A stretch of 64,000 nt of DNA. Origin: Aliikangiella coralliicola. GTDB lineage: Bacteria > Pseudomonadota > Gammaproteobacteria > Enterobacterales > Kangiellaceae. This document shows positions 1 to 64,000 of this stretch, piece by piece. The position numbers were made by a program, and so were the translations under genes. The stretch spans positions 483,122 to 547,121 of the forward strand of contig NZ_ML660161.1 in the NCBI RefSeq assembly GCF_007004725.1. The letters run 5' to 3'. Every line of letters begins with the position of its first letter. Positions within the stretch are counted from its first letter, which is position 1. Under the pieces are notes generated by a model. It saw only the letters and a list, made by a program, of their open reading frames with translations, had not been told where the DNA came from and ran no database searches.

Positions 1-1
1 C

Positions 2-1264
2 TCCGGGTTTACAACCATTGCGCCAGGAAATCGATTGCTAATTGATTTTGTTGGTGTGGCCGGAGCCGGCACCTGGATGCAACCTTGTTCTGATTTTGAA
101 AAGTCGCAAACGGGAAAATGTTCCAACGCCGGTTTACGAGTGAACGGTGGTACTCCGCTAATTCAAAACTCATACGATTGGGGCCACAATCGATACGGTA
201 TTATGACCCGTAGTACATCTGGCTCAATTACTCGACGCTCATTTGTCAGACTTGATGAACACAAAGGCGACCAACCTTATGGCGGCTTTAGCAACTATTG
301 CGATGAAGCCCATTTAAGTCAGGACAACACAGTATTTGACTCATTGGCGATTGGCGCACCTCACTATAAGCACTATGCCGGGCTTGAAGCCTATCCTGCA
401 ACTGGCTGTGAGCGTCTCAATGCCAAGCTGAAGACAGAAGGATTGTTGGCAGTTAACAATAAATTGTCTTTATCATTGATGGATCAAAAGGAAGGACCGG
501 TTCATCAATGGTCGCATATTGTTTCTTACGACTCTCAGGGGACTTGTACACCACAGAGAAACTTTTGTGGAAACTGGTTATTGCAAGCCGATAAGCTCAC
601 TAAAGTTTCCAATTCTTTTTTCGGCAAGGCAAGAAGCTTTGGCGGTATCGAGAATAAGTCGACGGCATTCGATAATAAAGATGTGGTTTTGGATGATAGT
701 GTGACACTGTGGGACATTCCGGGTGTAGCGAGCAGAGGTGAGGTGCCGAGATATTTGCCGCAGCCACTGATGTACTATCGCGGCCGCTCAGACACTTTTT
801 ATGGCGATGAAGGCTATGATCAGGTCACCAATGTCCGTCGCTGGCCTATTGGTGGCGAGGATATTATTGCGGCTCAAATGCGCAGCTATGACAATCCCAA
901 GGCGTTTAAAGTGGGTGGAGGCGAAGTCCATATAAAAGGAAATCGTGGAGCCGTGGCGAAAGGCGACTCTATGTCGGCTTATTTTTGGTCGTATATTGAT
1001 AAAAAAATCCCGCCATTAGCGGTCAGAGTAAAAAACAAAGGAAAGTATCACCGCGTTAGCTGGGAACCGTTTGTTACTAAAAGGCAGGCGTTGGTAAAAC
1101 AATGGAAAGTCGTATGTTTAACTGGAAAGGAGCAAGTTTTGACACAATTGCAGGCTGATCAGCTTGTTTATCAGTCAAAATCGACCCAATGCCAGGATTA
1201 CGCGGTGAAAGCAGTTTATGAAGGAGGCGAAAGTGGGATTGCCTATATTGAGAAGCCTCTCTAA
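2..1264 (+). CDS. Beta-helix surface lipoprotein paralogue, 5' part outside window
   Basis: The frame is open from base 2, with no start codon in the window. It aligns from its first codons with the middle of the two complete paralogues downstream (4.6 and 7.7 kb ends), so the N-terminal signal and repeat domains must lie upstream. What remains is the C-terminal beta-helix-like half, rich in short G/N/D turns, with the shared blocks YDWGHNRYGIMT, RRSFVRLDEHKG, LMDQK and RRWPIGGEDIIAA. Paired cysteines are conserved with the paralogues. The likely role is a secreted or surface-anchored carbohydrate-binding or carbohydrate-cleaving protein, inferred from the fold type only; no catalytic motif was recognised. 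A TTG at 35 is in frame but is an internal leucine, not a start. Confidence 0.8.
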   Translation, partial: SGFTTIAPGNRLLIDFVGVAGAGTWMQPCSDFEKSQTGKCSNAGLRVNGGTPLIQNSYDWGHNRYGIMTRSTSGSITRRSFVRLDEHKGDQPYGGFSNYCDEAHLSQDNTVFDSLAIGAPHYKHYAGLEAYPATGCERLNAKLKTEGLLAVNNKLSLSLMDQKEGPVHQWSHIVSYDSQGTCTPQRNFCGNWLLQADKLTKVSNSFFGKARSFGGIENKSTAFDNKDVVLDDSVTLWDIPGVASRGEVPRYLPQPLMYYRGRSDTFYGDEGYDQVTNVRRWPIGGEDIIAAQMRSYDNPKAFKVGGGEVHIKGNRGAVAKGDSMSAYFWSYIDKKIPPLAVRVKNKGKYHRVSWEPFVTKRQALVKQWKVVCLTGKEQVLTQLQADQLVYQSKSTQCQDYAVKAVYEGGESGIAYIEKPL

Positions 1265-1634
1265 TAAGGCAATTTAAATATAAAGCGAGTAAATCAATTA
1301 ACTGTATATTATAGAGTGGCTTGTTTAAAATGACCTTTTTTCCTAAACTTAAGGTCCAAAACCGGTTCATCAAAAACAGAGGATTCAGTCATTCCCACCA
1401 AGATGAACTGTCAGTTTAATAAGTCAGTGTTAAATTTATTGCGAATCTCTTCGCGAAATATCTAGGGCAGAATTGTTAGCTAAGTTGTGAATTAATTCAC
1501 ATGTTGGGTCAATAAGGTCTATTTTTAGTAGGAAAAAGCACCCAAATCACAATTTAGGAGTATAGAAATCGCTAGTCTAACCGATAGCAATGTCAGCTCA
1601 ATTATTAGCGGTGACCCAAAGGAATATCTTGATT
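1265..1634. other. Intergenic region with CRP-like site
   Basis: This gap separates two tandem beta-helix lipoprotein genes. It contains a CRP-type palindrome (1486-1501) and the ribosome binding site for the next gene (AAAGGAA at 1618-1624). No convincing short gene was seen. Confidence 0.6.
1486..1501. promoter_or_regulatory. CRP-like operator
   Basis: The site is a perfect 16-bp palindrome, TGTGA-N6-TCACA, matching the CRP/Vfr consensus core. It lies about 140 bp before the start codon at 1635. A near-identical site sits at the same distance before the next paralogue (4810-4825), which argues against chance. Activation by cAMP-CRP is inferred. Confidence 0.6.
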
Positions 1635-4610
1635 ATGTTAAATGTCCAGTCTGCAGGTGGTTTAAATATCAGTAATTATATAGGTGCGGCTTTTTTGTCG
1701 CTGTTTTTGATCGCCTGTGGCGGCGGAGGCGGTGGCGGAGATGATGGTGGCGGTGGTGGAACCACTCAGTACACTCTGACCGTGACAGTCAGCGGCAGTG
1801 GTAGCGTCGCTTCTGATGATTCTGGTATTGATTGCGGTAGTGATTGCTCACAAGCATACAACAGCGGCATTATGGTGGCCCTGACCGCGACCCCTGCTGC
1901 AGGTTATTCATTTTCTGGCTGGTCTGGTGCTTGTACTGGCACTTCAACCTGTCAGGTCACCATGAGTCAAAATCAAGCCGTTACTGCAACCTTTACTCAA
2001 GATACTCAACCTGTTGATTACACCCTTACCGTCAATAACAGTGGTGGTGGAACGGTAACTTCACAACCAACTGGCATCGATTGTGGCAGTGACTGTACTG
2101 AAAGCTATGCTGAAAATACCGATGTAACCTTAACTGCTGTTGCGAATAGCGGTTTCTCATTCAGTGGTTGGAGCGGCGCGTGTAGCGGTACCTCAACTTG
2201 TCAGGTTTCAATGACCCAAAATCAACAGGTCACAGCAACATTTACTGAAGATGCGCAACCCGGCGAATTTACATTAGTGGTGACTAATAACGGTGGTGGA
2301 GCCGTGACTTCGGATCCGGCAGGGATCGACTGCGGAAGTGACTGCTCACAAAACTATATGGAAAACACTGATGTGACTTTGACTGCTACTGCGGATAGCG
2401 GTTATACCTTCACTGGTTGGAGTGGTGATTGTAGCGGCACTTCAACTTGTCAGCTTTCAATGAGCGAAAATCGCGCTGCAACAGCAACTTTTACCGAAGA
2501 TACGCCAACAGAATACACATTAACCATCACTAAAAGCTCAGGTGGTTCTGTGACCTCTCAGCCTGCAGGGATCGATTGCGGCAACGACTGTACTGAGGTT
2601 TACGCAACGAATACTAGCGTGACATTGACTGCAACACCGGATCAGGGATACACCTTCAGCGGCTGGGGCGGCGATGATTGTACGGGTCAATCGACTTGTG
2701 CATTGACTATGAATGCAGACAAAGCGGTCACAGCGACATTTGCAACTTCTGCCGGCGCGCTTTCCATTGCTGATATGGGAATGCACGAAGTTGACCACGG
2801 CACTGTGTTTCAATACCAACCTCAAATTAATGGTGAGTTTTCAATTTGCCGTAAAGATATGGGGCATGATGACGTTAAGGTTGACTCAGAAACAGGCGCA
2901 ATTTCATGGGATACCAGCGGGTTGACCTTTGGTCGAGGTTTCCATATTCGAATTAAGTGTAGTAGCTATACCGAAAGTGTTTATGCGGCGATGGTAGTGC
3001 ATGTGGATTATTCAGGTACCAGTCGTTTACGTGTGGCCGGGGAAGATGGTGTTTCTGAATACATCCGAGTTGCTGGCCGTGCAATGACCGGTGGCGATAC
3101 CATTGTGTTCCCTGATGGAGTTTACCCTGTGTCTGTGAGTGGGGATGCAACCTATGAAAATGCATTTAAACGAAATGCACCAACTCCAGGAACAGCTACA
3201 CAATTAAGTACGCTGATTGCGCGTAATCCAGGGCAAGTGGTTATTTCGGGTACAGCCAATGGAAATATTGGTAAGCAAAAGAATGCATTTGAGTTCGGCG
3301 ACATTAGCAATGTGGCGATGGTTGGATTTCAGATTGAAAACGTGCAGCGCTCTTCAGTAACGAGTCAGGGGAGCGTCAACAAGGTTTTAATCGAATTTGT
3401 TGGAGCTGCGGGCGCAGGTACTAACTTACGTTCTTGCAGCAATTTCTCTGAAGCTGCCTCTGGAGAATGTTCTAATGCCGGCATGCGACTTAACGATGGG
3501 AACCCGCTATTTCAGAATAGTTACGATTGGGGGCACAACCGGTACGGGATTATGACAAACCGAACTTCAGGCTCTATCACTCGTCGTTCGTTTGTTCGTT
3601 TAGACGAACATAAAGGCGACCAGCCCTATGGCGGATTTAGCAATTATTGTGACTCTGCTCATTTGAGCCAGGATAATACGGTATTTGATTCATTGGCCAT
3701 CGCAGCACCACACTACAAGAATTATGCTGGACTGGAAGCTTATCCGGCAACGGGTTGTGAAAATGATGATGCAACTTTGAAGACAGAAGGTTTGTTGGCC
3801 GTTAATAATGATTTATCTTTGTCATTAATGGATCAAAAAGCCGGTCCAGTCCACGTGTGGGATTATATTGTTTCCTATGACTCGAAAGGTACATGTACTC
3901 CACAAACCGGTTATTGTGGAAACTTGTTACTTCAGGCAGACAAAGAGACGCACGTGTTTAATTCATTTTTTGGCCAGGCAGTATCGTTTGACTCAAGTAA
4001 CACCAGAGCGGCTTTTGATACTAACGATGTTGTTTTGGATGCAGCGACAGTCGCCAAAAAAGACGTTGAAGGCGATGCCGATGTTGGTGATATGCCAGAA
4101 TATTTACCTGAGTCTTTGCTATATTTCAGAGGTCGTTCAGATACCTTTTACGGTGACACCAACTACGATCAGTTAACCAACGTGCGCCGTTGGCCCATCG
4201 GGGGGGAAGACATCATTGCAGCAAAAATGCGCAGTTATGATAACCCCAACGCACTTAAAGTGGGTGGTGGCACAGTTCATATTGACGGTAACCGAGGTGC
4301 TGTGGCTGAAGGTGAATCAATGTCTGAGTATTTCTGGGGATATATTAATCAGCATATTCCACCACTGGTTGTTCGAGTGAAAGACAAAGGCGCGAGCAAG
4401 CGTGTCGCGTGGGAGCATTTGAGTGGTTCTCGTCGCGATGCAGTTACCGGCTGGAAAGTGGTTTGCGCAACTTCAGGCAATTCGGTATTGGCGACTCTGG
4501 CTAAAGAAGAACTGACCTACAATCATACAGGAAGCTGTTCTGGTTACGCCGTTATTGCAGTTTATGCTGACGGTGAAAGTGGTATAGCTTATACCGAGAC
4601 CGCTGAGTAA
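1635..4610 (+). CDS. Lipoprotein with four InlB-type repeats and a beta-helix domain
   Basis: This is a 991-residue predicted outer-membrane or surface lipoprotein. The signal peptide ends in lipobox LIAC (Cys28), followed by a long Gly/Asp linker. Four repeats of about 80 residues follow (roughly residues 45-370). Each has a GIDCGSDC-like motif and a GWSG-x-C-x4-C motif, as in divergent InlB B-repeat/Big-like domains, giving four cysteines per repeat. Residues about 380-880 form a beta-helix-like region, with phrases such as GGDTIVFPDGVYPV typical of pectate-lyase-like helices. The start at 1635 is preferred to the ATG at 1590, because AAAGGAA at 1618-1624 and the aligned N-terminus of the next paralogue both support it. 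A role in polysaccharide binding or degradation is inferred; no active site was identified. Confidence 0.8.
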   Translation: MLNVQSAGGLNISNYIGAAFLSLFLIACGGGGGGGDDGGGGGTTQYTLTVTVSGSGSVASDDSGIDCGSDCSQAYNSGIMVALTATPAAGYSFSGWSGACTGTSTCQVTMSQNQAVTATFTQDTQPVDYTLTVNNSGGGTVTSQPTGIDCGSDCTESYAENTDVTLTAVANSGFSFSGWSGACSGTSTCQVSMTQNQQVTATFTEDAQPGEFTLVVTNNGGGAVTSDPAGIDCGSDCSQNYMENTDVTLTATADSGYTFTGWSGDCSGTSTCQLSMSENRAATATFTEDTPTEYTLTITKSSGGSVTSQPAGIDCGNDCTEVYATNTSVTLTATPDQGYTFSGWGGDDCTGQSTCALTMNADKAVTATFATSAGALSIADMGMHEVDHGTVFQYQPQINGEFSICRKDMGHDDVKVDSETGAISWDTSGLTFGRGFHIRIKCSSYTESVYAAMVVHVDYSGTSRLRVAGEDGVSEYIRVAGRAMTGGDTIVFPDGVYPVSVSGDATYENAFKRNAPTPGTATQLSTLIARNPGQVVISGTANGNIGKQKNAFEFGDISNVAMVGFQIENVQRSSVTSQGSVNKVLIEFVGAAGAGTNLRSCSNFSEAASGECSNAGMRLNDGNPLFQNSYDWGHNRYGIMTNRTSGSITRRSFVRLDEHKGDQPYGGFSNYCDSAHLSQDNTVFDSLAIAAPHYKNYAGLEAYPATGCENDDATLKTEGLLAVNNDLSLSLMDQKAGPVHVWDYIVSYDSKGTCTPQTGYCGNLLLQADKETHVFNSFFGQAVSFDSSNTRAAFDTNDVVLDAATVAKKDVEGDADVGDMPEYLPESLLYFRGRSDTFYGDTNYDQLTNVRRWPIGGEDIIAAKMRSYDNPNALKVGGGTVHIDGNRGAVAEGESMSEYFWGYINQHIPPLVVRVKDKGASKRVAWEHLSGSRRDAVTGWKVVCATSGNSVLATLAKEELTYNHTGSCSGYAVIAVYADGESGIAYTETAE

Positions 4611-4655
4611 TTAATTTCAAGTCGATCAATTTCGATATTAACCAAGTAACTCCCA

Positions 4656-4692
4656 AAAAGCCTTGCTGGAATGAATCCGGTAAGGCTTTTCT
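4656..4692 (+). terminator. Rho-independent terminator
   Basis: A 9-bp stem (4656-4664 with 4682-4690), extended by further pairs inside, ends in a run of T. It lies about 45 bp after the lipoprotein stop codon. Confidence 0.75.
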
Positions 4693-4964
4693 TATGATGG
4701 CATTCGTCATCGCTCAACTGAACCTGAACTGAACTAATTCTTTGAATACGCTCAAAGTGGCGTGATGAAGAGGCATGATTAATTCAGGTCAAAACATCCT
4801 GCACCGATAAGTGAATTCATTCACAGGTTTAATTGATAACAAGCTGTTTCACCAACAAATATCGTCATTTCATAAATTTGTAACATGAAAGTCACGAGCC
4901 TTGCTGATACTAGAGCCTACTCAGCTCAACTCAATTAAGAGTGATGACTTAAAGGAATATTTTG
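4693..4964. other. Intergenic region with CRP-like site
   Basis: This stretch holds the CRP-like site at 4810-4825 and the ribosome binding site AAAGGAA at 4951-4957. Nothing else was recognised. The layout mirrors the gap before the previous paralogue. Confidence 0.5.
4810..4825. promoter_or_regulatory. CRP-like operator
   Basis: The sequence AGTGA-N6-TCACA differs at one outer base from the TGTGA-N6-TCACA consensus. It lies about 148 bp before the start at 4965, nearly the same spacing as the perfect site upstream of the preceding paralogue. Confidence 0.55.
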
Positions 4965-7664
4965 ATGATATTGAATGCCCGGTTCATCTGCGGTTATAAA
5001 TTTAGTAACTGCCTTGGTGTAACTTTTTTATTGCTAGTTGCTTGTGGTGGCGGTTCCGGTGGCGGCGGGATAACACAATACACATTAACAGTGAGTGTTA
5101 ACGGTAGTGGCAGTGTTTCTTCAGACGTTTCAGGTATCGATTGTGGTAGTGATTGTAGTAAAAACTACAACGATGGCACGGCAGTTGACTTAACCGCGGT
5201 TCCTGCTGAAGGCTTTATTTTTTCAGGGTGGTCCGGTGCATGCTCTGGAACATCAAGGTGTCAGGTGACGATGAGTCAGAACCAGGCAGTGACAGCTGTT
5301 TTCAGCGAAGAAACTCAGCTAGGGGAATACAGTTTAAATGTGGTGAATGATGGTGGCGGTATGGTCAGCTCTCAACCCGTTGGGATTGAGTGTGGCACCG
5401 ATTGCGCCGAAAACTATACCGAAAATACCGATGTGACACTAACTGCAACGGCAGAGGCCACACATACTTTTGATGGTTGGAGCGGTGATTGTAATGGAAC
5501 AGATACTTGTCAGCTCTCTATGAGTCAGAATCGTCTGGTCACCGCGATATTTATTCCTAAGTCGACCTTAACTGTCTCTAAAAATGAGGGAGGGATGGTC
5601 ACCTCTCAACCGGAAGGTATCGATTGTGGCAACGACTGTGACCAGGCTTATGCCCGGAATACCAATGTAGTACTAACGGCGACACCACAAGATGGTTATA
5701 TATTTAGCGGCTGGGCGGGAGATGATTGCAGTGGGCAGGAACCTTGTTCTTTGTTTTTGAATGGAGATAAAGTCGTTACCGCAACTTTCGCTGTTATCGC
5801 CACCGAACTCACTATTGCTGATATGGGAATGCACGAAATTGAACACGGTAAGGTATTTCAGTTTCAGCCCCAAATTAATGGCGAGTTTTCGATTTGCCGC
5901 AAAGATATGGGCCATGATGACGTAAAGGTTGATTCAGAAACTGGCGCCATTTCCTGGGATACTGGCGAACTTGCTTATGGCCGAGGTTTTCACATTCGCA
6001 TAAAGTGCAGTAGCTATACTGAAACGGCTTATGGCTCAATGGTCGTTCATGTTGATCGTTCAGGAACCAGCCGCTTGCGTGTTGCTGGAGAAGATGGAAT
6101 CTCTCCCTATATTGGTGTAGCCGGTCAAGCGATGACGGGCGGCGATACAATTGTGTTTCCCGACGGTGTCTACCCGGTTTCGATAACGAAAGATGACTCG
6201 TCCGAGAATGCCTTTAGAGCGACGTCACCAACCTCAGGAACAGCGCTCCAATATAGTACCGTTATTGCACGTAGTCCGGGAGGCGTTACCATTTCGGGAA
6301 CTGCCAATGAAAACTTGCCCAAACAGCGAAATGCATTTCAGTTCTCCGATGTTAGTTATGCGGCAGTGGTTGGTTTTGCAATTGAAAATGTACAGCGGTC
6401 GGCGGTAACTGTTGAAGACGACCCACCGGAAATTAATCGGTTGTTACTCGATTTTATCGGCGCGGCCGGCGCGGGAACTTCAGGAAGAGCCTGTAGTAAT
6501 TATGATGAATCAACCGCCGGCCAATGTTCGAAAGCGGGAATGCGCATTAATGGTGGCACGCCGGTATTTCAAAACAGCTATGACTGGGGGCACAATCGAT
6601 ACGGCATCATGACTCGCAGCACAACCGGTTCTATTACACGTCGTTCTTTTGTGAGATTAGATGAGCATCGCGGCGCACAACCTTTTGGTGGTTTTAGTAA
6701 TTATTGTGATAGAGCCCACCTCAGTCAGGACAATACGATTTTTGACTCACTTGCGATTGCAGCGCCACACTACACTCACTATGCAGGCCTTGAGGCTTAT
6801 CCGGCGACGGGTTGTGAACAACGGGCAGCCAATTTAAAAACCGAAGGTTTGTTGGCCGTCAATAATGAATTGTCGTTGTCATTAATGGATCAGAAAGCGG
6901 GCCCGGTTCATATCTGGGACCACATTGTTTCTTATGATTCAACCGGAACTTGCACGCCACAGAGAGGCTTCTGCGGTAATTTGCTTTTGCAGGCCGATAA
7001 GGAAACCCATGTGTCCAACTCTTTCTTTGGACAGGCTGAGTCATTTGATAGTGATAATGAGCGCGATGCATTTGATGGTAATGACATTGAGCTGAAAGAT
7101 GGCGTGGTGCTTAAAAATGTTGAAGGTGAGAACGATGTAGGAACTGCGCCTGAGTATCTTCCGATTTCGTTACTTTATTTTCGTGGGCGGTCTGATACTT
7201 TTTATGGTGATGACAAGTATGATGAGCTGACAACTGCCCGCCGCTGGCCGATTGGTGGTGAAGATATCATTGCCGCAAAAATGCGCAGCTATGATAACCC
7301 CGCCGCCTATAAAGTCGGCGGTGGTACTGTGCACATTGACGGTAATCGAGGTGCTGTGGCAGAAGGCGAATCGATGTCTGAATATTTCTGGGGCTATACT
7401 AACCCCAATATACCGCCGTTAGTTGTCAGGGTGAAAGATAAGGGAGAAACTAACCGGGTCGCCTGGGAGCATCTTAGTGGTTCGCGCAGAGATGCGGTGA
7501 CTGGATGGAAAGTGGTTTGTGTCACATCGGGAAATACTGTGTTAAAAACTTTGGACAAAGACAAGTTAGTCTACAATCACTCTGGAAATTGTGAAGGCTA
7601 CGGAGTAAAAGCGATTTATGCAGATGGAGAAAGTGGTATCGCTTATACTGAAGCGCCTGAATAA
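4965..7664 (+). CDS. Lipoprotein with three InlB-type repeats and a beta-helix domain
   Basis: This is an 899-residue paralogue of the previous gene. The signal peptide ends in LVAC (Cys27) and is followed by a Gly-rich linker. There are three Cys-rich InlB-type repeats (about residues 40-275), one fewer than the neighbour. The same beta-helix region follows, and the last 120 residues are nearly shared (HIDGNRGAVAEGESMSEYFW). The ATG at 4965 follows AAAGGAA with good spacing; the TTG just before it is less likely. Repeat-number change between tandem copies points to recombination in the repeat region. Function is as for its paralogues: secreted, probably carbohydrate-directed, and unproven. 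Confidence 0.8.
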   Translation: MILNARFICGYKFSNCLGVTFLLLVACGGGSGGGGITQYTLTVSVNGSGSVSSDVSGIDCGSDCSKNYNDGTAVDLTAVPAEGFIFSGWSGACSGTSRCQVTMSQNQAVTAVFSEETQLGEYSLNVVNDGGGMVSSQPVGIECGTDCAENYTENTDVTLTATAEATHTFDGWSGDCNGTDTCQLSMSQNRLVTAIFIPKSTLTVSKNEGGMVTSQPEGIDCGNDCDQAYARNTNVVLTATPQDGYIFSGWAGDDCSGQEPCSLFLNGDKVVTATFAVIATELTIADMGMHEIEHGKVFQFQPQINGEFSICRKDMGHDDVKVDSETGAISWDTGELAYGRGFHIRIKCSSYTETAYGSMVVHVDRSGTSRLRVAGEDGISPYIGVAGQAMTGGDTIVFPDGVYPVSITKDDSSENAFRATSPTSGTALQYSTVIARSPGGVTISGTANENLPKQRNAFQFSDVSYAAVVGFAIENVQRSAVTVEDDPPEINRLLLDFIGAAGAGTSGRACSNYDESTAGQCSKAGMRINGGTPVFQNSYDWGHNRYGIMTRSTTGSITRRSFVRLDEHRGAQPFGGFSNYCDRAHLSQDNTIFDSLAIAAPHYTHYAGLEAYPATGCEQRAANLKTEGLLAVNNELSLSLMDQKAGPVHIWDHIVSYDSTGTCTPQRGFCGNLLLQADKETHVSNSFFGQAESFDSDNERDAFDGNDIELKDGVVLKNVEGENDVGTAPEYLPISLLYFRGRSDTFYGDDKYDELTTARRWPIGGEDIIAAKMRSYDNPAAYKVGGGTVHIDGNRGAVAEGESMSEYFWGYTNPNIPPLVVRVKDKGETNRVAWEHLSGSRRDAVTGWKVVCVTSGNTVLKTLDKDKLVYNHSGNCEGYGVKAIYADGESGIAYTEAPE

Positions 7665-7686
7665 GCTAGCTGCTGCTGTAATGTGG

Positions 7687-7723
7687 GTTGGGTTAGCTGC
7701 GTTTTTTTGCAGCGTAACCCAAC
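7687..7723. terminator. Hairpin between convergent genes, possible bidirectional terminator
   Basis: A strong stem (7687-7700 with 7709-7723, one bulged base) sits between the convergent ends at 7664 and 7786. The T run lies in the loop and none follows the stem, so it is an atypical intrinsic terminator. Confidence 0.4.
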
Positions 7724-7785
7724 AAAAACATTCGGAACTTAAATAAAAGTTGGGTGGTGCTTTCGTTAAGTCAGATTACGATAAC

Positions 7786-9258
7786 TTAGTTTTTCTTGAA
7801 AATGCGATATACACCCATACGATCTTGTAGTGAAAATTCCGAGCGAAACTCTTCGATGTTTTGATTTTCTGCAATTAAGTACACTGCGTCGATATCATCT
7901 TTGTCGCAACGATCACTTGGCCCTGAAGAAATTACAATTTGTTCGTTTTCAAAATAATTTCTACTATCGATTAGTTTTAATAATCTGGCAAAATCCTTTG
8001 GAATTTTATTAATTGTCGATTGCCATCGCTCATTTGTGGGCGGTTGTATTTTTAACGAGTGACCCCAGTCAGGTTTATCCAGATAGCGGAGTAACGACCA
8101 AAAAGTATTAAGTTGGTTGACTGAAACAATACATATTTTTCCGGTGGCCTGGCTGGTTTCCTGGCGAAAGTAATGGGTTACTTTAGCAAAATTATTTTGG
8201 CTATTCGTTTGCGCTGAATTTTCTATCCACAGAGACAGGTTAACGATAATAAATAGAATTGGAATAGCGAGCTTGAGTTTCGACGGCAGGTTCATTTCAG
8301 ATAGCTTGATGCTCAAAGTGATCGCCAGTATTGGTAGTGCAAAAGCGAAGTTTCTTGTTAGCCAGAGCGGTTTTATTAAAAAAGAGATTGCGGCAAACAT
8401 GACTAAAGGCAAGAGCAGGTAACATAGCACAAGCAGTCGAGTCTTTTTTGAAATTGACAGGCTGACCACTAACGCCAGGAATATGAATACAGAAATGTAA
8501 ATTAATTGATCGGGTAAATCTAAAAATAATCTATTAGCCGTCTGTAGTACATCGTTAAAACTGGGAGCGACTGCGTGTCCTGCAGATTTAAACAGAGAGT
8601 TGGCGACCGCTGGTAGAGCGAAAGCAACAACAACAAAATGGCCGGCGCACCATCTAATTAACTTTTTATTATTACTGGCGGTTAAGCGGCAAGCGCCATA
8701 GATAAAATGAAAAAAAACGAAAAGAATTCCAATGGCGTGAGTATTAGCTAGCAATATTCCCAATCCTAATATCGGCCAAACTCGATTGTCATTTCCATTT
8801 GAATAGTTATCAACATGATGATACTGCCACAAAGAAATTAATGCGATGAGTGAGTACATTCTGAGTTGAGTGGAATAACTCAGTAGCAACGGCAATGCAA
8901 AGACAAAAAGGCTGGCGTAGATAGCTGTTGACACTGAAAATTTTTTCTTCGCAATCGTATAAGTGGATAATACGATAAGCGAATGTAAAAACATCGAGCT
9001 AGCTCGCAGCCAGAAGTCTGTTTGACTTATCGTTGCCCATAGATCGAGTAACAGATAGTAAAGTGGAGGATGAAGATCAAATCTTAAAGTAAAAATAATA
9101 CTATCCAGCGGAGAGCCAAGTGTGGCTGTCGCTCCCCATATTTGATCGCCAGTAATAGGTGCAAAACCAATCAAAAAACTAATGAGTAGTATTAATACAA
9201 ACGAAAGCAGGAAAAACACCCACTCAAGCTTAAAATTGAAAGCCGGGTTTTTATTCAT
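7786..9258 (-). CDS. GT39/ArnT-like membrane glycosyltransferase
   Basis: This 490-residue polytopic protein has about ten membrane segments. The first large periplasmic loop carries the motif DLHPPLYYLLLDLW (about residues 80-93), a hallmark of the PMT_2/GT39 group. Enzymes of this group take a sugar from a polyprenyl phosphate carrier and move it to lipid A, protein or glycan on the periplasmic side. The C-terminal 130 residues form a soluble periplasmic domain. It is the third gene of a minus-strand operon, 9 bp after the SMR-like gene. With the UbiA-type enzyme upstream, the donor is likely a polyprenyl-phosphate sugar, possibly a pentose. The acceptor is unknown. Confidence 0.75.
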   Translation of the reverse strand: MNKNPAFNFKLEWVFFLLSFVLILLISFLIGFAPITGDQIWGATATLGSPLDSIIFTLRFDLHPPLYYLLLDLWATISQTDFWLRASSMFLHSLIVLSTYTIAKKKFSVSTAIYASLFVFALPLLLSYSTQLRMYSLIALISLWQYHHVDNYSNGNDNRVWPILGLGILLANTHAIGILFVFFHFIYGACRLTASNNKKLIRWCAGHFVVVAFALPAVANSLFKSAGHAVAPSFNDVLQTANRLFLDLPDQLIYISVFIFLALVVSLSISKKTRLLVLCYLLLPLVMFAAISFLIKPLWLTRNFAFALPILAITLSIKLSEMNLPSKLKLAIPILFIIVNLSLWIENSAQTNSQNNFAKVTHYFRQETSQATGKICIVSVNQLNTFWSLLRYLDKPDWGHSLKIQPPTNERWQSTINKIPKDFARLLKLIDSRNYFENEQIVISSGPSDRCDKDDIDAVYLIAENQNIEEFRSEFSLQDRMGVYRIFKKN

Positions 9259-9267
9259 TGGTAGTGG

Positions 9268-9639
9268 TCAACTTAATGAAATCAGCAAAATACCGATAAT
9301 GACGAGGAGTGTTCCGAACATTTTAGAAAGGGTTAATGGCTCATTCAAAAACCAATAAGCAAAAAACATGGTGCCGATAAACCCTAAACCTACAAAAGGG
9401 TAGGCTTTACTGACTTCTATTTTAGATAGCACCAACAACCAGACGCCGGCGCTGGAGACGTAGGTTGCTAAACCTCCGATAACAGACAGATTGGAAAAAA
9501 CTGCGGTGATTGCAGAAATAGCGCCTGACTGTAGAGCATTTTGAACATGGCTATTCGACATGCCGTCTTTTAGTAGTATTTGTGCAACGACAGAAAGAGA
9601 TACGCTAACTAATATCAAAGAGAAATTAAAAAGACTCAT
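9268..9639 (-). CDS. Small four-helix SMR/EamA-like transporter, possible lipid-linked sugar flippase subunit
   Basis: This 123-residue protein has four predicted membrane helices and the SMR-type C-terminal pattern (NEPLTLSKMFGTLLVIIGILLI). The drug-export Glu of EmrE (helix 1) is not evident; helix 1 reads SLSVVAQILLKDG, as in ArnE/ArnF-like members. Its start codon overlaps the stop of the UbiA-type gene by 4 bp (ATGA, 9636-9639), so the two are translationally coupled. Between a prenyl-phosphate-sugar synthase and an ArnT-like transferase, the best-fitting role is flipping the lipid-linked sugar across the inner membrane. That role is inferred from context and the ArnEF precedent. Confidence 0.65.
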   Translation of the reverse strand: MSLFNFSLILVSVSLSVVAQILLKDGMSNSHVQNALQSGAISAITAVFSNLSVIGGLATYVSSAGVWLLVLSKIEVSKAYPFVGLGFIGTMFFAYWFLNEPLTLSKMFGTLLVIIGILLISLS

Positions 9640-11060
9640 AATACTTGTGCTGCGACTGCGATAACGCCGATAAATACAATGGTCGCAATGCTACCTCTAT
9701 CTTTTAGCGAAAATACGATAGGATCGTCGTGCATTTCACCTCGATTGGTTTTGATCCACATTCGCATCATCCAATAACCTAAAGCCGGTACCACCATCCA
9801 AAGCAAAGTCGGCTCTTGATATTGGTTTGTCAGGACATTGTTGTTCACATAAAAACAAAACATTAAGACCGACAACATGGCGGAGGACATCCCCAGACTC
9901 ATCAATACGGGGTAGTCATAAATATTATAATCTCTGCCTTTTAACCGAATTTTTTCTTGTTCTTCATGCGACTTAAGTTCAGCGCAGCGTTTCACTAGCG
10001 CTAAACTTAAAAACACAAACATCGAGAAAGCGAATAGCCAAAAAGAAACGGTTACATTTAGAATTGCGGCACCGGCGATAATTCTGATGGTATAGAGTGT
10101 CGTTAGTGCAACAACATCCAGGCCGACATATTGTTTTATCTTAAATGAATAGAGGAGCGTTAGTGCTAAATAAGCGATTAAGACTAGGGTAAAACTGATG
10201 CTAAAAGAAATACCAACAAGAAATGCGAAAGTAAACAAAGCCAAAGCAATGATTTTCGCGTTGGCAATACTAATTTCACCGGCGGCTAACGGCCTGAATT
10301 TTTTCCGCGGGTGACTTCTGTCTGCTTCTAAATCCAGCAAGTCATTGACAATATAAGTCGCCGATGCCAGACAGCTAAAGCTGATGAAACCCAGCGAAGA
10401 CAGGAGTAATAGATCAATGTTCAGAAAGTTACCTGAAACTAACAGGAGAACTAAGATCAGCAAGTTTTTTAACCACTGGTGAATTCTTAGTTGTTTGAGC
10501 CAGGTTTTCAGGTCGAAATTTCTAACATCAAATAGCTGAGAAATTTTTGCCCTGGCGAGCATTTTTTTCGCTCTTGGTGTCGGATTGACCAAATAGCTCT
10601 CTTCTGCTTGCTCAAACAATATGAAGTCTTCGCTTGAATTACCTGCGTAAGAATATTTACTCGACAAAGACTTTATCTTGTCGAGTTTGGTTTGGCCTTT
10701 CAAATTGTTTTCTTTGTCACTGCTGATATATGAATCAAAAAGATCAAAGTTACGGCAGACGCTCTCTGCATATTTTTCATTGCTGGCTGTGGCCAAAATA
10801 ATTTTTCTATTTTTTCTTCTCTCTTCGCATAAAAAAGAAAAAAACTCGGCGTTTAGTGGAAGTAATTCAGTTTTAATATCTGCGTGTTCTGAGAGCTTAT
10901 GTTTGAGGTAAGATCTCCCTTTTAAAAGCCAGGGAATACATAAAAATATAATGAAAGGATTGGACTTTAGCGCAACCACCAGGTTTTCAAATAATAGATC
11001 TGACTTGGTAAAGGTGCCGTCGAGATCAACGTATAAAGGGTTACAATTGTATATGTCCAT
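9636..11060 (-). CDS. HAD phosphatase-UbiA prenyltransferase fusion
   Basis: This is a 474-residue protein with two parts. Residues 1-180 are HAD-like, with motif DLDGT (D12, D14) and a later YAGNSSEDF block fitting the Asp-rich HAD motif IV. Residues about 185-474 are a polytopic UbiA-family domain with the NDLLDLEADRSHPRKKFRPLA signature, the Asp-rich, Mg-diphosphate-binding motif. The sequence style resembles decaprenyl-phosphate phosphoribose synthases, which join phosphoribose to a polyprenyl phosphate. The fused HAD part could then remove the 5-phosphate, though this is inferred. The gene heads the minus-strand operon with the SMR-like and GT39-like genes. An ordinary aromatic (quinone) prenyltransferase role is less likely because of the fusion and the neighbours. 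Confidence 0.75.
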   Translation of the reverse strand: MDIYNCNPLYVDLDGTFTKSDLLFENLVVALKSNPFIIFLCIPWLLKGRSYLKHKLSEHADIKTELLPLNAEFFSFLCEERRKNRKIILATASNEKYAESVCRNFDLFDSYISSDKENNLKGQTKLDKIKSLSSKYSYAGNSSEDFILFEQAEESYLVNPTPRAKKMLARAKISQLFDVRNFDLKTWLKQLRIHQWLKNLLILVLLLVSGNFLNIDLLLLSSLGFISFSCLASATYIVNDLLDLEADRSHPRKKFRPLAAGEISIANAKIIALALFTFAFLVGISFSISFTLVLIAYLALTLLYSFKIKQYVGLDVVALTTLYTIRIIAGAAILNVTVSFWLFAFSMFVFLSLALVKRCAELKSHEEQEKIRLKGRDYNIYDYPVLMSLGMSSAMLSVLMFCFYVNNNVLTNQYQEPTLLWMVVPALGYWMMRMWIKTNRGEMHDDPIVFSLKDRGSIATIVFIGVIAVAAQVL

Positions 11061-11313
11061 ATGGGAGAGATAATCGAATAACGATTAAATACTTTTCAAC
11101 TGATCGATTGGTGAGAATTAGAACATCAAATAGTAACGACTTTATGACATGATAAGATTTTGGTTATTCTTACCCAGAACTCGGGTTACTTAAAGGTAAG
11201 CGGCCTGGCGAATGTATTGCAGATTAATAATTTGGCGAAGCGCCGGTAATCACCGACGCTAGATATTGAACACTATTTGATAATAAAGCGAGAATGGTGG
11301 GGTTGAAAGTCGG

Positions 11314-13176
11314 TTAATCGATAAATTCTCGGTGCCACAACTCCAAAACTAATAATTGCCACAAGACTCGATGGTGATCGCGTGTTTTATCTTTGTGTTC
11401 TGTCAGTAGTTGTTTGATTATTTCGGGCTTAAAATAACCGCGTGCATGAGCTTTTTCGCTATCAATAATTCCGGCGACATAATCATAGAGTTCACCCTGA
11501 AACATTACTGCAAGCGGCGTGGGGAAGCCGAGTTTTTTCCGATAGAGAATCTCTTTATCGAGGTAAGGTTCCATCGCTTTTTTGATAATGTATTTATTTT
11601 CCATATTTTTGAGCCTGTATTTGCTCGGCATGGTTGCCGCGAACTCCAGGAAGCGGTGGTCAAGGAATGGAACTCTTAGCTCAAGTGAGGCCGCCATACT
11701 CATTCTGTCAGCCTTGATTAACAAGTCATCAACCAGCCAGGTTTTTAAGTCCAGGTATTGCATTTTAGATTGTAGATCCTGGTCTTGAGTGTTTTGATAG
11801 TAAGGCAGCAGGTTAGAAAAGTTAGAGTGCTTTTCACAAGTTTTAGCAAATTGATCGGTGTACAAAGATTGTTTCAAGCTTTCCTCATAAAAGGAAACGC
11901 CGGAATAACTATTTTCTATGGACTTTTCACTCAGATCGGCATATTTTTTCCATTTAACGCCAAGGCTTCTAAGGACTGGGTTTATCAATCCCTTTCGCAG
12001 TACGCCTGGTACTTTTTTATAGTTTTCGACGACCTGCATATATTTATAAATTGGGTAGCCGCCAAAAACTTCATCTGAGCCTTCACCTGATAATACGACA
12101 GTCACTTTTTCTTTTGTCTTTTTCGCTAGGTAATAGAGCGATATCGCTGCTGCTTCGGTAACAGGTTCGTCCATATGGCGGATATAGCCGGGCAAGAAAT
12201 CCCGAAAATCTTCTGCCGACATAAAATATTCGGTATGGTCAGTGTCGAATTGCTTGGCCACTTTACGTGCATATTCGGTTTCATCGAAATCTTTGCCGTA
12301 ATCCCAGGCAACAGAAAAGGTTTTAATGTCTTTAACGTCGAGCTTGCGCATCATGGCGACAACGGCGGATGAATCGATGCCGCCGCTTAGAAACACGCCC
12401 AGCGGTACGTCACTGCGAAGTTGCAGTCTGACTGAGTCTTCAAATAATTTCTGAGTTTCTTTGACGTAATAATCTTCACCTTTGTCTTCAGACTTATCAA
12501 AAGTCATATCCCAATATTGGTGCAAAGACAGAGTGCCTTTTTCAACTTTAATGTAGTGGCCGGGCGGAACCTTGTGAATACCCTTAAACATGGTTTCATT
12601 GGTGGGACAGTAGCCAACAGTCATATAACTATCAATTAAAGTTTCGTTAACCTGCGCTTTAACATCATCTAATTGAAGTAGCGATTTAATTTCAGAGGCG
12701 AATGCCAGCCCATCTTTAGTTTCGGTGTAGTAAAGGGGTTTTATACCCATTCTATCCCGCGCTAAATAAAAAAGATCATTTGTTGTGTCACTGATCGCAA
12801 ACGCAAACATGCCGTTAAATTTCTCAACGCTCTCGATTCCCTGGTGGATATAAGCGTTAAGTAATACTTCAGTATCGGACTTGGTGCGAAAGCTAACATC
12901 TGCCTCTAACAATGAAGCTTTTAGCTCAACGTAGTTATAGACTTCACCGTTGTAGCAAATAGACACTTTACTGTCTTCACTATGCATGGGTTGGTTGGAG
13001 CGTTCATTAGTATCGATGATGGTTAATCGTCTATGCCCCAGCCCTGTATGTTCGTTGACGTACTCTCCATATCCGTCCGGTCCACGATAGGTAATAACCG
13101 AACACATGGCGGTGATATCACTTTGGTTAACCGGCGCACGAGTTTTATAATTGTGGATACCTGCGATTCCGCACAT
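11314..13176 (-). CDS. asnB: Asparagine synthase, glutamine-hydrolysing
   Basis: This 620-residue protein begins MCGIAGI. The N-terminal Cys2 is the class II glutaminase nucleophile, followed by RGPDG and the N-terminal hydrolase core. The C-terminal synthetase carries the ATP-pyrophosphatase loop SGGIDSS (near residue 265) and VVLSGEGSDEVFGGYP. All key motifs are intact. AAAGGAA lies just before the ATG. It is 42 bp downstream of a glycosyltransferase gene, and such AsnB proteins in polysaccharide loci often amidate a sugar acid or other acyl group instead of making free asparagine. A second AsnB lies at 30-32 kb, so at least one is probably specialised. Confidence 0.88.
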   Translation of the reverse strand: MCGIAGIHNYKTRAPVNQSDITAMCSVITYRGPDGYGEYVNEHTGLGHRRLTIIDTNERSNQPMHSEDSKVSICYNGEVYNYVELKASLLEADVSFRTKSDTEVLLNAYIHQGIESVEKFNGMFAFAISDTTNDLFYLARDRMGIKPLYYTETKDGLAFASEIKSLLQLDDVKAQVNETLIDSYMTVGYCPTNETMFKGIHKVPPGHYIKVEKGTLSLHQYWDMTFDKSEDKGEDYYVKETQKLFEDSVRLQLRSDVPLGVFLSGGIDSSAVVAMMRKLDVKDIKTFSVAWDYGKDFDETEYARKVAKQFDTDHTEYFMSAEDFRDFLPGYIRHMDEPVTEAAAISLYYLAKKTKEKVTVVLSGEGSDEVFGGYPIYKYMQVVENYKKVPGVLRKGLINPVLRSLGVKWKKYADLSEKSIENSYSGVSFYEESLKQSLYTDQFAKTCEKHSNFSNLLPYYQNTQDQDLQSKMQYLDLKTWLVDDLLIKADRMSMAASLELRVPFLDHRFLEFAATMPSKYRLKNMENKYIIKKAMEPYLDKEILYRKKLGFPTPLAVMFQGELYDYVAGIIDSEKAHARGYFKPEIIKQLLTEHKDKTRDHHRVLWQLLVLELWHREFID

Positions 13177-13218
13177 AGATCATTCCTTTAAACGCTTATT
13201 TTATTTTGCGATTTGTCT

Positions 13219-14367
13219 CTATCGGTGAGCTAAAATAATTTCGTAAATATTGTTGACGCGATGTTCCCAACTTTGTTCTTGCATACTGTCAGAACGCTGC
13301 TGCCTTTTGGAATCATCATTTTCGGCTAATGCCTGATCACAAGCTTCTAGAAATTCCTGATTATTGCTGGCTACAAAAGTTTCTTCGCCATAGCTTTTTT
13401 GCACCTCTGGGATATTGGTTGAAACAACGGGTAAACCGGCTGAAAAGTATTCAGGTAGTTTCAACGGATTACAGTTGTTGGTCAAATCAGAGTAGACAAA
13501 AGGTATTGTACCGACATCAGCGCCTTTACAATAACTTGGTAGCTGTTCGAAATCCCGCTCACCCATAACATGAACGTTGTTATAACCGGCAAACTCATCA
13601 GCATCCATTGAATATCGACCGACATAAACCCAAGAATATTCAGGTCTTTCTTTGGCTAGAAATTTAACCAGATCTTTGTCTACCCAATCATAAGAGATAT
13701 GACCAAAGAACAGGAATACAGGTTTGCTCATTGTTGCCATGTCATCAGCGATTTGTACGCTTTGATCCAGCGTTGATGCAAACAGTTTGTAATTCACGCC
13801 ATGGGGCATGTAATGCGTATTGCTGTTGTTCTGTTTATTTTTCTCATAAAGGGATCTTGCTGAGCAAAAAATGACATCGGCAAGTTGATTCATTTGTCGA
13901 TCCATGGAAATAAATCTTTCAGCATCCAGACCTTCAAATCCTGCTTGCTCATCAACACAGTAATAAATGAGTTTTTTACGCTTGATGTTTCTGACATATT
14001 CAAGCCAGTTTTCAGAAAAAGCAAAAACATAGGGCGTATCGAACTTGAGTTTAAATTTGGCCCAGCCCAGCTGCATTTTCAACAGTAATTTATTAATGCC
14101 ATTTTTAAATGGAAAGCGTGCGAAAGGAATGACAATGGGCGTTAATACATAAAGGTTTTCTTCAACCTTTTTGACGCCTTTGAAAAAGCTGGCCAATTTG
14201 TTCCAGATTCGCTTCATATCACCGGCGGTTGCTTTTGGCGCTCTAAAGCCTATCGATGAAACAAAGAGGACTTTGTTGTTTTTCGCAAATCGTGTTGAAA
14301 GCTGATACTTGCTGGTCTTCCATCCCCAATCATCAGATGAAAAAAGGATAATACTCTGGTCTTTCAT
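13219..14367 (-). CDS. Glycosyltransferase, GT-B type (TuaH-like)
   Basis: This 382-residue cytoplasmic protein has a GT-B layout. The N-terminal half opens with IILFSSDDWGWKTSKYQ, as in TuaH/GumK-like transferases. The C-terminal donor-binding half has the LPEYFSAGLPVVSTNIPEV block, where a GT1/GT4-type protein would place its nucleotide-sugar motif. AAGGAAA precedes the start by 5 bases, and the ATG overlaps the stop of the upstream propeller gene by one base (TAATG). It probably adds a hexose or uronic acid to a cell-surface glycan. Donor and acceptor cannot be told from sequence. Confidence 0.75.
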   Translation of the reverse strand: MKDQSIILFSSDDWGWKTSKYQLSTRFAKNNKVLFVSSIGFRAPKATAGDMKRIWNKLASFFKGVKKVEENLYVLTPIVIPFARFPFKNGINKLLLKMQLGWAKFKLKFDTPYVFAFSENWLEYVRNIKRKKLIYYCVDEQAGFEGLDAERFISMDRQMNQLADVIFCSARSLYEKNKQNNSNTHYMPHGVNYKLFASTLDQSVQIADDMATMSKPVFLFFGHISYDWVDKDLVKFLAKERPEYSWVYVGRYSMDADEFAGYNNVHVMGERDFEQLPSYCKGADVGTIPFVYSDLTNNCNPLKLPEYFSAGLPVVSTNIPEVQKSYGEETFVASNNQEFLEACDQALAENDDSKRQQRSDSMQEQSWEHRVNNIYEIILAHR

Positions 14368-15296
14368 TAATTTTCCTTATGAACGGCTGTGTTCTTTTTT
14401 AGATTTTTTTTAATTACCTGAAGCCAGTTTCCTTCACTCACAGCGACTAACTCTCCTTCGGGTCCAAAGGTTAATCCTTCGTAGGCGGGTGCACCTGCTA
14501 ATGCTAATTCGCAGATAATTTCACCGCTGTCGGGATTAACCTGAATGATCTTACTACTTTCCTGACTAATAATCAGTAAGTGCTCGCCACTCTCATCAAA
14601 AGTCATACCAGAAATGTCAGTTATAGTTGGTTTGAACATCTCTTCGGCTTTAAAAGGTTCTATGACAGTAAGGGAGCCGTCTTTAAAACTTTTGGGGCGG
14701 TTAGCGTAAAGATTACTGAGCGGAATATTGAAGTAAAAAATTCGCATTTTTGCTTTTTCGTTATCTTTACTGCCTTCCTGTCCAACATAAATACGTGCAG
14801 GTCTGCGTGAATTGCCAGGCCGAAATCCGATTGCTTCAAATCCCTTATTATTAACCTTAGGCAACTCGGTAATCTGATAGGCTTGTGCGGAATCATAATT
14901 GGCATTGAGCTTACTGGTCTTTTCTGTGAGTTCAAATCGATGGGCAAAGCCATGTTCTGTCACCACCAGTAAATCTTCGTTATCAAGAGTCGACAACCCT
15001 TCGGTGTCATTGCTCATGTTACCGGATTTAGTGATGCTACCAATAAAGTCCCATTCAGGCGTGTAACGATAAATGGTTGCTGCATTATTCCTTACAACCA
15101 GGAACTCTTGTAACTTTTCGTTCCAGGTAATGCCTGAAGCATTAGAGGGGATCTCAGTGAGTTGAAATGGCTCGCTGATGTTTGAGTAGTCATTCAGTCC
15201 AGAAAATCCCACTGATTGAGCGAAATTCGGACTACTCCATGATATGACTATTGCTGAAATTAAAAAAGATAGTTTTTTGAGATTTCTATACAACAT
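14367..15296 (-). CDS. Secreted SdiA-regulated-type beta-propeller protein
   Basis: This is a protein of about 309 residues with an N-terminal signal peptide (MLYRNLKKLSFLISAIVI...NFA-QS) and a single SdiA-regulated-like (YjiK/PF06977-type) propeller. Its motifs include NASGITW, VVRNNAATIYRY, GNMSNDTEGLS and SQESSKIIQVNPDSGEI. The domain is paralogous to the C-terminal halves of the two lipoproteins at 15.8-20.2 kb, but without their InlB repeats or lipobox. Two cysteines kept in those copies are both absent here (Val-Gly-Gln-Glu-Gly and Thr-Asp-Ile-Ser-Gly). An in-frame ATG at 15317 would add seven residues; neither start has a clear ribosome binding site. The gene abuts the downstream glycosyltransferase by one base. 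Function is unknown. Confidence 0.7.
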   Translation of the reverse strand: MLYRNLKKLSFLISAIVISWSSPNFAQSVGFSGLNDYSNISEPFQLTEIPSNASGITWNEKLQEFLVVRNNAATIYRYTPEWDFIGSITKSGNMSNDTEGLSTLDNEDLLVVTEHGFAHRFELTEKTSKLNANYDSAQAYQITELPKVNNKGFEAIGFRPGNSRRPARIYVGQEGSKDNEKAKMRIFYFNIPLSNLYANRPKSFKDGSLTVIEPFKAEEMFKPTITDISGMTFDESGEHLLIISQESSKIIQVNPDSGEIICELALAGAPAYEGLTFGPEGELVAVSEGNWLQVIKKNLKKNTAVHKEN

Positions 15297-15317
15297 AATG
15301 ATATATGATAAAAGCAT

Positions 15318-15792
15318 AAAATTATAATAAAAATCAACCAGTTATATAATTAATTGATTTTTGTTTTCAGTTCCTTTCGAGTATGCGTAAGATACCATCT
15401 TATGCCACTGAAATCAGCAAAAAATCGAGCTTGTCGACAGGCTTTTTCAATTAGTCATAACTTGGCTTTGCAGTTTTATCTTGCATCGGCTTTAAGTCTG
15501 GTTTTTCGATAACTCTTGAAATTGGTGATTTTTTTGTTGGTTGGTGTTTCCTGCCTTTCTTTTTTTCCTGATTTGAACATCAAAAGCAATTGAGATTGAA
15601 TAATAAAAATAACATGTTGAGATATTTAAAGACCTGTTAGTGCTTCATGCCCAACTCAAGTGAGACTTGGTTCACAGGTCTACATTCTCATCATGAAATG
15701 TCCTTTATTTGGGTTTAGAAAAGTTTAGTCTTACCGATAAATGGGACGTTAATTTTATCCAGTGTACCGTCCCTATTTTGAGAGTAAAACTA
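15318..15792. other. Divergent intergenic region
   Basis: This region separates the minus-strand propeller operon from the plus-strand propeller lipoprotein and should hold both promoters. A loose dyad GTGA-N8-TCAC lies at 15660-15675. No small gene or clear RNA structure was recognised. Confidence 0.4.
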
Positions 15793-18003
15793 ATGCCAAA
15801 CATTTTAAAAGCCGCGTTTTCATCACTCAATCAAGTCTTGATTCTTGCAGGATTAGGCCTGTTTATCTCTGGTTGTGGTGGTAGTGGAGATTCTGGCGAA
15901 AAGACCGTAACTCCCCCGGTTGTTATTCAACCCGTCGATCATACCTTAAGTATTAGCGTTAATGGTTCTGGAAGCGTTTCATCGAATGTTGAAGGTATCG
16001 ATTGTGGTGACGATTGCAGCAATAGCTATGCTGACGGTCAACAAGTAATTCTAACTGCTGATGCCGCTTCTGGTTACGTATTTCAGGGCTGGCAGGGAGA
16101 CTGTTCGGGCAGTTCAAGTTGCGAACTTATTATGAACGGTAACAAAAGCGCGACTGCAGTATTTGTTGAAGAAGTCGTCGAGCCGACAATGTTCCAGGCA
16201 ACGGTGAGCTTGTCAGGTGAAGGTTCTGTGACCTCTGAAGACAGTGGTATCAATTGTGGAACAGATTGTAATAACGAATATGAGCAAAATCAGCAAGTTA
16301 CCTTGACTGCAGCGGCAAGCAGCGGCTATCGATTCGAAAGTTGGGAAGGTGACTGTAGCGGTCAGGCTGAGCGTTGCCAATTAACAATGAATACTGATAA
16401 AAGTGCAATGGCTAAGTTTGAAGTCATTGTCATAGAGCCAACCATGGTGAGAGCGACAGTGAGTTTGTCTGGTAGTGGTCGAGTGACTTCAGAGGACGGT
16501 GGAATTGACTGTGGTAACGATTGTCAGAACGATTATCCGCAAAATCAACAAATTACTCTAACTGCTGCGCCTGACGCTGGTTTCCGATTTGATCGCTGGG
16601 AAGGTGATTGTGGTGGTCAGGCTGAGCGTTGTCAGTTAACGATGAATTCAGCTAAAAATACACAAGCTAGATTTGAAGCTGTAGTAGTAGAGCCAACGGT
16701 TTACCAGGTGACAGTCAATAAGTCCGGTGACGGTCAGGTTGTTTCCACTGACGGTGGCATCAATTGTGGTGCAGACTGTAACAACGAATACGAAGAAAAT
16801 GAATCGATTACCTTAACTGCTACTGCTGACGAAGGTTATTCGTTTGATAGTTGGCAGGGCGATTGTGCCGGCCAGGACGCAAGTTGTAATTTAACCATTA
16901 ACTCAGATAAAAATACCACTGCAGTCTTTGTCGCTGAGCCGACTATGTATGAAGTGAGTGTTACTTTGACTGGCAACGGCCGAGTGGTTTCAGAAGACAG
17001 CAATATTGATTGTGGTTCTAATTGTTCTGAAAACTACGAAGAAAACACCTCGGTTAAATTAATTGCGACAGCACATGCTGGTTATGAATTTAAAGAGTGG
17101 ACTGGTGCCGGTTGTGGAACAACGCCTAGTTGTACTTTTAGTGTGACTGAAAATACTGAAGTTGTTGCATTATTCACTGAAGTCGATGACGGTGGAAACA
17201 ACGGCGCAGATATCAAGATTTCTGAGTATGCCCCTACAGGCGATGCATTCCAGATTGGTGAAGTCAGCAATAATGCATCGGGCATTACCTGGCAGGAAGA
17301 CATCCAACAATACCTGGTTGTGCGAAATGGCGCTGCGGAAATTTATCGGTTCAATGAAGACTTTAACTACATGGGCGTTATCACCAAAAGTGGTAATATC
17401 AATAGTGACACCGAAGGTTTGGCATTTGTTGGTGGTAACCGCGTGATGGTGGTGACTGAAGCTAATTATGCGCACAAAGCTGTTATTGATGAAAACACTA
17501 CAAATATTAATGGTAATTACAACGTAACACCGGGTTTCCGATTACTACCTAGCCCTGCAAGCAACAAGGGTCTTGAAGGGGTTGCTGTAAGACCGGCTGA
17601 TGGTGATACACCTGCGCGTGTTTACGCTTGTCAGGAAGGAACCGCTTCTAATAGCTCTGCACACATGAAAGTTGTTTACTTTGATGTACCTGAAACTGAC
17701 CCAACTACATTAATGTCCTATAACGATGATTTAACAGTCGTTGAACCATTTGACGCTGAAACGGCTTTCGCCGGTGTTATTACCGATTGTGCTGGCATGA
17801 CTTATGACCCCAGAACAGGCCATTTGTATATCGTTAGTCAGGAGAGTTCTAAGGCCATTCAGGTTAACCCTGCAACAGGTGAAGTGATTGATCAGCTGGA
17901 CCTTGTTGGTGCACCTCAGTACGAAGGTGTCACTATCGGACCTAATGGCGAACTGGCTTTTGTGAGTGAATCAAACTGGATTCATATTTTCCAACGCCCT
18001 TAA
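15793..18003 (+). CDS. Lipoprotein with five InlB-type repeats and SdiA-regulated-type propeller
   Basis: This 736-residue protein has a signal peptide ending in ISGC (Cys28) followed by GGSG. Five repeats of about 85 residues (residues 45-475) follow, each with a GI(D/N)CG-x-DC motif and a W-(Q/E)-GDC-x-G motif. The C-terminal 270 residues are an SdiA-regulated-type propeller with NASGITW, GNINSDTEGLAF and SQESSKAIQVNPATGEV. The ATG at 15793 is chosen over the longer TTG frame at 15709, because MPNILKAAF matches the start of the next paralogue and the signal peptide begins correctly there. It is probably anchored in the outer membrane. The propeller may be an enzyme or a ligand sensor; the family has no settled activity. 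Confidence 0.82.
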   Translation: MPNILKAAFSSLNQVLILAGLGLFISGCGGSGDSGEKTVTPPVVIQPVDHTLSISVNGSGSVSSNVEGIDCGDDCSNSYADGQQVILTADAASGYVFQGWQGDCSGSSSCELIMNGNKSATAVFVEEVVEPTMFQATVSLSGEGSVTSEDSGINCGTDCNNEYEQNQQVTLTAAASSGYRFESWEGDCSGQAERCQLTMNTDKSAMAKFEVIVIEPTMVRATVSLSGSGRVTSEDGGIDCGNDCQNDYPQNQQITLTAAPDAGFRFDRWEGDCGGQAERCQLTMNSAKNTQARFEAVVVEPTVYQVTVNKSGDGQVVSTDGGINCGADCNNEYEENESITLTATADEGYSFDSWQGDCAGQDASCNLTINSDKNTTAVFVAEPTMYEVSVTLTGNGRVVSEDSNIDCGSNCSENYEENTSVKLIATAHAGYEFKEWTGAGCGTTPSCTFSVTENTEVVALFTEVDDGGNNGADIKISEYAPTGDAFQIGEVSNNASGITWQEDIQQYLVVRNGAAEIYRFNEDFNYMGVITKSGNINSDTEGLAFVGGNRVMVVTEANYAHKAVIDENTTNINGNYNVTPGFRLLPSPASNKGLEGVAVRPADGDTPARVYACQEGTASNSSAHMKVVYFDVPETDPTTLMSYNDDLTVVEPFDAETAFAGVITDCAGMTYDPRTGHLYIVSQESSKAIQVNPATGEVIDQLDLVGAPQYEGVTIGPNGELAFVSESNWIHIFQRP

Positions 18004-18045
18004 TCGAATACATAAACTCCTCAATTAGTCTCGTTTACACTGGAC

Positions 18046-18074
18046 GCCAGATAAGGGAACTATCTGGCTTTTTT
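18046..18074 (+). terminator. Rho-independent terminator
   Basis: An 8-bp perfect stem (18046-18053 with 18061-18068), a 7-base loop and six T residues follow the lipoprotein stop by about 43 bp. Confidence 0.88.
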
Positions 18075-18487
18075 CGTTTCTTATTAAAATAATTATTGGG
18101 TTATGCCCTGCCCCCATCAAAAATTTTGAGTTGATTTTCAGGCGCTCTGCAACTATAAATAGGTTATGATATTGCTGTTGATAGGAATATGCATATTGCT
18201 ATCGCCTGATATTCAGGCTTAACTTTCAACAAGATAACTAATTTATAAATTACTATGGAGTCTGATCCAGGGAAACTAGGAGTTGAGCCAAATTTCCACT
18301 ACTTATTATCTGACTGAATAAGCTATTTATTTTTGGGAATATACCTTTGAAACCGGCAAGGTTTTTAACTTTGTTGAGGTTTCGGTATGTTTTCAGGAAC
18401 GGTTGTGATTTCTAAGAGAGGTAATAAAAGTGTTCGCAGGAGCGAAAAATTGGGTCCAGCATCTGTACCATTACGTGAGTTGAACGA
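18075..18487. other. Intergenic leader region with hairpin
   Basis: A long leader precedes the second propeller lipoprotein. It includes an imperfect hairpin at 18341-18388. No ORF of note and no known riboswitch pattern were recognised. Confidence 0.4.
18341..18388 (+). other. Imperfect RNA hairpin in leader
   Basis: ATACC (18341-18345) pairs with GGTAT (18384-18388), and GAAACC (18349-18354) pairs with GGTTTC (18378-18383), with a 3-base bulge and a 23-base loop. It lies 100 bases before the start codon and has no T run. Whether it is transcribed or acts in regulation is unknown. Confidence 0.35.
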
Positions 18488-20173
18488 ATGTTAAACATAC
18501 TTAAGTCCGCTTTTTGTTTTGTAAAAAATATTTCTCTATTAGCATGTTTTGGAATTCTGATTGTTGGTTGTGGTGGTGAAGATAATGAAACCGCAAGCAT
18601 TTCACCCAGCCCTAATCCCAACACTACTTATACCCTTACTACCACAGCGACTGGCTCTGGGACAATTACCTCAAGCGTTGCAGGAATTGATTGCGGTTCT
18701 GACTGCACTGAGGATTATAGTGATGGTCAGCAATTAACTTTGACTGCTACACCCGCGTCAGGATTCGAGTTTCAAGCCTGGCAGGGAGATTGTGCGGGGC
18801 AGGGGGCTAGTTGCTCGCTCACTATCGACTCAGATAAAAATGCGACCGCTGTTTTTGTCGTAGCGACCTACACTTTAACCACTACTGTCAATGGTCCAGG
18901 TAGTATTGCCTCTAACATCGATGGTATTAATTGTGGTTCTGATTGCACCAATGATTATTCGGCGGAACAGCAGATAGTGTTGACCGCAACACCTGACAGT
19001 GGGTTTATTTTTCAGAACTGGGAAGGTGACTGCGCAGGTCAGGATGAAACATGCAGTCTTACCATGGACTCAGATAAAAACGCCACAGCTTTTTTTGCTG
19101 AGGCGCTTGCTTCCTACACGGTAACAGTCACAAAAACTGGAAATGGAACCATTGTTTCTGAAGACGAGAGTATTAATTGCGGGTCAGTATGTGAATTAGA
19201 ATTTGATGCTGGTACCCAACTAAAATTAATCGCAACTTCGGATGTTGGCCATCAACTTTCTGCCTGGACCGGCGCTGACTGCGGATTTACACCGAGCTGC
19301 ACCTTTACCGTGTCACGGACGATGGAAATTGGGGGTTCTTTCACTGCCGTTGTTGATGATGGTCTTGGCGGTAGCGAAAATGTAATGGTTTCAGATTACA
19401 GCCAAACCAACGACGCGTTTCAGGTTGGCCAGATTAGCAATAATGCATCAGGGATCACCTGGCATGCGGGAATTCAGCAATACCTGGTTGTACAAAACAA
19501 TGCTGCCAGGATTTATCGGTTTAACACTGATTTTCTTTATCTGGGAGAAATTACCAAGAGCGGTAATATTAATAGTGATACTGAAGGTTTGGCGCATCTG
19601 GCCGGAAATCAGGTAATGATAGTGACCGAAGCCAATTACGCACACAAAGCAGTAATTGATAGTAATACCACCAACGTTAATGGCAGTTATGATGTAACGC
19701 CGGGCTATCGACTACTGGGCAGCCCGAGGAGTAACAAAGGCTTCGAAGGCGTTGCGACGAGACCGGCGAGCGGCAATATTCCAGCAAGAGTATACGCTTG
19801 TCAGGAAGGTACTCGTTCAGATAGCCAGGCGCACATGCGAGTTGTCTATTTTGATGTACCAAGTCCAGACCCAGACGATTTGATGCGATACGACGATGAT
19901 CTGGTTGTGGTTGAGCCCTTTGATGCTGAAGCTGCATTTTCGGGAGTGATTACCGATTGTGCCGGTATGGTCTACGATCCGCGCACTGGCCATCTGCTTA
20001 TAGTCAGTCAGGAAAGTGCTAAGGTCATTCAGGTCAATCGAACAACTGGAGAGGTATTAGATGAACTTTCCCTCACCGGTGCACCACAGTACGAAGGTGT
20101 CACTATCGGACCAAATGGTGAGCTGGTATTTGTAAGTGAAGCCAATTGGATCCACATCTTTCAGCGACAGTAA
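18488..20173 (+). CDS. Lipoprotein with three InlB-type repeats and SdiA-regulated-type propeller
   Basis: This 561-residue paralogue of the previous gene has a signal peptide ending in IVGC (Cys28). Three Cys-rich InlB-type repeats span about residues 45-295, with the C-terminal propeller at about 300-561. It shares with its neighbour the blocks NASGITWHAGIQQYLVV, EGLAHLAGN and GAPQYEGVTIGPNGEL. Cys438 (YACQEG) and Cys491 (TDCAGM) are conserved in both lipoproteins and may form a disulfide. The two genes are a clear tandem duplication that differ by two repeats. Localisation to the outer membrane is inferred from the lipobox without Asp at +2. Function is unknown. Confidence 0.82.
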   Translation: MLNILKSAFCFVKNISLLACFGILIVGCGGEDNETASISPSPNPNTTYTLTTTATGSGTITSSVAGIDCGSDCTEDYSDGQQLTLTATPASGFEFQAWQGDCAGQGASCSLTIDSDKNATAVFVVATYTLTTTVNGPGSIASNIDGINCGSDCTNDYSAEQQIVLTATPDSGFIFQNWEGDCAGQDETCSLTMDSDKNATAFFAEALASYTVTVTKTGNGTIVSEDESINCGSVCELEFDAGTQLKLIATSDVGHQLSAWTGADCGFTPSCTFTVSRTMEIGGSFTAVVDDGLGGSENVMVSDYSQTNDAFQVGQISNNASGITWHAGIQQYLVVQNNAARIYRFNTDFLYLGEITKSGNINSDTEGLAHLAGNQVMIVTEANYAHKAVIDSNTTNVNGSYDVTPGYRLLGSPRSNKGFEGVATRPASGNIPARVYACQEGTRSDSQAHMRVVYFDVPSPDPDDLMRYDDDLVVVEPFDAEAAFSGVITDCAGMVYDPRTGHLLIVSQESAKVIQVNRTTGEVLDELSLTGAPQYEGVTIGPNGELVFVSEANWIHIFQRQ

Positions 20174-20229
20174 ATTCAAGCTTCGGCTAGGACGTTTGTT
20201 AGATACACGAGATTAGCTTGCACTTGATC

Positions 20230-20260
20230 TAACCTGAGTTCTTATCCCGAATTCAGGTTA
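20230..20260. terminator. Hairpin between convergent genes
   Basis: An 8-bp stem (20230-20237 with 20253-20260) lies between the convergent ends at 20173 and 20274. There is no long T run, so terminator function is tentative. Confidence 0.35.
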
Positions 20261-20273
20261 TCTAATGAGGCTA

Positions 20274-21311
20274 TTAGACCAGGAACTGGTCGGGATTTGA
20301 TGTCCACCGCTTGAGTATTTTTTTCAAATAATTCATTCGAAATTTAATCAATTTCACCGCTGCAAATCCTCGCGGGTTTCTGGTGCTGTGTTCATACAGA
20401 TGCACTAAAATATGATAAGCGGTGAATGCATCAATTGTATTTTGGTTGAGACTAACGTGCTTTTGATAGTTTTTGATAAAGCTGTTGGTGAGAGAGTGAG
20501 TCGTATGCCTAATCCAGGGAAGATAAGACTTAAACCAGATTTCCGCAATAAACTGTCCGGTGTCATAGGCCAGTAGATCGTGACGAGCGTCTTCAAAGTC
20601 CACCAGGTTGATAACGTCGTCATTACAAAGAATATTGCGGTAAGCAAAATTTCCATGAATATGGCCGGACAAATCTTCAGTAGATTGACTAAACCTGAGC
20701 GAGATCTTGTCACAGACATCTTGTAGTTCGGCTGATGACAAACCTGTATTTGAATTTTCTTCAACAATTGCTAGCATTCGTTTTACGTGGGAGAGTCTAT
20801 GATTGGCCAGATCGGCGGTTGCTTGCGGCTTGCCTGCTAGCTGATGATATTGACCCAACCAATCGCCTGAAATAGACAGCCTTTGTTTCAGCTGGCTATT
20901 GTTAAATGTCCATTTGAGTATGTGTTGGTTAAAAAAATTGTTCAGATTATCTCCGACACATCCGCTCATTAAAATCGCTTTGTGATCAAGCCAGATAGCC
21001 ACCGGCTTTGACATAGAATAATTGACTGGCAAATGTTTGGCGTTTTTCCAGGCATTCACCAGTTTTTCATGCTCACCTGAAATATTCTCCTCATCCAAAT
21101 CACCTTCTTTTACCGCTGATAGATCTCTGAGCTTGAGAATATAGAATTGATCCTCACCCTCAACAGATATTCTGTATATTTTTCGATCATCGCTATAAAT
21201 CAGGCGTGCGCCTATGGCGGGCATCTCTTCAAGTTGTAAGTCTTGCGAGATAGCTTCTTTTATTTTGTCTTGTAAATCTGTCGTAATATTATTTGACACA
21301 GCCCAGTTCAT
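20274..21311 (-). CDS. Aminoglycoside-phosphotransferase-fold kinase-like protein with altered catalytic motif
   Basis: This is a 345-residue protein of the APH/choline-kinase fold. The Brenner-like catalytic motif normally reads HGDxxxxN, and here it is H219-G-N221-x4-N226, so the catalytic Asp is Asn. The metal-binding Asp is kept in LVDFEDA (D238). The N-terminal lobe includes IYRISVEGEDQFYILKLRD, whose Lys would be the ATP-binding lysine. Such proteins phosphorylate small alcohols, sugars or antibiotics; this one may be a pseudokinase or may use a different base. It is divergent from the NRPS gene (204-bp gap), so it may belong to the same cluster as a tailoring or resistance function, but that is speculation. 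Confidence 0.65.
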   Translation of the reverse strand: MNWAVSNNITTDLQDKIKEAISQDLQLEEMPAIGARLIYSDDRKIYRISVEGEDQFYILKLRDLSAVKEGDLDEENISGEHEKLVNAWKNAKHLPVNYSMSKPVAIWLDHKAILMSGCVGDNLNNFFNQHILKWTFNNSQLKQRLSISGDWLGQYHQLAGKPQATADLANHRLSHVKRMLAIVEENSNTGLSSAELQDVCDKISLRFSQSTEDLSGHIHGNFAYRNILCNDDVINLVDFEDARHDLLAYDTGQFIAEIWFKSYLPWIRHTTHSLTNSFIKNYQKHVSLNQNTIDAFTAYHILVHLYEHSTRNPRGFAAVKLIKFRMNYLKKILKRWTSNPDQFLV

Positions 21312-21515
21312 CCGTGGTGATTGATAAAAAGACTGGGTAGTTTATCAAATTTATTCAGCGTGCGGCACAACTGAGACAAAGGAATTTTTATATCTTGGGT
21401 TTTCATCCATGACGCTAGTAATAAGCATGATCTGCGCTAGTGTTTTTTGCATTTAATATAATGTTATACTCTAGCCTTCGAAAAAAATAGTTAAATGATA
21501 AGTGATAAGTGGTAA

Positions 21516-24500
21516 ATGGATATATCAACTAACTTAACCCAACAAAGATTTCCCGCATCATACAGTCAAGAGCAGTTTTGGTTTTTAGGTCGACTCTTTC
21601 CGTCATCAGGAAATTTCAACTTACCGTTTGCTTTTATGCTCGACGGTGAATTTTGTTTTTCTCAATTTGAGCAAACTGTTTATGACATCGTTGCGCAGGA
21701 AAGCATACTAAGAACTCGATTTGAAGAAACGGAAAATGGAATTGAGCAGGTGATTATTGCTGAAAGTCCACTCAAAATTTCCTATCATGACCACTCAGAT
21801 AAATCACTTACCGATGAAGATATTTCCACTTTAGTTAATGGCGAAAGCCAGTTGCCTTTTGATTTGTTAAGCGGCCCCTATTTTAAATGCCAGGTATTGA
21901 AAGTTTCATCGTCTAAACATGTCCTGTTTTTTTGTTTTCACAATATCATTGTTGACTATTCGGGGGCACTTCGACTATTTGAAATGATGACCGACTGTAA
22001 CAAAGCGACCAACGATGAGTCACTAAATTACAGCAATATTACTAATAATCAGTATATTGAATTTGCAAAGTTTCAGAAGGATGAGAGTGCCAGGAAGCGT
22101 ATGTTAGAAAAACTGGAAGACTGGAAGCAATATCTAAGTGGTTTTTCTGAAGGGTTAAGTCTTGCGTCTAACTTAAATCAAAATTCCTTAGCTGAGCGTA
22201 AAGGCGCTTATTTTGACTTTGAAGTTGAGCCATCAATCTATAAACGACTAAGTCAGTACGCTAAGCAGCAAGACTTTTCCATGCTTACGTTACTAATGGG
22301 CGCATTTTCATTGGTCTTGAATCGTTTTTCAGGACAAACTGATTTTGCCATCGGAACGCCTTTTTCCAATAAGTCCGGGATGGATGACTATAAGAACACG
22401 ATCGGCTGTTTTGAAAATGTATTACCGATATTAACAGAGGTTAATGCTGATCAGACAATTCATTCACTTCTGCAAAAAATTAATGAAAGCTTGCTCTTCG
22501 CTAATCAGAGAAGCAGTGTTCCTTTTGAACATATTGTTGAGGCATTAAACCCACATCGAGAGTTGAACGCTAATCCTATTTTTCAAACTGGCGTCGCGCT
22601 TAACCAAGATACCTCACAAATTCGCTTCGGCGATTGCAAGACAGTTCCACTGAAATGCCATAATGGCGGAGCCAACCTCGATTTGATGGTCTCCTTCCTT
22701 GATGATGGTGAAAAGCTAAAAGGCGCGTTCGAGTTCGATAAAAATTCGTTTGACCATTCTAGTGTTGAACGTATGTGCGACTATTTAAGTTATTACATTG
22801 CGCACCTCATCGAATTGAGTGAAGTTAAATGCGGTGACATCAAATTTATTTCTAGCGCCGATAATTTACTATTACAGCCCCTTATCAATACCGATGAATT
22901 AGATTTGGAGAGTTATTGTGGTGTTCACCAACTTGTTCAACAAGTCTCGAATGAACATAGCGCCAGCACTGCCATTCGATTTCAGGAACAGTCAATTAAT
23001 TATGCGCAGTTACAGAAAAGTATTGCGCAAATGGCCAATTATCTAATCAGTAAAGGTATTGAGCCGGGTTCTCTTGTTTGTGTTTGTTTGGAACGCTCGC
23101 CAGATTATCTGATCAGCATATTGGCGATTTTGACCGTTGGTGCCGGTTATGTTCCTGTCGATCCAAGGTTGCCGAGAGAGCGGGTTAGCTATATGTTGCA
23201 CAACTCCAGGGCGAAACATGTCATGGTGCAAAATTCGACCGCTGATTTGTGCAATATTGGTGATGATGTTCACTTGCTAAATCTTGAGCAAGACAACGCA
23301 GTCATTAATGAAAGCTCAACTCAAACGCCTGCTATTAATACAACGCTGGACTCAACCGCCTATGTTATATACACCTCTGGTTCTACAGGTAATCCTAAAG
23401 GTGTTGAGATCACCCACCGCTCGGTAATCAATTTACTGAAAAGTATGACTGTCCGTCCGGGGATAGAATCGACTGACCGATTATTGGCTGTGACTACCAT
23501 GTCGTTTGATATTTCCGTGCTGGAAGTTTTTTTACCGCTTATTAATGGTGCGACGGTGGTATTAGCCACTCGGGATATCGGTGCTGATGGTGCTAAATTA
23601 ACAGAGGTTTTGGCACAAGAACGGATAACAATATTACAAGCGACTCCGGCGACATGGAAAATGCTTTTAGCGAGTGGTTGGAGTGGCGATCCCCAGATGA
23701 AAGCGCTAACCGGTGGTGAACAGATTTCCGCATCATTAGCGAGCCAATTAAATGAAAAAGTTGCAGCGCTATGGAATATGTACGGGCCTACTGAAACAAC
23801 CGTCTGGTCAAGTTGCGAAAAAATCACTGGGAATGAAAGCATTTCAATTGGTACTCCCATTCATAACACACAATTTGCAATATTAGATAGCGAGCGACGA
23901 ATGGTTCCCGTCGGCGTAGCCGGCGAGCTGTACATCGGTGGTAGCGGGCTGTCTAAGGGGTATTTGCATCAACAGGAATTAACCATAAAGAATTTTGTTC
24001 AAAGCCCGATAAAAGAAATAAGCGGAAAGCTTTATAAAACCGGCGATATCGTCAGGCTTACGTCAGATGGCGGACTGATATACTGTAATCGACGAGATAA
24101 TCAGGTTAAGGTGCGAGGATATCGCATTGAATTAGGAGAAATTGAAAAGATCATGGAAGCACATTCTGATCTTGTTTCTGTTGCTGTTATGATTGATTCT
24201 CCACGGCCTGACGATCATAGAATTGTTGCTTATTTCGTTGCGGCGCAAGATAAACAGGTGTTACCAACCTGGTTGCGAAAATGGCTCAAAAAGCTTCTGC
24301 CAGAATATATGGTCCCGCAGCACTTTATCGAATTAGATGAAATGCCGTTAACGCCGAATGGAAAAATTGATAAAAAAGGTTTACCTTCTGCATTTGGAAG
24401 TATTTCTCAAAAGACAGTCAAGTTATCTCCTAGAGATCACGCTGAGCGTAGTTTGGCGAAAATTTGGGGCGACGTGCTCAATATTGAAGTTGATAACATT

Positions 24501-24746
24501 TGCGTTGAAGATAATTTTTATGAAATTGGCGGTCATTCATTACTTTCTATTCGAGTTATTGCATTGATAAAAAAGCAGACCAATGTACAGTTGAATCCAA
24601 GTTCACTGATTTTGAATAATTTAGAGCAAGTCGCTCGAGAATGTGGTTTCTCCGAAAGCGAAAGTGACGCTCATTATTTACCTGAACAACAGGCTACGAA
24701 ATCAAATGGATTGGTTGGTTTTTTCAGTAAGTTATTTAAAAGTTAA
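21516..24746 (+). CDS. Single-module nonribosomal peptide synthetase (C-A-T), glycine-like code
   Basis: This 1076-residue protein has condensation (about 10-445), adenylation (about 480-965) and carrier (about 975-1045) domains and no thioesterase. The condensation motif HHxxxDG reads HNIIVDY (142-148), lacking the catalytic second His. The adenylation motifs are complete: YTSGSTGNPKG, YGPTETT, YKTGDIV, VRGYRIELGE and the catalytic Lys950 in NGKID. Reading the ten pocket positions by alignment to GrsA gives D-I-L-Q-L-G-M-V-W-K, close to the glycine code DILQLGLIWK. The carrier serine is Ser1008 in GGHSL. It probably loads glycine on its own carrier for transfer to another cluster product. 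The C domain may be inactive or act only as a scaffold. Confidence 0.85.
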   Translation: MDISTNLTQQRFPASYSQEQFWFLGRLFPSSGNFNLPFAFMLDGEFCFSQFEQTVYDIVAQESILRTRFEETENGIEQVIIAESPLKISYHDHSDKSLTDEDISTLVNGESQLPFDLLSGPYFKCQVLKVSSSKHVLFFCFHNIIVDYSGALRLFEMMTDCNKATNDESLNYSNITNNQYIEFAKFQKDESARKRMLEKLEDWKQYLSGFSEGLSLASNLNQNSLAERKGAYFDFEVEPSIYKRLSQYAKQQDFSMLTLLMGAFSLVLNRFSGQTDFAIGTPFSNKSGMDDYKNTIGCFENVLPILTEVNADQTIHSLLQKINESLLFANQRSSVPFEHIVEALNPHRELNANPIFQTGVALNQDTSQIRFGDCKTVPLKCHNGGANLDLMVSFLDDGEKLKGAFEFDKNSFDHSSVERMCDYLSYYIAHLIELSEVKCGDIKFISSADNLLLQPLINTDELDLESYCGVHQLVQQVSNEHSASTAIRFQEQSINYAQLQKSIAQMANYLISKGIEPGSLVCVCLERSPDYLISILAILTVGAGYVPVDPRLPRERVSYMLHNSRAKHVMVQNSTADLCNIGDDVHLLNLEQDNAVINESSTQTPAINTTLDSTAYVIYTSGSTGNPKGVEITHRSVINLLKSMTVRPGIESTDRLLAVTTMSFDISVLEVFLPLINGATVVLATRDIGADGAKLTEVLAQERITILQATPATWKMLLASGWSGDPQMKALTGGEQISASLASQLNEKVAALWNMYGPTETTVWSSCEKITGNESISIGTPIHNTQFAILDSERRMVPVGVAGELYIGGSGLSKGYLHQQELTIKNFVQSPIKEISGKLYKTGDIVRLTSDGGLIYCNRRDNQVKVRGYRIELGEIEKIMEAHSDLVSVAVMIDSPRPDDHRIVAYFVAAQDKQVLPTWLRKWLKKLLPEYMVPQHFIELDEMPLTPNGKIDKKGLPSAFGSISQKTVKLSPRDHAERSLAKIWGDVLNIEVDNICVEDNFYEIGGHSLLSIRVIALIKKQTNVQLNPSSLILNNLEQVARECGFSESESDAHYLPEQQATKSNGLVGFFSKLFKS

Positions 24747-24880
24747 ACATCAACGGATTATTAAGAGTTAATATCCAATAGTTGTTATTAGCGGCAGTTA
24801 GTACCTGTAGTTAATACTTGTGGTAAACCTACATTTTATACTTGAAGTTTCCTGGTAGGCTTGAGTAGAAGGGGTAACAT

Positions 24881-25672
24881 TTGAGCGCTTTCATGTTTGG
24901 GGAATCCGAATCACCACTTTACGGAGTTTATCACTCCCCACTGAATTATCAGGCAAATGAACGGGCATTTTTGATCTGCATGCCACTTGGTCACGAATAT
25001 TATAAAAACTATAGTGGAATGCGGATGTTAGCGGACGAATTAGCGCTGCAGGGTCACCATGTACTTCGCTTTTGTTATAAGGGAACAGGAGACTCATCCG
25101 GCGACAGTCATCAATTTGATATAGAGCAAGCCCTTCACGATATTAAGATCGCACAAGCAGAATTAAAAGAATTGTCTGGTATCGATGTTTGTTCGGTATT
25201 TGGGATGAGGATGGGGGCTACTTTAGCCGCATTGTCAGCACAAGATGTTCAATACGATAAGTTAATTTTTTGGGATCCAATCATCAGTGGTCGTGAGTAT
25301 ACTGAGTCGCTAATGACTATTCATGCCGAAGTCATTTCTGATAGTAATCGTTTTCTGGAAACTTATCTCGAGAAAGAAAGGTTCCCTGAGCAAGTTGTGG
25401 GACTGCCTTTTTCAACTCAATTGAGACAGCAAATTGATGATATTCACTTATCAAATATAAGCTCTATTAAGGCGAATTCAATTTCTATTTTCTGTTCTGC
25501 TAATGACCAGAAAGTTGAAGATTTTATTGTGCAGTGCAAGCAAAATCAGTCTATCGCTGTCAATCTGCAAAGTTGTACGTCGATTGTTAATTGGGAAGAC
25601 ACGACAGGCATTGAAAAAATGGTTCATCCTGGCAGTAACATTGGAAAATTTGTACTCGAGGCAAATAAATAG
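24881..25672 (+). CDS. Alpha/beta hydrolase-like protein, exosortase-A-associated hydrolase 2 type
   Basis: This 263-residue alpha/beta-hydrolase-fold protein has the fold markers YKGTGDSSGD and the elbow GMRMGA. The usual Ser of GxSxG is Arg110, so it is probably not a classical serine hydrolase. The pattern resembles the hydrolase-2 proteins of exosortase-A/exopolysaccharide loci. The TTG at 24881 follows AAGGGG with good spacing; an ATG at 24893 is the alternative. Its stop overlaps the GTG start of the next gene by one base (TAGTG), so the two are coupled. It follows the NRPS by 134 bp and may act on acyl or aminoacyl intermediates; this is inferred. Confidence 0.65.
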   Translation: MSAFMFGESESPLYGVYHSPLNYQANERAFLICMPLGHEYYKNYSGMRMLADELALQGHHVLRFCYKGTGDSSGDSHQFDIEQALHDIKIAQAELKELSGIDVCSVFGMRMGATLAALSAQDVQYDKLIFWDPIISGREYTESLMTIHAEVISDSNRFLETYLEKERFPEQVVGLPFSTQLRQQIDDIHLSNISSIKANSISIFCSANDQKVEDFIVQCKQNQSIAVNLQSCTSIVNWEDTTGIEKMVHPGSNIGKFVLEANK

Positions 25673-26511
25673 TGACGTTAAAAGTTGTTGAGTTTGGGCC
25701 GGAGCGAAATCTTGTTGGAATTTTGCAAACGGCTGAGGGAGCTTCGAAAGATAAATCACCCAAGATGGTGCTGATGTTAAATGCTGGGTTAGTCAATAAG
25801 GCTGGCCCATTCAGAATGAACGCCGAGCTTGCTAATTATTTAGCAAAACATCAGATTTCTTCGTTTCGATTTGATTTGTCCGGTATAGGAGATAGTCGGC
25901 TACCCCAAAATAGCGACAGCAATGCAAACGAACGCTTTTTGAAAGATATCGAAGCGGCGGTCGATTATTTGTCAAATAAGTTTTCCAATCATGAAATTGT
26001 GGTGCTAGGGCTGTGTACGGGCGCCGATCTCGCGCATAAAGCGATCAAAGAATTTCCACGGATTGATGGGGCTGTCTTTCTCGACGGATATAGTTATAGA
26101 ACACTACGCTTTTATCTGAATAGAGTACTAGAAGTATTTTCCAGCCCTATTCGTACCATCAAACTGTTTTTTAGAATTATTAAAAAACTTATTCGAAGAT
26201 TGCTCCCAATTAACCCTGCCCAAGCTGTTGAGGATGATGCGGATTATGTATGGGACTTGCCGCCGAAAGAAGACTTTATCGCTGATCTGAATAGCCTTTA
26301 TAACAGAAATGCTAAGTTGCTTTATATTTATACGGGCGGTGATAATCATTTATATAATTATCAAAATCAACTCAAAGATAGTATCGGAAAGCACGTAAAA
26401 ACCGATAACATTGATGTTATTGTTAATCGCTCCAGCGACCATACCTACATTCTGTTAGAAGAGCGACAAAAACTTTTTAAACAGGTTACCGATTGGCTTA
26501 GCGCCCATTAA
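25672..26511 (+). CDS. Alpha/beta hydrolase, exosortase-A-associated hydrolase 1 type
   Basis: This 279-residue alpha/beta hydrolase has a nucleophile elbow GLCTGAD, with Cys115 where most members have Ser. This matches the Cys-type elbow of the hydrolase-1 proteins in exosortase-A loci. Other fold markers are FRFDLSGIGDSR and VFLDGYSYRTL, and a likely catalytic His lies in SSDHTYIL near the C-terminus. The start is GTG, overlapping the upstream stop by one base, with GAGG about 12 bases before. It is paired with the Arg-elbow homologue just upstream, and the two may work together. The substrate is unknown; a thioesterase-like role on carrier-bound intermediates is possible. Confidence 0.7.
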   Translation: MTLKVVEFGPERNLVGILQTAEGASKDKSPKMVLMLNAGLVNKAGPFRMNAELANYLAKHQISSFRFDLSGIGDSRLPQNSDSNANERFLKDIEAAVDYLSNKFSNHEIVVLGLCTGADLAHKAIKEFPRIDGAVFLDGYSYRTLRFYLNRVLEVFSSPIRTIKLFFRIIKKLIRRLLPINPAQAVEDDADYVWDLPPKEDFIADLNSLYNRNAKLLYIYTGGDNHLYNYQNQLKDSIGKHVKTDNIDVIVNRSSDHTYILLEERQKLFKQVTDWLSAH

Positions 26512-26556
26512 GCCTGTTAGTTTAGATTCGGGTAAATTAAAACTTTGCGCCAGCGC

Positions 26557-27765
26557 CTATTTTTTCTTAGTTGATTTCAGCTTAACTAATCGCCGCTTGA
26601 TTAATTTTAACAGGCGGATAACTTGAAAATAGCGCTTTAGCAAATTGCCTTTTAGTGATCCATTAAATTCGCGAATGGCGAATAGAGAATGTTTTTCAGG
26701 ATGCCACCTATCAAGCCAGTTCGGGTTGGTATTAAAGCAGATTTCTGTGATATCAGGATTTCGAATAGAGTCTTCCAGAATATGCCTGATTAAAATCGCA
26801 CCAGCACCATTACTTGCGTGTTTATCATCGTAGGCGACTTTGTGCAAATAGCGTTTGTTAGCCTGTCTGAATGCGATAGAGGCGCCAACGGGTTCTTCAT
26901 CGCTCATTAGTAGGATAATTTCGGCGCTGTCATTTTTTGAAAACTCATTCCAGTTGGCCTGATAAAATTGCGTTAATTGTGAAGATTGACCAATGGCCGA
27001 ACCAACATTTCCTTTCCAGCCGGAAGATTCAAGCTGCATAAATATTCCCAGCGCCTCGTTAATCGCATCGGGTTGGTTAAATATTTTCAACTGCAGGGAT
27101 TTACCGTCGAGTTCTTTGCATAGTCTTCTTTCCAGACGATTAATATTTTTGAGTAGTTTTTTTGAGACCAGCTGAGAAATATCATTAACGGTCTTTAGGC
27201 AAAAATAGGCGGCGAACCGTTGATAGGTGTCATCAATACAAAGAAGATTAGTCTTATTTCTCAACATGACTTTTTCAGCGAAAAAATAATCCCAGTTTTT
27301 TACTTCAGATCGCAAAGCGCTAAAAAAGTCGACAAAAATGTCATCAGCGTTAAACCTTTCTGCGATAAACGGATACCATACGTCCAGATGTTTATGGTGC
27401 ATGTTTTCAAGTAGATTGAATGTCATTCCAAAAAGTGAGCGCTGGGATTTTCGAAATGGGATGACTGCGACCAGACTATCATCGCTTAGTGTGGGTTGAG
27501 GCGTGGCTTCTTGCGATTCAATTTGCTCGATTTGCTCAATATCAGATTGAACGGTTGCATCATCAATAAACGCGACAGCGTAGGTCGGTGTCGTTGATTG
27601 CATCAACATTTGTGTATTATTGTTAAAACAGAAATAACTACTTGCAACGGCATTTTGAGCATTGCAGATGTTGTTGTTCCATAAATCAATAATCGGATTT
27701 GGAAGTTGTTTCGAGTAAAATTGCCAGCGCAACTTTACTGTGTTTACCGGTTGGGATTCCATCAT
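26557..27765 (-). CDS. GNAT/FemAB-like acyltransferase (BioF2-like)
   Basis: This 402-residue protein has a C-terminal GNAT-type domain (about residues 215-375), with GWKGNVGSAIG, EPVGASIAFRQANKRYLHKVAYDDKHA and GAGAILIRHILEDS, which resembles Acetyltransf_6/BioF2-like (FemAB-related) proteins. Such enzymes move an acyl or aminoacyl group to an amine and are frequent in exopolysaccharide loci. It lies 12 bp after the carbamoyltransferase stop on the same strand, so the two are probably one operon. The basic tail (about residues 380-402, Lys/Arg-rich) suggests membrane-surface or nucleic-acid contact, but this is unproven. The donor could be the acyl carrier protein or the NRPS carrier domain encoded nearby. 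Confidence 0.65.
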   Translation of the reverse strand: MMESQPVNTVKLRWQFYSKQLPNPIIDLWNNNICNAQNAVASSYFCFNNNTQMLMQSTTPTYAVAFIDDATVQSDIEQIEQIESQEATPQPTLSDDSLVAVIPFRKSQRSLFGMTFNLLENMHHKHLDVWYPFIAERFNADDIFVDFFSALRSEVKNWDYFFAEKVMLRNKTNLLCIDDTYQRFAAYFCLKTVNDISQLVSKKLLKNINRLERRLCKELDGKSLQLKIFNQPDAINEALGIFMQLESSGWKGNVGSAIGQSSQLTQFYQANWNEFSKNDSAEIILLMSDEEPVGASIAFRQANKRYLHKVAYDDKHASNGAGAILIRHILEDSIRNPDITEICFNTNPNWLDRWHPEKHSLFAIREFNGSLKGNLLKRYFQVIRLLKLIKRRLVKLKSTKKK

Positions 27766-27777
27766 CGTCTGTATTTA

Positions 27778-29472
27778 TCAGTTTTGTTTTTTAATGATGA
27801 AACTGCCGATTACCAAGGTATCCAGGCCAGTTGTAAAGAAGCACTTGATTGCATCATTTGGATTTTCTACAACTGGTTCACCCATGATATTAAAACTGGT
27901 ATTAAGCACAATCGGCACACCCGTGATCGCTCCTAACTTTTCGATTAAAGAATAATATCTGGGGTTGGTTTCTTTATGGACAGTTTGCACTCTGGCGGTG
28001 CCATCGACATGTGTCACCGCAGGAATAACTTCTTTTTTATCCTCCAACACATTACAAACCTTAAGCATAAATGGTGCATCGACGGTTAAATCAAAAAATT
28101 CATTTTTTCGTTCGTTAATGACAGATGGGGCAAATGGTCTGTAGGGTTCGCGGTACTTTACTTCCGCGTTGATTTTGGCTTTCATGTCACCATAAACCGG
28201 GTTTGCCAGTATCGATCTTGCACCGAGCGCTCTGGGACCGATTTCCATTTTTCCTTGAAACCAGCCAATAATATTACCGTCAGCAAGGAGTTTTGCGGTG
28301 TCCTCGCAGATGTCGTTACTTTTGGTGTAACTCAATTTATATTTTTTTAACAAGACTTCTATTTCATCGTCACTATACTCTGTGCCGATAAATGGGTTGC
28401 TATGAACATAGTTTCTCGGTTGATTGAGCACTTTGTTGTAAACGTAATAGGCTGAGCCGATGGCTGTTCCGTTATCGCCGGCTGCAGGCATCACAAAAAC
28501 ATCTTTAAAGGGAGTTTCTCTGACAATTCTGCCATTCATTACGCTATTGAGTGAAACGCCACCGGCGATGACCAGGTAGTCGGTTTTGGTCTTTTGATAT
28601 AAATTATTGGCTATTTTGATCGCTACATCCTCCAGAACCCGTTGGAAGGCTGCGGCTGTATCGTAATGATGTTGTTCGAATTTAGCTGACGGACTTCTTT
28701 CTCTGGGTTGGCCAAAAACCTGGTAGAACTTTTCAGAGCAGCGTTTACTGCCGGTATTTTGAAACTTGAAGTAGCTCAAATCCAGACTTATTTTGCCATC
28801 TTCATCTAGCTGGATGATTTGCTTTACGGTGTCGTAAAATTTTTCTGGATTACCAAATGGAGCTAGCCCCATGGTTTTTCCTTCATCGTAGTTAGGTCTA
28901 AAACCGCAAAACTCTGTTACTGCCTCATAAAAAGAGCCGACTGAGTGTGGAAAAAAGTTTTCTGAAAAAGGTGTGAGTTCTCTGTCTCGGCCGACGCCGG
29001 TCCACGATGTTGACCATTCTCCAGAGCCATCGAGTGAAAGTAGCGCCGCCTCTTTATAAGGCGAAACATAAAAGCTGCCGGCGATATGGGATAAATGATG
29101 ATCAACGTGGTGGACCTGTGGTTTCGACGATTTGAAAGTTGATTTGTACCAACGATTAAAGGTGCGAGCCCTGTTAAATGGTCGTAGAAACTCTTGCTTG
29201 GCAAAAATGGGGGCGCTTTTCGGAATTTTAAGCAGGTAACTTAATTTTTTAAAATTATGGCGGCTGAAATCGGCGGAAATTGAAATGTGATCAATATCAT
29301 TGACTGACAGTTTGGCGATTTCAAGACATTTTTTGATAGCCCGCACTGGAAATTCAGCCGTATGTTTCTGGCGAATTAATCGTTCTTCTTCTATTGCGAC
29401 AATAAGCTCGCCGTCTTTTACAAGACAGGCTGTAGAGTCGTGAAAGTGAAAATTTAACCCTAGAATTATCAT
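27778..29472 (-). CDS. NodU/CmcH-type O-carbamoyltransferase
   Basis: This 564-residue protein has the two-part NodU/TobZ/CmcH layout. The N-terminal Kae1-like part (about 1-340) begins MIILGLNFHFHDSTACLV and has the metal-binding HHVDHHLSHIAG motif and the VIAGGVSLN block. The C-terminal part (about 365-564) contains GWFQGKMEIGPRALGARSI, the carbamoyl-AMP/transfer domain signature. It uses carbamoyl phosphate and ATP to carbamoylate a hydroxyl group on a sugar or secondary metabolite. It is first of a two-gene minus-strand operon, divergent from asnB at 30 kb. The acceptor is probably the cluster product. Confidence 0.88.
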   Translation of the reverse strand: MIILGLNFHFHDSTACLVKDGELIVAIEEERLIRQKHTAEFPVRAIKKCLEIAKLSVNDIDHISISADFSRHNFKKLSYLLKIPKSAPIFAKQEFLRPFNRARTFNRWYKSTFKSSKPQVHHVDHHLSHIAGSFYVSPYKEAALLSLDGSGEWSTSWTGVGRDRELTPFSENFFPHSVGSFYEAVTEFCGFRPNYDEGKTMGLAPFGNPEKFYDTVKQIIQLDEDGKISLDLSYFKFQNTGSKRCSEKFYQVFGQPRERSPSAKFEQHHYDTAAAFQRVLEDVAIKIANNLYQKTKTDYLVIAGGVSLNSVMNGRIVRETPFKDVFVMPAAGDNGTAIGSAYYVYNKVLNQPRNYVHSNPFIGTEYSDDEIEVLLKKYKLSYTKSNDICEDTAKLLADGNIIGWFQGKMEIGPRALGARSILANPVYGDMKAKINAEVKYREPYRPFAPSVINERKNEFFDLTVDAPFMLKVCNVLEDKKEVIPAVTHVDGTARVQTVHKETNPRYYSLIEKLGAITGVPIVLNTSFNIMGEPVVENPNDAIKCFFTTGLDTLVIGSFIIKKQN

Positions 29473-30049
29473 ATCTATTCGCCAAGTTTTTTTTATTCGT
29501 AGCTGAATTTAATTTTTATAACGCTAACAATTATATCAAAATTATTGCGGAGGCAGTGAACAATAAAAGTATGTAAACAGTTACGGCTTAATCCTGATAT
29601 TGAAATGGCCTGGTATTCTCTTAGATTCAGATCTTTGAGATCCACAAAGCTCATAAGCGACTTACTATCAGTTTATCGACGTTATCCCTATGAATTTGCA
29701 GTTTGAATTCTAAATGAATAGCGATATGAGGTAAATGAGTAAAGCGGGTTGAATAGTGTAAAGAATTAGTAAATGCTGATGAATAAATGGGTCTTGTGGA
29801 AGACCCCTCAATTTTTTAGATTTAGTTAAAATTAGAATTTTTAGATCTTGAACCTAATATTGTATTAATCAATTTAGCATTGCTGAATTGGGATATTTCG
29901 AGGTAAAATTGCGGGCTTTGATTTACTAGGCGGTTGGTAAGTAGTCTTTGTAATTTTATGCAGTAACTGATTTCTAATTTATTGGGAAGTCATTTTAGGG
30001 TAGGTCGGTTACTGGTTAGTTGTTTTGTATTGTTAAGGATTTATAAGTA
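29473..30049. other. Divergent promoter region of biosynthetic cluster
   Basis: A 577-bp AT-rich gap lies between the divergent carbamoyltransferase operon and the asnB operon. It should hold promoters for both. AAGGA near 30036 is the ribosome binding site of the plus-strand gene. No operator palindrome, small gene or RNA motif was recognised. Confidence 0.4.
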
Positions 30050-31963
30050 ATGTGCGGTATCGCAGGGATTATAAGAACATCTCCCAACTCTACAAATTCG
30101 ATAGCTAAGTCCATTCTGGGTGAAATGGCGGACCAAATCATCCATCGCGGGCCGGATGAAAGCGGCATTTATTGCGATGAGATTGTCGGGTTTTCGCATC
30201 GTAGACTTAGTATCATTGATCTTTCATCGGGCCAACAACCGATGTTTAGCCCTTCGCGTGATATTTCCCTGGTATTTAATGGTGAAATCTTTAATTACAT
30301 CGAGTTACGTGATGATTTAATTAAAAAGGGTCATCAATTTATCACCCAATCTGATACTGAAGTTATCATCCACTTGTATCAGGAATATGGGCTTGATTTC
30401 GTACAGTATCTTAATGGTCAATTCGCCATAGCGTTATGGGACAGTCGTCAAAAGCGTTTTGTCTTGGTCAGAGACCGTGTTGGAATTTGTCCTCTTTATT
30501 ATACGAATGAAAATGGACAACTGATTTTCGCTAGTGAAATCAAAGCATTAAAGCCTGCATTAGCAAATGGTTTAACGCTTTGCAAAGAAACATTAGACCA
30601 GATTTTTACTTTTTGGGCGCCGGTGAGTCCTAATACTATATTTGAAAACGTATTTGAGGTTTCACCTGGTCAAATGCTTGTGATCGAAAATGGTCAACTC
30701 AATTCGCATAAATACTGGGATTGGCAATTTTCCCAAGATGATTACCTACAGTCCTCAGAATCACAGCAGGCTGAGGAGCTTCATGATCTCTTAATAGATG
30801 CCACCAAAATTCGACTGCGTGCAGATGTTCCTGTAGGCGCTTATCTTTCCGGTGGACTTGACTCATCTGTCTTAGTTGCGATGATTCATCACTATGGCGG
30901 CGTGCCTCTCAGAACCTTTTCGCTCAATTTTAGCGAAGCTGGGTTTGATGAAAAATCTTATCAATCTTCGCTAATCCAGCATTTGCAGGCTGATCACAGT
31001 CATTTGATGGTAAAAACAGAAGATATCGCACAAAACTTTAAACAAACCATATACCAGACTGAAACGCCGATTTTGAGAACCGCACCGGTGCCGATGGGGA
31101 TGTTATCTTCGTTAGTCAGGCAAAACGACTTTAAAGTGGTTTTAACTGGAGAAGGTGCCGATGAAGTCTTGGGTGGCTATGATATTTTCAAAGAAGCAAA
31201 GGTGCGCCAATTCTGGGCGGTTAATGCAAACTCATCTTTCAGACCTTTGCTCCTTAAAAAGCTATATCCTTATTTGACTTTGCCTGATAGTGGCCAAGGT
31301 ACTTATTTAAAACGCTTTTTCGGTGAGGCGTTAGAACAACCCGATGATATCTGTTTTTCGCATTTACCTCGATGGACGACAACAGCAAAGGCAAAACGCT
31401 TTTACTCTCAAGAGCTGTCTGCTGAACTAAGTGGCAAGTCGAAGGACGTTATGTTGCGCTCATTGCCAGAAGCACTTAAGCAAATGCACCCGTTTAATCG
31501 AGCTCAGTATATTGAGTCTAAATCATTAATGGCTGGATACCTGCTCACGTCGCAGGGAGATCGTATGTTGGCTAAAAACTCTGTTGAAGGTCGATTTCCA
31601 TTTTTAGATCACCGCGTTATTGAGTTTGCGAATAAGATTCCACCGAAGTATAAAATGAAGGGCTTAAACGAAAAGAACTTGTTAAAAAAGGCCATGGCCA
31701 AGTATTTACCCGCAGAAATCATTGATAGACATAAGCAGCCCTATCGCGCCCCCGATATGAAAGCGATGACCGGTGATTATTTGGGAGAAGAACTACGTCA
31801 TCATTTGTCTGTGTCAGAAATTGAAAAAAATGGTCTTTTTGATGGCTCCAAAGTAAAGTTTTTAATGAAAAAGGCAGATTCCGGCAAAGCACTGTCGATA
31901 CCTGAGTCACAGGCGCTGGTTGGTATTCTGTCCACACAGGTTATAATTGATCAATTTATATAA
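30050..31963 (+). CDS. Asparagine synthase-like amidotransferase
   Basis: This 637-residue class II glutamine amidotransferase begins MCGIAGI with Cys2 as nucleophile, then RGPDESG and FNGEIFN. The synthetase half has the ATP-pyrophosphatase loop SGGLDSS (near residue 267) and TGEGADEVLGGYD. All motifs are intact. It is clearly different from the AsnB at 11-13 kb and begins a plus-strand operon of seven genes up to 37.6 kb. In biosynthetic clusters such proteins often form amides on carboxyl groups of the product, or close rings as beta-lactam-synthetase-like enzymes. A specialised amidation is therefore more likely than housekeeping asparagine supply. Confidence 0.85.
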   Translation: MCGIAGIIRTSPNSTNSIAKSILGEMADQIIHRGPDESGIYCDEIVGFSHRRLSIIDLSSGQQPMFSPSRDISLVFNGEIFNYIELRDDLIKKGHQFITQSDTEVIIHLYQEYGLDFVQYLNGQFAIALWDSRQKRFVLVRDRVGICPLYYTNENGQLIFASEIKALKPALANGLTLCKETLDQIFTFWAPVSPNTIFENVFEVSPGQMLVIENGQLNSHKYWDWQFSQDDYLQSSESQQAEELHDLLIDATKIRLRADVPVGAYLSGGLDSSVLVAMIHHYGGVPLRTFSLNFSEAGFDEKSYQSSLIQHLQADHSHLMVKTEDIAQNFKQTIYQTETPILRTAPVPMGMLSSLVRQNDFKVVLTGEGADEVLGGYDIFKEAKVRQFWAVNANSSFRPLLLKKLYPYLTLPDSGQGTYLKRFFGEALEQPDDICFSHLPRWTTTAKAKRFYSQELSAELSGKSKDVMLRSLPEALKQMHPFNRAQYIESKSLMAGYLLTSQGDRMLAKNSVEGRFPFLDHRVIEFANKIPPKYKMKGLNEKNLLKKAMAKYLPAEIIDRHKQPYRAPDMKAMTGDYLGEELRHHLSVSEIEKNGLFDGSKVKFLMKKADSGKALSIPESQALVGILSTQVIIDQFI

Positions 31964-32008
31964 ACTAATTTTTACTAAACGATAAAGTAGCTCAAGGAAG
32001 TTAAACCA

Positions 32009-32269
32009 ATGACAAATGTAGCAACCAATAATGAACAACTATTAAGAGATTTTATTCTTGAAAATTACCTGTTTACTGACGATCAGAGTAAATTAAATAA
32101 TGCAGACTCTTTTCTTGATACCGGTATTCTAGATTCAATGGGTATTTTGGAGTTAATTTATTTTCTCGATGAAGAATTGTCGATTAAAGTTGAACCTAAT
32201 GAAATGATCCCGACAAATCTTGATTCTATCAATAATTTGCTCGCATTTATCGAGAAAAAGCAAGCTTAG
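32009..32269 (+). CDS. Acyl carrier protein
   Basis: This is an 86-residue acidic four-helix carrier protein. The phosphopantetheine serine is in the motif LDSMGILELI (Ser43), and FLDTGILDSMG matches the ACP/PCP helix II pattern. AAGGAA precedes the start. It sits between the AsnB-like gene and the AMP-dependent ligase, a pairing usual where the ligase loads an acyl or aminoacyl group on a free-standing carrier. Stand-alone carriers next to AMP ligases also occur in exosortase-A exopolysaccharide loci. Confidence 0.88.
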   Translation: MTNVATNNEQLLRDFILENYLFTDDQSKLNNADSFLDTGILDSMGILELIYFLDEELSIKVEPNEMIPTNLDSINNLLAFIEKKQA

Positions 32270-32282
32270 TTGTTGATATAGG

Positions 32283-32300
32283 AGGTTTGTGTAAAACCTC
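32283..32300 (+). promoter_or_regulatory. Hairpin enclosing GGAGG
   Basis: A 7-bp stem (32283-32289 with 32294-32300) covers part of the GGAGG at 32281-32285, and the next in-frame ATG lies at 32329. The consensus ribosome binding site is thus in a stem and badly placed for that ATG, so it may affect translation of the ligase. No T run follows. Confidence 0.35.
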
Positions 32301-32328
32301 GCAATCAATTATTCGGACATTCATCACT

Positions 32329-33831
32329 ATGTATCAAAGTACCTTACCCGGCCAGTTTCTATCAATTAGCGAAAGTCAGGCTGACTCAATTGCATTGCAA
32401 AGCAATGCTGAGCAAGTCAGTTATGGCGATCTGAAGCGGCGGGTAGATAAGGTCGGTAGCTATTTCAAGCAGATTGGTATTGAACCGGGTGATCGAGTTG
32501 CGCTGGTGATCGATAACTCGGTGGATTATGTGACAGCTTTTTATGCAATCTGGAAGGTTGGTGGAATTGTTGTTTCTCTAAATCCTCAAGCAAAGTTTCA
32601 CGAAATTGAAAAGTTAATTCAACAATGTGAAGCCAAGTGTCTGCTCATCGATAAGTTAAACCATGCGAATACTGAGCAGTTAAACCAATTATCCATTAAT
32701 ATGATTACGCTCAATCAATGCGATATTAATGGTGTTGCTAATTGGTCGACTGCGTTGGAATGCGAAGCCGACAATAATTGGTACTCTGCCACCGAAGATA
32801 CACTGGCTCAAATCATTTACACCTCTGGAACTACTGGGAATCCGAAAGGTGTATTACTCAGCCATGGCAATTTGATGTGTAATGTTAAGGACATCATCGA
32901 ATATCTTGAGTTAACTCGTGAAGATAGTGTGTTGAACGTATTACCGTTTCATTATTGTTATGGTAATTCAGTATTGCATACTCACTTTAGTGTTGGCGGC
33001 AAGGTTATTCTGGCGGGGTCGATGGCATTTCCTCAGGAAATTGTTAATACCATGAGGGAATATAAAGCCACTGGTTTTTCTGGTGTTCCTTCAACTTTTA
33101 GCTTGTTCCTGGCGCGGTCAGATTGGCCACAAGATCCACCACCATTACGCTATATGACACAGGCCGGTGGGCCGATGGGAAAAGAGCTGACTCAGAAATT
33201 ATTACAGTCCAGCCAGCCGGATACGAAATTGTATGTGATGTATGGGCAAACGGAAGCTTGTGCAAGAATTAGTTGGTTACCACCTCATAAGCTTGATGAA
33301 AAGCTTGGTTCTGCCGGTATTTCGCTTACTCATGTGGATTTGGAAATTCGTGATGAAAATGCACAGGCGTTACCCAACGGCCAAAAAGGAGAGGTTTACG
33401 TAAAAGGTCCAAGTATTATGCAAGGCTACTGGAACAATGCCGAAGCCAGTGAGCAGGTGTTACTAAATGGCTGGTTGAAAACCGGCGATCTGGGCTATCT
33501 AGATGATGAAGGATATTTGTATCTGGTTGGGCGCAATAGCGACATGATAAAGGTTGGTGCTCACCGGATTAACCCGCTGGAGCTTGAAGAAGTTATCAAT
33601 AAGCTTGGGTTCGTACAAGAAAGTGCTGTTATCGGCATTGAAGATGAAATTCTGGGTCAAAAACTACGCGCTTTTATTGTTGGTGAAGAATCCAGAGAAA
33701 ACTTATTGGCATTAAAGAAACATTGTAATGAATATTTGCCGACCCATAAAATTCCGCGAGAAATTCAATGGGCTGAACAGTTACCTAAAACGGCAAGTGG
33801 GAAAATAAAAAGATATTTATTAAAAAGTTGA
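32329..33831 (+). CDS. AMP-dependent acyl-CoA/acyl-ACP ligase
   Basis: This is a protein of about 500 residues of the ANL superfamily. P-loop motif IYTSGTTGNPKGV (about 165-177), core motif YGQTEAC (near 305), the hinge region KTGDLGYLDDEGYLYLVGRNSDMIKVGAHRINPLELEE, and a C-terminal catalytic Lys in KTASGKIKR are all present. It activates a carboxylate as acyl-AMP and loads it on CoA or, more likely here, on the ACP just upstream. The longer frame opens with TTG at 32287, only one base after GGAGG; ATG 32329 gives the normal ANL N-terminus, though its ribosome binding site is weak. The gene ends just before the NadE-like gene. Confidence 0.8.
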   Translation: MYQSTLPGQFLSISESQADSIALQSNAEQVSYGDLKRRVDKVGSYFKQIGIEPGDRVALVIDNSVDYVTAFYAIWKVGGIVVSLNPQAKFHEIEKLIQQCEAKCLLIDKLNHANTEQLNQLSINMITLNQCDINGVANWSTALECEADNNWYSATEDTLAQIIYTSGTTGNPKGVLLSHGNLMCNVKDIIEYLELTREDSVLNVLPFHYCYGNSVLHTHFSVGGKVILAGSMAFPQEIVNTMREYKATGFSGVPSTFSLFLARSDWPQDPPPLRYMTQAGGPMGKELTQKLLQSSQPDTKLYVMYGQTEACARISWLPPHKLDEKLGSAGISLTHVDLEIRDENAQALPNGQKGEVYVKGPSIMQGYWNNAEASEQVLLNGWLKTGDLGYLDDEGYLYLVGRNSDMIKVGAHRINPLELEEVINKLGFVQESAVIGIEDEILGQKLRAFIVGEESRENLLALKKHCNEYLPTHKIPREIQWAEQLPKTASGKIKRYLLKS

Positions 33832-33845
33832 ACGGAGATAACAAA

Positions 33846-34835
33846 ATGACAACTAACAGCTATGGGCTAGACCCGGTTTTGGCAATCGATTTTGATCAGG
33901 AAGTAGAAAAAATAACTCAACAAATGCGTCACATTTTAAGTCGTGATCTGCATCGTCGTGGTTTTGTTATCGCAATGTCGGGCGGGATTGATAGCTCTGT
34001 CTGTGCAGCTTTGGCTGTAAAGGCATTGGGTGTGAAAAAAGTATTTGGTTTGTTAATGCCAGAGCAAGACTCCTCAGCAAATAGTGAAAACCTGGGCGCC
34101 TTACTCGCTGAGCACTTAGGTATTGAATATACCGTAGACAACATCGCACCAACATTAGATGCGATTGGCTGCTATCAATGGCGGGACGACGCGATTCGAC
34201 AAGTGTTCCCAGAATATACCGATGAATGGAAAAATAAAATTGTTATTGCCGGCGGCCTTGATGGGCAGATTAACCACTACAAGATAGTTGTTGAAAACCC
34301 TGACGGAGAAAGATTTGAAGAAGTCTTGCCACTTAAAGCTTATCTAACTGTAGTTGCAGCAACTAACCATAAACAGAGAATTCGTAAAACATTAGAGTAT
34401 TTCCATGCTGATCGATTGAATTATGCTGTTATCGGAACGCCTAATCGATTGGAATACGATCAAGGCTTTTTTGTTAAGAATGGTGATGGTTCTGCAGATA
34501 TTAAACCTATTGCGCATTTGTATAAGTCGCAGGTTTATGCAATGGCTAAGCATCTCGGTCTGCCAGATCCTATTTGTAACTCTACACCAACCACAGACAC
34601 TTATAGTCTTGAACAAGGCCAAGATGAGTTCTATTTCGCGCTGCCGTATCAAAAAATGGATATTGCTGTTTGGTGCCTGAATAATGGCAAAAGCGAAGCA
34701 GAGCTTGCTGAAAAAATCGGCTGTACACCAGAGCAAGCTAAATTTGTTTATCATGACATAGTGTCAAAGCGAAGAACCACTGATTACTTACACAAAAAAG
34801 CTGTATTGATAGAAGATGTTGATTTGAGTATATAA
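33846..34835 (+). CDS. NadE-like ATP-pyrophosphatase, probable amide-forming enzyme
   Basis: This 329-residue protein resembles NH3-dependent NAD synthetase. It has the ATP-pyrophosphatase loop SGGIDSS (about residues 46-52), VIGTPNRLEYDQGFF, a block with STPTTDTYS, and FALPYQKMD near the C-terminus. Between these lies an extra region of about 60 residues, including GGLDGQINHYKIVVENPDGERFEE, which is longer than usual NadE of about 270 residues. It has no glutaminase domain, so ammonia or a partner amidotransferase would supply nitrogen. The start at 33846 follows GGAG with good spacing; the TTG at 33828 is unlikely. Inside this operon it is likely a specialised amide or adenylate ligase. Housekeeping NadE cannot be excluded. 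Confidence 0.65.
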   Translation: MTTNSYGLDPVLAIDFDQEVEKITQQMRHILSRDLHRRGFVIAMSGGIDSSVCAALAVKALGVKKVFGLLMPEQDSSANSENLGALLAEHLGIEYTVDNIAPTLDAIGCYQWRDDAIRQVFPEYTDEWKNKIVIAGGLDGQINHYKIVVENPDGERFEEVLPLKAYLTVVAATNHKQRIRKTLEYFHADRLNYAVIGTPNRLEYDQGFFVKNGDGSADIKPIAHLYKSQVYAMAKHLGLPDPICNSTPTTDTYSLEQGQDEFYFALPYQKMDIAVWCLNNGKSEAELAEKIGCTPEQAKFVYHDIVSKRRTTDYLHKKAVLIEDVDLSI

Positions 34836-34878
34836 GCTAAGCTTAAGTAAGTATTCAATCACTAAGGAGAGTTGGCTG

Positions 34879-35298
34879 ATGGATATAGACCACGTATGCA
34901 TTGCAGTGCGCAATATTGATAAGACAGGTGAACATTTAAGTCGGTTTCTTGGTTATTCTGCAAAAACCAGAAAAGTTACCAACACTCGCCAAAAAGTGGT
35001 GGTTCAGTTCTATCAAAAGCCAGGTTCAATCGATATCAAGTTGATAGAGCCCAGCAGTAAAGACTCTCCGTTAATTCCTTTTTTGAAAAAAGGAGAAGGC
35101 CTTCATCACTTAGGGATGAAGGTCGATAAGGTTGATAAAGCGCTAAATGAGTTGTCTGATCTTGGTGCAATAATCAACACACAACCTGAACCAGGTGAAG
35201 CGTTTGACGATGAGCAAATCGCTTTTACTTATCTGGGGGGAGGGTTAAATATCGAAATATTTGATACTGATAAACGCCGTGATTTATTAACTTCTTAG
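34879..35298 (+). CDS. VOC (glyoxalase) family protein, methylmalonyl-CoA epimerase-like
   Basis: This 139-residue vicinal oxygen chelate protein has metal-ligand candidates His5 (DIDHVCIAV), the His pair in GLHHLGMKV (about residues 76-84) and Glu in NIEIFDT (near residue 129), the spacing of methylmalonyl-CoA epimerases. AAGGAGAG precedes the ATG with good spacing. It is the fifth gene of the asnB-ACP-ligase-NadE operon. It may epimerise or isomerise a thioester-bound or sugar intermediate; the family also includes dioxygenases and antibiotic-binding proteins, so this is tentative. Confidence 0.7.
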   Translation: MDIDHVCIAVRNIDKTGEHLSRFLGYSAKTRKVTNTRQKVVVQFYQKPGSIDIKLIEPSSKDSPLIPFLKKGEGLHHLGMKVDKVDKALNELSDLGAIINTQPEPGEAFDDEQIAFTYLGGGLNIEIFDTDKRRDLLTS

Positions 35299-35405
35299 AA
35301 GATAATCAACTGTTGAAAAACACTTAAAAAGTACATTTCACTAATTGTGTTAAATGGTGTAGTTTTTAGTCAAAAGCAAAATGGGTTAAGAGCAGATAAT
35401 AAAAG

Positions 35406-36497
35406 ATGAATAAGCAGCGAATGATTATTGATAGGTTCTATCAGAACTTCAAGGACTCTTTTTATCATGATGTTCCTGTTAAACATCCTGACGCATTAAG
35501 CGATTTCAGGAAAGCTGAGTTTGGTGAAAAATCGCTTCAGGAAAAGGATTGTTTTAATCAATGGATGTATCAACAAAACCAAAATAATCAACGAATTTAT
35601 TGCTACGTTGATGATCAAGTTGTCGGTCATCAAAGCGCGATGAAAGTTGATTTGAAAGTGGGTGACAAAGTTGTTAAGGCGGCTTATGCAACTGACTTAC
35701 GAGTTCGTCCTGAGTGGAAAATGAAAGGACTTGGTGTAGCCTTGATGGGAAAGTTGATTAATGATTATGATGTGGTGATTAGCCTCGGTGTATCTGACGA
35801 AGCATACAAAATGTTTAAGCGCCAGGGTTGGATTGATTTAGGGAAAACGAATTTTTATTTGAAGCCGCTCACTATCAAGGGGCTATTTTCTAAAGATGCG
35901 CCGATGACACCCGCAATTCGCTTGCGTAATTACTTAGCGCTCGTTTATTCCAAAATGAATGATTTGATTTGTTCAATTGTCTCTCCTTCTTTGGAGCTTG
36001 CTCCGTTCACCCAGTTTAATGATTCACATGAAAAGCTTTGCGAGTTGACTACTAATGAAAGCAAGAACTGGGTCAGAAAGAATAAAGAATATCTAAATTG
36101 GCGCTTTTTCTCATTTCCAGGAAAGTACCAGTACGAAGCATTTCAATCTTTTGATAAGAATGGAGAACTTAGCGGCTTCGCCGTGGTAAAGAAAACACCA
36201 TGGAAAGATAGGGAAGCTCTGGTCATTGTTGAACTGCATACACGAGAAGATAATCTCGATGCATTTGTACATCAATTGATCAAAAAGGCCAAGCAGAAAA
36301 AAGTGGATGTTGTTTTATTTCAAGGCATTGAGCCATTAGTTGAAAAAGCACTACTTAAACGCGCTTTCTTCATCAGACCTTATGGTGATCGTTTTATTAT
36401 TTATAATAATCGACCAGAATTGCAGGATGCGATGAAAGACGTTGCTAATTGGGAGATTAGTTTTAGCGACTCAGATATGGATTTCTGTTTTTATTAA
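35406..36497 (+). CDS. GNAT family acyltransferase
   Basis: This 363-residue protein has an N-terminal GNAT domain (about residues 30-150). The acyl-CoA pyrophosphate-binding region reads ATDLRVRPEWKMKGLGVALMGKLI, matching motif A (R/Q-x-x-G-x-G/A). The C-terminal part (190-363), with ESKNWVRKNKEYLNWRFF, resembles a second GNAT-like fold as in polysaccharide-locus N-acyltransferases. No strong ribosome binding site lies before the ATG. Substrate is unknown; within the operon it could acylate an amine on the product using acyl-CoA or acyl-ACP. Distinct from the FemAB-like gene at 26.6-27.8 kb. Confidence 0.65.
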   Translation: MNKQRMIIDRFYQNFKDSFYHDVPVKHPDALSDFRKAEFGEKSLQEKDCFNQWMYQQNQNNQRIYCYVDDQVVGHQSAMKVDLKVGDKVVKAAYATDLRVRPEWKMKGLGVALMGKLINDYDVVISLGVSDEAYKMFKRQGWIDLGKTNFYLKPLTIKGLFSKDAPMTPAIRLRNYLALVYSKMNDLICSIVSPSLELAPFTQFNDSHEKLCELTTNESKNWVRKNKEYLNWRFFSFPGKYQYEAFQSFDKNGELSGFAVVKKTPWKDREALVIVELHTREDNLDAFVHQLIKKAKQKKVDVVLFQGIEPLVEKALLKRAFFIRPYGDRFIIYNNRPELQDAMKDVANWEISFSDSDMDFCFY

Positions 36498-36562
36498 TCA
36501 TTAATTATTGCTGTCATTTCAGATATATTTGACCCGATAAAAAATTAAAATAAAGAGTTAGT

Positions 36563-37648
36563 ATGAATCCTGGGTTAACCTCCTATCGTTTTTTTGCTTT
36601 TTTCGCTGTCTTCCTCTTTCACTATGGTGTGTTTGAATTTGGATATATGGGCGTGCACGCGTTTTTTGTCTTGTCCGGCTTTTTGTTGACGCCCATATTA
36701 CTTGAAATGAAAAGTAATCTATCAACCAGGCGGTACTACATTAATTTTTATGGTAGAAGGGCGCTGAGAATATTCCCGCTATATTTTTCGTATCTAGCGC
36801 TTATTTCGATAGTGGCTTATGTTGCGATTAATATTTTTGATTATGACCTGAACGATCGACTAGGCAGAACGCTTGAACAACTTGTTTATGCGGCTACCTA
36901 TACCTATAACTTTTTCACCATATCAAGCGCCTATGAACAGACTCAAACGCTCACTCATTTCTGGTCTTTGGCGGTAGAGGAGCAATTTTATCTTATCTGG
37001 CCATTGCTGCTGATGGTTGTCCCGAAAGAGAAAGTGAAGACAGTGCTATTAGCGATCATCGCGTTAGGGCCTGTTATCAGGGGCATTGCGGCTGTGGTCG
37101 CTGTACAATGGCCCGACATATTTAATAAATATGACATGACAGCCTATACCTTTACTTTCTCTAATTTTGATGCCTTTGCTATTGGCGGGCTGTTTGCAGT
37201 TTATATTCAACAAATTGAGTGGCGCTGGATTATCGCATTGGCTGTGGTGACCTTCATGATTGGAATTGGTAGTGAGTATTTGATGGGAGAAGGTATTAAA
37301 GTGACAGCCTTAGGTTTTAAGCCCTTTATGAGCGACTCATATAAATATATCTGGGGATTTAGCCTATTTTCGATTCTGTTTGCTTGTTTACTAGTTAAAA
37401 TTAAGAATCGAGAGGTATTACCACAAATATTAGAACATAAAGTTCTAGTTTATCTCGGTTCAATTTCTTACGGACTATACGTTTACCATTTTCCGATTAT
37501 GTATTTTCTTAAACATGAGCTCCAATCTATACCTGGCATGGTCAATCTGGGGCTTATTTTCTTCATTAGTATTCTGGTCGCAAGCCTGAGCTATGAACTG
37601 TTAGAAAAACGCTTTTTAGCGAAAAAAGACATCTTATTTCATCGATAA
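36563..37648 (+). CDS. Acyltransferase-3 family membrane O-acyltransferase
   Basis: This 361-residue polytopic protein of the OafA/NodX type has about ten membrane helices. The N-terminal signature is LTSYRFFAFFAVFLFHYG with the catalytic-type His in FLFHY (residue 21), then GVHAFFVLSGFLL and FYGRRALRIFPLYF. HFWSLAVEEQFYLIWP follows near residue 140. It moves acyl groups from acyl-CoA to a carbohydrate or lipid at the inner membrane. It is the last gene of the operon, so the product of the cluster is probably membrane-linked or exported, for example a surface glycan. Confidence 0.8.
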   Translation: MNPGLTSYRFFAFFAVFLFHYGVFEFGYMGVHAFFVLSGFLLTPILLEMKSNLSTRRYYINFYGRRALRIFPLYFSYLALISIVAYVAINIFDYDLNDRLGRTLEQLVYAATYTYNFFTISSAYEQTQTLTHFWSLAVEEQFYLIWPLLLMVVPKEKVKTVLLAIIALGPVIRGIAAVVAVQWPDIFNKYDMTAYTFTFSNFDAFAIGGLFAVYIQQIEWRWIIALAVVTFMIGIGSEYLMGEGIKVTALGFKPFMSDSYKYIWGFSLFSILFACLLVKIKNREVLPQILEHKVLVYLGSISYGLYVYHFPIMYFLKHELQSIPGMVNLGLIFFISILVASLSYELLEKRFLAKKDILFHR

Positions 37649-37766
37649 TAGAGAGAAATGTGCTAAATATTGTAGATATGATCAATATCTCTATATTGTA
37701 ATAAAGGCAGATTTTTATAGAGATAGCATTGATGAAAAATGACAGGTGTTAGGAAATTGCGCTCCA

Positions 37767-37784
37767 ATGTCATAATATTGTCAT
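37767..37784 (+). promoter_or_regulatory. Pho box
   Basis: Two TGTCAT repeats at 37768-37773 and 37779-37784, spaced 11 bp, match the PhoB-binding Pho box (repeat of CTGTCAT). It is 113 bp before phoB, which fits autoregulation by PhoB. Confidence 0.75.
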
Positions 37785-37896
37785 TATTTGTTAACAAAAT
37801 ACGTGAATCCGCCTAATGAGTAGTCTTTTGATGTTAACGAGGGCTAATCATTAGATTTCGATAAGATGAACGAATCTTGTGAGTTGAGAGTATTTT

Positions 37897-38592
37897 ATGG
37901 CAAAGAAAATCTTATTAGTTGAAGATGAGCAGCCAATTCGTGAAATGTTGCGTTACGCACTTGAACGAGAGGACTATATGGTTGAGGAAGCTGATTGTGC
38001 AGAAAAGGCGCGAGAAATGTTGGCTCGCAAACGCCCTGATTTGATTGTTGTTGACTGGATGATGCCTGGAGAGAGTGGTGTAGAGTTTATTCGCCGTTTG
38101 CGTAAGGATGAAATTCTCGCTGATTTACCCGTTATTATGTTGACAGCGAGAGTCGAAGAAAAAGACAAAGTAAAAGGGCTTGATTGTGGTGCAGATGATT
38201 ATTTAACCAAGCCTGTTGGTATCAAAGAGTTTATTGCTAGAATCAAAGCGTTACTACGCCGAACATCTCAAGCAGATGAGGAAGATAAGTTAAATGCTGA
38301 TGGCATGGAGCTGAATTTAGCGACAAACCAACTTACCATTGAAGGTGAAAATGTCCATATCGGCCAAACTGAATTTAATTTATTACAGTTTTTCATAGAA
38401 CACAAAAATCGAGTATATTCGCGAACTCAGTTGTTGGATTTTGTCTGGGGTCAGGCAGTTTACATCGAAGAGCGCACTGTTGATGTACACATCTTAAGGC
38501 TGAGAAAAATCCTCAAGCCTCATCATAAAGACAAGTTAATAAAAACTGTACGTGGTATGGGGTACATGTTCACCCATAACAAGGCTGCTTAG
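37897..38592 (+). CDS. phoB: Phosphate regulon response regulator PhoB
   Basis: This 231-residue OmpR/PhoB-family regulator has a receiver domain (about 3-120) with acidic cluster EDEQ near residue 8-11 and phosphoacceptor Asp in VVDWMMPGESG (near residue 54). The winged-helix output domain (about 130-228) has RTVDVHILRLRKIL. It binds Pho boxes in response to phosphate limitation. It is followed after 13 bp by phoR and preceded by a Pho box. The N-terminal LLVEDEQPIREML matches PhoB closely. Confidence 0.92.
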   Translation: MAKKILLVEDEQPIREMLRYALEREDYMVEEADCAEKAREMLARKRPDLIVVDWMMPGESGVEFIRRLRKDEILADLPVIMLTARVEEKDKVKGLDCGADDYLTKPVGIKEFIARIKALLRRTSQADEEDKLNADGMELNLATNQLTIEGENVHIGQTEFNLLQFFIEHKNRVYSRTQLLDFVWGQAVYIEERTVDVHILRLRKILKPHHKDKLIKTVRGMGYMFTHNKAA

Positions 38593-38605
38593 TTAAGAGA
38601 ATTAT

Positions 38606-39916
38606 TTGATGAATAATGCATGGACTGTCGAGTTCTCGCGCATATTAGCGGCGCTCGTTACAGCAATATTACTCGGGATTTCTACCGGGTATTGGTTAGT
38701 TGCGCTGGTATTGCCAACGGGAATTTATATTGTCTGGACGCTAGTGCAAATAAGGACTTTTGAGCGTTGGATTCGATGTGGAGCAAAAACTAACGCTGCT
38801 CCTGATTCTAGCGGTATTTGGCAGCTTATTGTTCAACATATTCATCGAACTCAAAAAAGAGATAAAGAACGTAAGCGTCGCTTGAGTGAAATGGCACGAC
38901 GTTTTGCCGCGACGATTTCTGCTTTGCCGGAAGCGACTATTGTTCTTAACTCCCATCTTGAAATTGAGTGGGTTAATGATACAGCAAGAAGTCTACTGGG
39001 TATCGATAGAAAAAAAGACTTGGGTCAACGGTTAGATAACTTAATCCGGATACCTCAGTTAGTATTTCTTCTAGAGGGCAAACTATCTCCTCAGCAAATG
39101 GAAATTGAGTCTCCGGTCGATCAATTAAAAACACTGGTATTAACCTGTGTTGATTTTGGTGACCAACAGAAGCTTTTGACTGCGAGAGACATAAGCCAGA
39201 GAGTTGCTGTACAAAAGCTTCGTAAGGCTTTTATTGCCAATGCGTCTCATGAATTGCGGACACCTTTGACCGTAATTGCCGGTTATCTTGAATTGGCTGA
39301 ATCAGACAATCAAATACCGCAACAACTTCGAGAGCAGCTTGGTAACGCCTCTCAGCAGGCCAATCGGATGCAAAAAATACTCGATGATTTGCTGACCCTT
39401 TCTAAATTGGAAGAAAAAGGCCATATCAGGGAGTCCGGAGAAGTTTTAGATGTACCTGATATGTTAAATCGATTGGTTATTGATTTTGAAAAGACTCGAG
39501 CGAAGGGAACCCATAAGATTGAGATTAATATCGACAGAGCTTTAAAAATTAAAGTTGTTGAAAGTGAATTTTATAGCCTGTGCCAAAACCTGTTGAGTAA
39601 CGCGGTTAAGTATTCTCCTCAAGGCTCAACAATAAAAGTATGTTGGCAGTTAGACCCCGCCGGCAGTGCTTGCCTTTCTGTTGCTGACAATGGCGAAGGG
39701 ATCGCGCCGGAGCATCTTTCCAGACTCACAGAAAGATTCTATAGAGCGAACGTTAATCGCTCTCGACAAATCGGTGGAACGGGACTTGGCTTATCGATTG
39801 TTAAGCATATTATTGAAAATCACGGTGGTCACCTGGACATTCAGAGTGAGCTAAGTGTTGGTTCAGTATTTATTGCCTGCTTCCCCAAATATCGTATTCA
39901 TCAAGTTGCAGCGTAA
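38606..39916 (+). CDS. phoR: Phosphate regulon sensor histidine kinase PhoR
   Basis: This 436-residue inner-membrane kinase has a short N-terminal membrane region (about 10-45), a PAS-like domain (about 100-190), a HisKA dimerisation domain with phosphoacceptor His in NASHELRTPLTVIAG, and an HATPase_c domain with NLLSNAVKYSP and DNGEGI and GGTGLGLSIVKHI. No HAMP is evident, as in PhoR. It phosphorylates PhoB under phosphate starvation. ATG ATG at the start leaves two possible initiation codons. Confidence 0.92.
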   Translation: MMNNAWTVEFSRILAALVTAILLGISTGYWLVALVLPTGIYIVWTLVQIRTFERWIRCGAKTNAAPDSSGIWQLIVQHIHRTQKRDKERKRRLSEMARRFAATISALPEATIVLNSHLEIEWVNDTARSLLGIDRKKDLGQRLDNLIRIPQLVFLLEGKLSPQQMEIESPVDQLKTLVLTCVDFGDQQKLLTARDISQRVAVQKLRKAFIANASHELRTPLTVIAGYLELAESDNQIPQQLREQLGNASQQANRMQKILDDLLTLSKLEEKGHIRESGEVLDVPDMLNRLVIDFEKTRAKGTHKIEINIDRALKIKVVESEFYSLCQNLLSNAVKYSPQGSTIKVCWQLDPAGSACLSVADNGEGIAPEHLSRLTERFYRANVNRSRQIGGTGLGLSIVKHIIENHGGHLDIQSELSVGSVFIACFPKYRIHQVAA

Positions 39917-39957
39917 GACTACAAATTCTTGAATATTCACAAAATAGTATAAATTGC

Positions 39958-39986
39958 TTGCAATTCATATTTGAATCGGTTATGTT
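39958..39986 (+). promoter_or_regulatory. Candidate promoter before operator
   Basis: TTGCAA and TATGTT are separated by 17 bp, with start near 39993, just ahead of the operator at 39999. Four of six bases match consensus in each box, so this is only moderately supported. Confidence 0.35.
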
Positions 39987-39998
39987 TCTCTTACCGTT

Positions 39999-40018
39999 AA
40001 ATGACAACGCTGTCATTT
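39999..40018. promoter_or_regulatory. NagR-type LacI-family operator upstream of hexosaminidase
   Basis: This is a 20-bp dyad AAATGACA-AC|GC-TGTCATTT, one mismatch near the centre. It matches the dyads before nagK and both TonB receptors. It is 365 bp before the GH20 start, with a terminator in between. Confidence 0.7.
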
Positions 40019-40058
40019 GGCGGTGTTTGTAATTGGATATAGTCGTGCTTTCGTCCCT

Positions 40059-40095
40059 GGCTGGTTGTACCTGGGTACAACCAGCCTTTTTTTTT
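40059..40095 (+). terminator. Strong Rho-independent terminator
   Basis: A 13-bp stem (40059-40071 with 40074-40086) is followed by nine T residues. It ends either the phoBR transcript or a short RNA started after 39986. It lies between the operator and the hexosaminidase gene. Confidence 0.92.
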
Positions 40096-40382
40096 CGACT
40101 TATTATTAATAGATCCAAATTAAACTCGTTATAAAAAATTAATTCTCTCAGTAAGTGAAAAGTTATTTTAGTTGGTTTTAAAACGGCTTAGATAGCGAGA
40201 ACATAACCACATAAAACAATCACGTAAATACGACTCATAACTGACTATGATATCAAAGTCGACATGATATTTAGGAAATTGCGATATTTAAGTCGCTGAA
40301 CTATCTAAGTTACTAATGAGCATAATTGGTGTGCCGAATTATCATCGTGATATTATAAAAATAATTAAAAGTAATCATTGGG

Positions 40383-43250
40383 GTGAATGTGCCTAAAGTA
40401 TCTGTAAATACAGCATTGAAATTATTCAAAAAATTATTAATAAAGCGTGATCAGCTAAAAAAAATACACACTGTCACATATTTTCGAAGTATACGAAAAG
40501 TTACATTTCTGATTGTTTTTTTTATTGCTGGATGTGGAGCTGATGAATCTAGTCAGACAGATAAAAACAATAACGCCAAGTCACCCGGTATTGAGCAAAA
40601 AAATCACGAACCAGTCAACAAATCTAAAGAGTTATTAGCACACAGTCGCTTAACACCAAAAGCAAATAACGTTGTGGCAAAAGATTCTGAGAAAGAATTA
40701 CAACTACAGCAATTTGCTAAGCATCTAAAATTAAACTACCAAGTTATCACTAATCGTCCGTCGAAGGATTGTGATAAATCGGTATTTGATGGTTTGTGTT
40801 TTCGAGCTGCTATTTCTTTACAGCTTGAACACTTGGTGACTTTAACTGATTGGCGCATCTTTTTTTCTCATATGTCTCCAATTCAGAAAGATTATAGTGA
40901 AGCTTTTAATATTGTTCATGTTAATGGAGATTTACATTACATAGAACCAACAAAAAAATTTACCACCTGGTCGATTGGAAAAGCAGAAAAAATCGAGTTC
41001 ATTGCTGGCGTTTGGCATATTTCCGAGTATGATTCGCCGCCAAATTTTTATGTTGTTGTAGATGGTCTTAAACCTGCGATTATTGATTCAACTCGTTCAG
41101 TAATTGATCCTGAGACTTTGCTGGAAACCTTGCCCCATGTTACTCCATTTACAGAACAAGATAGTCAGTTTAAAAGAACATCAAAAGACAGTTCGGTTTG
41201 GGCAACAGCATCTCAATTATTTGAGGTTAATAAATCGATAGAGCAAAAACCACTGGATGTCTCAGCTCGAATTATTCCCAAGCCTAAATCTGTTCAACTG
41301 CTTTCAAAGCAAGATACTTTAAACATTTCTCAAGGCATTCAGCTAACTCCTAATGAATTCAACATTGACAAAAATAGTGTTGCCGTTGAAAGGCTTCGTC
41401 GTTTGGGTATTCCTCTTAGTAATACAGAAGGAAAAATACTTAAGTTTGTGAAAAGCAAAAGTAAGTTTGGAAAGGAAGGTTATCAGCTAAAAACGACGCA
41501 GGCAGGAATTGAAATATCTGCGGATAATGAAATTGGCGCCTTTTATGGATTACAGTCGTTAGCGGCATTGTATAAGCCAGGAGATCTTAACTTACCATTA
41601 ATCAAAGTTGTGGATGAACCCAGGTATGCTTTTCGCGGATTACTTTTAGATGTCGCCAGAAACTTTCGAAGTAAAGAGTTTGTTATCAAACTACTTGATC
41701 AAATGTCAGCCTACAAACTCAACAAGCTACATTTCCATCTCGGCGATGATGAAGGGTGGCGAATGGAAATACCAGGGTTGCCGGAGTTGACTCAGGTTGG
41801 AGCAACGAGATGCCATGACTTATCCGAGTCAGGTTGTTTGTTGCCCCAATTGGGAAGTGGACCTGCTACTTCGAATGGTGCCAATGGGTTCTACTCCATC
41901 GATGAATACCAGGCCATTCTTAAAGCAGCGCAAGAACGTAATATTGAAGTAATCCCTTCGTTCGATATGCCAGGACATTCGCGTGCAGCGGTTGTTTCCA
42001 TGCAGGCGAGATACCGTAATTTTCAATTGCAGGGTAAGCTAGAGCTTGCTGAAGAATATTTGTTAACTGATTTAAATGATCAAAGCAAATATAGTTCAAT
42101 CCAATATTATAGCGACAATACGCTCAACATTTGTCGAAAGTCGACTTATCGTTTTGTTGAGAAAGTGATTGACGAAGTGGTAAAAATCCATAATCGAGTT
42201 GGTGTTCCGTTAACCACTTATCATATTGGCGCTGACGAAACCCCTGGCGCGTGGAAAGAATCGCCGATGTGTCATCAGTTTATGCAAGAGCATGATATAC
42301 AACCCGAAGAACTTGGCAGTCACTTCATTAAAACAATCAGCCAGTTTTTAGATTCTAGAAACATCAGAGTTGCAGGTTGGAGTGATGGAATGGCAGAGGT
42401 TAAAGCAGGCGAAATGCCATCTTCTGTGCAAGTCAATGCTTGGCGACCACTTTTCTGGGATGGCCATAAAGTTGCTCATTCGATGGCTAATCAAAACTGG
42501 GATGTGGTGGTTTCTATTCCAGATGCACTCTATTTCGATTTTGCTTATGAAGCAGATCCTAAAGAGCGGGGTTATTATTGGGGCTCTCGCAGTACCAATA
42601 CACGTCAGGTGTTCGAACTAATGCCGGATAATTTGCCCATACATGCGGAAATCTGGACTGACAGAGAAAATAACCCTATGGTTTTGGATGACCGATTCGG
42701 TGCGAAGCAAAATCCACAGTCCGATTATAAACCCTTACTACAAGATAAAGCTTATCTCGGTATTCAGGGTCACTTATGGAGTGAAATGGTTCGCTCTGAT
42801 GACATTGCAGAGTATTTATTATTTCCCAGACTATTGGCTTTAGCGGAAAGAGCTTGGCATAAAGCAGAATGGGAGCCAGTGTACAATTATCAAGGCGCTG
42901 TTTACTCGCAACAAAGTCAATATTTTACTGAACAGCATCGCTATAAGCGCAAACATGACTGGCGTATGTTTGCGAACACGATTGCGCAAAAAGAAATGGC
43001 AAAATTAGAAAGTCTCGGTTGGTTGTTCCGAATTCCAACGGTTGGTGCCGAATATGACGGTAAACTATTGAAACTTAACAGCGCATTTCCTGGTTTATCC
43101 CTACAATTTAGCGTGGATAATAATGCCTGGCGAGAATACGATATTCATAGTAAGGGGGTCCCTTTATCCAATGCACGTGAGATTAAAGTGCGAGCTAAAA
43201 GCCCTAACGGTAAACGATATGGTAGAACCTTGACTATGAAGGTGGAATAA
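40383..43250 (+). CDS. Beta-N-acetylhexosaminidase (GH20, chitobiase type), lipoprotein
   Basis: This 955-residue protein cuts terminal GlcNAc from chitooligosaccharides. A hydrophobic signal region ends in lipobox FIAGC near residue 53. Domains in order: an N-terminal chitobiase carbohydrate-binding region (about 105-270), a GH20b alpha/beta domain (about 280-410), a GH20 TIM barrel (about 415-800) with catalytic pair Asp618-Glu619 in HIGADETPG, and a C-terminal Ig-like domain (to 955). The start is GTG; the roughly 40-residue stretch before the hydrophobic core is unusually long. It precedes the nag operon and fits the supply of GlcNAc from outer-membrane or periplasmic chitobiose. Confidence 0.9.
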   Translation: MNVPKVSVNTALKLFKKLLIKRDQLKKIHTVTYFRSIRKVTFLIVFFIAGCGADESSQTDKNNNAKSPGIEQKNHEPVNKSKELLAHSRLTPKANNVVAKDSEKELQLQQFAKHLKLNYQVITNRPSKDCDKSVFDGLCFRAAISLQLEHLVTLTDWRIFFSHMSPIQKDYSEAFNIVHVNGDLHYIEPTKKFTTWSIGKAEKIEFIAGVWHISEYDSPPNFYVVVDGLKPAIIDSTRSVIDPETLLETLPHVTPFTEQDSQFKRTSKDSSVWATASQLFEVNKSIEQKPLDVSARIIPKPKSVQLLSKQDTLNISQGIQLTPNEFNIDKNSVAVERLRRLGIPLSNTEGKILKFVKSKSKFGKEGYQLKTTQAGIEISADNEIGAFYGLQSLAALYKPGDLNLPLIKVVDEPRYAFRGLLLDVARNFRSKEFVIKLLDQMSAYKLNKLHFHLGDDEGWRMEIPGLPELTQVGATRCHDLSESGCLLPQLGSGPATSNGANGFYSIDEYQAILKAAQERNIEVIPSFDMPGHSRAAVVSMQARYRNFQLQGKLELAEEYLLTDLNDQSKYSSIQYYSDNTLNICRKSTYRFVEKVIDEVVKIHNRVGVPLTTYHIGADETPGAWKESPMCHQFMQEHDIQPEELGSHFIKTISQFLDSRNIRVAGWSDGMAEVKAGEMPSSVQVNAWRPLFWDGHKVAHSMANQNWDVVVSIPDALYFDFAYEADPKERGYYWGSRSTNTRQVFELMPDNLPIHAEIWTDRENNPMVLDDRFGAKQNPQSDYKPLLQDKAYLGIQGHLWSEMVRSDDIAEYLLFPRLLALAERAWHKAEWEPVYNYQGAVYSQQSQYFTEQHRYKRKHDWRMFANTIAQKEMAKLESLGWLFRIPTVGAEYDGKLLKLNSAFPGLSLQFSVDNNAWREYDIHSKGVPLSNAREIKVRAKSPNGKRYGRTLTMKVE

Positions 43251-43296
43251 GAAAAATAAACGCATGGTTTTATATGCCAAAATAATTGCTAAAAAA

Positions 43297-43318
43297 ATAA
43301 TGACAGCGCTGTCATTAT
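43297..43318. promoter_or_regulatory. NagR-type LacI-family operator upstream of nagK
   Basis: This is a perfect 22-bp palindrome with core TGACAGC|GCTGTCA, centred at 43307/43308. It lies about 170 bp before the nagK start and is the best copy of the four in the window. Confidence 0.85.
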
Positions 43319-43479
43319 GAGGTAGTCTAAACGGAGTAAGTAACCAGTCAGGTCACTCAAACTCCGAATATTGCAGGGTTAGAGATTTATAAATTAGATA
43401 TTTAGAAAAAAACTATCTAAATTCAAAGTAACTAAATCGGTTGAATTTAGTTATCAATATTCAGATTTGAGGATATTTC

Positions 43480-44391
43480 GTGACGTCTCTCGGAGAAATG
43501 GAAAACATGCTGTATTTAGGTATTGATGGCGGCGGTAGCAAGTGTCGCGCAGTAATCGCATCGCTTGAAGGTGAGATTGTAGGGCGCGGTGTTGGCGGAC
43601 CTGCGAATCCGCTACATGGGTTTCAGAAAACTCTGGATTCCATTTTAGACGCATCTCTAAAAGCTTTAGAAGATGCTTCTTTAACCTCCGCTATCTACTC
43701 TAAGCTGATTGCTGGGGTTGGTCTTGCTGGAGTCAATTTGCCCGGGTTGTATAAGCAAATGACAGAATGGCAGCATCCGTTCGCCAAAATGTATCTAACC
43801 ACAGATCTCGATATCGCCAATATCGGCGCTCATGACGGTTCAGAAGGTGCGGTGATCATTGTCGGTACGGGGTCGTGTGGTTTTGTTAATTCAAGTGGGC
43901 ATAAATCGATATTTGGTGGTCACGGCTTTCCAATCGGCGATAAAGCGAGTGGTGCATGGATGGGGTTGGAGGCAATTAAACACACTTTATTGGCATTAGA
44001 TGGTTTTAGTGAGCAATCATCTTTAGCGACGAAAGTAAGCGAATATTTCGCAGTGGATAATGCGCTAGCACTGTCTGAAAAAATGGCCGGTCGTTCGTCT
44101 CGCCAGTACGCAAAATTAGCCAAGATTGTATTTGATTGCGCTGATGAAAACGATCCAAGTGCACTAGCAATCGTTAATCAAGGAATTGACTATATTACCA
44201 AAATGGCTAATCGTTTATTAAGAGATAACCCACAACGACTTTGTATGATTGGTGGATTAACTGATTTCATTCTTCCAAGACTGTCTCCTGAGCTAGCAGC
44301 ACATTTTGTTAAGCCAATCGAGCAGCCTGAAATTGGCGCTTTGCATTACGCTGAGCAGTGTTGGAAGTCAGTACATAAACAAAGCGCTTGA
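43480..44391 (+). CDS. nagK: N-acetylglucosamine kinase
   Basis: This 303-residue protein of the BadF/BadG/BcrA ATPase family phosphorylates GlcNAc to GlcNAc-6-phosphate. Motifs: GIDGGGSKCRAVIA (phosphate 1), TDLDIANIGAH, and GTGSCGF (phosphate 2). GTG at 43480 follows GAGG with good spacing; ATGs at 43498 and 43507 are alternatives. First gene of the nagK-nagB-nagA-symporter run, under the palindrome at 43297-43318. Its use implies that GlcNAc enters unphosphorylated, fitting the symporter downstream. Confidence 0.88.
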   Translation: MTSLGEMENMLYLGIDGGGSKCRAVIASLEGEIVGRGVGGPANPLHGFQKTLDSILDASLKALEDASLTSAIYSKLIAGVGLAGVNLPGLYKQMTEWQHPFAKMYLTTDLDIANIGAHDGSEGAVIIVGTGSCGFVNSSGHKSIFGGHGFPIGDKASGAWMGLEAIKHTLLALDGFSEQSSLATKVSEYFAVDNALALSEKMAGRSSRQYAKLAKIVFDCADENDPSALAIVNQGIDYITKMANRLLRDNPQRLCMIGGLTDFILPRLSPELAAHFVKPIEQPEIGALHYAEQCWKSVHKQSA

Positions 44392-44457
44392 GCACGATTT
44401 TTAAATTAGCAATATGTTCAAAGTAGCAAGATGAGTTTTAATATCCAGGATTTAGTC

Positions 44458-45486
44458 ATGCAATCACAAGAAATAAACCTTAGTTCTCCTCAGCAGAGTT
44501 TAATGGCTAAAGAAGCTCGTGAAGCGAGTTCAAGAATTGCCGAGCAACTAGAAAAAAACAGAACATTAATAGAAAAACTAGCAGAGCAAATTAGTGTACA
44601 AAATCCCCATTCCGTGATGATTGTCGGGCGAGGCTCTTCGGATCACGCTGGCGTGTTTGCGAAGTATCTAATTGAAATTGAGGCTGGTATTCCAACCTAC
44701 GCAGCAGCGCCTTCGGTAACAACCATTTATAATCGTTCGCTTAATTTACAAGGCACTTTGGCGATTGTTATTTCACAGTCTGGTCGTAGTCCAGATATTC
44801 TAGAACAAGCCAGACAAACAAAAGCTTCTGGTGCTTATTGTATCGCGCTACTTAATGACGAAACTGCGCCCCTGGCCGATATCGTTGATTTTGTAATTCC
44901 GCTTTCGGTTGGTAAGGAAAAATCTGTTGCCGCAACTAAAAGTTACCTGGCAACTTTATCAGCAATATTGCAGTTGGTCGCATATTGGCAAAAAAATGAT
45001 GAGTTGATTTCTGCAGTCAATGGAATTCCAGACGCATTACAAAAAGCGGTAGAAGGTGAGGCTCAGTTGACGTTTGAGTATCTTGATCAAGTTAAGAACC
45101 TGGTGGTACTTGGACGGGGGCTAGGTTATGCCGTGAGTAAAGAAATTGCGTTAAAGCTTAAAGAAGTTTGTGCTATTCACGCTGAGGCTTTCAGTAGTGC
45201 TGAATTTCTACATGGGCCGGTAACATTGGTAGAAGATTCGTTAAAAGTGATTGATGTTAAAGTAGAAGACGAATCAAGCGCGGTGCACGATGAACAGATT
45301 GCTGAGATTAAAAATCGAGGTGGAAATTTAGCTCACCTTCATCAGGTGACGCAAGGTTTACATCCTCGAATTGCACCATTGGCCGTATTACAACGATTTT
45401 ATCTCGATATTGAAAAAATAGCGGTTGAGCGAGGATTAAACCCTGATCAACCCGGTGGTTTAAAGAAAATAACTGAGACACTTTAA
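44458..45486 (+). CDS. nagB-II: Glucosamine-6-phosphate deaminase, NagB-II (SIS family)
   Basis: This 342-residue protein has two SIS domains, related to the isomerase half of GlmS but with no glutaminase. Motifs: VGRGSSDHAGVFAKYL, ISQSGRSPD, GKEKSVAATKSYLA, and HAEAFSSAEFLHGP. Shewanella-type NagB-II turns glucosamine-6-phosphate to fructose-6-phosphate and ammonia. The start at 44458 follows AGGA by 7 bases; 44431 lacks a site. The stop overlaps nagA's ATG by one base (TAATG). Substitutes for classical NagB, which is absent from the window. Confidence 0.87.
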   Translation: MQSQEINLSSPQQSLMAKEAREASSRIAEQLEKNRTLIEKLAEQISVQNPHSVMIVGRGSSDHAGVFAKYLIEIEAGIPTYAAAPSVTTIYNRSLNLQGTLAIVISQSGRSPDILEQARQTKASGAYCIALLNDETAPLADIVDFVIPLSVGKEKSVAATKSYLATLSAILQLVAYWQKNDELISAVNGIPDALQKAVEGEAQLTFEYLDQVKNLVVLGRGLGYAVSKEIALKLKEVCAIHAEAFSSAEFLHGPVTLVEDSLKVIDVKVEDESSAVHDEQIAEIKNRGGNLAHLHQVTQGLHPRIAPLAVLQRFYLDIEKIAVERGLNPDQPGGLKKITETL

Positions 45487-46622
45487 TGAGCGAGTTGGTA
45501 TTAACGGTAGAAAAACTGTTTGATGGAAATCACTTCCATGAACAGCAAACAGTTATTGTCAACGAAGGTCGTATTGTTTCAATTGAAGATACAGCATCAG
45601 GGGCTCAACCCGCTGGAGGAAATGGTAGTTTAGCGGGAACCTTGGTGGCGGGGTATATCGATGTTCAAGTGAATGGCGGCGGCGGTTATCTTTTTAATCA
45701 AAACCCCGACCTTGATACTATCAAGCAAATTGGCAAAGCACATCAACGGTTTGGTACAACGGGTTGGTTACCAACTCTTATTACTGACTCATTGGTTCAA
45801 ATGCAGCGAGCGGCAGACGCCATTGCCAAGGCTAGACTGGCTAATGTGCCTGGCGTGTTGGGTGTTCATTTCGAAGGGCCTCGTCTTTCTGTTGCAAAGA
45901 GGGGAGCCCATGCACAACAATTTATTCGAGAACTTAGTGAAGCTGAGCTGGAATTGTTCACGCGCACTGATCTCGGGAAAGTTGTTGTTACCCTTGCCCC
46001 GGAAACGGTGCCAAAGGAAGCAATTAAACAGCTTACGGAAAAAGGTGTAATTGTCTGCATTGGTCATTCTAGTGCAACCTATGAGCAAACTTCCGAAGCA
46101 TTATCAGCGGGCGCAACCGGGTTTACTCATTTATTTAATGCAATGTCACCGTTGACTTCACGTGAACCAGGAGTTGTTGGCGCGGCTTTGGAAGATAAGG
46201 AAAGTTTTTGCGGATTAATTATGGATGGTGTTCATGTGCACCCGGCCGCCGCAAAAGTGGCATTTAATGCGAAGCCCAACTTGATGTTAGTTACTGATGC
46301 AATGCCGCCAGTCGGCTGCGACGATGAACATTTTGAACTGGCCGGACAGCAAGTTTTACGTCAAGGCAACACGTTAACCAACAGCGAAGGAAATTTAGCC
46401 GGTTCTGCGTTAGATATGGCCAATGCGGTTAAAAATGCAAATCAGTTAATGGGTCTCAGCTTGTCTCAGGCGATTAACCTCGCAACAATTAATCCAGCAA
46501 GATTTTTAGGGATCGATAAAGAATATGGTTCTCTTGGCGTTGGTAAAAAAGCCAGTATGGTACTGTTGAATAATCAATGCGAAGTGGTTGCCAGCTGGAT
46601 TGATGGTGTTCAGGTCGTTTAA
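45486..46622 (+). CDS. nagA: N-acetylglucosamine-6-phosphate deacetylase
   Basis: This 378-residue amidohydrolase removes acetate from GlcNAc-6-phosphate. Motifs: GYIDVQVNGGGG near residue 60, HFEGPRLS (metal Glu near 124), GHSSATYEQ, FTHLFNAMSP with metal His, and LVTDAMPPVG with the catalytic Asp. Overlaps the preceding nagB-II stop by one base and is followed 26 bp later by the symporter. Canonical length and motifs. Confidence 0.93.
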   Translation: MSELVLTVEKLFDGNHFHEQQTVIVNEGRIVSIEDTASGAQPAGGNGSLAGTLVAGYIDVQVNGGGGYLFNQNPDLDTIKQIGKAHQRFGTTGWLPTLITDSLVQMQRAADAIAKARLANVPGVLGVHFEGPRLSVAKRGAHAQQFIRELSEAELELFTRTDLGKVVVTLAPETVPKEAIKQLTEKGVIVCIGHSSATYEQTSEALSAGATGFTHLFNAMSPLTSREPGVVGAALEDKESFCGLIMDGVHVHPAAAKVAFNAKPNLMLVTDAMPPVGCDDEHFELAGQQVLRQGNTLTNSEGNLAGSALDMANAVKNANQLMGLSLSQAINLATINPARFLGIDKEYGSLGVGKKASMVLLNNQCEVVASWIDGVQVV

Positions 46623-46648
46623 CGAGCCATCGATAAGGGGGAAACTTT

Positions 46649-48427
46649 ATGACACAAGATACAATTGCCCTCGATACATTCGATTATGTGATTATTTTTG
46701 GGTTTATTGGGCTCATAATCGGCATCGGACTGTATTTCACCAAACGAGCTAAGAGTACTAATGATTTTTTCCTCGGAGGAAGGAGTTTACCCTGGGTATT
46801 AGCTGGCACCTCAATGGTCGCGACAACATTTGCGGCAGACACACCACTTGCTGTAACCGAGTTAGTTAAAAAAGGTGGGATTGCTGGCAACTGGATGTGG
46901 TGGAATTTGCTAGCAGGCGGTATGTTAACAACATTTTTCTTTGCCAAATATTGGCGCCGCGCTGGGATAATGACTGATGTTGAGTTAATCAGCATTCGCT
47001 ACTCTGGAGCCGAAGCTCGATTTTTGCGCGGGTTTAAAGCCATTTATATGGGAGTTTTTGTTAATGCGTTGATTATCGGTTGGGTTAATCTCGCGTTAAT
47101 GTCTCTACTACAGGTTTTCTTTGGAATTTCGGCACAAGAAGCGCTTTTCTGGACACTGGGCGCAATGATTATCGTATTTATTTATTCTGGTTTATCTGGG
47201 TTGTTGGGCGTCGTTTATACGGATTTTGTGCAGTTCATAATCGCGATGACTGGAAGCATTGTTTTGGCGGTTATGGTCGTCACTTCTGAAAAAGTCGGTG
47301 GTATCGACGGTTTAAAAAATGCGCTACCTGCAGAAGCGCTGAGTTTTTTCCCATCTTTTGATAATGATGCTATCTCGACCGCCGGTGTTTTGTCGGTCGG
47401 TGTCGGCAGTTTTCTTGCGTTTCTGATCTTGCCCTGGTGGAACTCGTGGTATCCGGGGGCGGAACCTGGCGGTGGCGGCTACGTTGTGCAGAGAATGATG
47501 AGCGCAAAAGATGAAAAAAATGCCGTTTACGCCAATCTTTATTTCCAGATCGCACATTATTGTATTCGTCCATGGCCATGGATATTGGTCGCATTGAGCT
47601 GTTTAATTCTGTATCCACAGCTTGAGGAAACTGAGGCTCGGCTCGGCTATGTGATGGCAATGAAAGACTTTCTCCCTGTAGGGTTAAAAGGGTTGCTTCT
47701 TGCTGCTTTTTTCGCGGCGTATATGAGTACTACCGCCTCACAACTAAACTGGGGCGCAAGTTACATCGTTAATGATTTTTACCGTCCATTCATTAAAAAT
47801 GATGCTTCCGAAAAACAACTGGTCAATACATCCAGGATTTCTGTATTGATTATGATACTGGTTGCGTTCGGGGTAACCTCGCAAATTAATTCCATTGCTG
47901 CGGTGTGGAATTTTCTGCTACAAACTGGAGCAGGATTAGGTTTAGTACTCATTTTGCGTTGGTACTGGTGGAGAATCAATGCGTGGACAGAGATCGTTGG
48001 GACTATTGCGCCGTTTATCGGTTATGCGATCGTGACTTTTGGCCTCGCCAAATACGACGATCCTTCTTGGGGCCTACCCATCATTCAAAATCCTAAGGGT
48101 TTTTTATTTACCATTGTATTCACCATTATCAGTTGGCTAGTGGCGACTTTCGTTACCAGCCCGACTGACCAACAAGTATTAAAAGCGTTTTATGAACGTA
48201 TTCAACCAGCCGGTAATTGGGCGCCATTCCAGGTGAAGAAAAATGGGAATCTGGCTAAGCTCGGTTTGCTTTGGATTTCGGCAGTCGTTATGGCGTATAG
48301 CATTCTTTTCGCGACAGGTAGTCTTATTTTTAAAAACTGGAGTGAAATGTTTGTCTATCTTGGTGTGTTTTTAATGTCACTTTTTGCTGTTAAATTCCTG
48401 GCAAATCAGGTAAAAGTTTTTGAATAG
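46649..48427 (+). CDS. Sodium:solute symporter (SSS family), probable GlcNAc transporter
   Basis: This 592-residue inner-membrane protein has about 14 membrane helices. SSS-family features: TNDFFLGGRSLPWVLAGTSMVATTFAADTPLAVTELV at the N-terminus and FFAAYMSTTASQLNWGASYIVNDFYRPF, the sodium-site region of helix 8. GGGGGAA precedes the ATG. It is the last gene of the nagK-nagB-nagA run. It most likely imports GlcNAc or GlcNAc-bearing sugars with sodium, replacing the NagP permease of other marine bacteria; this is inferred from context. Confidence 0.85.
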   Translation: MTQDTIALDTFDYVIIFGFIGLIIGIGLYFTKRAKSTNDFFLGGRSLPWVLAGTSMVATTFAADTPLAVTELVKKGGIAGNWMWWNLLAGGMLTTFFFAKYWRRAGIMTDVELISIRYSGAEARFLRGFKAIYMGVFVNALIIGWVNLALMSLLQVFFGISAQEALFWTLGAMIIVFIYSGLSGLLGVVYTDFVQFIIAMTGSIVLAVMVVTSEKVGGIDGLKNALPAEALSFFPSFDNDAISTAGVLSVGVGSFLAFLILPWWNSWYPGAEPGGGGYVVQRMMSAKDEKNAVYANLYFQIAHYCIRPWPWILVALSCLILYPQLEETEARLGYVMAMKDFLPVGLKGLLLAAFFAAYMSTTASQLNWGASYIVNDFYRPFIKNDASEKQLVNTSRISVLIMILVAFGVTSQINSIAAVWNFLLQTGAGLGLVLILRWYWWRINAWTEIVGTIAPFIGYAIVTFGLAKYDDPSWGLPIIQNPKGFLFTIVFTIISWLVATFVTSPTDQQVLKAFYERIQPAGNWAPFQVKKNGNLAKLGLLWISAVVMAYSILFATGSLIFKNWSEMFVYLGVFLMSLFAVKFLANQVKVFE

Positions 48428-48466
48428 GTTTCTAAAGTAGTCGCCGACTTAAGAAACCGGATTATT

Positions 48467-48482
48467 GGCGCCGTAAGGCGCC
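48467..48482 (+). other. Short hairpin after symporter gene
   Basis: Two GGCGCC arms (48467-48472, 48477-48482) flank a GTAA loop, 39 bp after the stop. There is no T run, so it may be a 3'-end-stabilising stem instead of a terminator. Confidence 0.35.
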
Positions 48483-48641
48483 TGTAATTTATTTAAACTG
48501 GCCAAAAGGTAAGCAGCATTTTACAGTTGCTTTTTGACAAAAGTAACTGTTCTTAAACAACTTTGAAATATCTTAGTGCATAGCTAACTCGTATGTTAAG
48601 CAATAGAAACTTCCAAAAAAATTATTGATAAAACTTTATTT

Positions 48642-49766
48642 ATGAAGACAAGCAGTACAAATAATCGACTTCTTTCGCTGGACGCACTTCGCGGTTTCGA
48701 CATGATATGGATTTTAGGAGCGGAAGGAATATTCGCAGCGCTGTTTACTTTGACTGGGTGGGAGTTATGGCGAGTATTTGCTGAGCAATTTAAACATAGC
48801 CAGTGGCACGGAATTACATTCTACGATTTAATATTTCCGCTATTTATTTTTCTTTCTGGAGTGACTCTTGGGATTGCCGGAAAATCTCTATTAGGCGTAT
48901 CAACTGAACAGCGTTTAAAAGTATATAAGAAAGCGCTTTTAAGGCTACTATTATTATGTTTTTTTGGGGTTTTGTATAATCATGGTTGGGGGCAAGGCGC
49001 GCCGGTCGATGCTGAGAAAGTTAGATATGCGAGTGTCCTTATGCGCATCGGTGTAGCCTGGTTTTTTGCGGCATTAATCGTTTGGCATTGTAATCTAATC
49101 GCTCAAATTTCTATTGCCATCGGCATACTTTTAACTTATTGGTTTTTTCAGGTTTTCGTGGCTGCACCGTCAGGTTTTTCAGGAGAACTTGTTGCCGGCG
49201 AGTCATGGAACTCGTGGTTTGATCAGCATTTTCTCCCAGGTATTACCTATCAAAACATGTCTCCCGATCCCGAAGGAATTCTTTCTCATATTCCGGCAAT
49301 TGTGAATGCATTAGGTGGTGCTTTTGCCGGAAAAATTATTGTTCAATCAGCATTGCATACAAAACAAAAATTACTTTTTCTAACTGGGTTCAGTGCTACC
49401 TGCTTGTTGTTGGGTTACCTGTGGAGTTTGCTCTTGCCTTTAAACAAAACTTTATGGACAAGCTCTTTCACGTTGGTCTCTATTGGTTGGAGTTGCGTAC
49501 TGCTAATTATTTTTTACTTTTTGATTGATGTACTTAACTGGCGGAGAGTTGGAATGTTTTTCGCTGTTATTGGTGCAAACGCCATTTTGTTATACCTGTT
49601 ATCAAGCCTGTTTAATTGGCAATATTTTATAAATAGTTTATTGGGAGGACTAGTGTCGCGATTTGACAATTCTGTTGGTCCTTTATTAGCCATTGTTGCC
49701 TTGGTTTTAACGCAATGGTTATTGGCAAAATGGCTTTATGAAAAAAAGATCTTTATGCGTGTGTAG
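48642..49766 (+). CDS. nagX: NagX, membrane acyltransferase-like protein of GlcNAc regulon
   Basis: This 374-residue polytopic protein has about ten helices, a DUF5009/heparan-alpha-glucosaminide N-acetyltransferase-like family. Motifs: RLLSLDALRGFDMIWILGAEG and WHGITFYDLIFPLFIFLSGV. The family name NagX comes from Shewanella-type GlcNAc clusters; its exact reaction is unsettled, with transmembrane acetylation of glucosamine-type sugars or transport both proposed. It stands apart from the nag operon by 214 bp, and no operator palindrome was seen before it. Confidence 0.82.
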   Translation: MKTSSTNNRLLSLDALRGFDMIWILGAEGIFAALFTLTGWELWRVFAEQFKHSQWHGITFYDLIFPLFIFLSGVTLGIAGKSLLGVSTEQRLKVYKKALLRLLLLCFFGVLYNHGWGQGAPVDAEKVRYASVLMRIGVAWFFAALIVWHCNLIAQISIAIGILLTYWFFQVFVAAPSGFSGELVAGESWNSWFDQHFLPGITYQNMSPDPEGILSHIPAIVNALGGAFAGKIIVQSALHTKQKLLFLTGFSATCLLLGYLWSLLLPLNKTLWTSSFTLVSIGWSCVLLIIFYFLIDVLNWRRVGMFFAVIGANAILLYLLSSLFNWQYFINSLLGGLVSRFDNSVGPLLAIVALVLTQWLLAKWLYEKKIFMRV

Positions 49767-49870
49767 TTGAACGCATTTACGCAGAAAGTTAATAGTGACG
49801 TAAAATTTAAACGCTAAGTTATCTGTCCTTATTCTTAAACTGTACAAAAAAGTTACATTTTTCACTAGCT

Positions 49871-49899
49871 TTGAAATTAAAATCCATGTATTGTCTAAG
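49871..49899 (+). promoter_or_regulatory. Promoter of first TonB receptor gene
   Basis: TTGAAA (49871-49876) and TCTAAG (49894-49899) have 17-bp spacing. The operator core TGACA begins 11 bp after the -10 end, the same distance as in the second receptor's promoter at 57249. The surrounding sequence, TTTTTCACTAGC followed by AAATTAAAATC, is also conserved. Confidence 0.55.
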
Positions 49900-49906
49900 A
49901 GACTAA

Positions 49907-49926
49907 AAATGACAGCGTTGTCAAAA
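49907..49926. promoter_or_regulatory. NagR-type LacI-family operator upstream of TonB receptor
   Basis: The dyad has core TGACAGC|GTTGTCA, centred at 49916/49917, one mismatch from perfect. It lies just downstream of the promoter pair and about 130 bp before the receptor start. Confidence 0.8.
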
Positions 49927-50054
49927 AGATCAATAAAATAAAGATTTTAATCAAACTGAAATGATTTAAGTTAAGGCTAATTTTTGTTGGCTTCAATGTG
50001 AAAGTTAGCTTTTTTTTAAATCATTTAATTAAGGTACTAAAGAAGGGGGAGAAG

Positions 50055-52748
50055 ATGTCATCTTATCAATTTAGAAAGCGCTTGCTTGCGAGTAGCATCG
50101 CGGTGGTGTTAGGCACTAGCCTTTCAGCATCGGTGCTTGCAGCAGAGGAAGCAAATAAAACCGAAGAAAACGAAGAGACAGAAAACGTCATCTTAATTAC
50201 CGGTATTCGAGGAAGCTTGAAAACGAGCATTAACAATAAGCGAGCATCTAATGTTGTTATGGACTCGGTTACTCTTGAAGATATCGGTAAATTACCTGAC
50301 GCGAATATTGCTGACACTTTAAGCCGTATTCCGGGTATTGCTGTTTCAAAGCAGTTCGGTGAAGGCGCAACGGTTTCTATTCGTGGCGCAAGTAACCAAT
50401 TTACCTTGACCAATCTTAATGGTCAAAATATCGCCTCAACCGGTTGGTATTCACAACAAGCGATTGACCGTTCATTCAATTTCTCATTGTTACCATCTGA
50501 GCTAATTGCAGGAATCGACGTATATAAGAGTTCTCAAGCTAATATCGTTGAAGGTGGCGTTGGTGGAACTGTTGAAGTTAAAACTCACAAGCCGTTAAAT
50601 CTGAAAGCGAATACCGTTTTTGGTTCTGTTAAAGCTCAATACTCTGATGGCTCAGGTGAAACCGATCCGCAAATATCGGGATTATACAGCTGGAAAAATG
50701 ACGAAGAAACTTTCGGATTTTTATTTGCTGCAGCTAGTCAAGAATATAACCTTGAGAGAAAGGGTACTGAAGCACTTATTTCTTGGGGCGGGCGTGTTGC
50801 TGATGTTAATTTCCAGCAGGCGCGTGAACGATCTGCCTATGATTTAACGTTGCAGTTTGCACCAAATGACAGGTTTGATATGGCCTTGCATTACCTTGAT
50901 TTAGAATTAGGTGCGGATAGTGTTAATACGGCGAACTGGGTACCTCAAATTGGTGGAAGAGCAGATACTGATGGTTGTCAAGCGACTATCCCTGGTAATG
51001 ACGGTGCACCAGTTTGTGTTTTACGTACTACTACAGCTGCAGATGGGCAACAGCCTTTCTGGGATGTGCGCCCACGTAACGCAACAATGACATCAGAGAC
51101 TATCGATTTTAAAGCAACCTATGCTGGCGATACCTATGAACTTTCAGGGCAAATCGGAAAAACTGAAGCGAAAGGTGGAACCAACTTTGAAACCAACTAT
51201 GGTATTTTAAGTATTGATCCACAATTTGCAGCAGGCACAATTGATGCACGTGGCGACAGAGTAATCATGGACGTTCCTGGCTATGGCCCAAGTGATTTAC
51301 CTGGTGCTGGAGACTATGCAACTTGGGAAGGGTTACAGACTAGTCAGGTAGTTAGCCAACCCAATCTAGACGAAGAACAATATATGCAAGTTGATCTCGA
51401 TCTAGATGTTGATTTTGGGGCGATTAATAAATTGGAGTTTGGTATTCGCTCAACTGAACATGATGTTGAAATTAGAACATTCCGAGGCCAGTTTGCTAAC
51501 GGTGTGACCTTCCCTGATGCTTCAACCTGGGCAAGTGGAACATTGGAAGCTGGCTATGATGGTAGATATATCCCCGCGCCAAATGTTGCTGCAATGCTAG
51601 CTCATACTCGTGCCAATATGACTAGTCTAGATGAGGATTTATCTGGTTTCGCAACTGTCAATGAAGAGAACTTCTCCGCTTACGCAATGGCTTCATTTGA
51701 AGGTGATTACTGGCGTGGTAATTTTGGTTTCCGTTTTATCGATACTGAAATTAGCAGTGAATATTATGGACAAACATTTACTGGTGGAAATGTTGTTTTC
51801 AGTAGTAGCACTCAAACTGATAAAGCAAGCTATGATGATGTACTTCCTAGCATGAACCTCGTTTATCAATTGTCAGATGATTCAAATTTAAGATTCACTG
51901 CTGCAACGGTAGTTTCGCGTCCGAATTACGATGATTTGTTTGCTAATTTGGAAGTTAGTGGTAGACCTGATGATAATGTTCCAGGTAATGAAGCATTGAA
52001 TAAAGGAAATGTTTCGTTATTACCATATTCTGCCGACCAGTATGACATTTCGTACGAGTACTACTTCGATGATTCTTCTTTGCTCGGCGTGACACTTTTC
52101 CACAAAGAAGTTAGCGATTTTGTTCGCCCTGTTGTTGAATTAAACCAGTCAATTGGTATTGTTGCTCCTGACTTAGTTGGGTTGACTGCAGCAGAATTAG
52201 CTGCGCTTGGTTGTTCGTCAACTGACTGTTGGGATATTGAACGTTATGGCAACGGAAAAGGCGGCAGTATTTCTGGGGTTGAGCTTCAACTTATCCATGA
52301 CTTCGGTAATGGTTGGGGAACTGTGATCAACTACACTTATAGCGATGCAGAAACTGATCCTGGTAACTATGCAGATAGAAATCCTGCATTTAGTGATAGT
52401 TCAGAAAATTATGTTAATTTAGTCGCGTTTTATGAAGGCGAAAACTTCAGCGCCAGAGCGGCTTATAATTGGCGTAGTGAGTTCATGGTTAGAGAAACTG
52501 GTTTCTATGCTAACCGTCTTCATGACTCAATCGGGACTTTAGATTTGAACTTTGACTATCAAATCAATGATAATCTAAAAGCAGTGTTCGCAGTTGTTAA
52601 TGCAACAGGTGAAGATGACATTGAGACAGGTAACGATAACCCAGCATTGAATGGAAATAGTGGAGCGCCAAGATTTACTAATGGCTATCCAGTATCGTCT
52701 TACCAAAGAGACACGCTAATATCCTTGGGTATCAACTATAGCTTTTAA
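50055..52748 (+). CDS. TonB-dependent receptor, probable GlcNAc/chitooligosaccharide uptake
   Basis: This 897-residue outer-membrane receptor has a signal peptide ending SVLAAEE. A TonB-box-like acidic stretch (EENVILITGIRGSLK) is followed by the plug domain (about 60-180, with IADTLSRIPGIAVS and GGVGGTVEVKT) and a 22-strand barrel ending in the aromatic LISLGINYSF. The start at 50055 follows GGGGGAGA and matches the second receptor's MSS-QF-KRLL N-terminus; the upstream GTG at 49998 is rejected. The operator just upstream and the GlcNAc genes around it suggest chitooligosaccharide import. First gene of module 1 (receptor, halogenase-like, SapC-like, halogenase-like). Confidence 0.9.
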   Translation: MSSYQFRKRLLASSIAVVLGTSLSASVLAAEEANKTEENEETENVILITGIRGSLKTSINNKRASNVVMDSVTLEDIGKLPDANIADTLSRIPGIAVSKQFGEGATVSIRGASNQFTLTNLNGQNIASTGWYSQQAIDRSFNFSLLPSELIAGIDVYKSSQANIVEGGVGGTVEVKTHKPLNLKANTVFGSVKAQYSDGSGETDPQISGLYSWKNDEETFGFLFAAASQEYNLERKGTEALISWGGRVADVNFQQARERSAYDLTLQFAPNDRFDMALHYLDLELGADSVNTANWVPQIGGRADTDGCQATIPGNDGAPVCVLRTTTAADGQQPFWDVRPRNATMTSETIDFKATYAGDTYELSGQIGKTEAKGGTNFETNYGILSIDPQFAAGTIDARGDRVIMDVPGYGPSDLPGAGDYATWEGLQTSQVVSQPNLDEEQYMQVDLDLDVDFGAINKLEFGIRSTEHDVEIRTFRGQFANGVTFPDASTWASGTLEAGYDGRYIPAPNVAAMLAHTRANMTSLDEDLSGFATVNEENFSAYAMASFEGDYWRGNFGFRFIDTEISSEYYGQTFTGGNVVFSSSTQTDKASYDDVLPSMNLVYQLSDDSNLRFTAATVVSRPNYDDLFANLEVSGRPDDNVPGNEALNKGNVSLLPYSADQYDISYEYYFDDSSLLGVTLFHKEVSDFVRPVVELNQSIGIVAPDLVGLTAAELAALGCSSTDCWDIERYGNGKGGSISGVELQLIHDFGNGWGTVINYTYSDAETDPGNYADRNPAFSDSSENYVNLVAFYEGENFSARAAYNWRSEFMVRETGFYANRLHDSIGTLDLNFDYQINDNLKAVFAVVNATGEDDIETGNDNPALNGNSGAPRFTNGYPVSSYQRDTLISLGINYSF

Positions 52749-52774
52749 TTGATATGTAAAGGTATTGCTTAATT

Positions 52775-52811
52775 AGGCCCAGCATTTTTAATGTTGGGCC
52801 TATTTGTTTTT
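52775..52811 (+). terminator. Rho-independent terminator
   Basis: An 11-bp stem (52775-52785 with 52791-52801), loop of 5, then a T-rich tail. It separates the receptor from the halogenase-like gene, so the latter needs read-through or its own promoter. Confidence 0.82.
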
Positions 52812-52917
52812 GCTCAGTTCAATTTTTAAGACAATAAAAACAAACCAAAGAAATTAATTCTTCTATTTAATGTGATCTTTTTGTACTCTGAGCTTGAGTC
52901 GTATTTAGAGGAGTATC

Positions 52918-54465
52918 ATGGCACATATCGAAAATATCATGGTTGTCGGCGGGGGTACTTCCGGTTGGTTGACTGCTGCTATCTTAGCCAGGAAATTTCA
53001 CCAGAATCCCAATAGAAATATCCAGGTGACTTTGTTGGAGTCTTCTGATATCCCGACAATTGGCGTTGGAGAAGGCACTTTTCCGACGATGCTTAATACA
53101 TTGCAATACATAGGTATTGAAGAGTCGGAATTTTTAAAGAGTTGCCAGGCGACTTTTAAACAGGGCATCAAGTTTGTTGATTGGCTAAAGCCGCCATCTG
53201 GCGATCAGCATTCTCACTATTACCACCTATTTAACCCACCAGTGCTTGCTAATGGCGTCGACGTTACTCGAGAATGGCTAGCGTATGAAAAAGATAAACC
53301 AGGTTATTCTTATGCTGTATCCCCACAAGCTTATATTTGTGATCAAAATTTAGCGCCTAAGCGAGTTGATACGGGAGATTACCGCTGGAAAACTAAATAC
53401 GCTTACCATTTGGACGCCGGCAAGTTTGTTGAGCTGTTAAAACGGTTTGCAACAGAAAATCTTAATGTAAAACACGTCATTGCCACTGTTGGTCAGGTTG
53501 AACAAGAGCCAGAGACCGGAAATATTTCTGCGGTTGTTTGTGAACAGGGAATTCGTCGGGAAGCTGATTTTTTTGTGGACTGTACAGGGTTTGCCTCGTT
53601 GCTAATTGGCAAAACCCTAGATTCTCCCTTTGTGGACAAAAGTGATGTGTTGTTTGTTGATAAAGCAATCGCTATGCAAGTACCTTACCTTGATGAAAAG
53701 CAAGCAATTGCCAGCCACACAATTTCTACCGCTCATGAGGCCGGCTGGAGTTGGGATATAGGTCTTAAAAACAGGCGGGGTATCGGATATGTGTATGCGA
53801 GCAATTATACCTCGGGTGAACGTGCTGAACAGGTATTAAGAAACTATGTTGGTAGCCAGGCAGATAACCTGGATGTAAAAAAAATATCGATGCGTGTCGG
53901 CTACAGGGAAGAATGTTGGCGTAACAATTGTGTGGCGATTGGTTTTTCCGGCGGGTTCGTTGAGCCGTTAGAAGCAACTGCGATCTCAATGGTGGAAACT
54001 GGGGCAACCCTGTTAGCGGATCAGTTTCCTGAAGACGAAAATGCCATTCCCGCGATTGCTACTAAGTATAACCAGATATTCAAGTTACGCTGGGAAAAAA
54101 TAGTTGAATTCATAAAGTTACACTATTGCCTAAGCCAGCGGACTGATAGCCAATTCTGGATCGACAATGTAAAATCAACGAGCATACCGAAGGCTTTATT
54201 AGAAAAAATAAACCTCTGGCGTTATTTTCCACCGGTTGAAAATGACTTTGCAAGTCGTTTTGAAATGTTTACGCTAGCTAGTTACCAATATATTCTATAT
54301 GGTATGGAGTTTAAAACCGAGTTACAAAGCGCCTATCTCTCGGGCACTAGAAAGGAAGTGGCTGAAATGGTATTTTCTAAGATACATGAGCAAGGGAGCG
54401 TTGCTTTAAAGGATTTGCCCGACCACAGAGAGTTAATAGAAACATTGAACTCAAGCATTCGTTAG
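52918..54465 (+). CDS. Flavin-dependent tryptophan halogenase-like protein 1
   Basis: This 515-residue protein of the tryptophan halogenase (PF04820) family has FAD motif GGGTSGW near residue 10 and the catalytic-type Lys81 in QATFKQG, as Lys79 of PrnA. The WxWxIP motif reads W277-S-W279-D-I-G, with Gly replacing Pro. The PLE-x-T region is E349-P-L-E352-A-T-A, so the chloride-site Ser and Gly are both Ala. AGAGGAG precedes the ATG. Coded with a TonB receptor and SapC-like protein in a GlcNAc regulon, as in other marine and Xanthomonas-type sugar loci. True halogenation is uncertain; a different flavin oxidation is possible. Confidence 0.82.
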   Translation: MAHIENIMVVGGGTSGWLTAAILARKFHQNPNRNIQVTLLESSDIPTIGVGEGTFPTMLNTLQYIGIEESEFLKSCQATFKQGIKFVDWLKPPSGDQHSHYYHLFNPPVLANGVDVTREWLAYEKDKPGYSYAVSPQAYICDQNLAPKRVDTGDYRWKTKYAYHLDAGKFVELLKRFATENLNVKHVIATVGQVEQEPETGNISAVVCEQGIRREADFFVDCTGFASLLIGKTLDSPFVDKSDVLFVDKAIAMQVPYLDEKQAIASHTISTAHEAGWSWDIGLKNRRGIGYVYASNYTSGERAEQVLRNYVGSQADNLDVKKISMRVGYREECWRNNCVAIGFSGGFVEPLEATAISMVETGATLLADQFPEDENAIPAIATKYNQIFKLRWEKIVEFIKLHYCLSQRTDSQFWIDNVKSTSIPKALLEKINLWRYFPPVENDFASRFEMFTLASYQYILYGMEFKTELQSAYLSGTRKEVAEMVFSKIHEQGSVALKDLPDHRELIETLNSSIR

Positions 54466-54508
54466 TATAAAAAGCCTAGTCTTTAGTCAAATTTCCATTG
54501 GAGAATTC

Positions 54509-55225
54509 ATGCAAGAAAATATTGTTCAGTTAGATAAAGTCGAGCATTCTGATATTAAGCTCAAAAACAGTTTAGATTTAAAACGGGCGGGTTCAGGTAA
54601 TATGTCGCCGGTTATAGTTCATGAAATCCCTCAGCTTTCGACTCAGTTCCCACTGATATTTATTAAGAATAGCAATACCGGTGAGTTTAACTGGGTTGCA
54701 TTATTCGGACTTGAGTCTAAGCAAAACTTATTTGTTGAAAACGAAAAGTGGACCGGAAAAGAGATCCCCGCGATTATGACTCACGTGCCATTAGGCATGA
54801 CCACACTACCAGAAGACAACGATAAATTGTTGGTTGTAATTGATACTTTAAGCCATTTGGTGAGCAAAGATGAAGGTGAAGCACTATTCAATGAGAATGG
54901 CGATGAAACTGAATTTTTGAAAAAACGCATTCAAGCGATGCTTACTTATCAACACCACGCAAAAGTAACCAAAGAACTTATACAATTAATTGTAGAGCTG
55001 GATTTATTGGAATCAAAAGAGTTTTCATTTGAAATTGGCGGGGATAAGAAAAACCTCGGTGGAATGTACTTAATCTCAGAAGAAAAACTCAACAAATTGC
55101 CAGACGAGAAGATACTTCTTCTTCAGAAGAAAGGAGTTTTAGGAGCAATTTATCACCACTTTTCTTCTCTCCATAATTTCAAGTCGTTGCTAAATAGATT
55201 GAGTGAAAGGCAAGGAGCAGCTTAA
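54509..55225 (+). CDS. SapC-like protein (PF07277 type)
   Basis: This 238-residue soluble protein has the SapC-family profile: an N-terminal PVIVHEIPQLSTQFPLIFIKN block, LFGLESKQNLFV, FNENGDE, and a C-terminal LNKLPDEKILLLQKKGVLGAIYHHF. TGGAGAA precedes the ATG. The function is unknown; the family takes its name from the S-layer-associated SapC of Campylobacter but has no settled role. It lies between two halogenase-like genes with short gaps (43 bp and 10 bp), so it is likely co-transcribed and functionally linked. Confidence 0.78.
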   Translation: MQENIVQLDKVEHSDIKLKNSLDLKRAGSGNMSPVIVHEIPQLSTQFPLIFIKNSNTGEFNWVALFGLESKQNLFVENEKWTGKEIPAIMTHVPLGMTTLPEDNDKLLVVIDTLSHLVSKDEGEALFNENGDETEFLKKRIQAMLTYQHHAKVTKELIQLIVELDLLESKEFSFEIGGDKKNLGGMYLISEEKLNKLPDEKILLLQKKGVLGAIYHHFSSLHNFKSLLNRLSERQGAA

Positions 55226-55235
55226 GCAAAGCATT

Positions 55236-56777
55236 ATGATTAAAAGCATTGTTATTGTTGGCGGTGGAACTGCAGGTTGGATAACGGCAAATCACTTGGC
55301 GGTCGCGTTAGGTGGTGCTGGAAAATCTTCGGTGCAAATTACACTTTTAGAGTCTCCCGATATTCCAACGGTTGGGGTGGGAGAAGGCACAGTTCCGGCA
55401 ATGCGCAACACGCTAGCCCATTTTGGTATACGAGAAACTGACTTTTTGCGCGAGTGTGATGCAACATTCAAACAAAGCATTAAGTTCGTTGATTGGGTAC
55501 ATAATCCTGGTGCTAGCGTGAATAATTTTTATCACCACGTATTTGATTATCCGGCTATTTACCCATTAAATACGGTTCCATATTGGCTTCTTGAGCCCAA
55601 TAATTTGAAGTTTGCTGATGCGGTTTCATTACAAGGTAAAGTTTGCGACGCAGGGTTAGCGCCCAAGATGATTACTCATCCTGAGTTTCAAGGGGTTACA
55701 GAGTATGCCTATCACCTGGATGCAGGTAAGTTTTCACAATTGCTGGCAAACAACGCAGTTAACAAGCTTGGTGTAAAACATGTTAAAGCGAATTTAACTG
55801 ACGTTGATATCGATGAAAGCGGTGACATTCAGTTTGTTAAAACAGACAGAGCTGGTGATTTGAAGGGAGATCTTTTTGTTGATTGTAGCGGCTTTAATGC
55901 ACTCTTGATTGACAAGAAATATAAGGTTAAATTTATTGATCAAAGCCAACATTTATTTGTCGACACGGCTTTAGCAATGCAAGTTCCCTATCAAAATCCT
56001 GATGATCCTATTGCCTCTCACACTATTGCGACGGCGAAACAATCTGGGTGGATTTGGGATATTGGTCTATCGAGTCGGCGTGGTGTTGGTTACGTATACT
56101 CTAGTCAATATACCGATGATACGAGTGCTGAAGAGACCTTGAGAAATTATGTCGGTGGTGCTGCTTCCGAATTACAATGCCGTAAAATATCCATGAAAAT
56201 AGGTTATCGCGAAAAATTCTGGGTGAATAATTGCGTGAGCATCGGATTGTCACAAGGCTTTGTAGAACCGCTTGAAGCAACCGGACTATTATTATTTGAC
56301 GCCGCAGCAAAAATGTTGGCTGAGTTGCTACCAGGTCACAAACAAGATATGGCTAAAACGTCCAGGTTATTTAATCAAAGATCCACTTACACCTGGAAAC
56401 GAGTTATTGATTTTATCAAGATGCACTATTATTTATCTCAGAGAGATGACTCAGAATTTTGGATCGATAATCGTAAAGCAAGTTCTGCACCGCAGTCATT
56501 ACTTGAGGCGTTGGATTTATGGCATAATCGACCTCCAAGTGAATATGATTTTTTCTCACGGTTTGAGGCATTTAACTTAGATAATTATCTGTATGTACTT
56601 TACGGTATGGAATTTCAAACTAATATGAGCGGAATTGCCGGGCGCTATACTCAAGCTGAAAAAAGCCAAGAGTTTTACCGGCGATTTAGCCAACAATTTG
56701 ACGAGTTAAAAACGCAATTGGAACCTAATCGAAAATTGCTCGGTCGAATCAAAAAGTATGGATTGCAAACTTGTTAA
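55236..56777 (+). CDS. Flavin-dependent tryptophan halogenase-like protein 2
   Basis: This 513-residue paralogue begins MIKSIVIVGGGTAGW. Catalytic-type Lys79 is in DATFKQS and the second motif is W272-I-W274-D-I-G. The halide-site region is E344-P-L-E347-A-T-G, the most PrnA-like of the four, keeping Thr-Gly. The ATG at 55236 is preferred over the longer GTG frame at 55203, because the FAD motif then sits at the usual position and the gene starts 10 bp after the SapC stop. Third partner of module 1. Confidence 0.82.
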   Translation: MIKSIVIVGGGTAGWITANHLAVALGGAGKSSVQITLLESPDIPTVGVGEGTVPAMRNTLAHFGIRETDFLRECDATFKQSIKFVDWVHNPGASVNNFYHHVFDYPAIYPLNTVPYWLLEPNNLKFADAVSLQGKVCDAGLAPKMITHPEFQGVTEYAYHLDAGKFSQLLANNAVNKLGVKHVKANLTDVDIDESGDIQFVKTDRAGDLKGDLFVDCSGFNALLIDKKYKVKFIDQSQHLFVDTALAMQVPYQNPDDPIASHTIATAKQSGWIWDIGLSSRRGVGYVYSSQYTDDTSAEETLRNYVGGAASELQCRKISMKIGYREKFWVNNCVSIGLSQGFVEPLEATGLLLFDAAAKMLAELLPGHKQDMAKTSRLFNQRSTYTWKRVIDFIKMHYYLSQRDDSEFWIDNRKASSAPQSLLEALDLWHNRPPSEYDFFSRFEAFNLDNYLYVLYGMEFQTNMSGIAGRYTQAEKSQEFYRRFSQQFDELKTQLEPNRKLLGRIKKYGLQTC

Positions 56778-57248
56778 TAAACAAAATAGTGATTGCATAT
56801 CATTTATTTTTTGCTACGTAAAAAAATTATCCGAAGTTAATATTAAGCTATTTGAGCACAATTCTTTTCGTACTTCTTAACACTTAATCTATTTGGAAAT
56901 TTCAGCTAACCTTCTTAGTTTTAGTATCTAAAAATATCTAGAAAAAGTTATAAAAATCGGCGCTCACTAGAAAATTTTGTTACTTACAATAAGAAAATTG
57001 GACTATTTATAATAGTTTTACGCGTGTTAAAAAATCTCAAAAAAGTAATACGCAATAAGTGACTTTAATTTAGTGATAATTTAATGGAGTAATTATTGCT
57101 GAGCTCACATTAAATATCTTATGTAACTTCATGAAAATTAAGTTTTTATCCGAACAAATCTCATTATTCAAAATTAAAAAATGTGAAGTGATTAAAAAAA
57201 ATTACATTCAAATAGCGAACCTTTTTTCGACGAAATTTTTCACTAGCA

Positions 57249-57277
57249 ATCAAATTAAAATCAGTGTATGGTTTATA
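57249..57277 (+). promoter_or_regulatory. Promoter of second TonB receptor gene
   Basis: ATCAAA (57249-57254) and TTTATA (57272-57277) have 17-bp spacing, and the operator core TGACA starts 11 bp after. This is the same geometry as at 49871-49910. Confidence 0.55.
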
Positions 57278-57285
57278 TTCAAATG

Positions 57286-57303
57286 ATTGACAGCGTTGTC
57301 AAT
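57286..57303. promoter_or_regulatory. NagR-type LacI-family operator upstream of second TonB receptor
   Basis: An 18-bp dyad ATTGACAGC|GTTGTCAAT with one central mismatch, centred at 57294/57295, just downstream of the promoter pair. Same core as the operator at 49907. Confidence 0.8.
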
Positions 57304-57480
57304 TGAGTCTAGAAAAATAAAAATTATCGAATTGAGATAATTTGAATTGAGACGAACTCGAAACATAGTTTTTTGGGAACTTTGTGTTTGAATTTGTAGC
57401 AGTTGTGTCTATGCTTGTTCCTAATTAAGAGCTGATGTTATAAGCCTCAATATAGAAAAACATTTTGAAGGGGAAATAGG

Positions 57481-60123
57481 ATGTCATCTTGTCAATTTAA
57501 GAAAAGGCTATTGGTAAGTAGCATTGCGATGGCTTTGAGCGGTAGCTTCGCCACATCTTTACTTGCTGCTGAAGCAGAGCAATCTCAACAAGACTCGGAT
57601 GATTCGGAAGAAGAAACCGTCATTGTTATCACCGGAATTCGCGACAGTTTAAAAGCAAATTTATCTCAAAAAAGACATGCGAATTCTGTCATAGAAGCCA
57701 TAACAGCAGAAGACATCGGAAAGTTTCCTGATAAAAACTTGGCCGAGTCGTTACAGCGTGTTCCTGGGGTTACTATTAACCGTGGTTTTGCAGGTGAAGG
57801 TAACGAAGTTACCATTCGTGGTGTTGACCCTCAGCTTACCCAAACGCTGGTTAATGGACAGTTTGTTGCGTCAACTAGCTGGTTTTCCCTCGCTTTCAAC
57901 CGGCGAAGTTTTAACATGGATTTAATGCCATCGGAAATAGTTTCTGGCATTGAAGTACATAAATCCCCAACCGCTTCACTTGATGAAGGTGGTGTGGGCG
58001 GTACAGTTATTTTAAAAACTCGCAAGCCTTTAGAGATAGAAGCCAATAAGTTTTTTGCTTCAGCAGAAGTAATGAAAAACTCATTTGAAAGCGATACCGC
58101 GCCAACAGTGAATGGTATGTACAGCTGGAAGAATGAACAAGATAATTTTGGTATTTTGGCAGCATACTCGCGAGCCGAAACAATTGGTTTTGGAAATAAG
58201 GCAGAGAACTACTGGGAAGAAGCCTGGTCGGCTTCCGGGATTTCTCAATTTCGCCAGGAACGAGTTCGAGACACCTTTGATATTAATGTGCAGTATGCAG
58301 TTAATGAGCGTTTGAGTTTTGATTTACACTATTTTGAGAGCACCTTAGAAGCCGATAACACCAATCAAAACTTTTTGCTTTTTGGCGGCTGTTGTAGTCC
58401 TACTGGTGGGTTATCAACTTTCGCTGCTGGCTCTAGCTCTACGGTTTCTCCGACGACTGGAATACCAATGGCGGGTACACTGATTGGCGGTGGTAGCAAT
58501 TGGGTGCTAGCGCAAGATGTTAATAGTCGACGTCCAGAGCTGAAAAGTGATTTGGTAGATTTCACTGTTGATTATGAAGGAGACTCATATAAATTTCATG
58601 GGTCTGTCGGCTCAACAACAGCGTCAGGTGGTAATGGTGGAAATGTTAATTCCCTTTGGGGCATTACCGGGACTGACACACGTTGGTTAGGTAATGGGGG
58701 AAATGTCAGTGTCGACTTTGATATGACTTTAGCATCAGGGATGTTTGTTAATGTGAATGGCTTAGATCTCAACGACCCAAATTGGCAGGGAAACCTTGCT
58801 GCGTCACTCTCCGAAACTACCTTATATGATGAAGAAGACTGGCTACAGGTAGACCTTGAATTTGATATGGAGTGGGAGGTCGTTGAAACAATTAAGGTTG
58901 GGATGAAAGCTCGTGACCACAAGTTTGGTAAGTCTCAGACCAATTTTACTGTTGATACGAACGCTATTTTGGGGGCTAACTCGACGCTAGGTAGTTCCGG
59001 TTTTTACAGTGGCGGGATTAACGTTTCTGGCGTAATGGCCAGTGGTTCCGATATGGTTATTGCCGGTGTTGGTTCAGGGTTTGATTCTGCTGTCAGGTCG
59101 AATATAACAGGGGCAACTCCGCTTTATGCTGCCTTCGGTGATGTTGAAGAGGAGATCAGTGCATTTTATGTTCAGGCCGATTTTGCCGGTGACTATTACC
59201 GCGGAAACTTTGGCATTCGCTATGTAGAAACAGACGTGACGGGATCGACTTTCGCTGATGGAAATGATCCAACTTCTCGATTCAGCCGTACATCGAATTA
59301 TTCCGATGTATTGCCAAGTTTTAACTTGGCCTATGATTTAGCTGAAGACACTATTTTAAGATTTTCTGCCGCGGAAGTGATGAGCCGTCCAGCGTATGGA
59401 ACGCTCAATCCCGCTCTAGGTGGTATCAACCCCACCAGTAATGTTGCCTCGTCAGGAAACGTTGCAATTGACCCATTCCGTGCCAATCAATTTGACGCGG
59501 GAATTGAGTGGTATTTCGGCGATAACAATTTTATTGGCGCCGCGATATTTTATAAAGATATAGAGTCATTTGTGACCAGCGGAACGATTCAAGATTTAGT
59601 TTTTGAGCCGAATGGTGATCAAGGCGCACCTAATGATCTAGAGCTTTATACGTTAACAGTTCCAATTCAAGGAAAGGGCGGACATGTACAGGGAATCGAG
59701 TTAAATTATCAACAGTTGTTTGGCAACTTTGGCTTTATTGGGAATGTGACCATTTCTGATAGTGAAGGTGAAACAGATGACGGTAGTAAATTTGATTTAC
59801 CGGGTAATTCTGAACTTTCCTATAACTTAACTGGGTTTTACCAGGTAGACGACTTCGAAGCACGGCTGACTTATACTTTCCGTGATGAATATCTGGCTGA
59901 AGGTACAGCAATATCGGGTTCTTTGGATGTATTCGAAGAGCAAGGATATCTCGATGGCGGCGTAACCTGGCATGTTAATGACTATCTTGACTTGAGTTTG
60001 GAAGGTATTAATTTACTCGAAGAAACCACAATTCAGAGACATGGAACAGGAACGCTTGGAACTAATCGGGTGACAACCGAAAATGGCGCTCGTTACTATA
60101 TAAAAGCAGCAATACGCTTTTAA
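57481..60123 (+). CDS. TonB-dependent receptor, second copy
   Basis: This 880-residue outer-membrane receptor has a signal peptide ending TSLLAAEAEQ, an acidic TonB-box-like stretch (EEETVIVITGIRDSLK), a plug (about 60-175, with LAESLQRVPGVTI and GGVGGTVILKT) and a barrel ending in YYIKAAIRF. It is clearly a paralogue of the receptor at 50-52.7 kb but divergent in the barrel, so its ligand may differ. It begins module 2, with halogenase-like and SapC-like genes in the same order. Confidence 0.9.
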   Translation: MSSCQFKKRLLVSSIAMALSGSFATSLLAAEAEQSQQDSDDSEEETVIVITGIRDSLKANLSQKRHANSVIEAITAEDIGKFPDKNLAESLQRVPGVTINRGFAGEGNEVTIRGVDPQLTQTLVNGQFVASTSWFSLAFNRRSFNMDLMPSEIVSGIEVHKSPTASLDEGGVGGTVILKTRKPLEIEANKFFASAEVMKNSFESDTAPTVNGMYSWKNEQDNFGILAAYSRAETIGFGNKAENYWEEAWSASGISQFRQERVRDTFDINVQYAVNERLSFDLHYFESTLEADNTNQNFLLFGGCCSPTGGLSTFAAGSSSTVSPTTGIPMAGTLIGGGSNWVLAQDVNSRRPELKSDLVDFTVDYEGDSYKFHGSVGSTTASGGNGGNVNSLWGITGTDTRWLGNGGNVSVDFDMTLASGMFVNVNGLDLNDPNWQGNLAASLSETTLYDEEDWLQVDLEFDMEWEVVETIKVGMKARDHKFGKSQTNFTVDTNAILGANSTLGSSGFYSGGINVSGVMASGSDMVIAGVGSGFDSAVRSNITGATPLYAAFGDVEEEISAFYVQADFAGDYYRGNFGIRYVETDVTGSTFADGNDPTSRFSRTSNYSDVLPSFNLAYDLAEDTILRFSAAEVMSRPAYGTLNPALGGINPTSNVASSGNVAIDPFRANQFDAGIEWYFGDNNFIGAAIFYKDIESFVTSGTIQDLVFEPNGDQGAPNDLELYTLTVPIQGKGGHVQGIELNYQQLFGNFGFIGNVTISDSEGETDDGSKFDLPGNSELSYNLTGFYQVDDFEARLTYTFRDEYLAEGTAISGSLDVFEEQGYLDGGVTWHVNDYLDLSLEGINLLEETTIQRHGTGTLGTNRVTTENGARYYIKAAIRF

Positions 60124-60133
60124 CCTGCTTATT

Positions 60134-60159
60134 AAGGCCGGAAAATTCTGGCCTTTTTT
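60134..60159 (+). terminator. Rho-independent terminator
   Basis: A 10-bp stem (60134-60143 with 60146-60155) and a T run follow the receptor stop. As in module 1, a terminator sits between the receptor and the halogenase-like gene. Confidence 0.85.
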
Positions 60160-60477
60160 AACTCTTCAAATATTACCTGCTATCAATATTGGGTTATTTT
60201 TTGCCGCCCTTTATTTGTTGTAAAAGTCGTTAGTTCTCGAAACAATAACCTGCAAAATGATTCTCCATATTGTAAATGAATTTGATTGTATTCGAAGCTC
60301 TTGATACCTTAATCAACGGACGCTATTAAGTTTAAATGTTTCTTGATAATTAGAATAAATTAATAAATTGACACGTCTGGCTACTCATTAATAACTTAAC
60401 GGTGTGATCAATATTTAAATTGGGTGAGCTCAGAAAAGACTAATATTATTAACAATAATAAACATGAATGACACTTG
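60160..60477. other. Intergenic region before halogenase-like gene 3
   Basis: This 318-bp AT-rich stretch should contain the promoter for the downstream genes. No operator palindrome like those before the receptors was seen, and no strong ribosome binding site. Confidence 0.35.
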
Positions 60478-62061
60478 ATGAAAAAAGTTAATAAAGTACT
60501 TATTGTTGGCGGCGGAACGGCGGGATGGATAACGGCTGCAAAGTTAGCAAAAAACTTGCAAGCTGATTCTTCCGATGGCGTAGAGGTTACTTTAGTCGAA
60601 TCTCCAGATATTCCAACCATTGGCGTCGGCGAAGGCACCTGGCCGACGATGCGTAAGACGCTACTTGAACTTGGTATTAATGAAGGTGAGTTTATGGCTT
60701 ATTGCCAGGCTACTTTCAAACAGGGGACAAAGTTTGTCAATTGGAAAAAAGAACCTGGAGATAAGGCGGCTCACACTTATTATCATATGTTCAGTTCTAT
60801 TTTCGATCCGTCCGATTTCAATTTAGCGCCATACTGGTTAGCTGGAATAGCCGGAGAAAATACAACATTTGCCACTGCGGTCAGTGCCCAGGGGAATACT
60901 TGCGATTTGGGATGTGCTCCCAAGAAAATTACTGATCGTCCTTTTGACGGTGTGCTTAGCTATGCCTATCACCTCGATGCGGGAAAGTTTGCGGAGTTTT
61001 TAACGCAATTTGCCACGGAGAAGTTAGGTGTTAAGTTAATTAAAGCGAATGCTACGCAGGTCCACTTAACCGAAAACGGTGACATTAAAGGGATCTCAGT
61101 TGACCGAAACGAACAAGGGGAAAGAGAGTCTTCTGAGAACATGGTTTTAGAAGCCGATCTTTTTGTTGATTGTACTGGTTTTCGTAGCCTTTTATTGGGG
61201 GAATCATTGAATGTCTCGTTTAAAAGTGTTGCAGACACCTTACTAACTGATACTGCGATTGCCATTCAAGTTCCTTACGAATCAGAAGATGCACCTATTC
61301 CCTGCCAAACCAATTCGATTGCACAAGAATCTGGTTGGATTTGGGATATCTCACTATTTAATCGTAGGGGGACTGGTCATGTTTTCTCATCTAATCATAT
61401 GCACCCTGATGAAGCTGAATCTGTTTTAAGAAAACACATTGGTCCCGTTGCTAAAGAGTTAGAATCTCGGACCATCAAAATGAATATTGGTTATCGAGAA
61501 AAGTTTTGGGAGAAAAACTGTGTTGCCGTTGGTTTATCTGCTGCCTTTGTAGAACCTCTTGAAGCTTCAGCGATTTTCCTTATTGAAGCTGCGGGCAATA
61601 TGTTAGTTGATATGTTTCCGAAAACGCGCGATGCAATGGACTATGCGGCCCAAAGGTATAACCAGTCTTTTCTATATCGATGGGAAAAAACAATCGAGTT
61701 TATAAAGCTCCATTACTATCTATCACAAAGAGAATCTAAATTTTGGCAAGACAACAAAGCTGACGAAACTGTACCTGAGGTTTTGCGAGAAAGAGTCGCA
61801 CATTGGAGAACGCATCCGGTCAGTAAATATGAATTTGATAATGTGTTTGAGCCTTTCCCTCATGAAAGTTACCAATATGTTATTTATGGCATGGGTATTC
61901 ACGAAAATGGTCGGTTTTCACGACAGCACTTATCGGATCAAAACAAAGCCATGGAGTATTTTAAGCGAGTTCGACAGGCGACAGAACTCATTAACAAAGA
62001 TTTACCACAACACAGGGAACTACTGAAAAAAGCCTATCAGTATGGTTTTCAAACTCTGTGA
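60478..62061 (+). CDS. Flavin-dependent tryptophan halogenase-like protein 3
   Basis: This 527-residue paralogue begins MKKVNKVLIVGGGTAGW. Lys81 is in QATFKQG, the second motif is W287-I-W289-D-I-S, and the halide region is E359-P-L-E362-A-S-A, lacking both Thr and Gly of PrnA. A TTG just before the ATG is a weaker start. First halogenase-like gene of module 2, 354 bp after the receptor stop. Substrate unknown. Confidence 0.82.
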   Translation: MKKVNKVLIVGGGTAGWITAAKLAKNLQADSSDGVEVTLVESPDIPTIGVGEGTWPTMRKTLLELGINEGEFMAYCQATFKQGTKFVNWKKEPGDKAAHTYYHMFSSIFDPSDFNLAPYWLAGIAGENTTFATAVSAQGNTCDLGCAPKKITDRPFDGVLSYAYHLDAGKFAEFLTQFATEKLGVKLIKANATQVHLTENGDIKGISVDRNEQGERESSENMVLEADLFVDCTGFRSLLLGESLNVSFKSVADTLLTDTAIAIQVPYESEDAPIPCQTNSIAQESGWIWDISLFNRRGTGHVFSSNHMHPDEAESVLRKHIGPVAKELESRTIKMNIGYREKFWEKNCVAVGLSAAFVEPLEASAIFLIEAAGNMLVDMFPKTRDAMDYAAQRYNQSFLYRWEKTIEFIKLHYYLSQRESKFWQDNKADETVPEVLRERVAHWRTHPVSKYEFDNVFEPFPHESYQYVIYGMGIHENGRFSRQHLSDQNKAMEYFKRVRQATELINKDLPQHRELLKKAYQYGFQTL

Positions 62062-62135
62062 TTAGCAGCTATGCACCTAATTTGTACGAGGGATACTGCT
62101 TAGCGATTATATTAAATATAAAAGAGTGATTTTCT

Positions 62136-62843
62136 ATGACAAAGTTTGTTCCTATCAACAAAGATACTCATAAGAATATTAGAGTAAAGCAGGATTTAAG
62201 TTTTACTCACGCGAAAAACAGCCACGTTTGTCCTTTGAATGTTCATGAATATATTGTGGCCTGTCATGAGTACCCAATTTTATTCGCTAAAGATTCGGAT
62301 ACTGGGCAATTTCGCTCGATTGTATTATTGGGTTTAAAACCGAAGCAAAATCTTTTTTATCATGAGCAAGGGTGGCGAAGTCGCTATGTCCCTGAATCGC
62401 TAAGAGCTTATCCGTTTTTACTAAGTCCTGACGAAAATAATCCGGATCAGGGCATTCTTTGTATGGACGAAGATTCTGATTTAGTGGGAGTCGATACTGG
62501 CACAGCATTATTTAACGAAGATGCTTCTCAAACGAAATATACAAACGACACTGGCGACTTTTTAGCGGCTTATAATTCTAAGTTACAGATAACTCAAAAC
62601 GTCATTCAGTGTTTGTTAGACAATTCTCTTTTGGTCGCGCGTACATTGGAATTAGAATTGCCGCAGGAAGGTGGTTATAACCTTTCGGGTCTCTATGTTA
62701 TCGACGAAGAAAAGCTCAATGAACTCTCTGACGAAAAGTTTCTCGATCTGAAAAACAAAGGGTATTTGCCACTAATTTACGCAGTTTTACTGTCAATGTC
62801 ACGGATTGATAAGTTAATTAACTTGTCATCTCAATCAAATTAA
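62136..62843 (+). CDS. SapC-like protein, second copy
   Basis: This 235-residue homologue of the SapC-like protein in module 1 has the shared blocks LNVHEYIVACHEYPILFAKDSDTG, LLGLKPKQNLFY, ALFNED and LNELSDEKFLDLKNKGYLPLIY. It has no signal peptide or membrane helix, so it probably stays in the cytoplasm. It lies between two halogenase-like genes, just as its paralogue does. Confidence 0.78.
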   Translation: MTKFVPINKDTHKNIRVKQDLSFTHAKNSHVCPLNVHEYIVACHEYPILFAKDSDTGQFRSIVLLGLKPKQNLFYHEQGWRSRYVPESLRAYPFLLSPDENNPDQGILCMDEDSDLVGVDTGTALFNEDASQTKYTNDTGDFLAAYNSKLQITQNVIQCLLDNSLLVARTLELELPQEGGYNLSGLYVIDEEKLNELSDEKFLDLKNKGYLPLIYAVLLSMSRIDKLINLSSQSN

Positions 62844-62905
62844 ATTAGTTGTTTTTCTTTAAATTTCTATGAAAGCTAGTCAGATTTAAAAAATGGGTGA
62901 AAGTA

Positions 62906-64000
62906 ATGACTGAATCTATTGATCGAGTGTTAGTTGTCGGCGGCGGAACTGCCGGTTGGCTAAGCGCCGCTATATTGGCTCGTTCATTCAACAGCCATTT
63001 GCCCGGCGCAGTAAAAGTGACCTTGGTTGAGTCACCTGATATTCCTATTTTAGGTGTTGGAGAGGGTACCTGGCCGACGATTCGAGCGACATTAAAGAAA
63101 ATTGGAGTTGATGAAAGTGAGTTTATGAAAGAGTGCGACGCCACTTTTAAACAGGGATCTGAATTTGTTAATTGGATGGCGACTGATGATTATACTACTC
63201 ACCGATATTTTCATCCTTTAAGTGCTGTTTTTCACTCTGCTTATGATTTTAGCCTGGCCCCTTACTGGTTATCTGGTAGTGCAAACGATTTACCTTATGA
63301 TATTGCTGTTGCCAGTCAGACTGCGATTTGCAAAATGGGTCTTGCACCGAAAAAGATAACAACGCCTGCGTATGAAGCAATTCAGAATTATTCTTATCAC
63401 TTAAATGCGAATAAGTTTGCCGCTTTTTTAACGCGTCATTGTGTTGAAAAGTTAGGTGTTGAACATTTGGTCGCTAATGTAACGGATGTTGAGCTAGATG
63501 AAGCAGGGTTTATCCGGGCAGTAAATACAGATAATCATACTATCGAAAGTATTAGCGCAGATTTTTTTGTTGATTGCACTGGAGGACGTTCAATTTTACT
63601 AGGCGGTGCCTTAGGGGTTCCCTGGAAAAAAATTGACGATGTAATTTTTAACGACACAGCATTAGCGATGCAGGTTCCCTACCAAACTTCAGATGCTCCA
63701 ATTGCAACCCATACAATAGCGACAGCACATGACGCCGGTTGGACTTGGGATATTGGATTAAGTAATCGTCGTGGAGTCGGCTATGTTTATTCCAGCCAGC
63801 ATACCACTGACGAGAAAGCTGAAGAGACTTTGCGTCGTTATGTTGGAGAAAGTGCCGACCAGCTCGAAGCTAGAAAAATTAAACTTAATTTGGGTTATCG
63901 AACTCAATTTTGGAAAAGTAATTGCCTGGCTTTGGGAATGTCTGCTGCTTTCATTGAGCCACTAGAGGCGTCTGCTATTTTTTTGATTGATGCTGGGGCA
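62906..64000 (+). CDS. Flavin-dependent tryptophan halogenase-like protein 4, 3' end outside window
   Basis: The frame is open from the ATG at 62906 to the window end (365 codons), so only the C-terminal part is missing. It begins MTESIDRVLVVGGGTAGW, with Lys82 in DATFKQG, the second motif W279-T-W281-D-I-G, and halide region E351-P-L-E354-A-S-A. It completes module 2 (receptor, halogenase-like, SapC-like, halogenase-like). The region before it is 62 bp after the SapC-like stop. Confidence 0.82.
   Translation, partial: MTESIDRVLVVGGGTAGWLSAAILARSFNSHLPGAVKVTLVESPDIPILGVGEGTWPTIRATLKKIGVDESEFMKECDATFKQGSEFVNWMATDDYTTHRYFHPLSAVFHSAYDFSLAPYWLSGSANDLPYDIAVASQTAICKMGLAPKKITTPAYEAIQNYSYHLNANKFAAFLTRHCVEKLGVEHLVANVTDVELDEAGFIRAVNTDNHTIESISADFFVDCTGGRSILLGGALGVPWKKIDDVIFNDTALAMQVPYQTSDAPIATHTIATAHDAGWTWDIGLSNRRGVGYVYSSQHTTDEKAEETLRRYVGESADQLEARKIKLNLGYRTQFWKSNCLALGMSAAFIEPLEASAIFLIDAGA

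Follow-up and report, generated by a model that had tools for sequence, protein, structure and literature searches.

Two NagR-type receptor operons with halogenase-like and SapC genes in Aliikangiella coralliicola: a cassette that may act on a protein

Why do genes for halogenase-like flavoenzymes and for SapC family proteins stand, twice in succession, behind genes for sugar-type TonB-dependent receptors? The question is raised by a 64,000-nucleotide stretch of contig NZ_ML660161.1 of Aliikangiella coralliicola (the window). Our answer, which is tentative and which we would not yet call probable, is that these are two separately descended, NagR-controlled operons for receptors of GlcNAc or chito-oligosaccharides, each with a cytosolic cassette, in which a single SapC protein accompanies two FAD-dependent PF04820 enzymes, that would be made at low dose and would act on a protein, perhaps the receptor itself.

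Layout, control and enzymes of the two operons

The order receptor, halogenase-like, SapC, halogenase-like had been read from the sequence by a first-pass annotation, and gene calls together with Pfam and NCBIfam matches confirm both occurrences in the window. All of the genes lie on the forward strand. Module 1 consists of the receptor T1 (50055..52748), the enzyme H1 (52918..54465), the SapC protein S1 (54509..55225) and the enzyme H2 (55236..56777), and module 2 of T2 (57481..60123), H3 (60478..62061), S2 (62136..62843) and H4 (62906..64000, continuing past the window). Module 2 is complete, because the reading frame of H4 closes 468 bases outside the window (L002:2590). The starts of T1, H2, H3 and H4 are later in-frame ATG codons of our own choosing; the listed frame of H2, for instance, begins with GTG at 55203, and we took the start at 55236. 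Both receptors have a signal sequence (by inspection in T1), match PF00593 and PF07715, and pass NCBIfam TIGR01782 (TonB-Xanth-Caul) with 577 bits for T1 and 574 for T2 against a cut-off of 310. The four enzymes match PF04820 over their full length, scoring 414-427 bits where the cut-off is 21 (H1 427, H2 415, H3 419, and 415 for the whole H4 protein), and S1 and S2 pass PF07277 with 204 and 227 bits against a gathering cut-off of 28.9.

Upstream, on the same strand, is a GH20 beta-hexosaminidase gene (40383..43250; PF00728, 305 bits), followed by nag genes whose roles are assigned from Pfam family and locus: a BadF-type sugar kinase (43480-44391), a SIS-domain protein (44431-45486), a NagA-like amidohydrolase (45486-46622), an SSF symporter (46649-48427) and a NagX-like membrane protein (48642-49766), the last matching PF01757 at only 21.6 bits, below the cut-off of 31. 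A palindrome that we take to be the NagR motif lies, as an exact match, 5' of the GH20 gene (TGACAACGCTGTCA, 40002..40015), of the kinase gene (TGACAGCGCTGTCA, 43301..43314), of receptor 1 (TGACAGCGTTGTCA, 49910..49923) and of receptor 2 (TGACAGCGTTGTCA, 57288..57301), which bears out the earlier claim of a NagR-type operator at each receptor. Allowing up to 2 mismatches, the window contains 8 matches where 2.1 are expected, and none of 100 shuffles reached 8. Exact palindromes occur at 14 places genome-wide; one lies between divergent pgi-like and LacI genes (C2:555894, adjoining the LacI-type gene at L002:11065), others adjoin chitinase genes, and one falls in the gap at which H4 and a GAPDH gene converge (C2:547980). 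NagR control of both receptor operons fits this placement, because the exact palindromes also precede the GH20 and kinase genes and adjoin LacI and chitinase genes. NagR regulons that include TonB receptors are described in the available text of PMC5343134 and PMC2996990.

Each receptor gene is followed directly by a terminator-like hairpin on the forward strand. The one after T1 (52774..52802) has 13 pairs and a T-rich tail, and its 82-nt stretch has a folding energy of -26.3 kcal/mol (z -4.5); the one after T2 (60134..60155) has 9 pairs followed by TTTTTT, with z -2.0 for its 82-nt stretch and 8 of 200 shuffles folding equally well. Across the collected loci, a gap's best hairpin is stronger than that of any of 20 shuffles for 66 of 90 receptor-to-cassette gaps versus 1 of 43 gaps inside the cassette, and stems of at least 10 pairs occur in 56 of 85 receptor-to-cassette gaps versus 49 of 272 other co-directional gaps. 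Such hairpins may be ordinary operon tuning.

The four enzymes look intact at the level of sequence. They keep the glycines of the FAD motif and the catalytic Lys79 and Glu346 (PrnA numbering), and each of these two residues is kept in 174 of 174 aligned PF04820 rows. The WxWxIP motif is absent from all four and is replaced by WxWDI(G/S), as WSWDIG in H1, WIWDIG in H2, WIWDIS in H3 and WTWDIG in H4. At PrnA positions 347-349, which we take to be the halide site, placing them from K79 and E346 by motif, H1 has A-T-A, H2 has A-T-G, and H3 and H4 both have A-S-A. The halide-site differences that had been claimed between paired paralogues thus hold for module 1 and fail for module 2. The glycine at the second halide-site position (Fx.Px.Sx.G) is found only in H2, the other three having alanine; BrvH and the Xcc enzymes likewise do without it, according to the portion of PMC7336383 at hand. 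PrnA K79 and E346 are named in the available literature text. It has been suggested that the WxWxIP motif suppresses monooxygenase action.

Separate ancestry and wide recurrence

The first-pass annotation called the locus a duplicated four-gene module, a description that did not survive analysis. In favor of a single tandem duplication of the four-gene block, order and operator are identical in both modules, T1 and T2 fall inside one 22-row receptor clade, and the SapC data do not reject an S1+S2 grouping (p 0.50), being unable to discriminate alone. Against it, the parts are 32-48% identical (T1-T2 38%, S1-S2 32%, H1-H3 44%, H2-H4 44%), with the enzymes within a module at 46% (H1-H2) and 48% (H3-H4), and the halogenase trees oppose it. 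The AU test rejects H1+H3 (p 3.5e-4) and H2+H4 (p 1.7e-5) as pairs; this is a weak test, because H3+H4 is rejected too (3.8e-11), each enzyme having closer kin elsewhere. With orthologues added, in groups drawn after viewing the tree, H1+H3 and H2+H4 are again rejected (p 0.014 and 0.017). Furthermore, T2, H3, S2 and H4 each group with their counterparts in two other genomes (L071 and L120), whose modules have the order T-H-H-S (T receptor, H halogenase, S SapC). Block duplication is accordingly given very little credence, and modules 1 and 2 do not look like a copied block but like separately descended units, as far as sequence can tell.

The cassette is widespread. Eight genomes, chosen because they contain SapC, hold 52 PF04820 genes, of which 49 have a TIGR01782 receptor no more than 6 kb away, against 2.1 expected from simple coverage; 48 of these 49 are co-directional with and downstream of the receptor. 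Of the 89 receptors of the same family in these genomes, 56 lack such an enzyme at that distance. The larger collection was scanned with a halogenase alignment, because the SapC alignment was too diverse, and yielded the best 80 of at least 594 candidate loci, a sample biased to close kin. Within 6 kb, 63 of these 80 loci have a TIGR01782-type receptor (by our profile), 54 have SapC and 26 have GH1 or GH3 genes. Instances of the cassette come from Alpha-, Beta- and Gammaproteobacteria and adjoin GlcNAc (nag), beta-glucosidase (GH1/GH3) and agarase genes, so that the gene kinds do recur near sugar receptors elsewhere, as had been stated, and the cassette is not specific to amino sugars. A survey of the module and its order, suggested in the first-pass annotation, gives a divided answer: gene order behind the receptor is variable (T-H-S, T-H-S-K-H, T-S-H-H, T-H-H-S and others), and it is not random, because the receptor leads 70 of 80 co-directional gene strings. 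SapC-Cupin_8 pairs that are transcribed divergently, seen in several Sphingomonas loci, fall outside these strings, a number of receptors from other subfamilies carry no label, and the ORF filter misses genes, with no SapC labelled in one SapC-chosen locus (L037) and no halogenase labelled near the match in two loci (L107, L112).

A phage route for the cassette was considered and rejected. Searched with our profiles, 80 viral halogenase loci contained no SapC, TIGR01782-type receptor or Cupin_8, and DUF6445 was found in 4. The twelve commonest kinds of viral reading at the WxWxIP place (n=96, fragments included) comprise 87 IP, 6 VP and 3 others, 64 of them WxWNIP. Since these profiles detect no SapC, receptor or Cupin_8 at the viral loci and the IP motif prevails there, the phage genes seem, on sequence grounds, to belong to another branch.

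What the cassette may act on

The preferred reading would work as follows. A GlcNAc-derived metabolite would lift NagR off the palindrome observed 5' of each receptor gene, and much of the transcription would stop at the hairpin observed behind that gene, so that receptor would be plentiful and cassette product scarce. With reduced FAD and O2, whether or not halide takes part, the two enzymes would then modify an aromatic side chain, by oxidation or halogenation, in a polypeptide still awaiting export, the first candidate being the receptor precursor from the same operon, and SapC would serve as a substrate-recognition or scaffold protein. In other genomes the cassette would be widened by a BrvH-type enzyme and by proteins of the Fe(II)/2-oxoglutarate type that resemble protein hydroxylases.

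These added partners, of which Cupin_8 and DUF6445 are absent from the window's modules, give hints about the substrate. The solved structures nearest to one Cupin_8 protein are FIH and JMJD5, and its list also holds C2orf60, which acts on tRNA. A protein-hydroxylase-like fold is predicted for DUF6445, whose model has OGFOD1, lysyl hydroxylases and PHD2 as its closest structures (Z 14.5 to 12), with the small-molecule enzymes PolD (12.7) and PasI (12.5) close behind and HygX second in the Foldseek list. The second halogenase of a T-H-S-K-H-D module (class B) has Xcc4156, 9luq and BrvH as its best matches, and for enzymes of the Xcc4156/BrvH type a peptide substrate is proposed in the available part of PMC7336383. 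On indirect grounds the analysis favours a protein as the substrate, because of this BrvH/Xcc4156-like partner, the FIH/JMJD5-like Cupin_8 protein, the DUF6445 fold and a weak resemblance to QhpG and LodB. A broader proposal, about which we remain doubtful, is that widely among Proteobacteria a receptor-operon cassette (halogenase-like enzyme, SapC, FIH-like Cupin_8 and prolyl-hydroxylase-like DUF6445) equips the receptor with oxidised or halogenated side chains before export, its catalytic dose being set by the hairpin.

A common target residue was sought across 146 aligned receptors, and none was found. The best discriminating column is a tryptophan (W825 in T1), present in 80 of 90 module versus 14 of 56 non-module receptors; T2 has phenylalanine there. 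It was rejected as a general target, as independent tree pairs (n=10) show no link, the column being equal in 7.8 of them on average, in a comparison of low power with about 11 module-label changes on the tree. Receptor columns that co-vary with Cupin_8 or DUF6445 look like clade marks and were also set aside. As a separate observation, receptors of GlcNAc-type loci have a plug-loop tryptophan (ASTGW/ASTSW) that is absent from the other aligned module receptors.

A substrate polypeptide distinct from the receptor, either SapC itself or a peptide encoded elsewhere, is rather unlikely in our estimation. Peptide-acting flavin halogenases exist (MibH, SrpI and ChlH, in the available text of PMC12615548), and SapC is small, near the enzymes in 54 of the best 80 of at least 594 loci, and of a fold with no PDB match: the confident S1 model (AF2, mean pLDDT 95) has no Foldseek match at E <=0.001 in the PDB or viral models, a second structure comparison gave a best Z of 2.1 and a PDB sequence search a best E of 0.085, which is not proof of a new fold. 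However, the majority of the conserved SapC residues persist in the 13 of 118 SapC proteins that have neither halogenase nor receptor nearby, with few exceptions (G58, 85% in halogenase-linked versus 0% in isolated SapC; Y187, 84% versus 23%) that ancestry may explain. SapC as a tryptophan-bearing substrate was rejected, since W81 is near-invariant in a 36-row alignment and yet not among the positions conserved at >=85% in 96 halogenase-linked SapC proteins. Nor did 1375 small frames from 356 module gaps contain a conserved precursor-like ORF, their clusters being operator readings ('MTALS') or common to close relatives only, which speaks against a RiPP halogenase cluster.

A small aromatic such as an indole or phenol, made or altered by the cassette as a signal, toxin or metal ligand and made or imported with the receptor during chitin use, is possible, if doubtful. 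The catalytic residues are intact, some of the nearest DUF6445 folds are small-molecule enzymes, and in vitro free indole is a substrate for halogenation by both BrvH and the Xcc enzymes (available text of PMC5945002 and PMC7336383); BrvH is, however, so slow that its authors, in the same portion of PMC5945002, doubt indole as the natural substrate. Moreover, the cassette follows receptors beside very different sugar genes, the top folds of both added oxygenases are protein hydroxylases, and no recurring biosynthetic gene was seen in the cassette gene strings, in which the unlabelled genes are partly annotated. Aromatic aglycones or adducts that enter with sugars and are oxidised by the cassette make an improbable substrate: GH1 or GH3 genes lie within 6 kb in 26 of the best 80 of at least 594 loci, but GlcNAc and agar loci offer no aromatic aglycone, and by eye, not by profile, no recurring ring-cleavage gene was seen in the strings. 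Flavin halogenases act on electron-rich aromatics. The substrate raised in the first-pass annotation, an imported amino sugar (here taken together with its oligomers), agrees with the NagR-type palindromes and nag neighbours and is nevertheless highly improbable, because the same cassette stands beside beta-glucosidase and agarase genes and GlcNAc has no electron-rich aromatic ring.

Comparison with known systems

We found no open-licence paper joining tryptophan halogenase, SapC and TonB-dependent receptor, or tryptophan halogenase, TonB-dependent and polysaccharide utilization, in keeping with the earlier statement that the joint role is not settled. The accessible text of PMC8269204 does not mention TonB, receptor or SapC. 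PMC11337851 speculates on halogenases and receptors from phage- and Colwellia-assigned transcripts, with no link to an operon or receptor gene in the text examined. The usual name for PF04820 proteins is tryptophan halogenase, and they are a common target of natural-product mining; in the eight SapC-bearing genomes, however, 49 of 52 lie near sugar-type receptors. The hunt for the native substrate of BrvH-type enzymes can thereby start from a specific candidate, either the receptor or some other protein of the operon, and SapC, for which no fold relative was found, and DUF6445 become linked to the same job as the halogenase-like enzymes. If the protein-substrate reading is true, post-translational modification of outer-membrane transporters would be a common part of bacterial polysaccharide feeding.

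In its receptors, nag genes and palindromic operators the locus resembles carbohydrate TonB-receptor loci and the NagR regulon (LacI type); halogenase and SapC are absent from the main text of the NagR-regulon papers (PMC5343134, PMC2996990), as they are from that of a sugar-receptor paper (PMC1790865). QhpG, LodB and GoxB, which hydroxylate or finish protein-bound tryptophan, show a weak profile resemblance to the window enzymes, and QhpG acts on a partner protein from its own operon (available text of PMC7876137). The best NCBIfam scores are nevertheless far below the cut-offs (44 versus 240, 37 versus 400 and 18 versus 400, respectively), CmlS, a true halogenase, equals or exceeds the window enzymes on the QhpG and LodB profiles (up to 49), and no quinone-enzyme partner was seen at the window modules. 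BrvH and Xcc4156 (6frl, 6y1w), to which the second halogenase of the T-H-S-K-H-D module is closest together with 9luq, carry WxWxIP and E-S-T, a class-B signature found in none of H1-H4; BrvH has a second halogenase gene adjoining, at 42.7% identity (available text of PMC5945002). The window enzymes resemble PrnA, RebH and the unassigned structure 2pyx, the last being, with 9lu2 and 9ltb, among the best solved matches of H1, in the full-length family match and in keeping GxGxxG and the catalytic Lys and Glu. They differ from PrnA and RebH in having WxWDI(G/S) rather than WxWxIP, Ala at 347 and Ala or Gly at 349 (E-A-T-A, E-A-T-G and twice E-A-S-A, counted from the catalytic Glu), and in their setting within receptor operons.

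Gene order, palindromes and hairpins at the locus

A GlcNAc/chitin gene set (GH20, a BadF-type kinase, an SIS protein, a NagA-like amidohydrolase, an SSF symporter and a NagX-like protein) lies on the + strand upstream of the TonB-dependent receptor gene T1. It is followed on the same strand by module 1 (50055-56777), which consists of T1, the flavin halogenase-like gene H1, the SapC gene S1 and a second halogenase-like gene, H2, and then by module 2 (57481 to past the window end), made up of T2, H3, S2 and H4, with the 3' end of H4 468 bases past the window edge. The anatomy is as the first-pass annotation described it, with the order receptor, halogenase-like, SapC, halogenase-like occurring twice, and the family matches are far above the cut-offs for receptors (TIGR01782), H proteins (PF04820) and S proteins (PF07277). 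By inspection, signal sequences are present in T1 and T2 and absent from the H and S proteins. Downstream of H4, on the opposite strand, lie a GAPDH gene (Pfam) and then, named by inspection, Entner-Doudoroff route genes and pgi, and a LacI-type regulator gene is found beyond the pgi-like gene on the + strand.

The palindrome TGACANCGNTGTCA, which we take to be the motif of NagR, occurs exactly at 40002, 43301, 49910 and 57288 of the window, and allowing up to 2 mismatches gives 8 window matches versus 2.1 expected. Genome-wide there are 14 exact places, two of which (on contigs C1 and C7) have the form TGACACCGGTGTCA, and 37 places with at most one mismatch compared to 10 for a control pattern. 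One palindrome separates the divergently transcribed pgi-like and LacI genes (C2:555894), and another falls where the converging H4 and GAPDH genes meet (C2:547980), a place with no obvious promoter role; of six further places, four adjoin chitinase-type genes (three GH18, one ChitinaseA_N) and two adjoin other genes. Because of these palindromes and their neighbour genes, both modules appear to be part of a chitin/GlcNAc regulon, and control of the receptor-linked cassette in the window by NagR, as the presumptive binding protein, is very likely.

Terminator-like hairpins lie directly after T1 (52774-52802) and directly after T2 (60134-60155). The hairpin pattern shows no excess over the whole stretch (13 matches versus 13.2 in shuffles). 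Their location, however, is informative. When each receptor-to-cassette gap of 40-450 bases was set against 20 base shuffles, its best hairpin outdid every shuffle in 66 of 90 cases, compared to 1 of 43 cassette-internal gaps, which were at least 40 bases long but shorter than the receptor gaps (median 65). Stems of at least 10 pairs were found in 56/85 receptor gaps (median 106 bases) versus 49/272 other co-directional gaps (median 114). Within the cassette, neighbouring genes are separated by medians of 4 to 29 bases; after the receptor, the median gap is 105 bases to a halogenase gene and 138 to a SapC gene. The hairpin position fits a high dose of receptor and a low dose of enzyme, as for catalytic helpers, and would suit other roles as well.

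Other parts of the window were described by inspection. At 2-7664, three similar large proteins of secreted type are encoded in tandem; they have repeats around GIDCG(S/N)DC, share a long C-terminal part and look like a local gene family expansion. The same repeats recur in two more proteins at 14367-20173, fused to a different shared C-terminal domain, which is encoded without the repeats by the minus-strand gene 14367-15317. The region 11314-36497 is biosynthetic-looking, with two asparagine-synthase-like genes, an NRPS-like gene (21516-24746), and carbamoyltransferase-like and acyl-CoA-ligase-like genes.

Spread of the receptor-linked cassette

The receptor-linked cassette is real and recurrent; no description of it was found in the open-licence literature searched. 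SapC is present in 35/148 genomes of the order and 104/299 of the phylum. Eight genomes picked because they contain SapC hold 52 PF04820 genes at E 1e-40 or better; 49 of these have a TIGR01782 receptor gene no more than 6 kb away, versus 2.1 expected from simple coverage, and 48 are co-directional with and downstream of the receptor. Of the 89 receptors, 33 have a PF04820 gene within 6 kb. One of the three exceptions is in the window's own genome, after a receptor from another subfamily.

A further set of 80 named loci was chosen by the halogenase alone, and these are the best 80 of at least 594 candidates; in two of them the halogenase was missed by the labelling. Within 6 kb, these best 80 contain a TIGR01782-type receptor in 63 cases, SapC in 54, Cupin_8 in 29, GH1/GH3 in 26, a second halogenase in 27, DUF6445 in 16 and nag genes in 5. 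Receptor, SapC and halogenase occur together anywhere in the locus in 50 of the best 80 (30 Gamma-, 17 Alpha- and 2 Betaproteobacteria, one unplaced), and neighbours of the cassette include nag genes, GH1/GH3 and agarase genes. Among 80 co-directional module strings (T, receptor; H, halogenase-like; S, SapC; K, Cupin_8; D, DUF6445), the receptor comes first in 70, and the commonest are T-H-S (16), T-H-S-K-H (14), T-H-S-D (8), T-H-S-K-H-D (6) and T-S-H-H (6), with others fewer. As a whole string, T-H-S-H is found only in the window, and locus L093 has T-H-S-H-S.

Several related arrangements were also seen. In the window's own genome, a TonB receptor from another subfamily is followed by a halogenase-like gene with canonical motifs (WIWDIP, E-S-T-G; L003:5131-9984, on C1). 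A further pair in this genome, without SapC, has a TIGR01782 receptor on one strand and a class-A halogenase (WIWDIG, E-A-S-A) on the other (L004:6193-10595, C2:128-132 kb), adjoining genes that by inspection are GH2-like and SMP-30-like. A weak two-piece match to PF04820 at C4:487046-488137, scoring about 40 bits and contained in a single 418-aa frame, stands outside the survey counts. A sulfotransferase gene adjoins several GlcNAc-type T-S-H(-H) modules (L045, with PF13469, L046, L062, L064 and L095), and in L047, L051, L054 and L066 SapC occurs without receptor or halogenase, between genes that by inspection are dipeptidase-like and mraZ/mraW-like, which makes a distinct conserved context for SapC. 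Halogenases of viral contigs (L241-L320) resemble a separate canonical branch, with a DUF6445-type gene in four loci, and profiles detected no SapC or receptor beside them.

Origin of the two modules

The first-pass annotation described the two like-ordered modules as a duplicated four-gene module. Identities of H1-H3 and H2-H4 (both 44%) are no higher than those of H1-H2 (46%) and H3-H4 (48%), and T1-T2 and S1-S2 are 38% and 32% identical. In a 47-row halogenase tree, H3 clusters with the SapC-adjacent and H4 with the receptor-adjacent halogenases of modules L071 and L120, the two groups being sisters (support 97); H2 falls inside an 18-row GlcNAc-type clade, and H1 forms a long branch that neighbours a Dyella protein in this tree and stands alone in a larger quick tree. 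AU tests rejected the bare pairs H1+H3 (p 3.5e-4) and H2+H4 (p 1.7e-5), and also H3+H4 (p 3.8e-11), because H3 and H4 each have nearer kin elsewhere. With orthologues added, in groups defined after seeing the tree, H1+H3 (p 0.014) and H2+H4 (p 0.017) were again rejected. S2 and T2 likewise cluster with L071 and L120 (support 98 and 100). SapC by itself did not reject S1+S2 (p 0.50), and T1 and T2 fall in one 22-row clade of module receptors. On the halogenase evidence, the modules did not arise as a block duplication, a point on which the first-pass annotation was wrong. Since the module 2 kin L071 and L120 have the order T-H-H-S, rearrangement or separate assembly is the best account of the like order in the window.

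Halogenase classes and the possible substrate of the cassette

Lys79 and Glu346 (PrnA numbering) are conserved in 174/174 aligned PF04820 proteins. Class A, the halogenases preceding SapC (64 rows besides the window's), has the Asp of WxWD in 64/64, Pro in 0/64 and Ala at halide-site position 347 in 63/64. Class B, those following Cupin_8 (31 rows), has WxW(R/Q/K)IP and S-T at 347-348 in 31/31, with Ser at 349 in 25; on a 169-row tree, 30 class-B rows require three changes. Cupin_8 is found in 32/34 SapC-centred modules with class B versus 14/62 without (Fisher p 2.8e-12, uncorrected for ancestry).

The first-pass annotation was right to treat the joint role of these genes as an open question, and a protein substrate is now favoured. 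The nearest solved relatives of one module Cupin_8 protein are FIH and JMJD5, with C2orf60 lower in the list, and H-x-D/E plus a distal His occur in 47/47 Cupin_8 proteins. In DUF6445 (PF20043; L036:6039-6794 and 24 further loci), H-x-D and His are invariant. Its model (mean pLDDT 91) has OGFOD1 (Z 14.5, 2.9 A over 178), lysyl hydroxylases and PHD2 as nearest folds, with the small-molecule enzymes PolD (Z 12.7) and PasI (Z 12.5) also matched, and Foldseek ranks OGFOD1 first and HygX second. The predicted fold is nearest prolyl/lysyl hydroxylases, a likeness that proves no function. SapC, modelled at a mean pLDDT of 95, had no fold match in the PDB or viral models and no clear sequence kin in the PDB (best E 0.085); a scaffold or recognition role for it is conjecture.

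As for the target, the amino-sugar suggested in the first-pass annotation is probably wrong. The receptor itself was considered through its most telling column, which is Trp in 80/90 module receptors versus 14/56 non-module receptors. On the tree an average of 7.8 of 10 independent pairs show no difference, and T2 has Phe; these results speak against the receptor as target, at a power that is low because the module label changes only about 11 times on the receptor tree.

The case for a protein substrate also draws on known flavin enzymes. QhpG is reported to hydroxylate a Trp in its partner protein and to be similar to FAD halogenases (PMC7876137). QhpG and LodB profile matches here are weak and far under cut-off, and the halogenase CmlS scores equal or higher. 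For Xcc4156 and BrvH, one report suggests a peptide substrate (PMC7336383), and the authors of BrvH doubt indole as its substrate, given slow turnover of indole (PMC5945002). The widest cassette pairs a class-A with a class-B enzyme, whereas the motifs place each of H1-H4 in class A, so that each window module pairs two class-A enzymes. Among solved structures, a class-B protein is closest to Xcc4156, 9luq and BrvH, and H1 to 2pyx, 9lu2 and 9ltb.
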